From Physcomitrium patens (Eukaryota > Streptophyta > Bryopsida > Funariales > Funariaceae): a stretch of 64,000 bases of DNA. Positions 1 through 64,000 of this stretch are shown here, in pieces. The translations under genes and the position numbers were made by a program. How positions within the stretch are numbered: position 1 is the stretch's first letter; each line of letters begins with the position of its first letter. The stretch covers positions 7,632,063 through 7,696,062 of the forward strand of contig NC_037255.1 of NCBI RefSeq assembly GCF_000002425.4. The letters are read 5' to 3'. The notes beneath the pieces were generated by a model. It did no database searches. It was not told where the DNA came from and saw only the letters and a list, made by a program, of their open reading frames with translations.

Positions 1-224
1 TAGTAATATTTAATGTAATAAAATCTCTATTTAATCTAATTATTTTAAATTTATCTTAATTAAAAAATATAATCCTCAAATAAATTAGATTTTTCATAAC
101 CTAAACTTTTCTTATAATTTGATCTAAAATTTTGTTAGTCAACTAAAAATACATAATCCTAATACATCCAAATCCTTATTGGTAAATACAAAAGCTTTCA
201 TTACTCCGGCAAAAAAAAGATTAT

Positions 225-3042
225 CTTTTATTATATATGCCTCTTCTATTTTTGATAGTAAAAAGATGTCAAATAGTATCCTTAGCTAATATCAAGGTTT
301 CTAAGGTGTTTTTAAAAAGAAGAATGCATGTATTCTTCCAAAGCATTGATCTTATGATTATTCAATTGATTTGCAAGAAGGAGCTTAACTACCATTTGGA
401 CTAATTTATAGCTTATTGCCAAATGAATTGACTGTACGAAAGAAGTATATTGAGGAGAATTTGGCTAAGAGCTTCATATGCCATTTGAAATTTCTAACAG
501 GAGCACTTAGCTTATTTATGAAGAAAAAAGATTGATCTCTATAAATGTGAATAGATTATTGAAGACTTAACAAGATCACCATAAAGAATAGATATCTTGT
601 ATCTTTGATTTCAAGACTTTTTACTAATTCAATCAAGCAAAGATCAATACAAAAATAGATCTATGAGGAGCATATAACCTAATCCACATCATAGAAGGAT
701 GAATGAAAGACTACTTTTCAAATTAGGTATAGACATTTCAAATATAATGTCATGCCTTTTGGACTCACAAACGCACCAATTACATTTCAATATTTCATGA
801 ATGCCATTTCTTTATAGATTTTTTAATGATTTTATTTTTTGTTATTTAGATAACATTCTAATCTACTCTAAGAATACAAAAGATCCTGAATTTTATGTTC
901 GACATGTCTTACAAAAACTTAGAGATAAAAGAATGTATATCAAGATGAAAAAGTATGTATTCCATACTATTTGAATTGACTTTTTAGGATACATTATTTC
1001 CAACAAAAGACTTATAATAGATCCATAGAAAGTTCAGACTATCATGAATTGAAAGATTCTAAAAATAATTAGATATATGTAATATTTTTTAAGATTTGTT
1101 AATTATTATTAAATCTTTATCAAGAACTTTTCGAAAGCTGTGACTCTTCTTACACAATTTACATGTTAAGATAAACTTAAGTAGAACAAAGAAGCTTGAG
1201 CATCTTTTGAAGCTTTGAAGTTAGTATTTATTTTTGCATCAATTTTGTATCACATCAATTTTTTTAAGGAATTCTTTATAGAAATAGATGCATTAGACTT
1301 TGCTATAAGTAATGTTTTGTCACAAATAAAAACAAATGACAAGCTCTACTCAATAGCTTTCATTCTAGGAAGTTTTTAGTAGTTGAGATTAATTATGAAA
1401 TCTATAATAAAGAGCTTCTTGTAATCATAGATTTATTTTAAGAATGGAATCATTATTTAGAAGGTGCCTCAAGTTTAGTCACCATATATACAAATCACAA
1501 GAACCTCAAGTACTTCATATTAGAATGTATTTTGAATTGTTGTCAAGTCCATTGGAATATATCTTCATCAAGATTTGATCTCAACATCACTTATTGACTT
1601 GAAAAACAATAAGGTTTATTAAACAACCTTTTTAGACATTCTTATATTGTACCACAAGAAAGAAATGCAACTTTTGATCAATAAAAATGATTCTTTTAAA
1701 GTTAGAGCATTTTCATCTTTAAGCAATAAAATCAACATTGATTGTTGATTCAACCTTTGTCATACAAATTCAATCAAGTATGTCTTTTGATTCTCTTATT
1801 CATGATATTAAGAATAATTCTTCTACATCTTGTGATACTTTCAAATTCAAATTCAAGAATAATCTACTATATTTCAAGAGATGATTATATAATCTTGAAG
1901 ACAAAGTATATATATATTCTTCATGATTTTGACGAATCGAATATTTTGGATACAACAAGAGTTTAAAGCTAATATTTAGAGATTTTTAGTAGCTTCAAAT
2001 GTAGAAAGAAATCAAAGACTTTGTATAATTATATGATATTTGATTAAGATCCAAAACTCATCATCATCAACTTTATAGATTTTTTCAGCCATTATCTATT
2101 TTAGAAAAATCATAGTCTTTTATTTCTATGAATTTTATCATAGACTTTCTTGTCTTAGTTTCATATAATATTATATTCATGATAATAGACCATTTTATCA
2201 AAATAATATATTTTGTATCATATACAATATCTATTACAAACAAAGAAATAGCTAAGTTTATATTTGACAATATCTATTGCTAGCATGGATTGTCTAAAGA
2301 TATTATATGAGATAGAAGGATTCAATTTATATTTAGATTTTAAAAAATATTTTTCAAGTTTTTAAAGGTGAATATAAAGCTTTCTTTGGCTTTTCATCCT
2401 CAAATTGATGGAAAAATGGAATAGGTGAATCAAGTTTTATAATAATATAAGACTGGTATCATCAACTATCATCAAGATGATTGGACAATTCTTTTACTAT
2501 TCGCTAACTTTGTATATAATAATTTGGTATATTCTTCTATTTAATAAATACCTTTCTTTATCAACTATCGTTATCATCTATGACTTAATACTTTTGACTT
2601 TTTAAAAGTTAATAATTTTGTGGCAAAAGATTTGGAAAATCTTTTATTAGATCTATATACAACAATGAAAGCATGCTTAAACAAAGCTCAAGAATAATAA
2701 AAGATCAATGTAGATGCCTATCACAAGGAACAACCAAAATTTCATATAGGTAAAAAGGTATGAATACTTCATGATAATAATAAGATTACTTATTCTTGTG
2801 ACAAATTGGACTATCAAGAATTTAAGGTCCACGAAGACTTAGATTCAAAGAGGCATAGAAATAAATTCGAATATTTTATTTATTTGTGCATATATGATAT
2901 TAATGAATGCATATACAAGCCAACAAAGAAACTTGAAAATGTAATAAAGAGAGTTGAAACTTTTCGTTGATGACATCTATAAAAATTAAGATAAAGAATA
3001 ACAAATCTTTGCTATAAAAGAAACAAGATCTGAGAAAGATAG
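225..3042 (+). mobile_element. Ty3/gypsy chromovirus copy A, 5'-truncated pol relic
   Basis: Translating the plus strand in pieces gives the same pol protein as copies C and D: the region before reverse transcriptase (about 225-400), reverse transcriptase (400-1100), RNase H (1180-1620), integrase (about 1960-2540) and a C-terminal chromodomain (2841-2930). There is no protease, gag or 5' LTR, so the left side is missing or diverged beyond recognition. The catalytic YxDD box of the reverse transcriptase is changed to YLDN (about 844-855), and stop codons and frameshifts occur throughout, so the copy is dead. The sequence stops abruptly at 3042, where the LTR of copy B begins in the opposite orientation. 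The post-pol frame seen in the other copies is not reached. Confidence 0.8.
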
Positions 3043-3599
3043 TGTTAAGAACATAAACTAAAAGATGATATATAAACCAATAAAATCTCTATTAAAGAAA
3101 GAATAACAAAATAGAAATAAGAAAGTAAGTATATTAAAAAATAACTAAAATTTCTTTTCCAAAAGACAAGGAAATTTGAGACTCTTGAAACTAGACTAGA
3201 AGCAAGAAAGAAGTTGATAACAATGAAGAAGACTTCACTCTTATCTCTATATATATTATCTAAATAAGGGCTATGTGGCAATATTTTATAGGACCTTTAA
3301 TAGGTATTAACTTTGTAGAAGACATGCCTTGACTTATAAGGCAAGTTTTTCTACATGTGGGCCATATAATTAGCTTGGTCTTCAAATTAACAACATGTGT
3401 AGTACATGGCCAACTTTTTTACTATTTTTCTAATCCAAAAAATCAATTATAGACACCTATAAAGTTAAAGCACTATCTATGAAGCTTCAAAGAAGCATCT
3501 ATAGAAGATATTATAGAATTAACTTACTTTTACTTACTTCTACTTACTTCTACCTATTTATACAGGTGATTACTGGCTTACATGTATATATTTGTAATA
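3043..3599 (-). repeat. 3' LTR of gypsy copy B
   Basis: This 557-base repeat aligns along its whole length with 8861-9409 in the same orientation, and with LTRs of copies C, D and E. The inner edge was set where similarity to the purine-rich end of the internal region begins (about 3600). The outer edge was set where similarity between the two B LTRs ends (tgttaag at 3043). The sequence has visibly diverged from its partner, so the insertion is old. Confidence 0.82.
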
Positions 3600-3640
3600 T
3601 TATCTTCCCTTCTAGGGACGAGTTATACAAAGAGTGGTCA

Positions 3641-4063
3641 TCATATGATGACGAAGTCTATGATGTGATGAATTATATTCGCTACATACTCAGATCTTTG
3701 TTCTCTTCAAAGATGGTTGATTGGGCCTCTCAACCATTGATAGTATCCTTTACCAGGGCAGAAAGACCACCCTATTATTTGATTGTTGTTGAGGCCTTCA
3801 TAACTTCCTTCAAATAAAATATTTAAAATACTATCAAGAGTTGTTCCTACCTCTAATAAAATTACCAAACATCGATAGTCACTTTCAAGGTTGTGATACC
3901 AAATACATTGTATCTCGCCATCTATTCAAGAAAAAATATGTCATTTTTCAAGATCTTCATCTCAATTGCGTCATTTTGAAGGTTGTGATAATTATAATGT
4001 TTCATCGAACAAGTCAGCAAACGAAGGCTCTTCAATCGAATTTGCTAGTTATTGGTTCTCCAT
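3641..4063 (-). pseudogene. Post-pol 140-codon frame of gypsy copy B, unknown product
   Basis: A sense-strand frame begins at ATG 4063, about 95 bases after the pol stop, and runs 140 codons to TGA at 3643-3641. It has six internal stops or near-stops but no indel relative to the same frame in copies C, D and E. Recognisable blocks are MENQ at the start, WYHNL at about residues 55-59, NILFEGSYE at 81-89 and REQRSEYVANI at 120-130. It is rich in acidic residues in the first half, with no transmembrane segment or zinc knuckle. I do not recognise the family. It is not the usual gag, pol or chromodomain. Codon 64 is still an intact CGA arginine codon here, where C, D and E have stops. Confidence 0.6.
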
Positions 4064-4157
4064 CTCTTTAGTATCATAACTACAAAGAAGCTATAAACAA
4101 GGATTAAAAGTAAAATGTTATCTTGCTTGGATCTTATTTCTTTTATAAACAAGATTT

Positions 4158-7100
4158 TCATCTTGATTTCGATGGATGTCATCGATAAAAAGCCTCTACC
4201 ACCTTTGTTGTATTTACAAGATTCTTTATTAGCTCCTATGTGTGTTTATTAATATTATATCCGTGCTAATGGATAAGATATTCCAATTTATTTCGGCACT
4301 GCCTTAAATCTAAGACTTCTTCTACTTCAAACTCTTCATTATTGTCAACTTCTATATGAAGAGGTAGAGCTTATCTTTTTCATGATGTATCCATTATCTT
4401 GTATGGTTCAAGAAGAGACACATGGATTACTAGATGGATTTTCATTGACTCCGGTAGATGTAAACGATATGCAACTATATTGATTTATGTAGAAATAAGA
4501 AATAGTCCAAGTTTACGATAGTCCAACTTAACACAAGGATAAGTAGTCTTGATATTATGACAAAGTAACTATACCTTGTCACTTATGTGAAATGGTGGTT
4601 GTTCCTTTCGATAGATATCCGCATTGATCTTTTGTTGTTCTTGAGCGTCTTTTAATTATGCCTTCATTGTTGCATGTAGCTCTAACAAATGATTTGCCAA
4701 ATCTTTTGCTGTAAGATTATTAGCTTTTGAAAAGTCAAAAGTATCTAGTCATAGATGATAATTATAATTGACAAAGAAAGGTGTTTGTTTTGTAGAAGAA
4801 TATATTATATTATTATAAGCAAACTCTACCAATGACAAAAGAGTTGTCCAATCATCTTGTTGGTAATTGATAGTACATCTTAAATACTGTTCTAAGACTT
4901 GATTAACACGCTTTGTTTATCCATCGATTTGAGGATGGAATATCAAAGATAGTTTTATATCCACTTTTAGAATCTTGAAAGAAGTCTATTAAAGTCTTGA
5001 TATAAATTGGATTCCCCTATTGGATATAATATCCTTGAGTAATCCATCATAGCGATAAATATTGTCAAGAAAGAGTTTAGCTATTTCTTCTTTTGTGATA
5101 GATTTTATACATTGTACAAAATATGCCATTTTGATAAAACGATCTATTATCATGAATATAGAGTCATAAGAACCTAAGATTTGAAGATCCATGATAAAAT
5201 CCATAGAAATAGAAGACCATGGTTGTTTTGGAATATATAATGGTTGAAGAAGTCTATAAGGTCAATAACGAGGAGTTTTTTATTTTAAACAAATGTTGCA
5301 TGAATGAACAAAGTCTTTCACACCCTTCTACATTTGTGGCCAGCAAAAATCTCTAGATATAAGCTCTAAAGTCTTATTGTATCCAAAATGCTTTGTTGCT
5401 GGAAAGTCATGACGTGCTTGAAGAACACATAATCATGCTTCTCTTTTTGGAATATATAATTGACCTTCAAAATAGAGTAGGTTGTTTTTGAATTCAAACT
5501 TAGAAGTATCTTGGGGCGGAAAAGAAGGATTCTTGATATTGTGAACAAGAAGATAAAAAGACATACTTGATTGGATTTGTTTCAAAAGGATCGAATCAAT
5601 AGCCAATGTTGATTTCATTACTCGAAGATGAAAATACTTTGACTTTAAGAGAATTGTTCTTTGCTGATCAAAAGATGCATCTTCTTCTTTTGGTACAAGA
5701 TAAGAACGTCTAGAAAGGGGGTCTAACAAACCTTATTATTTTTTGAGTCGATATTTGATCTTAAAATCAAACCTTGATAAAGACATGCTCCTATAGGCTT
5801 GGCAACGATTTAAAACATGTGCTCACATAAAATACTCAAGATTCTTGTAATCCGTATATACGGTGACTAGATTAGAGGTGCCTTCTAGATGATGACACCA
5901 TTCTTAAAATGAATCCATGATTCTAAGAAGATCTTTGTCATGGATTTCATAGTTAATCTTGGTTGTTGAAATTTTTTTGGAATGAAAAGCTACAGGGTGA
6001 AGTTTATCATTTGTTCCCATTTGTGATAATACTGCATCCAAAGCAAAGTCTGATGCATCTGTTTCCATAAAAAATGCCTTATAAAGTTTACATGATATAA
6101 GGTTGGTGTAGAAATAAAGGTTGACTTTAAAGTTTCAAAAGATGCCTCAGCTTCTTTGTTCCACTCAAGTTTGTCTTTGCAAGTTAAACGTGTAAGAGGA
6201 GGTATAACTTCAGAAAAGACTTCAATGAAGATTTGATAATAGTTGGCAAAGCCCAAAAAACATGGAACATCTCTTAATATTTTTGAAATCTTCTAATTCA
6301 TAATCGTTTGAACTTCTTTAGGATCCATCATAAGTCCATCATTTGAAATGATGTATCCTAAAAAGTCGACTTGAATAGTGTGGAATACACTCTTTTCTAT
6401 CTTGGCATAGAGTACTGCATCTCTTAATTTTTATAATACACGATGAACATGAAGTTTATGTTCATCTGTATTCTTAGAATAGATCAAGATGTCATCCACA
6501 TAATAGATAATAAAATCATCTAAAAATTCTCAAAAAACATCATTCATTAGATGTTGAAAAGTTGTCAGTACATTTCTAAGTCCAAAAGGCATGACATTGT
6601 ATTTAAAATGCCTTTACCTACTTTGAAATAAAGTCTTCCATTCATCTCCTTCTTTAATATGTTATAGATTGTATGCTCTCCATAGATCTATTTTTGTGTA
6701 GATCTTAGCTTGATTCAGTTGATCGAAAAGTTTGAATATCAAGGGTAGAGGATACCTATTCTTGATGGTGATCTTATTGAATCCTTGATAATCAATACAA
6801 ATCCACAATGATCCATCTTTCTTCTTCACAAATAAGATTAGAGCTCTTACTAGTGATTTGGAATGACGTATGAAATTCTTGGCCAAATTTTTTTTAATAA
6901 ATTCCTTGAGTTTAGCCAATTCATTTTGTGATAAACTATAGATTGGTCCAAATGGAAATTGTGCTCTTTCTTGAAGGTCAATTGAACAGTCATAGACACA
7001 ATGTTTTGAAAGAGTATCTGCATTCTTCTTCTCAAATACATCTTGAAATTCTTGATATTAATTAAAAATGCCATTTGAGGTCTTTACATCATTAGAAACA

Positions 7101-8684
7101 AGTGTGGCATAAACAAAACAAAGTGATCCTTCTTTTCGAGCATGCAAGAAAGCTCTAGCACCTTCAAACATAGGTTTAATTGCATTAGACTTATGACTTT
7201 TTACTAGAATAATTTTACTATTAATTATGCTTTTAGAGAAGTCAAGGGTACAAGAAATCCAATCTATTCAAGGATTATACTTTTTTAACCATAATAAACC
7301 TAAAATGACTAGATTAGAGGGAGATCTAATTATATTGAAGATAACACAACTACTATGATCATTTATTGCTACATCTATAGGAAGAATTTCATGAGTAACA
7401 TCTCCAAAAGACAACAAATGATCATCTATGACCTCTATATGAACAAGTTTGGTTTTTTGTACTAACGATATTTTATGACTTTTAACAAATTCTATGTCTA
7501 AGAAACAAACTGAGACTTTTGAATCTATTAAGGTGGAGGCTTTATAATTATTATGTCCTAAATGTACATCTATTATAAAACAAGGAGAGGGTTCTGAAGA
7601 GAAGATGGAACCTTCATTAAAAACTATATAAGATTTCAACTCAATGGTCTTTGTTGTAATTGGACAAATTTTTTTTCCCACATATTGTCTTCTTTGATAG
7701 ATGTACTCTTCATTTTGTGATTTTGTCGCTTCTTTGGATAATGTTGAACAATGTATTTAAGCTCCCCGTAATATAAGCACAATCTTTCTTGACGGCAACA
7801 AATCTTTTCTTACTTGATAACAGATTTAAAACGTACTACATCAATTTGCATATCCTCTACTTTTGAATATATGTTTTGAGGAGATGTTGGTGTTGCCATC
7901 AAATCGTAGTAACATTGAGGCCCATTTGTGCAACTCTCAGATCAAAATTGAAGAAGTCAATTGTCACATTTCACAACAAAGTCAATTACTTGTCTCAATA
8001 TTTGAGGATCAGATAAGTTGAGCATCAATTTCTTTATTTTATATTATAATCCATAAATTGGCTAATAATTGCAACATCATCCCACTTGATATGTATTGCA
8101 AGTTGTCAAAACTGTGAAGCATATAACATTACAAATCAATTACATTATCACAAAATATGGATCTTGTTGGTTGCAACACAAGTTGCATCATGTTCTTTAT
8201 ACATGGATCGAAATTCTGCCAAAAATGCCTCTAGATTGTCCAATCTTAGATCTTGTCATTCAAAAAAAGATGAAAACCACGATAGAGTTGAACCTAAAAG
8301 AAGTGTACCAATGAATCTAAATTGTGATCCTAGAGTTGAATAGCTTTGAGGTTGAAGTTCAATCACAAGTTATACTTAATTGATAAATCCTCAAAATTTG
8401 GATCTTATACCATTAAACTTCTTGGACAAAGAAACTCTTGGTTCTCTAATACTTGAAGTATGTTCTACCATGGGTAGAGGAACATGATTTGGTACAGATC
8501 TTGAAGCAACTCTAATCATCTCTATATCCTCACTTCCTGCCATTCTTGTTGATCCTTGTGGTAGTAAGCCAAGTTGATGCATTGCAAGTATCAACTCCCT
8601 CAATTGCTCTTGCATTTGTACTATTGCATTCTTCATTTCAACAAGATCTCCCATAATAACATTCAAAACAATATCTAATACCAA
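4158..8684 (-). pseudogene. Decayed gag-pol of gypsy copy B
   Basis: Reading the minus strand: gag with a coiled region (EMKNAIVQMQEQ) near 8640; protease at 7681-7268 with STLIDSKVS in place of the usual DSG active site and the conserved ILGLLWLKKYNP; reverse transcriptase about 6990-6250 with [12 protein letters not shown] and an intact YVDD box (about 6490-6510); RNase H about 6230-5870; the zinc-binding region and integrase core about 5730-4900 (MDFIMDL at 5204); and a chromodomain about 4370-4180. Frameshifts and stops break each domain. The DSG to DSK change would by itself disable the protease. No product is expected. Confidence 0.82.
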
Positions 8685-8860
8685 TCAAGACAAGTAGAAG
8701 AAAAGACTTGAGGACAAAGAAAATACTAAGAAAAATATCAATTTAGAAGACGGTAATCTAGAACTTCTAATATTGTTATGTCTTATCATGAGAAAGGGAT
8801 AATCCACTCTTAATCAAGAAAAGACAAAACTATGATATTGTAAGTGTACTCTTGTTAATG

Positions 8861-9409
8861 TGTCAAGGACATGAAGTAAAAGGTGATGCATAAACCAATG
8901 AATTCTGTATCAAAGAAAGAGTAACAAAATAGAAATTAGAAAGTACATATATTAAAAAGAAATTAGAATTGTTTTTTGCCAAAAGACAAGGAAACTTGAG
9001 ACTCTTGAAACTAGACTAGAAGCAAAAGAAGAGTTGATAACAATGAAGATGGCTCCACTCTTATCTCTAAATATACTATCTAATTAGAAGCTATGTGGTG
9101 ATGTTCTATAGGACCTTCAATATGTATTGACTTTGTAGAACACATGCCTTGACTTACAAGGCAAGTTTTTCTACTTGTGGGCCACACAGTGAACTTGGTC
9201 TTCAAGCTAACACCATATGTGGTACATGGCCAATTTTTTTTATCACTTTTCTAACTGAAAAAGTCAATTATAAACACCTATGAAGTCAAATCTGCATCTA
9301 TGAAGCTACTATAGAAGATATTATAGAATTAACTTATTTTAACCTACTTCTACTTACTTCTACCTATTTATACAGATAATTATTAGCTTACATGTGTATG
9401 TCCATGGCA
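8861..9409 (-). repeat. 5' LTR of gypsy copy B
   Basis: This 549-base partner of the 3043-3599 LTR lies in the same orientation. Its outer end reads (on the minus strand) TGCCATGGACATA, close to the TGTCACGGACATA start seen in copy D. Its inner end is tgtcaagg at 8861, the complement of the TTGACA end. Similarity to the 3' LTR stops there, although the following 25-30 bases are shared with the leaders of C and D. Confidence 0.82.
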
Positions 9410-9693
9410 ACACAACCTCGATTCTTTTCAAGTAATTTTGAGGCCTTTCAAGTTACAATTAGCTTTTAAGTTAGTTTTAGAAGATATTACTTATTTATAT
9501 CTATACACCGTTTTTAGGTACCTATAGAATAAAAGAAATTAAATTAAACTTTAGGATTTGAAGATTATAAATTATGATCTTTTGTATGAATGTATTTATT
9601 AATCCCTTTAATAGTTGTCTTTTAGCTTTGATTCCTTATCTACGAAGGTTCACAAGTTAATGCTATTAAGAGTCAAACACCTTTTCATACTTA

Positions 9694-9732
<39 letters not shown>

Positions 9733-12690
9733 AAAATATGAAATATTAGGTGTCAAATTAGCTTTTAAAATTTCTAAGATATAAATACTTTTTTTAGACA
9801 ATCTTTTAATTTTATAAGGATTTATTTTTTCTTTAAATTTTTTAATAATTTTTTTAAAGTATAAATAAAATACTTGATTTTTTTTTAAATAATTTTTTTT
9901 ATGTTAATACACTTATTTCTTATAAATAAATTAAAATTTTATAAGACAAATTTAATTGTCATTAGGATTATTTCCAATTTAGCAATCTATTCTACTTCTT
10001 TTGGCAATAAAAACTTGCATATGGATTCATTTTCTATCCTAAAAATAATATTTTAAAAATCCGAATATATCAATGAATATAAATTTATTTTTTAATTTTT
10101 TTATAACAAAATCTTAATAATATTATAGATATTAAATAACAACTTAATTTTGCTATTGAAAGTTAATATATCTAATTAGTAGTATCAACTACTATATAAA
10201 GTCTCAAGTACATTTTTGAGATTCTATTGATCCTCTTGGTTTGGATATGCCCTTCTAAATTCCAAATTATCTTTATTGTAATTTTTCTTCTTAATTTGTA
10301 TATTACATAATACAAACATAACACAAAGAACTCTACTTCTCTAATAAACATCATTCTTTTATTTTGTTTGACTTAAAGAACATACACCCTTATTTAAATA
10401 AACCAATCTGTCTTTATTTGAATACACTCCAATTAATCTTCTTTTATATTAATTTTTTTAGATTTTTTCTTGTGCAAAGACTTTTAAAATCTTCTTATAA
10501 TTTTATTACATGAATTGACTATTTCAACTAACTTCTATATAATGTTTTTACATTTAAAAACTATGAAACTTCTTTCTTCAATTAAAATTCTTTTCATTGC
10601 AAAATTACTTACATTTACATGCATCAAAAATGGGAGGTGACATTGGAGATATTAAAGATTTGTCAATTAGATTAGAATTTCCTTCAAATTTTAAAAAGCC
10701 TACTTAAATATATCATTTGATTTAATAATTTTATTTATTTTTATGAAAAGTTTTTTTGAAGGTCCATATTACTTAAAAATACGGAATTCATATGTGTAGA
10801 TTTAATTAGATTATTTAGAGTAACTAATGTATTGCATAACTCACGTAACACATGCAAAACACAAGATTTATACCTTCTCTTCTATATTATTTTTAATACC
10901 TCCTTTTACTTTTTAAATTTAATAATATCAAATTTATTTCTATTTAGCTTATTTAATTAGATATTTATTTTTAATAATTAATATTTTAATTTTATAGTAT
11001 TTTTGTTGAATATTCAATAATTGATATACAAATTTTATTTACAATCTTTTTTATTCACAAACATATTAAGCTCCATTCAAAGATTTGTTGGATCTTAAGT
11101 AGCTACAATTTAATAAACCATTGGTTTGTTTTCTAAACTTGCCTAAATCAACTTAATTGAGTAAATAAAGGATTGTACTTTGAACTTCTATACTTGATAT
11201 AAAGTCAATCTTTCAATGAAGTTCTTAATATGGAAAGAGTTTTTTTAGTAATATATTTTTTAAAACTTCTTTAAAACCAATTCATTAATTTACAACCATA
11301 TTTAAAGAAGAAATATAATTCAAAGATAGAATCTTTATTTTTAAAGTTTTTTTTACTATTAAATAAAGAAACTAATATCTCAAATTGTATAAAATAATTA
11401 TTCTCTTTTATCTAATTTTATCAAACTATTAAAATCTTAGACTTATCTTATATAAGTAAGTAGATGAATGGCAAGGCTTTTGATAACTAGACTTGATTAC
11501 AACAAAACAATTTACTTAAATATATCATCCAAATTCTATATAATTGTAATTTAAAATAAAAAAATGCAATAGAATACTACATCTAAATTCCTTTAACTTT
11601 ACATTTCAAAATCATAATAAAAGTCTATATTTTTTTTTTAATATTTTCTACTTTTTACTTTGTTGACTTTACTACTCTCTTATATAATAGAAACTTTTAC
11701 CAATCCTTGTCTTTTACAAAGAAATTTAAGTTTTGTTATAAAATTTGGATTTATGTATAAGATAATGGTGCTTGTATTAACAACACCAAAACATCAATTT
11801 TCCTAAATTAAATCTTATAGTAAAATAAAAAAATATTTGTTCAGTTTTATTAAAACAATGCTTGCTTCAAATTTTGTACTTTTATAAGAATCATTTGGCT
11901 CAAACTTATTATTATAAAGTTATAAAGAAATATTACATTAAAAGTTTAGAATTGTATGTTTAGAGATATTTTTTCTTTGATGAGTATCATTAATCATTGC
12001 TTAGACTTTCTTTTTATAATTTTTTATTATGAATCCTTGACTTTGACACCTACATCACATTTTATTATTGTGTTTGCATTATTTTTTTCTCTTCAACTTT
12101 TTTTATCTCCTTTTTGTATCATTTAATAGTAAAAAGTCTCTTCATATTTATTTTTTATGAAAAAATTATTGGAACTTCTAAAAAAATTGGTGTTTTCCTT
12201 GATCTTACTTTTTAAATCTCTAATTTCTAATTTGTCTCTAGTTGAACTAGGCCTTAAGTCCTTGTTTTCTTCAATTAGAATTAGAAAGCTAGGACCAAAG
12301 CATTTTGAAGGATATTTATAATATTTATTTTATTTTTATTTTTTTATGTTCTCCTATTTTATATTGATAATGATAAAATAATAATAATAATAATAATAAT
12401 AAAAATAATACTTTTAGATGAATATACATCCATTGTTTCTTAAACTTTTGTTTTAGTCTTGTTTGTGGCTTTAGCCAATATGCCTTCTATTTGGTGGAGA
12501 TTCATGTTGATAAGTAGGTTGCAACATGAAGATAACTTTTGTTATTAGAATTTGTGCAATCAACTTAGATTTTTTTCTAGATTTTTTTCTAAATGCTATT
12601 ATGACTTTTGCAACTAACTTAGATTTTTTCTTTATGTTCTTCTTGAAGTGATGCTTCAAGAAAATTTAATTCTTAATCAGCCTCCCTAAG
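9410..12690. other. AT-rich intergenic DNA, no gene seen
   Basis: I see no coding domain or clear retroelement similarity here. The stretch holds a (TA)n microsatellite at about 9698-9731 and a (TAA)n run at about 12375-12410. Open frames are short and of extreme composition. It may contain very old, unrecognisable transposon remains. Confidence 0.6.
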
Positions 12691-13051
12691 TTGTCTTCTT
12701 CATCTTCTAATGAAGAAAATATTTGCACAATATTTATCTCTATTGGCCTTGTTTTTGGTATTCCAACAATTTATTGTTCCTTAAGTCAAATCAAGGACTT
12801 CGCCTCACTTGCCTCATTTGGATCAGCTGGGGACAATTCCACTCACACTATTCTTTTAGACCCAAAAAACTTCACTTAAATTTTGTTAAACCTTCATTTG
12901 CCAGAGTAGCTTTGGTCTTTTATCCCAATTTTAATTCCATACCATCAACAGACGCTCACAAGTCTGGGCCATTGCAGCAGCAACGACTCATTTGAGTTGG
13001 TACAAGAGCTGCCAGTGCTATAAGTGTGTCAGAAAACAAATTGATCAGTAT

Positions 13052-13073
13052 TAGGGTTTAGGGATTAGGGTTT
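13052..13073 (+). promoter_or_regulatory. Tandem telo-box motifs
   Basis: Two AGGGTTT units separated by AGGGATT lie within 22 bases. AAACCCTA telo-boxes are known plant promoter elements, common near genes for translation and growth. They can also be traces of telomere sequence. About 1 kb separates this site from the ATG at 14036, so its link to that gene is an inference. Confidence 0.5.
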
Positions 13074-13904
13074 GCACACAGCAGCACACTCGAAGGATTT
13101 GCAATGCACACAGCCACTGCAGCGCAAGCTGCACATTTGTTTCACAGGGGAGGACGACCCACTTTGGAACGACAAGAACGAAGTTGACGCAGAACTCAAC
13201 TCCGTCGACCTGCAGGCAGCGACAACGAAACCATTGAGTGACTTCACAGTAGCCATTTCTCACATCAGCAATTTCCCCCTTTACTTCGACATCCCGTGAG
13301 CTTAATGCTACAAATATCTCTTCTGAAAACTCCCAAACTTCATTTCCTAACACCTACGATCTATCTAAGCTCCCAAAATTCCTCCAGCCTCGGCACTTCA
13401 AGCCCCAAATGAAGCTGAGCTGAATGAATTATCAGGCTACCGATGACTTTCGATTGGAAGCAAAACATGAAGGGATTCTTTGCTTACGTTATCGATTTCC
13501 GTAGGTTGAGTATGTTCCGAGTTTCTGCTAAGACCATGAGCTAACACTCAAAATGCGGCGTCCAACAACCTTGCTGATCTGACAGCTCGCGGTCATGGCC
13601 CCATCAACCCAGGAAGAATAACACTACGCCACCAGTCATCCATGCCCGTGACCCGCCTTTCTTTGAATTGAGCGTTTCTCCCAGCTCGCTCAAACTCTAC
13701 CATCCCCCTCGTCGTTGTTTTCTGTATTCGAAAGCTGGGCTCCACCCGTGGATTTGTTGCTCCTCCTATTCCAAGACGACCCACTTGACTCTTTGGTTTG
13801 TACAGTCTTCCACTTTTGCTGAGATGCAGAACCTTTAATATGAACTGAGCTGCTGTAGCGTGGTAGGGCTGAGAGACATTGATGGTTTAAGGCCTCGAAA
13901 GTTA

Positions 13905-13912
13905 AAACCCTA
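13905..13912 (+). promoter_or_regulatory. Telo-box AAACCCTA near the start of the ceramidase-like gene
   Basis: A perfect AAACCCTA lies 124 bases before the ATG, in a position typical for telo-boxes close to transcription starts of plant genes. The match is short, so chance occurrence cannot be excluded. Confidence 0.4.
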
Positions 13913-14035
13913 GCCTGAGTCGTAGTTCCGGAATTCCACCCTGAGCTTCGAGAAGTAGAGGCGTTTTCTCGATTTTTAGAGCGCTGAATTTCTTTTCAAT
14001 ACGGAAGCAGTGGAAAAATAAGCAGTGCTGTGAAG

Positions 14036-16531
14036 ATGAGGTTAGATGGGAGAGGGCAGAGATTGGCCGTATGGGGTGTGGCTGCGTTTATCTTCGCTGT
14101 TCTTATGATCGTTACTCCAAAAATTCCTCAAGATCAAAAGTATCATCAGTTTGCTGACAGGCGGAATTTCTTCGGTGAGTCAACTGCTTGCCTATGATCT
14201 CTCAGACAACTTTTGCTATCAATTACCTCAGTAGATTGTACCTCATTTCAGAACCCTGTAACATCCTCTGTTTTGGTAAGTGGTCGCGGAGTAGCTGATT
14301 GTTATATGTGGGGAATACATCTGATTAGTGATGCATTATTTATTCAGTGAAACACTTGTCTTGGTATCACTTTGAAGTGCTGGAACAGACAATTAGAGAT
14401 GACCTAGCTCGGCTGGGACATTTTTAGTAAATAATTGCTATCTCTGCAACGTTGAGTGATAATTCATCTACTATAACTTCTCACCTTTCAGGTATACCGA
14501 ACACGCTGAATGTTGTGTCCAACTTCCCTTTCTTGGTCATCGGCATTGTAGGCTTAGTTCTCACGCTTCATGGCAATAGCTTCGGATTGAGGTTAGCTTT
14601 CTGACGACATAATTTCTCTCCTGTTTCTTGATGCCTTCGCATTCCCCTAAGCATGAGGTATTCTATGAAGTAGCCCACAAACCAGCTGTCAGTCTGTTGC
14701 TGCCTTGGAGAACAAGGATTTGAAATTTTTCGACGCTCGAAACGTTGTAGCAGGCGACTTGGAATTATCGTATGTTGATTATATCTGAATATTCCATGAA
14801 CATTTTTTCGTGATTTTTGATGAATTTGGTGTCTTGTTGTTAAATTCTGTTGTGTTGTGTTGTGTGTGTGTTTTTTATTTTATTTTATTTTATTTTATTT
14901 TTTTCAGTTTGCAGGGTGAATTGCTGGGGTGGTCAATCTTTTTCCTTGGGGTCACAGCCACTGCTTTCGGGTCAGCATACTATCATCTGAAGCCCAACGA
15001 TGCGCGCCTCGTCTGGGACCGTCTTCCTGTAAGTCAAACCTTTCTATTTTGCTTAAGTGGTTCGCTCAATGTAACAGTATCAGAATGTGGTTCTAATAAG
15101 TAAATATGATCTATTTCCGAACTGTATTGTATCAAGGTCGTCTCATGTGTGGGCACACTAGCCTGTTTCATTATTTAGATTATTGTGAAGCTAGAAATCG
15201 GTGTAAAATGGTTGCTTTTTTAGATGCTAAAATAACTCTCAAGTAAAGGTCACAGCTTACCTTGGAACCCCAAGTGATAGGCTACATATTTTAGACTCTG
15301 AAGAATCTGGTGTACTGCATTTCAGATGACCGTTGCTTTCGCCTCAGTAATGGCAGTGTTTATCATCGAGCGAATTGATGAGGCCACTGGAAAAGCGTCC
15401 ATCTTTCCCCTTCTTACTGCTGGGGCAGGTAGTGTGGCATACTGGCGGTAAGTACTGAAAAAGCTTCGTACGCAGAGTTACTGCTGGTTCCTGATTTCAA
15501 AAATCTTTCACACGGTCCTGGATTTGTGGAAGTATCTCCACTTTTACATGGTGATTCTTAAGCTGGTTTGTGGGTCATGATTGAAGTGCGTTGATACTTT
15601 GTTGATCTCAATGATAATATTTAATTTAGCCATTCTAGTCCCACGAATTCAAATTATTTTTGTTTATTTAATTTATTTTGCGGGGTTGAATCGCAGGTTT
15701 GCAAATGATTTGCGGCTTTATGCGATAGTTCAATTTGTGCCATGCTTTGCTATTCCCGCTATGGCCATTCTGCTGCCGCCCAAATATTCCCACTCCCATT
15801 ACTGGCTTTGGGCTGCAGGTTCTTACCCACCTAGAATAAGTGATGAAAGCATAGATTGCCTGTTTCTATGTATAGAATTAACCACATTTCACATGGTAGT
15901 AGCATGGGGTCATGAGTCTTAGCATTTGGCATAATTAAGCTTGGCTATCGTTCCAGAGTTTTTATATGATACATACTAATTAACTTAATCCCTTAATCTA
16001 TCCAACTACTTTTAAGTTGTTATTGTTTTTATTCTTTTGAGCGCAGGCTGGTATCTACTAGCAAAAATTCAAGAGGCGTTGGACATGAAGTTTTACAGGT
16101 GGACTTACTTCATAGTGAGTGGCCACACTCTGAAGCATCTGAGTGCGGCCATGGTTCCAGTGGTTACTATCGTCATGCTCTATTGTCGTAATGTGCGCAT
16201 AGAAAGGTATATCTGAAACCTTAACCGACAAGTCTGTTTACATCCCATGCCTGCTTGTCTTGTATATCCGGGTTCACGATTTCCATGTGTAGTTTCTACA
16301 CACGTCAGTGAAGACCGCTGCTTCGATGCTAATTTTGTTGACACGATTAATTCACTTTGCGATTGTGCTTTTAGGCAAAGTTTACTTGATAAATGGCGAC
16401 ATCAGGCGAGGGGGACCACTAGTGTAAGCGGGAGTGGAAGTACCATTTCACAGAGATGGAAAGCATATTGGAGCGGAAGGTCTTCGAGTTCCAATCTGCA
16501 CGATGAAACTGAATCTCTTGTTCGGGCATGA
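14036..16531 (+). CDS. Alkaline ceramidase / phytoceramidase family membrane protein (7 exons)
   Basis: Exons 14036-14174, 14492-14591, 14908-15028, 15326-15447, 15697-15818, 16047-16206 and 16375-16531 join in phase to 306 residues, all with GT-AG introns. The protein is a multi-pass membrane protein of the alkaline ceramidase family (CREST superfamily), which cleaves the amide bond of (phyto)ceramides in ER/Golgi membranes. The metal and catalytic set known from alkaline ceramidases is present with exact spacing: Ser102, His106 (GSAYYH), Asp117 (WDRLP), His228 and His232 (SGHTLKH). Hydrophobic segments lie at about 11-27, 56-73, 85-101, 121-136, 165-189, 197-207 and 234-250. The C-terminal tail, about 50 residues, is basic and Ser-rich. 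The start is the first ATG giving the full N-terminal segment. Enzyme activity and substrate are inferred; plant members of this branch are often annotated only by similarity. Confidence 0.92.
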
Positions 16532-17150
16532 CTGGCAGGTAGTTCGCCTGAGCGTCTGTATGGTTTGTACATTCGTCTCATGGATCTTATGTCTGAGGCA
16601 ATTGTGTTAAGATCTCAATTGTAGTCTAGCAGATGCGGAACACAGTTCATCGTTTGATCACAATTTGACACAAGGAAAACTTGTGGCATTGAGATGAAAA
16701 CTAGGACAATCTGGCCTTTTGACTTCAAGGATGTGAATTTGCTATTACTTGTCACCCAACCGCTGTCCTTCAATTTTTGTAGATTATTGATCTTCATCTT
16801 TCCAAATATCTCTTCAATCATGAACCAAGATGGAATTCAAATTTCGCTAGATAAGACCAAAACATTATATATCCCTTGCATCCAATTATTGGAGCTAGTT
16901 TGAGTAAACGAAGCGGATTGTATGTAATAGAATCCATAAATGATACGATAGTCTTTGAATTGGCAACTATACTTCATCACTGTGATGAGAATTCTCTTGT
17001 AAAAGAAAATCATTGCATATGCAGTACTTGCAGAGGATTGAATAGTAATAAAGTTCATGAAATCCTGGTCTATGAGTCGAGATCCGAGCATTGATTATTT
17101 GAGACCTCATGAAACATCAAATTAGATTAGGTTTACAATTATTATGTAAT
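16532..17150 (+). other. 3' flank of the ceramidase-like gene
   Basis: The stretch after the TGA keeps the balanced composition of the gene island for about 600 bases, then turns AT-rich near 17100. Short open frames (16694-16903, 16837-17091) overlap on opposite strands and show no domain. It is probably the 3' untranslated region and terminator. Confidence 0.45.
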
Positions 17151-20100
17151 AGGACGCTAGTTTTATTGAAATTGATGTGGTCATTCTTGGTGCTTTGTTT
17201 TGTTGAATTTAGCATGTTTACACTACACATGGAAGTTTGTAATGTTAACAGAAAGAGTAATGTTTTAATTATATGACAAATGATGATTTTTTAATATATT
17301 ATTCATATAATGGCATTTTTGTAGTTAAATGTCTTAAAACCTAACTTAATGATTGCATGTAATAAGTTTTTAAAACAACAACAAAAAATTAATTCAATAA
17401 GATAAAATAAAAAAATGTGTTTATTTAAAATATATCTATATGTAAAATTCTATCTTAAATCTTGACCAAAATAATTACCATGTTAGAAAGGTAGATTTTG
17501 TAATATAACATGGTAGAATTCCTCCATTAGAAACACCAAAATCTATTAAAATTAACATTCTATGCAATCTTTGACTAAAATATTAGCAACAAATAGAAAA
17601 ACTCAATGACTTCATGGTTTTGGAATCGATTAGGAAACATGGCCCAAAGATCAAAGAATTAACCATATGAGCGAAGAGTAGGCTATACTACTTCAAATGC
17701 ATGACCATGCAAGAGAATAATCATGTCAAGGTTTATTTCAATCAAATAAATAATATTAAGTTGATACTATTAAGCTATAACTTTAAAATAGATAATAAAA
17801 AAATGTGCTTCTATCTTTGGACACCATACTATAAATTAGATCCTTCTATCAAATACAAGTAGCAGAAGATATATCTATAAATACAAGTTTTGGAATTTTT
17901 ACATGGACTACAAACCAAAGAATTTTTCTACCCCATCTTCTCATAAATTTTTGAAATCATAATGATAGAAGATAATAAACTCTATTGTTCTAAGATCTAT
18001 AGTCTTAGAATGCAAATCCTTGCAAAAAACATTACAATACTATCAAAGACTATCAAAATCACAAAAATAGACATGAAAGAGTAAATCAAACAAGAACATA
18101 TCCTTTCTTTTAGTGAGTTCAACTTACAACACAAGTGCTATCACTATTACAAATATAATACAATCAAATGCACCACCATCTAAAGACCTATTGAAGAATA
18201 CATAGCCAAAAAAAGATAGGAAACATATCTCAATATAGAATATTTTAAATTATATTATGCTTAGGAGTAGGTAGGGATCTAACTTTAATGATACAATACC
18301 AACTTCTTGCTCACAAGAACAATCAAAGAAGAGGTGAGTTTCAACTATAAAAAAAAACTAATGGCTTTATCAAGCAATCTATTACATAACATTTCTAGGA
18401 TAAAGTTATAACCTCTTTTTATAAGGTAGCAATTGGTTACAATACCACGCATATATATTTTTCTTTGTGGACAACTCTCAATTAGAAAAATTAGTCTCAA
18501 GGCCAAAAATTCTCAATTATAATAATACTTATTATTGTCAATAAGAACAATAATGGTCAATACACAATTCTATTATCAATATACAAAGCATATCTATTAA
18601 TAACTTTTTACTAATATAATTCTTGAATAAGACAATATGGATACAAGAAGAAACATACAATCACCTAGTAAATAAAATAATGCAACAACTTCGATCTAAG
18701 ATCATTAAAAATATAAAAAAAATCAAAAAACAAATAAAACAAAGAAACAAAGAAACAAAAGGATCTACTATGCAAGTAGGAAGATGCACTCTAGATGTAC
18801 AAATTGCTATGGTTCTCTGGCATGGTAGCACTAAGCATCCTTGTTATTCTTATTACTCACAATGACTCACATTTTTTGTTTAAGGTACAATACAATTACA
18901 TTTAGCATATATTCTTAGATTTTATATAAGGTTAGATTCTTGCATTAATGTCTTTATAAGCTAAGGCCTAAGAAATTAGAAATGAAGGAAGACAACTACT
19001 CTTTTGCACCAACCTTTTCTAAAACTTATCATTAGATTTTATTACTATAATAGTCATCTTAGAGGCCAATGCCTAATTAACTATCCAAAATTAATATACA
19101 AAAAATAGAGTTGCTTGCTTCTTTAAAATAGACTTGAAAGAATGATAGAACCACTTGTTCTTAGTTCCTTGAATGTTTAATTTTTGAATGGCAAACAAGT
19201 TGGCATTAATAAATAACACAAGTCCAAGGATTTTTTTTGTAAGAACTACATCCAAGCCTGACCTATTATTAATATAAAAATATAATTTTTTACTTTTCAA
19301 TTGTCAAAATAGGACTCACTAATTCTTATCCCTCTACAGCTCTATTCTACGGAGTAAGGCCTAATACTTAGCAATTTAAGATTTATTCACAAGAGAGATT
19401 GGCATCCTCGTATCTAAAAAAATAGTAGACCAAATTTGTAAATATGGCATAATAGAACTTGACCAAGTTTAATATGTAACATTTCAATTGTTTATAATAT
19501 TCAAAATAAGAATAATCAATATCTATTGATATATCAATAATAGTAGTAGAATCAAATTATAGAAATTAATCATAAGATACTTTCTTTCAACTATACATTA
19601 TGTATTAGTTGATGATTTGATTTGTAGAGAGTAATTGGAAGATAAACAAGGTTTTAGAAAGGCAAGAAAAAAATCCTTTATGTTAGACAATGGAAAATAA
19701 GCACCAAACATAATCTATTTACAAGTCAATACAATCTATTTGCCAATTATAGTCTAATTTTTTGATAGCCTCATACATATTTGATGTTCTATGTCCCACA
19801 AGCTTTTAAAAAACTTTAATTTGATTGGCCTTTCATAGTTAGATATTTCTAATTCAACACACAATTACTCATAAATAAAAATATTAAACTTTGATACTAC
19901 AAGCCTGGATACAAGTTATCTCTAGCCACATAATCTATAGTTCAAATACCAAGATTATTGTGACTATCAAAGCGTTTTAAAAAAATCAGTGATAAAAACA
20001 AATAAATAAATAAATAAATGATAGAATAAAGATTTCAAAAAAATAATATACACACATATACAATATCAAAATGATCCTATAAGACCACTAGAATGATAAT

Positions 20101-20269
20101 AAAATTAGAAAGAAATTAAATGAGGTCCATGCAACTTAACAAAGAAATTGATAAGATGAGATAGAATATAACAATCAAAACCTCATCATACTACTATTAA
20201 ATATTGAAAAAGCAATTAAGTGATGAATTGATGTTTTTTTCAAAGCAATAATAATATATGTAGGCTTCT
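17151..20269. other. AT-rich intergenic DNA, no gene seen
   Basis: I recognise no coding region, RNA gene or LTR here. Because a LINE reverse-transcriptase relic follows on the plus strand, part of this stretch may be the decayed 5' portion of the same element, but I could not identify an endonuclease domain. Confidence 0.5.
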
Positions 20270-20800
20270 ACAAAAAAATGATAGATTTTTTTATGGCACT
20301 ATATATAAGTGCATTTTCATCTATATGCCTAAATGACTTATTAGACAAATCTTTTTTTTTAAATACTTAGTGCAACAAAAATATTTGTTGGCACCCTCTT
20401 TCTATCTCTTTATTGGATGTATTTATGATTACATACTTGACATTATATAACAAGGCTTCTAAGACTTTACACTCATAAAATATAATAATAAGATAAGGTA
20501 ATGTTTACAGATGATTTGGCTCTATACCTAAATGGAATAAAAACCAACTTTAACCACATTATAAAAGGCATTGAAATATTTTTTATACCTTGGAAACAAA
20601 ACTAAACTATTAAAAAACTAAAGATATATGGTACTCAAATATACAACGAATTTGGAATTGGCATCACAACTAGGATATAAAATGGCTCAAAGAAGATAGG
20701 ACAATATTATACCTTGGCTTTTCCACAGGCTTTTGTATTGCCACAAAAGAATTAAATAATAAAATTATATTCTAATTCACAATGGTACTAAATAATAAGA
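20270..20800 (+). mobile_element. L1-like LINE reverse-transcriptase relic
   Basis: Piecewise plus-strand translation gives the order of blocks typical of plant L1 reverse transcriptases. First comes a segment resembling APSFYLFI (near 20390-20410). The catalytic box follows as FTDDLALYLNG (FTDD at 20504-20515, usually F/YADD). Then, in another frame, comes WLKEDRTILYLGFSTGF (about 20680-20735), the counterpart of the downstream YLGFP block. Frame changes and stops between the blocks show it is dead. No poly-A tail or 5' end could be placed. The following F repeat begins at about 20864. Confidence 0.68.
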
Positions 20801-20863
20801 TTATATTTTAGCTTACAAAGGCACTAAAAATGGGGGAATTATACTTCATATCATTAATAGTGT

Positions 20864-22185
20864 TGTAATATGTGTTGTCTTATTTGAAAATCTACTTGCC
20901 TAAAAAAGGTGAAGTTGTGTTTTACAAATATCTAAGAAACCTTAATAGGTTTTAATTATCTAAATACAAAGTAATTCAAATTTCAATTCAAAAGTACTTA
21001 AAGCCAATACAAAGTGCTCAAAAATACTCTTTTTAGTAACCTCAACCATATACAAATTCCAATTGCCTTATTACTTTCATAATTAGGTAATTTCAATTTT
21101 TTCTTGTAAATCTTAATCCTAGTTAGTGAATTTTAATAAGCTGTAACTTCTAATTTGACCATCTATTTAGCATACAAATGCCACTATAAGTCTTTACATG
21201 CTCAAAAAAATTCAGCCCAATCCAACTTATAGATTGCAAGGAAAAGCCCAAAAATCACACTAATGTCACTTAGCCGTTAACTTAAAAGTTTTAGTAGATG
21301 TTTTAGTAGCGGTTTCTCCTTTTCCAACTGTTAACTTCAACTTAAAATTAGTATATTGCTTGATCTTAAAGTCTTCTACTACCATGCCAAATTTCACCTT
21401 GATGCAACTAATAGATCTTCAAATAGCATAGAAATTCTACCCAATCCCAAACTGCCAACTTTTAATACCTTCTTGTATCAAAACCTTGATATCTTTTAAT
21501 TGCATTGTTTAATTAATAAAAAAAAATTCACACACTTAAGACATCTAATCAACAAAGCAATTTCAAATTTTGAACTATAGATGTGACACCAATTCTACGA
21601 ACTAGTCGAGAGTACTTGCTTTAATTATCTTGTTTAAATCCCAAATCACTGATATAAATCTTGACTTTAAACAATGATTGCAAAATCATTCCTAATCCTT
21701 TGAAAAAAAAACCTTATACCTTTAGAATTGATTTGAAGCTAACTTACCAATTTTAATTTTTGATCTTCAAATGCCTCTCTATTTTTCCCTAATCAATTGT
21801 TATAATGGCTAGAGGTCTAATTTCAACCCTCTCCCACAAATAGTCGACCTCCAGGAATCAATTTCATCTATTCTAGAGGTTTTTTAGTCCAACCCTACCT
21901 TGAACTAAACTCTAGTATCAACCATGCTAATTATTTATTTTTTTAATCTAATTTTATCAAGTTATGACCTTTCTAAGGCAATAAAAGAATTTCTACATTC
22001 TAGAAGGTAAAGTTATTAACCAACCTTTAATCTACTAGCTATTGAGACAAGAAAATAAACTAAGAGGCTTTTATAAAATCCTTGTTTAAATATCTTGAGC
22101 TATTATTAAACTAAGATGATTAGATATTAATTAAAATTTTATTTTTGATTATATTTTTACTATATAGTCGTGTTACAATATGACA
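20864..22185 (+). repeat. Repeat family F, copy F1 (1322 bases)
   Basis: This aligns end to end with 40336-41657 (also 1322 bases). Shared segments include the start of the type TGTAATATG / TGTCATATT, the central part around the words ccaatccaacttatagatt, and the end TTACAATATGACA. The end is roughly the reverse complement of the start (TGTCATATT), which would suit either an LTR or a short terminal inverted repeat. No coding capacity is visible. No target duplication is clear at this copy. Confidence 0.72.
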
Positions 22186-23846
22186 AGGGGCCAAATTATG
22201 ATAGTATATCAAATATTCTTTACCACAATCTAATACATTTGCTCATATGCATCCATCAATGATACAACCTTCAAACAAACTAGAGTTGTAATTCAAAATT
22301 ATATATGGAGATTAAAGACATGAAGCAATACATGAGCCAAGTAGTATAATCTATTACCATGTAATCAATCACACATTGAAGGATAAAATTCTTTGATTCC
22401 AATATACAAAAAAAAATACTTCTTTCTAAATTATTAGTTCAACCCTTATAGCTAAGACCTAAATTTTAAAAAACTTTTGTTAGATATTATATCATATAAA
22501 TTAAGATGACAAGGACTAGAAACTAGCCAATTTATCTTCATTTGATCATGAAAACATAAAGACCTCTTAAGGATAGCTCACAATTGAGGATAATAACTTT
22601 CAAGGCATAGATATAAATCTTAAATATGTTGAACCAACTCACCGTAAATATTACAAGAAAATTATATGGTAACCAATCTTTGAAAAGTCACTCATTAAAA
22701 TCTAATTGGGCTGTGAAGTTAGTACCCATTTGGCCTTCAACTACAATATTAGAAAAAAGAATATAATTTTCTACCTAAAAGATCTATGGCACCTTCACAA
22801 TCAGGACTAACTGCAGAAAGATCTTCTATAATAACAAATAAGATTTAGAAACATATAAATATTATAAGTAGGAATAATCAATTCTATATTATAGTCACTA
22901 TTTGGTATCTTTTTTCTATAATCAAGCAAATGGATTATAACAAAAATAAATGAGCATATTAATATCATCTATTACATTCTAAAATAATATTGTAAGAAAT
23001 CGCAAGTCGACTAATATTAAATACTATACATGAAAGAACTCACATCCATCTCAGAAAGAGCAACCAAAATATTACTTGATAATCTTAAACAAATCTAAGT
23101 CATCTTCATATCCAAGATGAATAAAGTTATTGACTATAATCATGTATTGTTGACAAAATACTACTATAGAATTTAGCTCTTTAGATCCATTCCAATATTA
23201 TTTGTACCATAAAACCTAACCAATTAAAATTAAAGAAATACATAAAGCATGAAAGGTGGAAACTTCTATACATACATTATAAATTTAGAATGTTGAATTA
23301 TCTTTACTAAATAATTTGAAAGCATGTATATAGTATAATATCTTTAATCAAGAAGATACAAATATATTAAATGCCACAAATTTCTACATTGAATATGTTA
23401 TATATGTTTCTTTTAAAAAATAGCTTCTTTAAATTGGCTCACCTTGCAAGATGCCTTTCTATCAATACATGGCAACAAAAGGTTGGTTGTAAAGGCTACT
23501 ACTACATCTCTTGTGGCTCCACTGCCTAAATAGCTAAACATACTCTAATGACATGTCCAACAATTACTCTTTTAAGTATATTTTTTTATAACTTACAAAT
23601 TAAAATATGCTTTATGGATTTCTATACCACTTGAATATACATTCTATACAACCTCGTCTAAAAACTTAACACCACATGAAAATATTGTGAGACTATATTC
23701 AAAAGTATTTTTAGATGCAAACAAGTAATATGTCATACATAACAACATCTCTTTGAAAAATCTTGAAAGCAATTTTATTAAAAAACCATGGGTACTAAAA
23801 TGTAGATATGAAATTAATTAAATAACATTCAACTTTAAGGCAATGC
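22186..23846. other. AT-rich intergenic DNA, no gene seen
   Basis: This lies between two copies of repeat F. I find no open frame with a known domain, no LTR pair and no RNA gene. Confidence 0.5.
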
Positions 23847-25388
23847 TATCATATTCTGTGAAATCTTGCTTGAGAATACGTTGAATACCTAGTTGTGGAA
23901 GGTAAAAAAAAATGAAAACAATAAGTCTTATCAACTCTAATAGAATTATATATAAATTTTAATTAAAGCTTAACAAACATAATCAAACATTGATTAAGTC
24001 TAATTAAAATTTTAAATAAATTATAAAAGAAATTTTAAAAAATCCTAAAAGAATCCTTATCTAATCCTAAACAAATTATAATCAAAATTTTAAAAAATCA
24101 AAAAAAAAACTAGAAAAATTCTAATCAAATCCTAGACAAATCTTTGAAAAATCCTAATCAAATTCTAAAAAATTCTTAGACAAATCCTAATTAAATTCTA
24201 GACCAATCTTTAAAAAAATTCTAAATAAATCTTAGAAAAATTCTAAAATTAACCTAATAAAATCCTAGATAAATTTTAGATAACCTCTAATCAAACTCTA
24301 GATCTTAAACCAACTCTAAATCATAAATAAATTCTTAACAAACCTTATGGCAGATTGAAACTTCAATAACTAACAATCAAACTATTGATTTCAATTCAAA
24401 TTTTGTACATCTCTCAAAAACTAAGCTATCAATAAAAGAAAATATTTCAAAGAAGATCAAACTCATTAAATAGAAGATAATTCCTAAAATATGCTTAGGT
24501 GTTAACTGACATCTTTTTTTAATCTTGATGCCAATCTCTTCAAGTTAAAATCTCTTAATTCCATCATTAAATACTTCTTAAAAGTTACATATTTGTTGAA
24601 AATCAAGTCTACTACCTATATACATAAATTTCACCTCAATCTAATGAGCAAATTGCTAAAGATGTTAGAAACTTTCACTGACCCTCTAAACCCTATTTTT
24701 GAGATTTCAACCTATTTGAACTTTAATAACCTTCACTCTAATTATTTGATCATGCTCAATTCTACAACATACAATAATAACTATTGTAAAAAAAAATCTA
24801 CAAATTTTCACCTATAAGTCTTCTATCAAACTTAGAAATTTCTTTAAAATATAAATTCTTTTTTTATTACACAAAATTAGATTCATTGAAACAACCCTAA
24901 CTTTGCAAATTTCTTACAAAGTTATTATAAATTCAAATTTCTCAAAATCCATGTTTAAAAAAATCCTATAAAGTCTTCTTTCAAATCCCACTCTTTGATT
25001 TACAAAAGAATCCTAAAGTTGCTAAAGATACGCAGTTTTGTGCTTTAGGATCTGATTTCAATCCTAATTAATAATTGGTCCTTTTTCGGATATCAATTCT
25101 TCTTTTTTTAAAGTATTTTTTACTAAAATCAATTCCTAATTTTCTTATATATATATCTATATTCTTTATTTTTCTATGCTATCTTGTTTTGCCTTATTTA
25201 TGGTCCTACAAAATAAGTAAAAGTCCACTTTACAAAAAGATAACTTTTATACTTTTAATTTTACTAAATTTTGATTATTATTTATATTTCTAAGATAATT
25301 TTTATAATATTTTAAAATAAGATCTTCTATAATATAATATTTTTTTTTTTACTTTTTTACCTATTAGCCATGATACATTACAATAACA
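23847..25388 (+). repeat. Repeat family F, copy F2, long form
   Basis: The start (TATCATATTCTGTGAAATC) and following words (aatcttgcttgag, tagttgtggaag) match copy F3 at 43831, and the end (gatacattacaataaca) matches the end of F3. Between about 23990 and 24330 there is a tract of imperfect AATCCTAA-type units like the one in F3. Single frames of 72-74 codons inside it are low-complexity. The right edge is approximate. Confidence 0.62.
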
Positions 25389-27045
25389 CTCTTTTACTTA
25401 TGAAAAATCACAATCTATGTTGGCATAGAATATTGGAATCCTAATTATAAATTAGAATGTTTGTATAATATGACATAAGCCATGACTAATGTTTTGAAGG
25501 AAATCTAGATACAATCCAAAACTTTTTGTAACATAGAAGTCAATATACATTATTGAAAATTTCTTTTACTCCTTGCTTTCTTACCACAATACCTTGCTTT
25601 TATACTCTTACACAAGCCATATTATGCTCCTACTAAAAAAGAGCCTACAATTAGTATATCCTCTCTACCATCACATAATGACCTAAATTTAATAATTGAT
25701 CATATATTTGAAGACCTAATAATATAAGATCTTAATGGTAATAATCTAACTTTAGGACTACCAACAAACTTAGATGTACATGAATTTGTCAACCTCTCAA
25801 ACTTCTTATTACATACCATAAATCTTTTACAAACTCCTTAGCAACATGCATGTGCTAACTTTATATCATAGTGAACATCCAAAGTATCAATCAATATATT
25901 CATTGATCAATCTAGCTCCTACTTAGTACACCTATTGTTAAATGACCTCCATTTAGAGATAGATATCTTAGTTGTGACCACAACATTCATACTAATAATA
26001 AGTCCACATTAGCAATATATTTGCATCACACTACTAGATTTATTGAAGAAATTGAAAGAAAGATGCAGAACATAATAGATACAATACCATACATCCAAGA
26101 GAAATTATTTCAAATTTTGGAGGCAACAATGTGGATATTGAACTTCTAAGGTTCTCTTATTATATTAAAAACTTACGCTGCCATAATCCAATACTTTAGC
26201 ACCAACAATTACTAATGTTAGATACTAGATGGCATAAACTACTTTTCTTGTGAAAAACAACATCCAACATAGCATCACACACTACACATAAAATTAAGAA
26301 AATGGCTACTAAGAGTTGCTTAGAGAGTACATAATTGCACATCACTTTCATCTAAGTTTTTTAAAAATTTGTTGCTATTAGTTATATAAATCATACTACC
26401 ATCAAGGTTTTCAAAACAGAAAGTATTACTCTGCAAACATAATAGAATAGGAGTAGGCATTGCACTGTAGGAAGTTTCAATGCTTTTTTGGTCGTCCTTG
26501 TTGTCTAAGTCCATTGTATATTTCATTCTTGACATGTTAAATGACCCTACTTTGTGAGATAGATTCCATGGTTTGTTAATGGCTCCTTGGCCAATGGCCA
26601 CTCTCCAACACAATGTAATTTTAATATTACTTTAAACCATATGTGGGAACTTTAAGGTTTTGGCCAATATAAATAATTCAAATCAAATATCATAAACTTC
26701 ATTTGAAAAAGTTGGTACCAATGCTTAGGGACTATGTTGGCTTCAGACAAGTCTTTGGTTCGAAGCTAGCCACTTGCATAGTAGAATAATTATGTTATAT
26801 CTATGTTTCGATTCTAATCCCCCTTGCTAAAGCTCTTTTACATTTGCTTGGGATGAATATTCGTCGACTGGCAGAAGCGGGCACGGTTCTGAGTACAAGC
26901 TTCGTCCGGGTATCAATCAACGTCACAATAAACAAGACACGATGACAAGGAGAAGGTCTGACCTAATTTGGAGGTGTGTTGTAGTGTTGGTGAGGGTTTC
27001 GCAGGTACCCCTGGATTGTCGACGGTGCGGTGGAGGTTTGGAGCC
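25389..27045. other. Intergenic DNA; unassigned 97-codon frame at 26320-26613 (minus)
   Basis: This is mostly AT-rich without recognisable features. One minus-strand frame at 26613-26320 has balanced amino-acid composition but no motif I know and no visible partner exons, so I do not call it a gene. Composition rises from about 26850 into the LYR gene, marking its promoter and 5' leader. Confidence 0.45.
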
Positions 27046-28078
27046 ATGTCGGGACCTGTTCACCATGTCTACAGGGACCTGCTCAAGGCTGTGCGCAAGC
27101 ATGCCGCAGCCGATCATTTCAGCAGCTTTGTCCGTCAGAGTTTTCGTGACTCGATTGCCTCGAAAGATGCCGATGCCTTGCAGAAAAGCCTCGCTTTAGC
27201 TAAGGATTATGCGTATTTAGTCAGGAGCGTTCATGCTCACAAGGTGCGAAACTGATTTTTGCGTTTTTTTATTTTTTTAGTTTTATTTTTATATCTCCTC
27301 CCTTTTATTTTTCAAAATAAAGGTTATGTATGATCTCGTTACAGTTCTGCTTCTTCGTGTAGATAGCTATGGTAGATGTGAGCTTAGCTGGGAATTTTCA
27401 AGGCGGTGAAGTGGCTCGTGTTCAATTTGTCTTTTTAATCCATCAATCACGCTCTCTGTGCTTGTGGTGGTGTGAGAGTGTTCGCGATTCATGCAGTAGG
27501 GTTATTACTAACTGCTTGGCGCGTTCTAGAAGGGTCTAGCGATCGATTGAACTTGCAGAATGAAAAATGAATTGGAATGTTTTCAATTCTTCTGCAAGTG
27601 ATGTTACGTCTCTTCTCTTCTCCGGAAGTGCGATGTTGCTCTAGAACAGGTCATGACCGTGCGATCGATAGCTGTTCTTTTTCGATGAGGAAAATCGCTA
27701 TTTCTAGTGCCTGTACTGAGTCTTCTCTCTCAAGGGCGTAGAATGTATTGCTATATGTACCTTATCCTTAAGTGTTGTACTCTAGCGTAGAAAACGCGAT
27801 ACATCATCACTCTGTCATGACGATGCAAGGAACTCATCAGATTTCGAGATTTAAATCAGAGCGTGTTAATGAGCCGCTTTCATTTTCTTCACTCGTTGAT
27901 GTCTCCTTTGCACACGTAAAGTTTTAACGATTTTTTTGTTTCGTCTGTGTAGGATCTCCTCATCTCCTATAACATCGGTGTAGATAGGGAGACAGAGCAG
28001 TCAGTTCGATTGAAAGACACTGCTAACAGAGTTGGACTTTCCATGCCAAAGCTCTTTGAAGAAGAGCAGTCGAAATGA
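27046..28078 (+). CDS. LYR-motif (complex 1 LYR-like) small mitochondrial protein, 2 exons
   Basis: Exons 27046-27243 and 27953-28078 join in phase 0 to 107 residues. The N-terminal VYRDLLKAVRK (residues 8-18) is the LYR-type signature, followed by conserved FVRQSFR (28-34) and the helical block AKDYAYLVRSVHAHKDLLISYNI (52-74, spanning the splice site). LYR proteins are short helical adaptors that bind mitochondrial acyl carrier protein. They help deliver Fe-S clusters or assemble respiratory complexes. The exact branch cannot be told from the sequence alone. I chose ATG 27046 because it gives the usual start a few residues before the motif. An in-frame ATG at 26968 would add 26 residues. Spacing to the downstream ADK gene is about 1.8 kb on the same strand. 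Confidence 0.85.
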
Positions 28079-29589
28079 CGTCCATCTTTCATCAAGCATG
28101 CACAGAATTGATCCCTTACTGGTGTAGATCCCAGTCGAAAGCTGCAACAGATACATCTGGGACGTGGTTATCTAATCGGATCCAATACGACGGCTCGCTT
28201 TTGATGCTCTGCTTGCCATTCGCTTGGGCTAGCCCTGTGGAAGTATTGTGATACACGCGTTAAGACTAAAGTTGATGAAAAGACACGCAATGTGCTGACT
28301 AATTATGTTGTCACAGCATGTCGTCACCAATGTATTTCTTGGGACTACGTTCACTCGCCCACCTTCGTCGTATCTCGAAGTTCTCGTTTGACAGAAACAG
28401 TATTCCCATATACAGTTCTGCGTGCACGTTGGGTGAAATTCCATTCTTTTGTTCCGAGGCGCTTGTGTCTAGCATCCATGTAGCGTTGCGTAGGACTTCG
28501 GAGTTCTCAGAGGACCACCAAGCATGTATTTTGATTTCTACATTTACGTGCGGTTTGTGACAGGAAACATTAGAGTAATTTCCTCTCATTGAATACTTGT
28601 TAAGAGCTAACTGCCAAGTGGGAAATGGTTTTTTGCATGTCATGTTTTGTTGTTTGGTATTCTGTATTTCTCCGACTATTGACTGCCTCCAGTTTCTCTG
28701 TAAGATGCAAACTTTTCACACGTACTAAGGAATTATCAAGTAGCACTATTTGTTTATTCTTGCAGTCCTTTGGATGATGTTATTATGAAGTGCGTATGTC
28801 AGAAGTCAGTCGCTTGCCGTTATCTTCACGAACAACCCACTAACAAGCAGGAAACCTTGAACGCTCAATTCCACACCAAATGCCCCCAGAAAATGTCTTG
28901 CTGCTACTAGCGGAAACTGCCCACGACTGATCCTTTCAACTTTCAGACCTGAACTGAATTTGGAAAAAGACATGCTATTCCAAGATGTGTAGATTAGTTG
29001 TGGCACATGGATGGTTTGGGTTGTTCTACGAACACATTCTGAAAAGGGCTCGTTGCAGCCAGTGCAAACACTGATACGAGCTTTTAATTGGCAACTAGTT
29101 CAATTTAGTGTGTAACAATCACAAAACCTTGTTTTGATTGAATGAATGATTTAAGTGGGTTTCAAGTTCAGTTGGACTTTGTACTACTTCTGTAAAATTG
29201 AGTATTTTTTTCTGAGATATAAAAGAAGAAAAATAAGAAAAATAAAATGGTTTGTATGAAAAAAGAACAAAAAGAAAAGACTGTAATAGAGCAATTGAAG
29301 TATCACTTCTCGCAGAAGGAACATTAGTTGAAAGGGATTTGTTGAATAACTCCAGATAGTTCAGTATATGAATCAATATTAACACTAACGAAACATCAAA
29401 AAGAAACAGGATCAGCAACGCATGTACAAATCGCCATATATTTCATCTTGTAATATTAGTAAAAAAAAAAAAAAATATGGTAAAAAAAGCATACGTTCTT
29501 ATGTGTGACATTCCAAATCGTTACTATTCTCTACCAAAAGAATAAAACTAGAGGCAAACGGATCTCATATAAAATATCTAGGCTTCTTT
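28079..29589. other. Intergenic region between the LYR gene and ADK
   Basis: Balanced base composition persists to about 29050, with overlapping short frames on both strands (28229-28643, 28806-29006) that look like chance openings. It probably contains the 3' untranslated region of the LYR gene. A poly-A run lies at 29460-29474. I see no RNA gene. Confidence 0.45.
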
Positions 29590-33472
<3,883 letters not shown>

Positions 33473-34837
33473 AAAATTGTTAGGGTAGGGGTGAGGAAAT
33501 TTGCCGCCCCTTTTTTTTGTCACAGCATCTATCATGCAATACAACTGGGTTGCCATATCATCAATTTCTACCTTATCTTGGGACACGTGACTTCAAAATT
33601 GTAGTTCTTAAATTGTTGGTGTCAGCTAAGTCATTCTGCTCCAGTCTAACATTATTACGGTGTGTAAGAAGCATTTTTGCAGTTGGCTACGATCATTAGG
33701 AATTCGTTTTGGGTAGCTAGAGTAGCTCTGTTTTTCTGGAACCCAATGTTTTGACCAATGAATGTTTCATTGGATGATAACCACCTCGATGCATGTGATT
33801 TGGTTGAGATTGGGGCCTTGGGTATTGTTAATGTCACCACATTTTCAGCTGTTGCACCTTTCCCCATCCACACATTCTACCCACATTTTTTGTCTATGCC
33901 AATTACGAAAGTAAAGTTCTTTTCTAAATATAAAGTGAACAATCTTATTCAACCATCTTAATCAAATGTTTTTGTCGTGCCAACGGAAAATAGGTATTGA
34001 ATAACTTAAGTAGTAAAGTGCGATTTTATCTATAACTGAATTAATCATAATCAGATACTGTAATACTAATTTTAAATTCTGAACAAATATATCTAATGTT
34101 TATATACAAAGTTAACAATCTTATTCTTTAAAAACAATCAAATAAAATATTAAATTAAGTAAATGTTTTCTAATATGTAAATTATCAAATGTTTCATACA
34201 ATCTTTTTCAATCTTAAATAAATTTCACACAATTTTACATGAAACGTTGATAAAATATTTATATTCTAAGAAATAACAATTTTTATTAAAGAAGAATGTC
34301 TCTTTGTTACCCACATAAAAAAAATGTGATTTTTAAATACCAACAAAATAATGTCTTGATATTTTTTCTTATTAATAAAACTTGACTATTTTTAATATAA
34401 ATAAATTAGAAATATCTTGACATATAGTTAATACATAAATTTAAAATATTTACCAAGAATCTCTTTTTAAATTACTTAAAAATCATCAAAATATAAGAAT
34501 ATTCAATACATAAAATTTCTAACAGATATATATTTTTAATTGATTGTAGCCATTATTATACACACAATTAGGTTCATTATTGCAATTTCAATTCATAATA
34601 ACCATGAAAATTCTCTTGAATTCAAAAGTCTTTCCATAAGCTTCATATCTATTAAAATAGACCTTTCCTTATCTTCTACTAATTCAAATATTAAAAAACC
34701 AAAGATAGGATGTATTATGAAATACATAACCAATGGTATTGTACATATCTTAAATGCTCTTCAAGTCCATTGTATGCCAAAGTTGGTAGATGTTGTTTTT
34801 ATTGATTATATAATTTGCTATATCTTGTAGAAATACT
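33473..34837. other. 3' flank of ADK, then AT-rich DNA
   Basis: The first 400-500 bases keep gene-like composition and probably carry the ADK 3' untranslated region. From about 33900 the sequence is very AT-rich with no gene. The frame at 34540-34830 shows no domain. Confidence 0.45.
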
Positions 34838-35060
34838 ACTTAGAAGCTTCATAGATGTAACTTTGTTTTTATATGTGTTTATAGGTGATTGATAGGTTAA
34901 AAATTTGGCTAATAAGTTGGCCATGTGTTATACATATAAGTGACTTGTGATATAAGTTGGAAATGTGGTATACATATAAGAAACTTATTTTGCAAGTTAG
35001 ACATGTGACTTGCAAATTGGACACATGTTAGGCACTTGTTTTAAATTCTCATCTTTGTCA
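34838..35060 (+). repeat. Gypsy LTR fragment G
   Basis: Words such as gaagcttcatagatg, ataggtgattgataggtt and gcaaattggacacatgtta follow the order of the copy D 5' LTR (about 46345-46545) on the plus strand. Both ends of the LTR are missing. It lies in opposite orientation to fragment E just downstream. Confidence 0.6.
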
Positions 35061-35137
35061 CTTTATCACAATTTAAATTGACTAAAAAACACAATTCTAT
35101 TCTTGGGACTTATTTGGCATTCCAATATTTGATTCAC

Positions 35138-36188
35138 TATCAAGGATATGAATCTTGAAGAACTAAAAGATCAAGACACTCTTGTATTACTTCAAAAAAT
35201 TAGATAACTACTTAAAAATGATATAATATTAAACTAGAATGGCTATTGCCAAAGACAAGAATACTAAAAAGTCTTGAAAATAAGACTAAAGACTACGAAG
35301 GCATTGACAAGAGTGAAGAAGGCTTTATTCTTACCTCCATATATACTCTAAACTAAGAACTACTTGGCAATGTCATGTAGGACCTCCAAAATGTGTTGAC
35401 TTTGTAACATACATATCTTAACTTATAAGGCAAGTTTTCTTTTAGTGCACTACATAGCTAGCTTGTTCCGTAAGCTACAAACACATAGACAATTTGTTGA
35501 CTAAGTTTCTAATCTATCAATCAACTACAAATACATATAAAATCAAAGCAATATCTATGAAGCTTTTAGGAAGCATTTCTAGAAAATATTATGAAATAAA
35601 TCTACTTTTATCTACTTCTATTTAATCATATAGGTAAATATTACAATAAATATGTATGTCCATGATATTATCTCTTTCTAGGAATGAGTTCTATAATGAG
35701 CAATTATCATATATTGAAGAAATCTATGATGCGGCAAGTTGTGTTTGCTACATATTCTGATCTTTGTTCTCTTTGAAGATGGTTGATAGGTCCTCTTAGC
35801 CATCAAAAGTATCCCATAATAAGGCAAGAAGACCACCATATTATTTGATTGTTGCTGAGGTCTTCATAACTTCCTTCAAATAAAACATTTGAAATATCGT
35901 CAAGAGTTATTCCTACTTCTAATAAAATTACCAAACATTAGAAGTTTCTTCCGAGGTTGTCATATTAAATATGTTGTATATTGCCATCTATTTAAGAAAG
36001 GATATGTTGTTCTTAAAGATCTTCATCTTGAGTACAATATCTTGAAGGTTGTGACAATCATAATGTCTTATTTGATAAGTTGATAAGTGAAAGTTCTTGA
36101 AGCGAATTTGTTAGTTGTTGGTTTTCTATCTCCTTAGCAACACAAAGATATAAAAGTTACAAGTAAGAATAGAAAGTAAAATGCTATC
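35138..36188 (-). mobile_element. Gypsy fragment E: 3' LTR plus 3' internal end, minus strand
   Basis: 35138-35667 is an LTR in minus orientation, with the same start and end words as copy B. It is joined at 35668 to the 3' internal part of the element, including the full post-pol frame. The rest of the element is absent: the sequence is cut at 36188, where the 5' LTR of copy C begins on the other strand. No matching flank appears on the far side of copy C, so simple insertion of C into E does not explain the junction. Confidence 0.75.
35707..36129 (-). pseudogene. Post-pol 140-codon frame of gypsy fragment E
   Basis: The same frame as in B, C and D is preserved for exactly 140 codons up to TGA at 35709-35707. 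The start codon is ATA here. Blocks IENQQ, NVLFEGSYE and REQRSEYVAN are recognisable. Codon 34 is CAA here, where the other copies have TGA. Internal stops remain, so it is not expressed as a full product. Function unknown. Confidence 0.58.
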
Positions 36189-36747
36189 TATCATAGACAT
36201 ATACATATAAGCCAGTAATTATCTATATAAATAGGTAGAAGTAAGTAGAAGTAGGTAAAAATAAGTTAATTCTATAATATCTTCTATAGAAGCTTCCTAG
36301 AAGCTTTATAGATGCTGCTTTGACTTCATAAGTGTTTATAATTGACTTTTTTAGTTAAAAAAGTGATAAAAAAATTAGTCATGTACCACATATGGTGTTA
36401 GCTTGAAGACCAAGCTCACTATGTGGCCTACAAGTAGAAAAACTTGCCTTGTAAATCAAGGCATGTGTTCTACAAAGTCAACATATATTGAAGGTCCTAT
36501 AGAACATCACCACATAGCTCTTAATTTGATAGTATATCTAGAGATAAGAGTGGAGCCATCTTCATTGTTATCAACTCCTTTCTTGCTTCTAGTCTAGTTT
36601 CAAGAGTCTCAAGTTTCCTTGTCTTTTGGCAAAAAAAAATTCTAGTTTCTTTTTAATATATGTACTTTCTAATTTCTATTTTGTTACTCTTTCTTTGATA
36701 TGGACTTCATTGATTTATGCATCATCTTTTACTTCATGTCCTCAACA
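36189..36747 (+). repeat. 5' LTR of gypsy copy C
   Basis: This 559-base repeat begins TATCATAGACATA (TGTCA-type start with one change) and ends CTCAACA. The end was placed where the 3' LTRs of B, C and D stop sharing sequence. Leader sequence shared with B and D follows. Confidence 0.78.
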
Positions 36748-36957
36748 CATTAACAAGAGTACACTTATAATATCATAGCTTTGTCTTGTCTTGATTAAGA
36801 GTGGATTACTTCTTTCTCATGATAAGATATAAGCATATTAGAAGTTCTAGATTACCGTCTTCTAAATTGATATTTTTCTTAGTATTTTCTTTGTCCTCAA
36901 GTCTTTTCTTCTACTTGTCTTGATTGGTATTAGATATTGTTTTGAATGTTATTATGG

Positions 36958-39900
36958 GAGATCTTGTTGAAATGAAGAATGCAATAGTACAAATGCAAGA
37001 GCAATTGAGGGAGTTGATACTTGCAATGCATCAACTTGGCTTACCACCACAACGATCAATAAGAATGGTAGGAAGTGAAGATATATAGATGATTAGAGTT
37101 GCTTCAACATCTGTACCAAATCATGTCCATCTACCCATGGTGGAACATACTTCAAGTATTAGAGAACCAAGAGTTTCTTTGTCCAAGAAGTTTAATGGTA
37201 TAAGATCCAAATTTTGAGGATTTATCAATTAAGTATAACTTGTGATTGAACTTCAACCTCAAAGCTATTCAACTCTAGGATCACAATTTAGATTCATTGG
37301 TACACTTCTTTTAGGTTCAACTCTATCGTGGTTTTCATCTTTTTTTAAACGAGAAGATCTAAGATTAGACAATCTGGAGGCATTTTTGGCAGAATTTCGA
37401 TCCATGTATAGAGAACATGATGCAACTTGTGTTGCAACCAACAAGATCCATATTTTGTGATAATGTAATTGATTTGTAATGTTATATGCTTCACAGTTTT
37501 GACAACTTGCAATACATATCAAGTGGGATGATGTTGCAATTATTAGCCAATTTATGGATTATAATATAAAATAAAGAAATTGATGCTCAACTTATCTGAT
37601 CCTCAAATATTGAGACAAGTAATTGACTTTGTTGTGAAATGTGACAATTGACTTCTTCAATTTTGATCTGAGAGTTGCACAAATGGGCCTCAATGTTACT
37701 ACGATTTGATGGCAACACCAACATCTCCTCAAAACATATATTCAAAAGTAGAGGATATGCAAATTGATGTAGTACGTTTTAAATCTGTTATCAAGTAAGA
37801 AAAGATTTGTTGCCGTCAAGAAAGATTGTGCTTATATTACGGGGAGCTTAAATACATTGTTCAACATTATCCAAAGAAGCGACAAAATCACAAAATGAAG
37901 AGTACATCTATCAAAGAAGACAATATGTGGGAAAAAAAATTTGTCCAATTACAACAAAGACCATTGAGTTGAAATCTTATATAGTTTTTAATGAAGGTTC
38001 CATCTTCTCTTCAGAACCCTCTCCTTGTTTTATAATAGATGTACATTTAGGACATAATAATTATAAAGCCTCCACCTTAATAGATTCAAAAGTCTCAGTT
38101 TGTTTCTTAGACATAGAATTTGTTAAAAGTCATAAAATATCGTTAGTACAAAAAACCAAACTTGTTCATATAGAGGTCATAGATGATCATTTGTTGTCTT
38201 TTGGAGATGTTACTCATGAAATTCTTCCTATAGATGTAGCAATAAATGATCATAGTAGTTGTATTATCTTCAATATAATTAGATCTCCCTCTAATCTAGT
38301 CATTTTAGGTTTATCATGGTTAAAAAAGTATAATCCTTGCATAGATTGGATTTCATGTACCCTTGACTTTTCTAAAAGCATAATTAAGAGTGAAATTATT
38401 CTAGTAAAAAGTCATAAGTCTAATGCAATTAAACTTATGTTTGAAGGTGCTAGAGCTTTCTTGTATGCTTGAGAAGAAGGATCACTTTGTATTATTTATG
38501 CCACACTTGTTTCTAATGATGTAAAGACCTCAAGTGGTATTTCTAACCAATATCAAGAATTTCAAGATATATTTGAGAAGAAGAATATAGATACTTTTCT
38601 AAAACATTGTCCCTATGACTACTCAATTGACCTTCAAAAAAGAGCATAATTGCCATTTGGACCAATCTATAGTTTATCACAAAATGAATTGGTTAAACTC
38701 AAGGAATTTATTAAAAAAAGTCTAGCCAAGAATTTCATACACCATTCCAAATTACTAGCAAGAGCTCCAATCTTATTTGTGAAGAAAAAAGATGGATCAT
38801 TGTGGATGTGTATTGATTATCGAGGACTCAATAAGATCACCATCAAGAATAGATACTCTCTACCTTTGATATTCAGACTTTGGATCAACTGAATCAAGCT
38901 AAGATCTATACAAAAATAGATCTATGGAAAGCATACAATCTAGTACATATTAAAGAAGGAGATGAATGGAAGACTGCATTCCAAACTAGGTAAGGACATT
39001 TTGAATACAATGTCATGCCTTTTAGACTTAGAGATGCACCAATAATTTTTCAACATCTAATGAATGATATTTTTTGAGAGTTTTTAGATGATTTTGTTGT
39101 CTATTATGTGAATGAAATCTTGATCTATTCTAAGAATACAAATGAACATAAATTTCATGTTCATCCTATATTATAAAAATTAAGAGATGTAGTACTCTAT
39201 GCCAAGATAGAAAAGAATGTATTCTACACTACTCAAGTCGACTTTTTAGGATACATCATTTCAAATGATGGACTTATGATGGATTCTAAGAAAGTTCAAA
39301 GGATTTTGCATTGAAAGTTTTCAAAAACAGTAAGAAATGTCCTAAGCTTTTTGGGCTTTGCCAACTATTATCGGATCTTCATCAAAGACTTCTCTCAAGT
39401 TGCAGGTCTACTTACATATTTTACTTGCAAAGACAAACTTGAGTGGAGCAAAGAAGCTAAAGCATCTTTTTAAACTTTAAAGCCAGCTATTATTTTTGTA
39501 CCAATCTTGTATCACATCAACTTTTCTAAGGTATTTTTTATAGAAATAGATGCATTTGACTTTGTTTTAGGTGTTGTATTGTCACAAATGGAAACAGATG
39601 ATTAACTTCATCCAATAGCTTTTTATTCTAGAGAATTTGAGCAGCTAAGATTATTTATAAAATCTACAAGAAATAACTTCTAGCAATCATGGATTCATTT
39701 CAAGAATGGTGTCATTATCTAAAAGGTGCTTGTAATCTAGTTATCGTATATATGGATCATAAGAATCTCAAGTACTTCATGTCAGTACGTGTTTTAAATC
39801 ATCACCAAGCCTTTTGGAGTATGTCTTTATCAAGATTTGATTTTAAGATCACATATTCAGCCAAAAAATAACAAGGTTTGTCAATCGTTCTTTTTAAATA

Positions 39901-42757
39901 TTCTTATCTTGTACCAAAAGAAGGAGATTCATCTTTTGATTAGCAAAGAACAATTCTCTTGAAGCTAAAGTATTTTCATCTTTAAGTAATGAAATCAACA
40001 TTGACTGTTGATTCGACCTTTGTAAAACAAATCCAATTAAATATATCTTCTGAATCTTTTGTTCACAATATCAAAAAACCTTCTTCTACATTTGAGTTCA
40101 AAAACAACCTACTCTATTTTGAAGTTTGATTATATGTTCCAAAAAGAGAAGCATGATTATGTGTTCTTCAAGCCTATCATGACTTTTTAACAGTATGATA
40201 TTTTGGATACAATAAGACTTTGGAACTTATATCTAAAGATTTTTGGTGGCCACATATGTGAAAGGCTGTAAAAGACTTTGTTCAATCATGGAATATTTGT
40301 TCAAGATCATAAACTCCTCGTCATTGACTTTACGATGTCATATTACATGTTGTTTTGCTCAGGAATGCACTGGACACCTAGCTGTGGAAGATGAGATTGT
40401 GTTTTACAAGTAGTTAAGAAATCTTAATAGGTTTTGTTCATATGAGAACAATATAATCTGAATTTCAATTCAAAAGTGCATAAAACACTTTTTTTAGTAG
40501 TCTTAACGATATATAAATTCCAATTACCTTATTACTTTCATATTTAAGCAATTTAGATTTTTCTTGTAAGCCCAGATCATAATTAGTTAGCTTTAACAAG
40601 CTATAACATCCAATCCGACCATCCACTTGATGTGGAATTTTGCATGCAATTTTTAATGTAAGTCTTCTATATGCTGATGATGTTTTAGCCCAATCCAACT
40701 TATAGATTGTGAGAAAACCTCCAAAAATTACACTAATATCACTCGGTTGCCAACTTGAAAAGTAAAGCAGAAATCCCAACAATGTTTTCTTCCTTTCTAA
40801 TTTTTAACTTTGTTTCAAAATTCGTGTATAGCTTGATCTTCAAGTCCTTCAATATTATGCCAATTTTCACCTTAATTTGTTTGATAGATCTTACGAAATC
40901 ATAGAAATCCTATCCAACCTCAAATTACCACCTTCCAAAATCCTCTTGTGCTAAAAACTAGATATCTCTAAACCACGCTATAAGATTATCACAAAATTTT
41001 GTATACACTTAGCACATCTAATAATCCAAATAGTATCAAGTTTTCAACCATCGATATCACACCAATTACACGAACTAGCTAAAAATGCTAGTCCTAATTA
41101 TATTATATAAAATCTAAATCACTGATATAAACCTTGACTTTGAACAATAATTGCTAAGACTTCCAAAACCTTCTCAAAAAATTCATACATTTCTAGAAAG
41201 AACTTCAAGTTAGCTCTCAAATTCTAACCTCCAATCTTCAAATGCTTCACTAACTTGCTCTTGGTGGTCGTTTTAATCACCAGAGGTCTGATTTTGATCT
41301 TGTCTCACAAATGGTCAACCCTCGGATATCAATCTAACTTATCTTAAGGAGTTTTTAGCCCAATTCTATCCTTAACTTGATCCTAGTATCAATTATATCA
41401 ACCATTTATCTCTTCTATCCTAATTTTATCAATTTATAGTCTTTCTAAGGTAGTATAAGAGTCTCTACAACCTAGAAGGTAAAATTATTAACTAATCTTC
41501 AATCTACTAACTATTAAGATAAGAAAATAACCTAAGAGGCTTTTATAAAAGCTATCTTTAGATACCTCAAATTATAATTGAATTAAGATTATTAGATGTT
41601 AATTAGAAATTAAAATTTAATTATAATTTCACATTATAGTGGTATAACATTACGAAAACGGACTTCTTCAACCATTTCTTATTTCAAAACAACCATGGTC
41701 TTCTATTTCTATGGATTTCATCATGGATCTTCAAATCTTAGGTTCTTATGACTCTATATTCATGATAATAGATTTTTTTATCAAAATGACATATTTTGTA
41801 TAATGTACAAAATCTATCACAAAAGAAGAAATAGCTAAACTCTTTCTTAATAATATTTATCGCTATGATGGATTATCCAAGGATATTATATCCAATAGGA
41901 GAATCTAATTTGTATCAAGATTTTAACAGACTTCTTTCAAGATTCTAAAAGTGGATATAAAACTATCTTTGATATTCCATCCTCAAATTGATGGATAAAT
42001 GGAGTGTTTTAATCAAATCTTGAATTAGTATATAGATGTACCATCAATTATCAATAAGATGATTGGACAATTCTTTTGCCATTAGCAGAGTTTACTTATA
42101 ATAATACGATACATTCTTCTACAAAAAAAACACCATTTTTTGTCAATTATAATTATCATCTATGACTAGATACTTTTGACTTTTCAAATTCTAATAATCT
42201 TGCAGCAAAAGATTTGGCAAATCATTTGTCACAGCTACATGCAACAATGAAGGGGTAATTAAAAGAAACTCAAGAATAATAAAAGATCAATGCAGATATC
42301 TATTGAAAGGAACAACCATCATTCCACATAAGTGACAAGGTATAGTTACTTTGTCGCAATATCAAGACCACTTATCCTTGTGTTAAGTTGGACTATCATA
42401 AACTTGGACTATTTTTTTATTTCTACATAAATGAATCCAGTTGCATATTATTTATACCTACCAGAGTCAATGAAAATCCATCGAATATTCCATGTGTCTC
42501 TTCTTGAATCATACAAGACAGTGGACGCATCATGAAGAAGACAAGCTCCACCTCCTCCTATAGAAGTGGACAATAATGTAGAGTTTGAAGTGGAAGAAGT
42601 CCTAGATTCAAGGCAGCATCGAAATAAATTAGAATATCTTATCCATTGATATGGATATGATATTAGTGAATATTCATGGAAACTAATAAAGAAACTTGTA
42701 AATACAGCAAAGGCGGAAGAGGTTTTTTATCAATGACATCCATCAAAATCAAAATGA
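36958..42757 (+). pseudogene. Decayed gag-pol of gypsy copy C, split by repeat F4
   Basis: Gag begins near 36958 (MGDLVEMKNA region) and is followed by a zinc-knuckle-like region near 37800-37880. Protease lies at 37927-38472, one open 181-codon frame with LIDSKVS replacing the DSG site and ILGLSWLKKYNP. Reverse transcriptase is about 38650-39320, RNase H about 39430-39880 and the integrase N-terminal part about 40010-40320. The integrase core resumes after F4 at about 41660-42200, and the chromodomain is about 42580-42757. The reverse-transcriptase catalytic box reads YVNE instead of YVDD, which would abolish activity. Stops occur in gag and RNase H. Confidence 0.82.
40336..41657 (+). repeat. 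Repeat family F, copy F4, inside the copy C integrase
   Basis: The interrupted integrase frame gives clear edges. Left flank reads gactttacga and right flank acggacttcttc; the uninterrupted site in copy B reads gaccttatagacttcttc. The insert starts TGTCATATTACATG, ends ATAACATTACGAAA, and is 1322 bases, the same length as F1. No coding frame is convincing: the 105-codon minus frame 40782-40465 has no domain. Confidence 0.78.
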
Positions 42758-42851
42758 AAATCTTCCTTATAAAAGAAATAAGATCCAGACAAGATAACAT
42801 TTTACTTTTAATCCTTGTTTGTAGCTTCTTTGTAGTTATGATGCTAAAGAG

Positions 42852-43274
42852 ATGGAAAACCAACAACTAGCAGATTTGATTGAAGAGCCTTTGTTTGCTG
42901 ACCTGTCGGATGAGATAATATAATTGTTACAACCTTTAAGATGACACAATTGAAATAAAGATCTTCAAGAATGACATGTTTTTTCTTGAATAGATGGTAG
43001 AATACAACGCATTTGATATCATGACCTTGGAAGAGACTCCTGATATTTGGTAATTTTATTAGAGGTAGGAACAATTCCTGATGGTATTCCAAATATTTTA
43101 TTTGAAGGAAGTTATAAAGGCCTCAACAACGATCAAATAATAGGATAGTCTTCATGCCCTAATATGTGATACTATCGATGGTTGAAAGGCCCAACCAACC
43201 ATCTTCGAAGAGAACAAAGATCTGATTATGTAGCGAATATAATTCATTACATCATAGACTTCCTCAACATATGA
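42852..43274 (+). pseudogene. Post-pol 140-codon frame of gypsy copy C
   Basis: The frame begins at ATG 42852, 94 bases after the pol stop, and runs exactly 140 codons to TGA 43272-43274. It starts MENQQ and contains NILFEGSYK, GPTNHLRREQRSDYVANI and a hydrophobic end. Internal stops include codons 24, 31, 34, 41, 46, 55 and 64, several at positions where another copy keeps a CGA or CAA codon. No known domain. Confidence 0.6.
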
Positions 43275-43315
43275 TGACTGCTCTTTGTAGACCTCATTCC
43301 TAGAAGAGGAGATAA

Positions 43316-45493
43316 TGTCACAAACATATACATGTAAATTAGTAATCACCTGTATAAATAGGTAGAAGTAAGTAGAAGTAGATAAAAGTAGGTTCATTTT
43401 ATAATATCTTTTATAAAAGATTCTTAGAAGCTTTATAGACGTTGCTTTGACTTTATAGATATCTATAATTGACTTTTTGGATTAAAATAGTGATCAACAA
43501 GTTAGCCATGTACCACATATATTGTTAGTTTGAAGACCAAGCTAATTTTGTAGCCGACATTTAGAAAAACTTACCTTGTAAGTTAAGGCATGTGTCTTAC
43601 AAAGTCAATACATATTGGATGTCCTATAGAACATTGCTACATAGTCCTTAGTTAGATAGTATATATAGACACAAGAGTAAAGCCCTCTTTACTTCTGTCA
43701 AGTCTTTTCTTGATTCTAGTCTAGTTTCAAGAGTCTCAAGTTTCCTTGTCTATTAGTAATAAGCTATTTTAATTTTTTTTTAATATATATACTTCCTTAT
43801 TTCTATTTTGTTATCCTTTCTTTGACACGATGTCATAATACATGAAATCTTGCTTGAGAATTCTCTGGACTCCTCTATATGGAAGATAGAATAGAAATTG
43901 CAACAACAAAATCCTAACTCTAATAGAATACTACTTAAACTCTTATTAGACTATAAAAATGCTAAGTAAACTTTAATCAAATTCAAAGAAATCTCAAAGG
44001 AATTATAAATAAATAATAAAAAATCTTAAATAAATATTAGAATGATCACAAATATATCTCAAATATATCTCAATTCAATCTTTATTTAATCCTAATTAAA
44101 ATCCTATTGGACTTCATTCAAACTTTAGGCCAAAAAATAACTAAATCTTAAATCCTAAATAAATCCTAATAAAATCCTAAATCCTAAATTAAATACTCGC
44201 CAAATCCTAAATCCTAAACCCAAAATCAAACCCTAAATCCTAAATCCAAAATCAAACCCTAAATCCTAAACCAAATCCTATCCAAATCCTAATCAAATCC
44301 TAAATACTAAATCAAATTCTAATCTTAAATCAAATCCTAACCAAATCCTAATCCTAAATCAAATCCTAACCAAATCCTAAATCCTAAACAAAATCTTAAT
44401 CTAATCTTAGTAATTTTTATAATAGATTTAAATCTCAATAACTAATAAATGAATTATTGATCTTAATTCAAAATTTTCACACTTTTTAAAAACTAAGTTG
44501 AAAATAAGCACAAAAAATTTGAAAAAGATCGAAATGACCAAATAGAAGAAAACCCTAAAAATGTGCTTGTATATTGGTCGACTTCCTTCTCCAACCTTGA
44601 TGTTAATCTTCTAGAGCCAATATCTCTCTTTTTCACTATTCGATTGATCTAAAAAAAATTTGTATACATAGAAAAATAAGTCTACTATCATCACCTATAA
44701 ATTTCACTCCAATCCAACTAGTAAATTATAAGAAATCTTAAAAATCCTCACTAGACCTAAAATTCTACTTTGTGAGACCTTGACCTACTTTACTTCAATA
44801 ACCCTCAATTCAATTGTTAGATCGAGCTAAAATTTAAAAAGCATATTAATCATAACTATGACCATTAATCCACAAAATTTCACTTATAGATCTTTTACAA
44901 AACTCTTGAAATCACTAAAAATGTCAATCCTATTTTATTTCACTAAATCCAAGTCATCCAAAAATAAACTTGACTTTGTAAAGTTCTTACAAAGTCATTA
45001 CGAATCCGAATCATCCAAAACTTATGCTTATATAAACTTTATCCAATCTACTATCAAATTCCACTTTTCAATCTGCACAAGAACTTTCGAGTTGTCCTTG
45101 AGACTCAATTTGCTGCCTCAAGGTCCAATTTCGATCCTGGTTCATAACTGGCCGTCTCTGAATATCAATATCTAACTTTTCTAAGTAAATTTTACTAGAA
45201 TTTATTCTTAACTTCCTTTTTAAGATGCTTATATCATTTATTTTTTCAATCTATTTTGTTTTGCCTTATTTATAGTCCTACAAAATAAGCAAAAGTCATT
45301 TTTGTAAAAAAGTAGTACTACTACTAAAAATTTTACTACCTTCTTATCTTTTATCCATATTTTTTTACTTTATCTTTTAACTTGGCTTTCTATAATAAGA
45401 TCCATATTATCATATTTTACTATATAGTCATGTTACAACACAACAACGGATTTTATTAGTTTATACATCATCTTTTAGTTCATGTCCTTGACA
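43316..45493 (+). repeat. 3' LTR of gypsy copy C, interrupted by repeat F3
   Basis: The LTR runs 43316 (TGTCACAAACATA) to 43830, then is broken by F3 and continues from 45446 to TTGACA at 45493. The two parts together correspond to the full 5' LTR at 36189-36747. Confidence 0.75.
43831..45445 (+). repeat. Repeat family F, copy F3, long form with telomere-like tract
   Basis: It starts TGTCATAATACATG, ends TTACAACACAACA, and is flanked by cacga on the left and acgga on the right. Between about 44100 and 44400 it contains a long run of imperfect units of the type AAATCCTA and AAACCCTA, reminiscent of the plant telomere heptamer CCCTAAA. The 105-codon plus frame at 44858-45175 has no domain. Confidence 0.75.
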
Positions 45494-45571
45494 TGTGCAT
45501 ATTAATACATAAGTATTTTTTAAAAATACTAACCATTTAATGTATGTATTTATATAAAAAAAATAGATAAA

Positions 45572-45613
<42 letters not shown>

Positions 45614-46218
45614 CAGAAAGAGAGAAAGAAAGAAGTTGAATCTTAAGAACTAAGTAGTTCCAATTAGTTTGTTATAGTTTTTAATATTAAATTCATATAA
45701 TTATTCTTTTTTTTATTTGGATTCCATAAGAGATCAAGAATTTGAAACACTAAATAATCAAGATCATTTTTACTTTTTTCCATAAGCCACATATTTTTTT
45801 ATTTTATTTAAAAAAAGAAATGGTGAATAAAACAACTGTAATAGGATTTATCAAGACTTCATAAATTATAGAGGTACTTGCTAATATATTATAATTATTT
45901 ATAATATAAAAAAATTAACTAAAATATATAATATATTTATAAGTATTGATATGTATTAAAATGGTTAATAGATTAATTTAAAGAGAGTTGATGTAAGAAA
46001 ATTTATTTTAATGATTACCTATTTTTATTTTATTATTTAAAATATATAGAATTTAGATATTTAATAAATTTTTTTAAAAAAATATTGGAACTCAAAGATG
46101 AAGATTCAAACCTTTTAAAAGCTTATTTAGAGAGATGAAAGCAAGATATGGATAAATGAAGGTAAGAAATGAGGATCTTCATTCCTATTTGTCAAAAGCC
46201 ATGCGTAATAGGCTTTCA
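45494..46218. other. AT-rich spacer with (GA)n microsatellite
   Basis: A (GA)n run lies at about 45577-45612. Nothing else is recognised between the end of copy C and the start of copy D. The last five bases, tttca (46214-46218), may be the target duplication of copy D. Confidence 0.6.
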
Positions 46219-46225
46219 TGTCATA

Positions 46226-46272
<47 letters not shown>

Positions 46273-46783
46273 CCTAATAATTATATAGATAATAAGAATA
46301 GATAGAAGTAAGTCAAAATAAATAAATATGATAATATCTTATAAATAGCTTCATAGACGCTACTTTGTCCTTATACATGTCTATAGGTGATTGGTAGGTT
46401 GAAAACTTGGCCAACAAAGAAACAACATGTCGACATGTTGACCACTTGTAGTACAAGTTGGACATATGGCAAACACCTAGGAAACTTGCCCTGTAAATTA
46501 GACATATGTCTTGCAAGTTGGACACATATTAGAGGTTCTATAGCATGTCACCACATAGTTTTTAATTAAGTAGTATATATAGAGGCAAGAGTGAGGCGTT
46601 CTTCACTCTTGTCAACTCTTTTTTTGCTTTTACTTTAGACTCAAGAGTCTTATGTTTTCTACTCTTTGGCAATAGTCATTCTAGTTCTTCATTGACTATA
46701 CATACTTTCTAATATTTTGTCACTTTTTTTTTGACATAGATTCTATAAATTTGTGTATCTTCTTTCAGTTTGTATCTTTGTCA
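46219..46783 (+). repeat. 5' LTR of gypsy copy D
   Basis: It starts TGTCATAGACATA and ends TTTGTCA (TTGACA type). It contains an (AT)n microsatellite at about 46229-46268 that is absent from the 3' LTR, explaining part of the length difference (565 versus 544 bases). A TATA-like agtatatatagagg lies at about 46571-46584. Confidence 0.8.
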
Positions 46784-46937
46784 AATTGACAAGAATACAC
46801 ATACAATATCAGAGCTTTGTCCTTTCTTGATTAAGAGTAGATTAACTCTTTCTCTTGATAAGACATAAGCATATTAGAAATTGCGGATTATCCTCTTCTA
46901 AACTGATATTTTTTTTAGATTTTTTTTTTCTTGATTC

Positions 46938-49900
46938 TTGAATATTATATTCTGTGAGAATAGACACCTTTCTTTTTATTGTGCTAGCATAGCAGAGCTT
47001 GCTGAAATGAAGAATGCAATGGCTCAAATGCAAGAGGAAATGAGAGAGCTAATACTTGCAATGCATCAATTCAATCTACCACCACAAGAACCAATAAGAT
47101 TATTAGACAATGAAGATATAGAGATGATTGGAATTGCTTCAATATCTACACTAAGCTATACTACTGCTCCTACAACAAAACATCATTCAAATTTCAAAGA
47201 ACCAAAAATTGGATTGCTTGAAAAGTTTGATGGCATAAGATCTAAATTTTGAAGATTCATTAATTAGATATAATTGGTGATTGAATTACAATCTCAAAGT
47301 TATCCAACTCAAGGATCACAAGTTAAGTTTATTAGAACATTACTTTTAGATTTTGCTTTATCATGGTTTTCATCATTTCTTAAATGACGTGATCCAATAT
47401 CAGATAATTTGAAAGCATTCTTAGCAGAGTTTCAATCTATGTATGAGAAACATGATGCAATCTATATTACAACCAACAAGATTCATATCTTATGATAAGA
47501 TAATTGATCAGTGACATTATACGCTTCACAATTTTGACAATTAGCAATAGATATCAAGTGATATGATACAGCACTCATCAGTCAATTCCTCTACGGATTA
47601 CAATATGAAGTAAAAAAATTAATACTTACTTTACTTGATCCTCAGACATTGAGTCAAGAAATTGACTTTGCTATGAAATATGATAATTAGCTTTGTAAGT
47701 TTTGATTTGAGAATTGCACAATGAAACCTAAACATTATTACAATTCAATGATGATACCGACGACTTCTCAATCTAAACATTTGGAAGTAGAAGATATACA
47801 AATTGATGCAATATATTTAAAACCTCTTATCAAATAAGAAAAGACTTGTCATTGTTAAAAAGGACTATGTTTATATTGTAGAGAAGCTAAGCACACTACT
47901 CAATATTATCTAAAGAAACAACGCAACAACAAAATGACGAGTATTTTTGTTAAAGATGAAGACATGTTAGAAAATAAATTTGTCCAACTATAATAGGAAT
48001 TGTGCAGCTGGAATCTTGGATAATTCTTAATGAAGGTCTTTTTTCTCTTCAAAACCCTCTCATTGTTTTATGATAGATATACGTTTAGAATCTAATAATT
48101 ACAAAGTCTTTTCCTTAATAGATTTAAGAGCCTCAACTTGTTATTTAGATGAAGAATTTGTTAAAAGTCATAATATATAGTTAGTATCAAAAACTAAACT
48201 ACTATACATAGAAGTCATAGACAGTCATCTGTTATCTTTTAGAGATGTTATTCATGAAACACTTCTTATAGATGTAGTAATAAATGGTTATAATAATTAA
48301 ATAATTTTTAATATAATTAGATCTTCCTCTAATCCAGTCATTTTAGGTTTATTGTGGCTAAAAAAGTATAATCCTATGATAGATTGAATTTCTTGTAAAC
48401 TTGACTTTTCTTCAAAGATCATTAAGAAATTTTTCTAATGTAGTAGAAAGCCATGAGTCTAATATAGCCAAATTTATATTTATAGGTACAAAAGTTTTTT
48501 TACATGCTCTAAAAGAAGGATTTTATTTTGTTATTTATGCCACATCCATTTTAAATGATGGAAAGATTTCAAGTAAAATTCAATCAAGATTTTCAAGATG
48601 TTTTTGAGAAAAAGAATGTAGATATTTTTTCGGAGCATCATTCATATGATTGTTCAATTGATCTTAAAGAAAGAACTCAGTCGCAATTTGGTCCATTTAG
48701 TCCAATCTATAGTTTATCATAAAATGAATTGACTAAACTTAAGAAGTATATTAATAAAAACTTGGCCAAGGATTTCATATGCTATTCAAAATCTCCTACA
48801 CGAGCTCCTTTTTTATTTTTGAAGAAAAAATATGGAGCATTGTAAATATGTGTAGGTTATTGAGGACTCAACAAGATTGCCATCAAGAATATATATCCTC
48901 TGCCTTTGATATCTAGACTTCTTGATCAATTAAATCAAGCTAAGATCTATATAAAAATAGATCTATAAGGAGCATATAATCTGGTCCGCATTAAAAAAGG
49001 AGATGAATGGAAGACAATATTTTGAACAAGGTATGGACACTTTGAATATAATGTCTTACCTTTTGGACTCACAAATGTACCAATTGCTTTTCAGCATCTT
49101 ATGAATGATGTTCTTTGTGAGTTTCTACAAGATTTTGTTATCTATTACTTAGATGATATTTTAATCTACTCTAAAAATGCAAAAGAACATGAAGTTCATA
49201 TTTTTCGTGTGTTACAAAAACTTAGAGATAAAAGATTTTATGTCAAGATAAAAAAGTGTATATTTCACACTACTCAAATTGACTTTCTAGGATACATCAT
49301 TTCAAACAATGGTCTAATGATAGATCCTAAAAAAATTCACACAATCATAGACTAGAAGATTGTAAAAACAATAAGAGATGTACAATATTTTTTGAGATTT
49401 GGCAATTACTGTCGGATCTTCATCAATTATTTTTTTCAAGTTGAAGCACCACTTACTTACTCAACTTGTAAAGACAAGCTCAAGTAGAATAAAGAAGCAG
49501 AAGCATCATTTGAAGCTTTAAAAAAAGTTTTTATTTCTATACCAATTGTACATCGCGTTGACTTCTCCAAAGCATTTTTCATTGAGACAAATGCATCTAA
49601 CTTTGCTTTGAGTATAGTCTTGTCACAAATAAGAGTAGATGACAAACTTCATTTTGTATCTTTTCATTCAAGAAAATTTTTAGTAGCCAAGATTAATTAT
49701 GAGTTTCACAACAAGAAACTTCTTACAATCGTGGATTCTTTTCAAGAATGGCCTCATTATTTAGAAGGTACTCAAATCTAACCATCGTATATATAGATCA
49801 TAAAAACCACGAGTATTTCATGTCAACATGTATTTTGAATTATCGCCAAGCTCATTGGAGCATATTTTTATCAAGATTCGAATTCAATATCACTTACTGG

Positions 49901-51490
49901 CTACGAAAATAATACGATTTGTCTGATGCCCTTTCTAGACATTCTTATCTTATACCAAAAGAAGAAGAAGCAGCTTTTGACCAACAAAAGATAATTTTAT
50001 TGAAGCCAGAATAATTTCATCTCCAAGCAATGAAATCAACATTGATTGTCGATTTGACTTTTCTCAAGAACATCCAAGAAAGTATGTTATTAGACCTTCT
50101 TATTCATGATATTCAAAACAATTCTTCTAAGTCTCAAGATACTTCAAAGTCTAAATTTAAAGAGAACCTATTCTATTTTGAAGGATGCTTATATGTTCTA
50201 GAAAGAGAAGTACAATTACATGCTTTTGAAGTTCATCACAATTTCCTTGAAGTAGGACATTTTGGATAAAATAAGACTTTAAAGCTTATATCTAAAAAAT
50301 TTTAGTAGCCTCAAATGTGAAAGATTGTTAAAAAATTTGTGTAGACATGTAATATTTGTTTAAGATCAAAAACTCCTCATCATCAACTTTATAGATTCTT
50401 CCAACCATTATCTACACCAGAATAACCATGGTCTTCTATCTCTATGGATTTTATTATGGATCTTCCAATTTCAAGTTCATATGATTTCATATTTGTGATT
50501 GTAGATCGTTTCACCAAGATGGCACATTTTATATCATATATAAAATCTATCACATGTGAAAGAATATTTAAACTCTTTTTTCACAATATCTATCGCTATC
50601 ATGGATTACTAAGGGATATTATATCAGATAGAATAACACAATTTTTTTAGAGATTTTCAAGAATTCTTTTTAAGATATTGAAGGTAGATATAAAAATATC
50701 TTTGAATTTATATCGTCAAATTGATGGACAAAGAAAATGGATAAATCAAGTTTTAGAGTAATATTTGAGGTGTACCATCAATTATTAATAAGTTGATTGG
50801 ATAATTCTTTTGTTATTGCCAAAGTTTGCTTACAATAGTTTAGTACATTCTTCTATTGAATAAACACCTTTCTTTGCCAATTACACTTATATTCTATGAT
50901 TTGATACTTTTGACTTTTCAAAAGTTGATAATCTTTCGACAAAAGATGTGGCAAATCGATTGTCAGAGCTACATGCAACCATGAAGGTAAAAATAAAAGA
51001 AGCTCAAGAATGACAAAAAGCCAATGCAGATGTCTATTGCAAAGAACAATCTCAATTCCATGTGGAGGATAAGATATGGTTACTTTGTCATAATATTAAA
51101 ACTATTCATCCTTGTAATAAGCTGGATTATTATAGGCTTAGACCATTTCTTATTTGTAAATAAATCAATCTAGTTGCTTATTGATTACATCTATCACAGT
51201 TTATAAAAATCCATCTTGTATTCCATATATCTTTATTTGAGCCATAGAAGACAATAGATATACAAGGAAGGAGACAAATGCCACCACCTCTTATAGAAGT
51301 AGACAATAATGAAGAATTTGAGGTAAAAGAAGTCTTAGATTCAAGGCGACATCAAAATAAGTTAGAATATGTGATACATTGGCATGGATATGACATTAGT
51401 GAACGTACATAGGAGCCATTTAGGAATCTAGCAAATGCATCAGTCAAAGTTAAAGCTTTTCATCAACGACATCCATCAAAATCAAGATGA
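46938..51490 (+). pseudogene. Decayed gag-pol of gypsy copy D
   Basis: Gag begins in the open frame at 46938-47252 (EMKNAMAQMQEEMRELI), and protease lies at about 47980-48390 with the active-site DSG replaced (LIDLRAS). Reverse transcriptase is about 48640-49380 with an intact YLDDILIYS box (about 49147-49173), in an open frame 49101-49355. RNase H is about 49480-49910 and the integrase zinc region about 50020-50330. The integrase core, about 50420-50900, opens with MDFIMDLP at 50444 and keeps DRFTKMAHF and IISDR. The chromodomain is about 51310-51490 with LEYVIHWHGYDIS. Multiple stops, mostly TAG/TGA/TAA at Gln, Arg or Trp positions, make it inactive. Confidence 0.83.
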
Positions 51491-51589
51491 AGAGTGAAAA
51501 AAATTCTTTGCTATAAAGCAAAGCAAGCCCAATAGAGATTTCATTCTATCTTGTATCATTTTTTCTTTCGATTTTTTAGTACTTAAAAG

Positions 51590-52012
51590 ATGGAGAACCA
51601 ACAACCAATAGATTCAATTCAAGAGTTATCATTTGCTGAGCTATCAAATGAGACATTGTGACTATCACAATCTTCAAGATGGTAAAATTGAGATGAAGAT
51701 CCTCAAGAATGGCATATTCTTCTTCAAATGGATGGTAAGATACAACAAGTTTGGTACCACAACCTTGGAAGGAACTTCTGATGTTTAGTGATATTTTTGG
51801 AAGTAGAAACCATTCTTGATGGTATTACTAATATTTTGTTTGAAGGAAGTTATGAAAGTTTTAATAATGATCAAGTATCATGGTAGTCTTCTCATCCTAG
51901 TATGGAACATTATTGATGGTTGAAGGGACCTATCAACTACCTTCAAAGGGAATAAAGATTAGAGTACATAGCAAATATAGTTTGGGACATCTTGGACTTT
52001 ATCAACATGTAA
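51590..52012 (+). pseudogene. Post-pol 140-codon frame of gypsy copy D
   Basis: ATG 51590 lies 100 bases after the pol stop; the frame runs exactly 140 codons to TAA 52010-52012, ending 28 bases before the purine tract. Recognisable blocks are MENQQPIDS, DEDPQEWHI (35-43), WYHNLGRN (55-62), NILFEGSYE (81-89) and GPINYLQRE (113-121). It has no zinc finger, signal peptide or membrane segment. Length, start and end agree with B, C and E. The product and role are unknown. Confidence 0.62.
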
Positions 52013-52055
52013 TCACTACTCCTCATAGAACTCATTCCTAGAAGAGGGGGAGTAA

Positions 52056-52599
52056 TGTCACGGACATACATATTTATCTTAATAATTATCTAGATAGTAA
52101 GAATAGGTAGAAGTAAGTCAAAGTAAATAAATATGATAATATCTTATAGAAAATTTTCTAGAAGCTTCATAGATACTACTTTGCCCTTATACATATCTAT
52201 AGATGATTGGTAGGTTGAAAACTTGGCCAACAAAAATGCCACATATCGACATGTTGACCACTTGTAGTACAAGTTGAACATACGGTATATACCTAGGAAA
52301 CTTGCCTTCTAAATTAGACATGTGTCTTGCAAGTTGGATGCATATTAGAGATTTTATAGCATAACACGACATAGTTCTTAATTAAATAGTATATATAGAG
52401 GCAAGAGTGAGACCTTCTTCACTCTTGTCAACTCCTTTCTTGTTTTTACTCTAATTTCAAGAGTCTTATGTTTTCTAGTCTTTGAAAATAGTTATTCTAG
52501 TTCTTCCTTGAATATACATACTTTCTTCTATTTTGTCGCTTTTTTTTTGGCACAAATTCTATGAGTTTATGTATTTTCTTCCAATTTTTGTCCTTGATA
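52056..52599 (+). repeat. 3' LTR of gypsy copy D
   Basis: It starts TGTCACGGACATA directly after the purine tract and ends CTTGATA (TTGACA with C to T). It aligns with 46219-46783 apart from the (AT)n expansion and scattered transitions. Confidence 0.83.
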
Positions 52600-54527
52600 T
52601 TTTAGAAGGTTGTTTATAACCATAATAAGGAATTCAATGACTTCAAAATGAGTATTTAAGAATTAGAAGAAAAAGCCATAAGATTTTGAATTTGGATTAT
52701 AATTTGTATGAAAAATTTAGAAGATTTGGAATTAGGGTGATGAAGTTATAGCCATTTGAAGTTAAGGTGTTTTTTTAAGACATATTGTTGCTCTTTTAAA
52801 GATACAAGGAATTGTATGATAGCTTTTAGAAATCAAGAGCTGCGATCGCAAGAGTGATATTAAGACCTATTAAAGAATTGCTGCATTTTAAATTTGTATA
52901 AAGGAGTTATAGAGCATTGAAGACAATACATTTAATTTAAAGGTAGTAAGTAAGTCATTTTATTGATAGTAATGGTTTGAGCCATATCTTGAGTTTTCAT
53001 AAGAACTTTTGCTTCAAAATTTTTAAAGATGTGGATTATTATGTTAATTAGTTATATATCAAAATTTTATAATATTTAAATACTTAATTTATAAGATATG
53101 AAGAAAATTCCATGCATATATATGTAAGCAAGGACTTGAAGCTGTTATTAGGATTTTTGTAATATCTCAAGATTTGTAACAAATTTGTAATCAAAATTTG
53201 TTGTAGTAATTATTTCAAGTACATGAGTACTTCATGTAAAATTTTAATTTGTTTAGAGAGTCCAATCATGAAATATGAGTTGTTGAAGTTTAGAAAAAAA
53301 TTACGTTAAGGATATATAAGGTTTTCATGTATTTTTATCACATTTTGGATGAGCTTTGGTACTTAGGCTTATACATTGATGTAATTGCTCCTATAGGGAT
53401 AAGTTTATATATAAATTTGATATTTTTTTATCTTGAGACTTAATTAAATAATTAATGATAGTCAAAATTCCAATATTTTTTTAAGGAAAATTCTTTCTAT
53501 CCTAACAATACTATAGAAGGCTTGTTTGATAAGAGCCTTATGTGAACAAAAACCTCCATATTGCACATTTTCAATTCATTTAACTCTACATATCATTGAT
53601 GCATTATTTATCTCATATGCAATTTATATAATTTAGCTTGCCTAAAATAAGGAGATTTTTAGAAAGAACTTGAAAGAATCTAGAAAATCTATGGAGCATT
53701 TTTGTAATTGAAAGAAAAGGTGTCATGGTTTTGTAGAATGTTAGATCTATTGCCAAGCTTATATAAACTTGGATCTTGATGCAATATGTAAAATTTATTG
53801 TATGAACTTTAAAAAAGAAGAAGGTACAACTGAAAATTAGTAGTTGGTGCTTAGAATTCACTCGAACCATTGGATAAGTGAGTGATTTATGCTCATTTAT
53901 TTTATGATTCACGTCCTTTTTGCTACCACAATGTACTTTATTTTAAGCACAATTTCTGAGCAAAGCAAAATTTATATTTTACTAATAATTAATATATTGA
54001 CATATGTGTAAAAAAATTAAATCAAGGATATAGATGTATAATTAGATTTGAAAATATCTTAATCCTAAAATTATTCTTAAAATTACTTTTAAATCTTAAA
54101 TTATTTAATTTAAATTAAAAAATGAACTAATAAATTTTACATCCTTTATAAGGTATAATTTAGAAATGATTTTATAAAAAAAATAATAAAATATTTGATG
54201 TAATAATAAATTTAAATAAAAAGAAAAAATTTTAAAAAAGAAAGAAAACTTTGATATAAAATAAAATCAAAACAAGAAAGGAAGACTTAGTATAAAAAGA
54301 GTTTAAAAAAAAGTTAGTATAAGTAGGATTAGAAAGCTTCAAAACTTAAAATATTACTATTTATAATATCTTTAAATAAGATCTTTGAAACATTATAAAT
54401 TCTAGATAAACAAATGATTTTATAGAAATTTTAGAAGTAGATCAGGATTTTGATAGCAAAAGAAAAGGTACTATCACATCTTAATCCGCTATTCAATCTA
54501 ACATGGTAGATAGTGAGTAACTTAGGT
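52600..54527. other. AT-rich intergenic DNA, no gene seen
   Basis: There are no recognisable domains. Phrases such as gatgaagttatagccattt (about 52739-52757) recall the style of repeat F on the opposite strand, but I could not align the ends, so I leave it unassigned. Confidence 0.45.
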
Positions 54528-54599
54528 GTTAATGTCACCTTTGACATTATGAGTGCTTTAATACCCAGAGCAAGATAGAGGACATTTAGTGCCATAGAT

Positions 54600-57500
54600 G
54601 GGACTACCTAGTATTGACCTCAACTCTACAACTAAAAAGTAGCCATTATAGAATCCAAGCTCATATCTTTGAACATTTCATAGGTGAGCCCCACATACCT
54701 TTTCCAGAGAAAATCCAGAATGCTCTCAATGTTATATCTATGGCATCTTACTCCAAAAAGGATTGGGTCATTGATAGTGGACTCTTCAAACATTTTTCGA
54801 GTGATATAGATTAGTTCACTTCTTTAGAGCGACCTTTACAGCTTATTAGTATTGCTACTGTTTACAAACACACTTATATTATTAAAGGATAAGGAGAGGT
54901 CGCCTTGCTTAGTAATTCTCATGACATCAATCTCATGACTTCAGAGCATTCTTTATGTCTCAGGTCTCAAACACAATTTGATGTTTATAGGTCAGTTTGT
55001 TAAGTCCAACAGTAGCGCTATTATCTTTGGACTGAAATAGTGTGCAATGGTCACAAACACTCACCCACCAAGGTTGATAAAGATCGGATACTGGGATGAA
55101 AAGACTTAATTATATAAGCTGACCTCTAATATTGATTAGCATCAAAAGATCCAAGGCAAAACCTAAGCAGCCAAGGTTACGAACTGCCTGCGCTCTTAGT
55201 TCAAAACTCGCTGTATCAATTGTTAGAAGCACCACATAGCTTGTCTCAAAATTCACTCTCTTACAAATGTTACTGCCGCTTATGACATGTTGGTTTCCAT
55301 ACATTCACTAAACAAGCACTGGAAGGCAATCTCTACGGAGTTCCTGTCTTCACTCCAAAACCTTTTGACTATAAGTTTTTTTTTATGGGAAAACAAACAA
55401 GGGAAGCTGCACCAACAAAGTCAACAACAAGAGCTAGTCATGTGCTAGAATTGGTTCATGCAGACATCTGCGGACCTCTTCCAATTCCCTCTTTAGCTGG
55501 AAACCGATAATTCTTTTTACTGGTAGATGATTATAGCAGGAAGATGTGGATCTACTTTTTGAAACAGAAAAGTCAAGTCTTTGCAAAGTTTTGTGAATTC
55601 AAGAGCATGATAGAAAAGCAAACGGGCCGACCCATCGAGATATTAAGAACCAATAGAGGTGGAGGATTTCTCTCCACCGCCTTCTCAAAGTACTGTAAAG
55701 CTCAAAGGATACATCGGCAACTCATACAAGACCATATCCCACATCGAAATGGGGTAGTAGAAAGGCGTAATCGACGATTCTCAAGAGAGTCCAATCCATG
55801 TTAATTTTAGGACTCATCCCCACATTATTGTGGCCGGACGCAGCTAAGACTTTGCTCTATCTGTTGAACCGGACACCGACTAGAGAAAATATGTTCAGCC
55901 TCTCCTCCGAAGAATTTTTTTCAGGTAAGCATCCAAATTTGAATTACCTCAGAATCTTTGGGCTCATCTGCGGAACAAGCTAGATTCGAGATCCATCGCC
56001 AACAGCCTAGTTGGCTATGACGATCAGTCCAAGGCATATAGGATTTATCTACCCTTGACGACCAAAATAATTGTATCAAAAGACGTCATATTCAATGAGA
56101 TACACTTCTACTGCATAGAAGCTGACTCTTCTACCCTTGACATCCAACATCTCCTCTCAACAAAATTTGATCCAGAAATAGAAACCCTATAGCAAGATCT
56201 ATAACGTTCAGAACCAACAACAAATCAAGTTCCCGGCAACAGTGTGCCCATTGAAGGTAATAATTCCTGGGATTATGGCGTTGCAAGCCAATCCAGCATT
56301 CCTGCAGCCCGGATCCAGAAAACTAGCAAATCACTCCATGTCGCCTTCACGCTACCGCAGGTCGCAGATCCAGGATTGTAGGTGCCTCTCTATCAATACC
56401 CCGCAAATTCCTTCGCTTTCTCCTCCAAAAAGTAAGAAAATCCAATTGGCTTGGATTTCGATAATGACCAGCAGGGTCCTGAGCAATCAGCAACACTAAC
56501 TACAATACTCAAGAATATCCAGTTTCATATTCTAGTACTGAATCTCTCTCTCCTTCTGTTGAACATCCGCGGATCTTACCTAGTTTAGGATGGACAACAC
56601 CAAAAACAACCCGATCAGGCCGCACCACTAAACCACCATTATGGTTCAAAGACCACTACGTCGCAATAGCCTCGACAACACCATCTGAACCCACCACCTT
56701 CGATGATGCTTGGCATTGTCCCGAATGGAGACAATTAATCCAGCATAAATATGAGTCAATAGTCTAAAACAAGGTATAGTTTCTCTCCATACTACTTCTT
56801 AGCAAATATGCCATATTTACACGGTGGATTTTTAAGGCAAAAACAAACCATGAAGGAGAACTTCAAAAATGAAAGTCTCGACTCATGGTGTAAGGATACG
56901 AGCAACAAGGGGTGGACGTGGAAGAGACCTTCGCACCCGTGGTAGCTTGGGAAACCATATGCACACTGTTAGCCATTGCCTCACAAAACGGCTATACCAT
57001 AGTCCACATGGATATAATAACAACATTTTTACATGGTCCGTGCAAAGAGGAGGTATATGTATTACAACCGGAAGGCTTTTAAATACCAGGACATGAACAC
57101 TTAGTCTACAGGCTCAAAAAGGCACTCTATGGCTTACAACAAGGTCCCAGGTCATAGCATGAGGAAATCGACAATTTTCTCAAAGAAATTGGTTTCAAGC
57201 CAGGCATGGGCAATCTGAATCTATACAGCAGAGTAGAAGATCAAATTATTATTTTAATAACCCTATATGTCGATGACCTCCTCATGGTCGGCAACTCCAC
57301 ATCTGCCATCAAAATTTTGAAAGCTAAGAGAGTATTTAAGTAAGCATCAGTACTTTTCTTACACAAAGAGCATAGCAGGAAAGATATAACATACGGCATG
57401 GCATAATGTCAACCCGCAGCCACTCCCATGGACGAAACATGTAAGCTCGCTGTGGACATGTGGGAGGAAGAATGTGATTCCACACTCTATCGAGAACTAG

Positions 57501-57990
57501 TAGGATCGCTGCTATTCCTTACTATCACCCATTTTGATCTCAAGTTCTCGGTTGGTGCATGTAGAAGATTCATGCATCACCCTCAGTTTTCAGGTCAACC
57601 GCCGGCTTCATATTTAGATTAGGAAGATCACCAATAACATGGTATTTAAAGAAACAGCCAATTGTTATTCTATCATCATCTAAAGCAGAATACCGGGCCC
57701 TAGCCAAAGCCGCTAAGACAGCATCGTGGCTACGCACACTTTTAGAGGACCTGCACTTCAGTATCAAGGCACCCATTCGCATCTACTGTGATAACATAGG
57801 ATGCATTTGAATGGCTATTAATACAGGTTTTAATCTTTGTACCCGCCATGTTGCACACACTATCACTTCACCCGTGAAAAGGTTCAAAGTGGAGAGTTGA
57901 TTCTAGAATACATTCCGACTGTCGAACAACCCACTGACATATTTACTAAACCTTTAGGTCGTTCATTGTTCGAAAAGTTCAAGAGATAAC
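54600..57990 (+). pseudogene. Decayed gag-pol polyprotein of the copia element
   Basis: Protease: DWVIDSGLFKHFSSD at about 54761-54805, with DSG intact. The zinc region near 55200-55330 is badly decayed. Integrase is about 55440-55980: VHADICGPLP, LVDDYSRKMWIYF, then LRTNRGGGF where active copies have LRTDRGGE (both acidic positions changed), and NGVVERRNR with the last catalytic Glu kept. Reverse transcriptase is about 56690-57320: QGVDVEETFAPV, VHMDI, LKKALYGLQQGPRS and an intact YVDDLL (57266-57283). RNase H is about 57640-57960: SSSKAEYRALAKAA, IYCDNIGCI, FTKPLG. Several frameshifts and stops show it is inactive. Confidence 0.8.
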
Positions 57991-58473
57991 TCAATTTGCT
58001 ATGCATCTCAAGCCTAGTATCTCTAGACAATTCCTCTCACAACTCTCCATCATGACAGGGGCTGCCCGCAGTAACGAGACCATTATAGAATCCCTGCTTG
58101 CAGTGATCCGAGCCTTACTTGCCTTGTTCAAAAACACAACAGATTATCTCATTACAAGTTTAAATGATCTGCTCACTCGCCTTCGAGATTGAACTCCCTC
58201 AGATCCTGAGTCCACCAACTCCTCTCAAGGTGCTGCAACACCAAAACTTCGCAGATTGCCATACTCTAGAAGGGTAAGGTTCTGTGTAGTAAAGGTGAGA
58301 CGAATACAAGGGATTTACTCATCGTGGCAAGAATGTGAACCCATGATAAAACACTGTAAGGGTGCTAAATACAAAGGCTTCAAAACACTGCACGAGGCTG
58401 AAGATTTTCATGTTTAGTACAGCACTGATTCGAGTGACCCTGTTTTGTCTAGAACTTATGGGGTGAGAGGGGG

Positions 58474-58728
58474 TGTTGAACGTCACCCCTAATTGTTTCC
58501 CACAGGTTCACACCATAGGGAACGTAGGGAACGTAAGAGTATCTCCCGCATTTGTACAGCTACTTCGCTGTTTCTATTATCTGAGTATTGATGTTTATTA
58601 TATTGCTTGGGGTTCATTACAATGTCCTGCACTGTTAAAAGCACCATTTCGACAAAAATGCGGTGAATCAGGAATGTTATCGCGAAGAGGGATTGTCGTC
58701 ACAAGCATCCGTCCACTTCGCACGTACA
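58474..58728 (+). repeat. Putative 3' LTR of the copia element
   Basis: It starts TGTTGAACG immediately after the purine tract and may end CGTACA at 58728 (TGT...ACA ends, 255 bases). The right end rests only on the CA dinucleotide, because no 5' partner survives to compare. Confidence 0.5.
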
Positions 58729-58935
58729 AATGAAGGGTAAACAACAGTCAAAAATTGAGAAAATTGACTATAACTCTGAAATGGCATTTGAAAGTGAAAT
58801 ACTTTTGCTGATACCGTTTTATACTAAGCAGGATTGCCGAGAGAATCAGGAACTGAAGTCATCCATTGATGTCTTTCAGAGTTCAAGTAACTTTGGAGAG
58901 CTATCAGTTGTGAAGTTTCTTTGAGCCACTTCGGG
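58729..58935 (-). other. Probable 3' untranslated region of the coiled-coil gene
   Basis: This short stretch lies between the end of the copia LTR and the predicted stop codon of the minus-strand gene. No coding signal. The transposon sits directly downstream of the gene, so its LTR may contribute to the transcript end. Confidence 0.35.
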
Positions 58936-61900
58936 CTATATACGCGAAAAAAGCACAGCTTTTTCAACAGTAGACCATGGACAGCAACATGAAATTCTGT
59001 CTGCATTGACTGAGACGAAGGCGAGCCTGAGGAATCCATGCCTTCATGTCTTCATGCTTTCATGCCATGTAGTCGTTGCGCGAAACCGTTCAGGGAACCA
59101 ACACAGCTACTCATATCAGTGCGCGGCAGTGATGGAACCTTGGAGGCATGGTTGATTCTCTTTTTCTGATATGTCGCTCTTAAGTAACTTACCGACATCA
59201 GGGAATTTACAGATGTATCCCCCTAAGTCTTTTAGTATACATGGCTGTAACAAGTTCTTTATTTCTCCGAGTGCTTTTCTTAATGGTCGATCAATGGGAT
59301 CTTTGAACGGAGTTGGAAAAGTAGATGGCATTTCAGCGCCACCCGAGGATAACAGCTGTCCACAGAATACAAAAACGCGATTAAGGTCATATCAGCACAG
59401 GATTGTTACTGGGCGGATTGCAAGATGGCTAAGTAGCCGAATTGCTAAGCAAAAATCGGGTTAGCTCAACTTTGAGAGAATTTGGAATAAATAGAGGGAA
59501 TTAAAGCCATACGAATTTCAAGCTTTGTGGAGTTATTATGTCTGATAACTAGTAAGTGTTCAGATGGTGAGCTGAGAACTGGAGGAGACTTAACATTCTC
59601 GCTAAATTTATAAAGCATACGAAACACCCTGCTGGGTGTGCTGTAAGACACAAATCTAACCAGAGGCAAATTTTCAGGTTTACGATGTTGGATTAGTTAG
59701 GAATACGACCAGGATAACTTTACATTGCATACAGTAGCCTTCGTAAGGCCATCTTGAGAATTACCCTCAAAACTTCTCACAACTCTACGTAGTTTTGAAT
59801 CGGGTATTTGGCACCTGCTTGTGAGCAACTTTACCTGAAATTTCACAGGCTCGGCTTCTTTCGAAATCTCCACCGTCGTTACTTCATCCAGAGTTTCAAT
59901 TAAGTCAGCATTCTTGGAAACAACAGATTGTTGAGCTTTTGATAATGCTTGACGTAGTAAAACCCCCTCGATTTCAAGTGCCGCATTTCTTGCTTGAATA
60001 TCATGAAATGCTTTCTGTAAGAACGGGGATCAACGTCATTTTAACCCTACACAAGCCTCCCAGGATAAGAAAGTTCACGTAGGACTACGAATCCAAATGT
60101 GATGCATGCTTAAACTTAATAAACACTCCAGTCATGAGTACATAACATCAACAGCGGTAATATTCGCACAACAAGGAATAGGTACACGAAGCTGAAGTTG
60201 CATGTACCTCTCGATGAGCCTCGGCTTCACGGACACGTAGCAACTCCTTACGCCAGCCCTGCACAGAAAAATCATTGCTTTAAAACATAATTCACCCGAA
60301 GGCATTGACTTGTCATGTTCAAACTGTGAAGTAGCATACCACGTCTACAGGGTGTACTCTGCCAAAAACAACGCACACATACTTCTAACCTATAGAAGAC
60401 CGCATATGAAATATGTAGTTGCACGTGGTCTAACACTACCTTGGCTCTAATCAATCGGCTTTCAGCTTTATTTAAACATTTTTCAAGAAAAGTGTTTCGC
60501 TCCATTGTTTCGCGGAAGAGCGATTCGCGCTCCAGCTCAGCATCTGGTGTCATCACCTGCTCCATTAATTGTCTAATTTCTTCCTTGTGCATCTCACATT
60601 CAGCCCGCAGCTGTTGGAGCTCCCAGTCATCACCATTTTGCGAAACCTCCATAGACGTTCGCAAGTTGTTCACTCTGAAAAAGTTAAGATTCTCAGCTGC
60701 TGCAGATGTTTGATGGGTAAAAGATATCGAACAAAAATGTAACCTATAATTCTTCCGCTTTCAATCGGCCAATCAGTGCAGGCCTTCGATAATCCCCACT
60801 TAACATTAAGAAGACGCACCTCAAATGCTCGATTTCCACTTTGTACTCAACAATCTCCATCTCCGCGACAGTCAGCCTTGCCTCAAGAGCTTTAACCTAC
60901 AAAAAGGAAATTATTCTAATATCAAGCAACAAATGTAGAAAAGGAGCAAAACTTTACAAGCAAATCATTAGTACAGACCAGATTAAGTGCTTCGTACTGA
61001 GTAAGTGGGGTTCAATCAACAGATCCTTCAACTGATACAATTGCAAATCAGATATTCTTCAACAGATACCTGAATGGTAACTGCGTCCATATTCCAAGTA
61101 TCTCGTGGAGAGGTGGTAGAGCTTACCTTGTTAAGAAGCTCCTTCGTGAATAGTTTTTCCGCCTCACTCATGTTCTGTTTCGATTTTAGATCTGATATTA
61201 TTTCATCGCCTTGGGCAGTCATCATATACTCCTGGCTCATCTCAATCGTGTGCAAACCATCAGCCATTTGCACGTCCGAAGAGACACAGGAGATACATTT
61301 AGATACAAGCCCGGATTCTTCATCACAATCTTGATGCAGGTCAATGTTGCATATGTCCTCTCCTGCGTCTTGAGATGATAGCACAGAGACAACATCGAGA
61401 GATTGAACCCAGGCATTGGCGGGCATTACAGAGTTACGAGCCGCCTTTTGATCCTCACACCATCCTTTCATACTGTCTCCATTTGAACTGTCGTGTGGGT
61501 TGTGTACAGAGAAGACAGATCCGTCGGATACCAGTTGTGTTTCATCTAGAATGTTTGTGGATCTCTGCCACAGCATGGACAGGTTCAAGTAATTCGTGAG
61601 AACATGAACATGGGCACATCAAAATAAATTTAGGTTTTAAGATAAAAATCTACACTCCGGTGCTGCATTGCAAGAAGTTTGCAAGAGGAGTAAGAGACTA
61701 CGCAGGGGAATAAACCATCAAATAAACCAGGATACCTATAAAAAGCTAACAAACGTTGTCTAAGTTTACATCAACCGACTAGATATTCGTCGAGATGAGG
61801 AATAGATTAGTAACCCAGCGTCTTCCTGACTTCGGCGACACTACATGTTTGATTAAAAACGAATAAGTCACGGTCAGGAGCATGTGAAAGCAGAAAACCA

Positions 61901-64000
61901 GGTGCCATGAATACGCCATTATAATTCTAGAAGCACTGCTGACTGAATTTAACGGCCGTGTCAAAGCGCATTTTTAACTCAGCTACAATTTTATCAAACG
62001 GTGACCTCTGCATGGGCACCTGATATAGTTTGTCACTCTTCGTTTCAAAGCCCTTCAGATATTGCTTGATTTCAGCGCAGGTGGTAGCCACCACTCCATC
62101 ATGCAAAGCAATAACGCCCAGACTGTTCTCCAAAGCTCTGACTAGCCGCAACTTCTCCGCCTTAACAACTTTCAAACACTCATGGTTAACACACCTCTGC
62201 CCCTTCATATAGCTGGGATGCGGTTTGTCCTCGGGATTCTGATTTGAGTGAGGTCCTATGTCCTGGTGACCCTCAAACGATCGATGGACACAAAACGATG
62301 TTATGTTAATCACTTCTGCGCGGCGGGGACATGCTTCGCAGGACTTGAGGATAGGATATGAAAAGTTCTCTTCACAAGAAAACGCACCGACCTCCTTAAT
62401 TTCAATTACACTCGTATCAACCCCATCTTGCTCACGAGAAATTCCTTAGACAAAATGTGATTGCCCAATTACCCTGTCTACGGTCCGATCCGAGCATCTC
62501 TCAGATCTCGTAATACTTCACTGATGGCACAAGTAGACGAGGACACATTTAATCTATAGATATGAACCGCCTCAGGTTTTTATCCTGGAGGGAGGGGTGT
62601 CTGCGCTGAGTTCCCTAGGTAACGCCCAGCAAACTCAGAGGTGGCTTAAGAATGACGGCGGATAGTAAATCCAGCCAAAAGGACATAGCAAAAAACGGCC
62701 AAAGAAAACAAAAAAAAATGGTCTCAAGGAGTAAAAATTGTAAAAATGCCATCAAGTAATCCACAAGTCAGTGGTGACCTCCTTACGTTTTTACAGATGA
62801 AGTCGTCCCCCCGATAACTTGCCCCATCATTCGCAACTTGGATGACTTGGGACGTGAAGGAGGGCTCCTTCGACGACAGATTATGCATCAAACAAAGGCC
62901 AACATCAGCACACTCTAAAAGCAGCATCTGAAGTGCCTCTAAGCTTTTGCCAATAGTTCCTTTCGAAGCAACATGAGTTTCTAAACATTGAATGTCGTGA
63001 TTGATGATACGTTGAAGTTCTTGAAGAAGACTTCTTCCAAGTTGATAGGCAAGATGTAAGGAAGCTTTCAGATTCTTCCTTTCTTGGGGAGCTCCAAAAT
63101 CTTTCGTAAAAGATTCTATCTTTTTGACGCCTGATCCTGAAAGTTGCTTAAACCGACAACACAAGCGGCTTAATGCAGCAAGGATATCATCACTGTAAGC
63201 AGCATTCCCAGGCGTAGGCCTTATTCTAGATCCAGTCCAGTCTTGATCCCTATCTTCAGCAATTTGAAAGACTGAGCTGTCATCGTCATCAAAGAGCCGC
63301 CTCTTATGGATCTTATGCATCAAAATTTCAGACATTTGTCTATCGTGGTTTTCATTGGGAAAACGTCTGGATACACAACCACCAATTAAAGCTCCAGATA
63401 ACATCAGCGGCCTCTGAATGCTGTTGTCTGCGAATGATTGACATTCAGAACATATTTCATTTGATTCATTGACTTCGAGTACATCGGGTTCAAAGTCAAC
63501 TCCGGAGCAGGAGACTTCATTGCATTGCTGGTTGATATCACCTTGGATTCTCATCTCAAGACTACGTAACCTTTGCTTGAAAAACTCATTTTGTTCATCC
63601 ATAGACACCCTTTCTTGAGCTTCTTGCTCAAGAGCTTCCCTTGCGTGCAGGACTTGCTCTTGAAGAAGCGCAGTCTCTGATTTCAGTCGTTTATTTTCCT
63701 CATTACATTTCTCTAGCTCAATTTCCAAATCCTTGACTACACCATGAAGTTTCGTGATTTCCTGATTTTGCATACACAAGCATGAGCCATCAGCCATCAC
63801 AATCAAAGATAACATTAGCAGCCACATACAGAAATTGCTCAGAATGGCTGCATAAAGAAAAACTAATCCAGACCTGTTTTGATACCTGAAGCTGAAACCT
63901 TGATTTCTCTTCAAGAAGAGCACTATTTGCAGCTGCAACGGCTTCTTTGATTTTTTCCTGAATCTGCTGACACCAGCATCTCAGAGAATCAACAAAAACT
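58936..64000 (-). CDS. Long coiled-coil protein, 3' part of gene (continues beyond the window)
   Basis: Exons on the minus strand: 63966-63886, 63761-62787, 62430-62020, 61564-61127, 60896-60820, 60674-60440, 60258-60208, 60014-59835, 59355-59193 and 59009-58936. All have GT-AG borders, and the phases agree from one exon to the next, giving about 894 residues to TAG 58938-58936. Coiled-coil heptads fill the first 80 residues (KLHGVVKDLEIELEKCNEEN) and the stretch across exons 60896-59835 (ELQQLRAECEMHKEEIRQLM). The middle is acidic or polar with a DDDD run and Cys pairs (CSECQ, CEACPRR). No motor, kinase or membrane domain lies within the window. The style suits the stalk and tail of a plant kinesin or another cytoskeletal coiled-coil protein, but that is a guess. 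Weak points are the 62020 donor (the frame stays open to 61927) and the last two exons. Confidence 0.62.

Follow-up and report, generated by a model that had tools for sequence, protein, structure and literature searches.

A conserved sense reading frame between pol and the 3' LTR of a chromodomain-bearing Ty3/Gypsy retrotransposon family of the moss Physcomitrium patens

Results

Old chromodomain-bearing Ty3/Gypsy elements in the window

The window, a stretch of 64,000 nucleotides of the Physcomitrium patens genome (contig NC_037255.1, positions 7,632,063 to 7,696,062), contains the Ty3/Gypsy LTR retrotransposons A to E, whose layout was derived from a comparison of the window with itself (Table 1). 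In element D, Pfam domains were found in the order Ty3_capsid, RVP_2 (below the cut-off), RVT_1, integrase zinc-binding and rve (below the cut-off), and SH3_Tf2-1 (a Tf2-type SH3 domain), Integrase_H2C2 and Chromo scored above the cut-off. The order capsid-protease-reverse transcriptase-integrase and the chromodomain C-terminal to the integrase identify the elements as chromoviruses. The LTR pairs were 83-85.1% (B, two alignments), 81.9-83% (C) and 86.1% (D) identical; since the LTR pairs are only 82-86% identical, B, C and D are old insertions. A comparison of B (9399-5257) with C (36191-40332), which lie in opposite orientation, gave 100% identity midway through the 5' half and ~78-84% from there on, and the 5' LTRs of the two elements are 93% alike, the 3' LTRs 83%. 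Gene conversion between the two old copies is the apparent cause of this identity tract, and dating of B or C by their LTRs is therefore unsafe. The insertion of ~1.3 kb in element C is 70% identical to 20906-22189 and represents another repeat family that is nested inside element C.

Elsewhere in the window, degenerate CCCTAAA-like telomere-type arrays (24007-24302 and 44131-44409) head two related repeats of ~1.2 kb (24063-25289 and 44151-45362, 67% identical to each other). Four ORFs of 162-418 codons lie on the minus strand between 60272 and 63980, in a region of 42-43% GC; they look coiled-coil-like by eye, had no Pfam match and are possibly exons of one host gene.

Table 1 Elements and features in the window (aORF, additional ORF between pol and the 3' LTR).
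Feature	Position	Strand	Remarks
Element A	~3-3041		cut by element B before the frame
Element B	3042..9399	-	LTRs 9399-8860 / 3589-3042
aORF copy in element B	3641..4063 (read 4063-3641)	-	decayed; 7 in-frame stops
Element E, 3' end only (aORF and 3' LTR)	35231..36189	-	cut by element C
aORF copy in element E	35707..36129 (read 36129-35707)	-	decayed; 6 in-frame stops; start codon is ATA
Element C	36191..43828	+	LTRs 36191-36698 / 43318-43828; insertion ~40333-41660
aORF copy in element C	42852..43274	+	decayed; 9 in-frame stops
Element D, chromodomain Ty3/Gypsy	46219..52597 (left end approximate)	+	LTRs ~46219-46780 / 52056-52597
D reverse transcriptase	48867..49301	+	Pfam RVT_1, E 6e-29
D chromodomain, integrase end	51317..51469	+	Pfam Chromo, 32.1 bits (cut-off 25.1)
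D pol stop codon (HPSKSR*)	51488..51490	+	shortly 3' of the chromodomain
D spacer, pol stop to aORF ATG	51491..51589	+	99 nt; T-rich beside the ATG; AG at the end
aORF copy in element D	51590..52012	+	decayed; 7 in-frame stops
D polypurine tract	52040..52052	+	adjoins the 3' LTR; 27 nt past the aORF stop; read from the sequence

The frame is kept in length but decayed in all window copies

Elements B, C, D and E carry upstream of the 3' LTR a frame of 423 nt in sense orientation, at the places where an earlier reading based on the DNA letters alone (the sequence-only reading) had put it. The four frames aligned with each other without an internal gap, the blocks NILFEGSYE and GPINxLxRE corresponded block for block, and codon 141 is a stop in all four, as that reading had reported. 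Position and length of the proposed shared frame were thus confirmed, but none of the copies is open: each contains 6-9 in-frame stops, and codon 24 is a stop in all four.

The view that frameshifts are common elsewhere in these elements held for the LTRs and the spacer between pol and the frame, which are gapped, but not for pol, in which B and D align in ungapped runs of 1724 and 882 nt. None of the 27 gap events between B and D falls within element positions 5315-5795, a stretch of 480 nt with the frame inside; two (11 nt and 6 nt) fall in the short spacer and many in the LTRs. The ungapped frame is unusual against the noncoding parts of the element. Length conservation had been offered as an argument for selection, and this conclusion turned out to be right (see below), but length alone carries little weight, given that all window copies of the frame are pseudogenes.

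The codons CAA, CAG, CGA and TGG are turned into stops by a C-to-T or G-to-A change. Stops occupy 15 columns of the window frames, 14 of which keep a readable codon in at least one copy, and in 12 of these 14 some copy has CAA, CAG, CGA or TGG. Such an origin explains the stops but is no proof of coding, since the sense +1 frame, taken as control, gave 13 of 16 stop columns and the proportion is not peculiar to the coding frame. At codon 24, 58 of 68 other copies in the genome read CGA (68 loci, five places being counted twice), and the shared stop at this codon therefore fits CpG decay. In the proposed history, methylation-type decay (C to T, G to A) of these old insertions would have produced most of the stops.

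Intact copies are present in the genome

The 470,438,890-base (470 Mb) assembly containing the window was searched for further copies. A protein search gave 20453 candidates, 150 of which were scored, and ranking by protein score puts intact copies first. All 150 scored matches, window copy D included, span nearly all of the 140 codons (latest start at codon 2, earliest end at codon 138). By hand count, 59 of the 150 have no internal stop, a proportion that is not a genome-wide rate because the copies were ranked by score. A DNA search with D, whose ranking favours old copies, gave 7302 candidates; 40 were scored and 39 of these are other copies. The net length was 423 nt in 32 of the 39 and changed in seven (six by -1, one by -7), and all 32 copies of unchanged length hold 3-10 stops; the copies nearest to D are therefore old and dead. 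Frequent indels in other copies, which the sequence-only reading had named as evidence against its proposal, were not observed: even among these decayed copies, only a minority (seven of 39) had changed in net length.

For closer analysis 69 frames were loaded; one (L111) was dropped as a duplicate and another (L114) was kept despite low ungapped identity. The resulting 68 loci include five places twice, and 63 distinct copies remained on recount. Stop-free frames were found at 32 of the 68 loci; all 32 start with ATG and comprise 28 sequences of MES-type and four of MEN-type. Ten young elements were chosen for an intact frame and are, thus, not representative of the average copy; their LTRs are 98.3-99.4% identical in seven and 90.9-94.6% in three, and the intact frame ends 41 nt (in one case 40 nt) before the 3' LTR. 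Taken together, the retrotransposon family is very abundant and still young, and the aORF is a sense additional ORF located between pol and the 3' LTR in many copies. In two of the young copies (L071 and L075) the open frames of gag and pol overlap by ~66 nt in a -1 relation; a scan near the overlap found no conserved slippery heptamer.

Properties of the predicted protein

Among the 32 intact copies, 88 of the 140 columns are invariant. The median pI is 5.4 and the median net charge changes from -5 in residues 1-50 to +5 in residues 101-140. The most hydrophobic stretch of 19 residues (from residue 66) has a median hydropathy of 1.29 and a maximum of 1.82; acidic residues occur within it in the copies shown. 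The N-terminus (MESQQP or MENQQP) is polar. No family was found in Pfam for the window copies or three intact copies (E ≤10; E ≤5 in one search with window copies), in NCBIfam for three intact copies (E ≤10) or in PHROGs for the window copies (E ≤10), in searches whose filters drop most matches above ~0.1. Profile searches against the PDB gave only chance-level matches (best E 0.44 and 0.30), and no relative turned up in the viral contigs and prokaryote genomes scanned, which is unsurprising for an element from a plant. An AlphaFold model computed from the four window copies had a mean pLDDT of 37 and was unusable.

An envelope-like gene expressed from a spliced RNA, as in env-like plant elements, would have the position and orientation of the aORF, which match those given for plant env-like ORFs in PMC7264820, and a candidate acceptor AG lies before the ATG. 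However, the product has only 140 residues, its top hydropathy is that given above with acidic residues inside the stretch, and its start is not signal-like. Neither a signal peptide or transmembrane segment, as judged by hydropathy only, nor the size of an env protein was found, and we consider an envelope very unlikely. Since there is no recognisable motif, an enzyme is unlikely too, although this argument is weak.

The frame is probably translated from a start codon of its own

The distance from the pol stop to the ATG is 99 nt in D, with the frame in phase 0 relative to pol, and 94 nt in B and C, with the frame in phase 1. In the eight of the ten young elements with a recognised pol end, 94 or 95 nt separate the pol stop from the ATG, and the frame is in phase 1 or 2. 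Further, an in-frame stop stands directly 5' of the ATG in seven of the ten young elements and in 17 of the 63 distinct copies. If the frame were a displaced C-terminus of pol, made together with pol by readthrough or frameshift, element D would be as expected, with its frame in pol phase behind a spacer of only 99 nt. The other phases in B, C and the young copies, the varying length of the spacer, the stops directly before the ATG and the gaps of 11 nt and 6 nt that separate B from D in the spacer but not in the frame all speak against it, and we consider this alternative very unlikely. Because spacing and phase vary, a fixed pol fusion is excluded for the family as a whole, and because copies differ in their phase relative to pol, initiation at the ATG of the frame is strongly implied. 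Judged by this arrangement, the aORF is very probably translated from its own start codon and would not be made as a pol fusion.

The start codon is immediately preceded by AG in 58 of the 63 distinct copies, which are related and not independent observations, and the mean T fraction from -60 to -15 is 0.51 in the same related copies. This T content is reached or exceeded in 4.7-9.4% of the 60-nt windows of elements B, C and D. A conserved splice donor was not found; the best donor scores were modest and differ between copies. The AG and the T-rich stretch would suit a splice acceptor, and the mRNA of the aORF may be made by splicing to this AG, a tentative suggestion to which we give somewhat less than an even chance.

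The frame is under selection as a protein

Within the window, dN/dS of D versus B, C and E was 0.42, 0.24 and 0.31 (LRT 6.9, 13.6 and 14.0), significantly below 1. When D was compared with the base held by most of B, C and E at each site, transversions were distributed 6:0:12 over codon positions 1:2:3 (probability of so large a skew by chance ~3 in 10,000). The values for B-C (1.59), B-E (0.58) and C-E (0.74) were not significantly below 1. This pattern is what is expected if D split off while the gene worked, with most differences among B, C and E dating from subsequent decay. The intact MES-type and MEN-type copies form two subfamilies that are ~14% apart in DNA and both open. Between them dN/dS was 0.07-0.21 with a median of 0.12 and an LRT of at least 25.6 in 32 pairs, formed from eight of the 28 MES-type and all four MEN-type distinct intact copies. 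Together with the values for D these data bear out the earlier proposal of past selection on a separate protein; a dN/dS near 1, which had been named as evidence against it, was not found between intact copies.

Compared with six intact copies, D gave a dN/dS of 0.11-0.23 (LRT 22-27) in the right frame and of 0.84-2.24 in the two shifted sense frames, and 12 pseudo-frames in the LTRs gave 0.72-1.32. In nine whole-element pairs, made from six of the ten elements, dN/dS was 0.10-0.20 in the frame, and the final three 420-nt segments of pol (integrase end) gave 0.09-0.34, which shows that selection on the aORF protein is about as strong as on the integrase end of pol. Deamination does not make transversions; in four intact subfamily pairs these were distributed 2:0:6, 1:0:7, 4:0:8 and 1:0:8 over codon positions 1:2:3. 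In sum, the frame almost certainly encodes a selected protein, and the window frames derive by decay from a genuine additional gene.

The stops in every window copy, the codon-24 stop common to all four and the mutual dN/dS of B, C and E, which does not differ significantly from 1, would also be compatible with a non-coding 3' internal sequence whose length was kept fortuitously or through a constraint acting on the RNA or in cis. This reading is extremely improbable in view of the 59 stop-free copies among the 150 scored, the low dN/dS in frame between intact subfamilies, the complete lack of second-position transversions in the four intact pairs and the CGA that 58 of 68 copies have at codon 24; moreover, the intact copies are not one lineage but two open subfamilies.

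The strand is not fully settled by the window alone, but it is settled by the genome copies. The antisense +1 frame had a dN/dS of 0.32-0.52 between window copies and 0.52-0.59 versus intact copies, and in the window its LRTs (5.0, 9.3 and 14.9) were close to those of the sense frame (6.9, 13.6 and 14.0). A real gene in antisense, as the aORF in Grande or Retand elements, is nevertheless hardly credible: with the six intact copies the antisense LRT was 3.3-5.7 and that of the sense frame about four to seven times larger, the antisense frame contained 6-10 stops in six copies tested whose sense frame is open, and its changes were less conservative (mean BLOSUM62 -0.55 versus -0.06 in sense). 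Because the wobble position is shared with the sense frame, we read the antisense signal as its shadow.

Discussion

The family is most likely RLG1 of P. patens, since copy number, chromodomain and youth match the published family, the two being compared by description only. RLG1 is described as having an integrase with a chromodomain and 5092 complete elements, the youngest of which are transcribed (PMC7466625); by this description, both are high-copy, chromodomain-bearing Gypsy families with young copies. The main text of PMC7466625 on RLG1 contains neither "ORF" nor "open reading frame".

Chromoviruses of the Tcn1 clade, such as Tcn1 of Cryptococcus and SM-Tcn1 of Selaginella, have a chromodomain at the integrase end and a Tf2-type SH3 domain, as have the elements studied here. 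SM-Tcn1 is reported to have two ORFs, gag and pol (PMC2864245), whereas the window family has a third conserved gene. For the Tcn1 clade the absence of a tRNA primer site is reported and self-priming is predicted for most members (PMC6317226); in B, C and D, complementarity between leader and LTR was not above that of shuffled controls.

The sequence-only reading regarded a separate downstream protein as unusual because chromoviruses normally encode only gag and pol. This is in line with a fungal survey that reports one or two ORFs in the majority of elements (PMC2864245), but sense ORFs behind pol are already known from plant LTR elements (PMC7264820). The plant ORFs termed aORF-3S or eORF-3'F share position, orientation and conservation in many copies with the frame found here; those described in PMC7264820 are, however, env-like, whereas the moss ORF is short and not env-like. 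Fungal Gypsy elements with an "add. ORF" of unknown function, listed in the legend of Fig. 3 of PMC2864245, can be likened to it by description only. SM1-Galahad of Selaginella is reported to have two extra short ORFs of 316 and 309 bp downstream of its gag-pol ORF, and the 309-bp ORF carries a chromodomain and is, thus, a piece of pol (PMC3350952). By description, the moss aORF is set apart from these, having no Pfam match and lying behind a pol that keeps its own chromodomain. By type, the aORF belongs to the known group of sense additional ORFs that follow pol; it is carried by a chromovirus and has fewer than 250 codons. The REXdb survey of plant elements, as described in PMC6317226, required at least 250 codons, and an ORF of 140 codons would be missed because of this cut-off. 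No description of the aORF was found in the literature searched, which left out the 2008 paper on moss chromoviruses and the 2018 P. patens genome paper.

Taking selection and separate translation together, the frame is likely to represent a third gene in a chromodomain Ty3/Gypsy LTR retrotransposon of high copy number. Its location, sense orientation and presumed separate initiation would be those of an accessory gene. In the explanation that we favour, the protein would be neither an envelope nor an enzyme and might act in trans, in anti-silencing, RNA export or help with integration. A trans-acting regulator that serves as accessory factor for an RNA or chromatin step of the element is possible, if doubtful. 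Still less likely is the more specific picture of a previously undescribed accessory factor of moss chromoviruses which counters host silencing or serves RNA export in trans, would be a counterpart of retroviral accessory genes in role but not in descent, and could aid the dominance of the family in its host.

If the family is RLG1, the gene belongs to the most abundant transposable element of the model moss, which is reported to be transcribed in unstressed protonema (PMC7466625). Short accessory genes can escape size cut-offs such as the 250 codons given in PMC6317226, and genome annotators gain a protein to mask or to study. A conserved third gene would make the family more than a gag-pol element and would offer a concrete handle on its spread.
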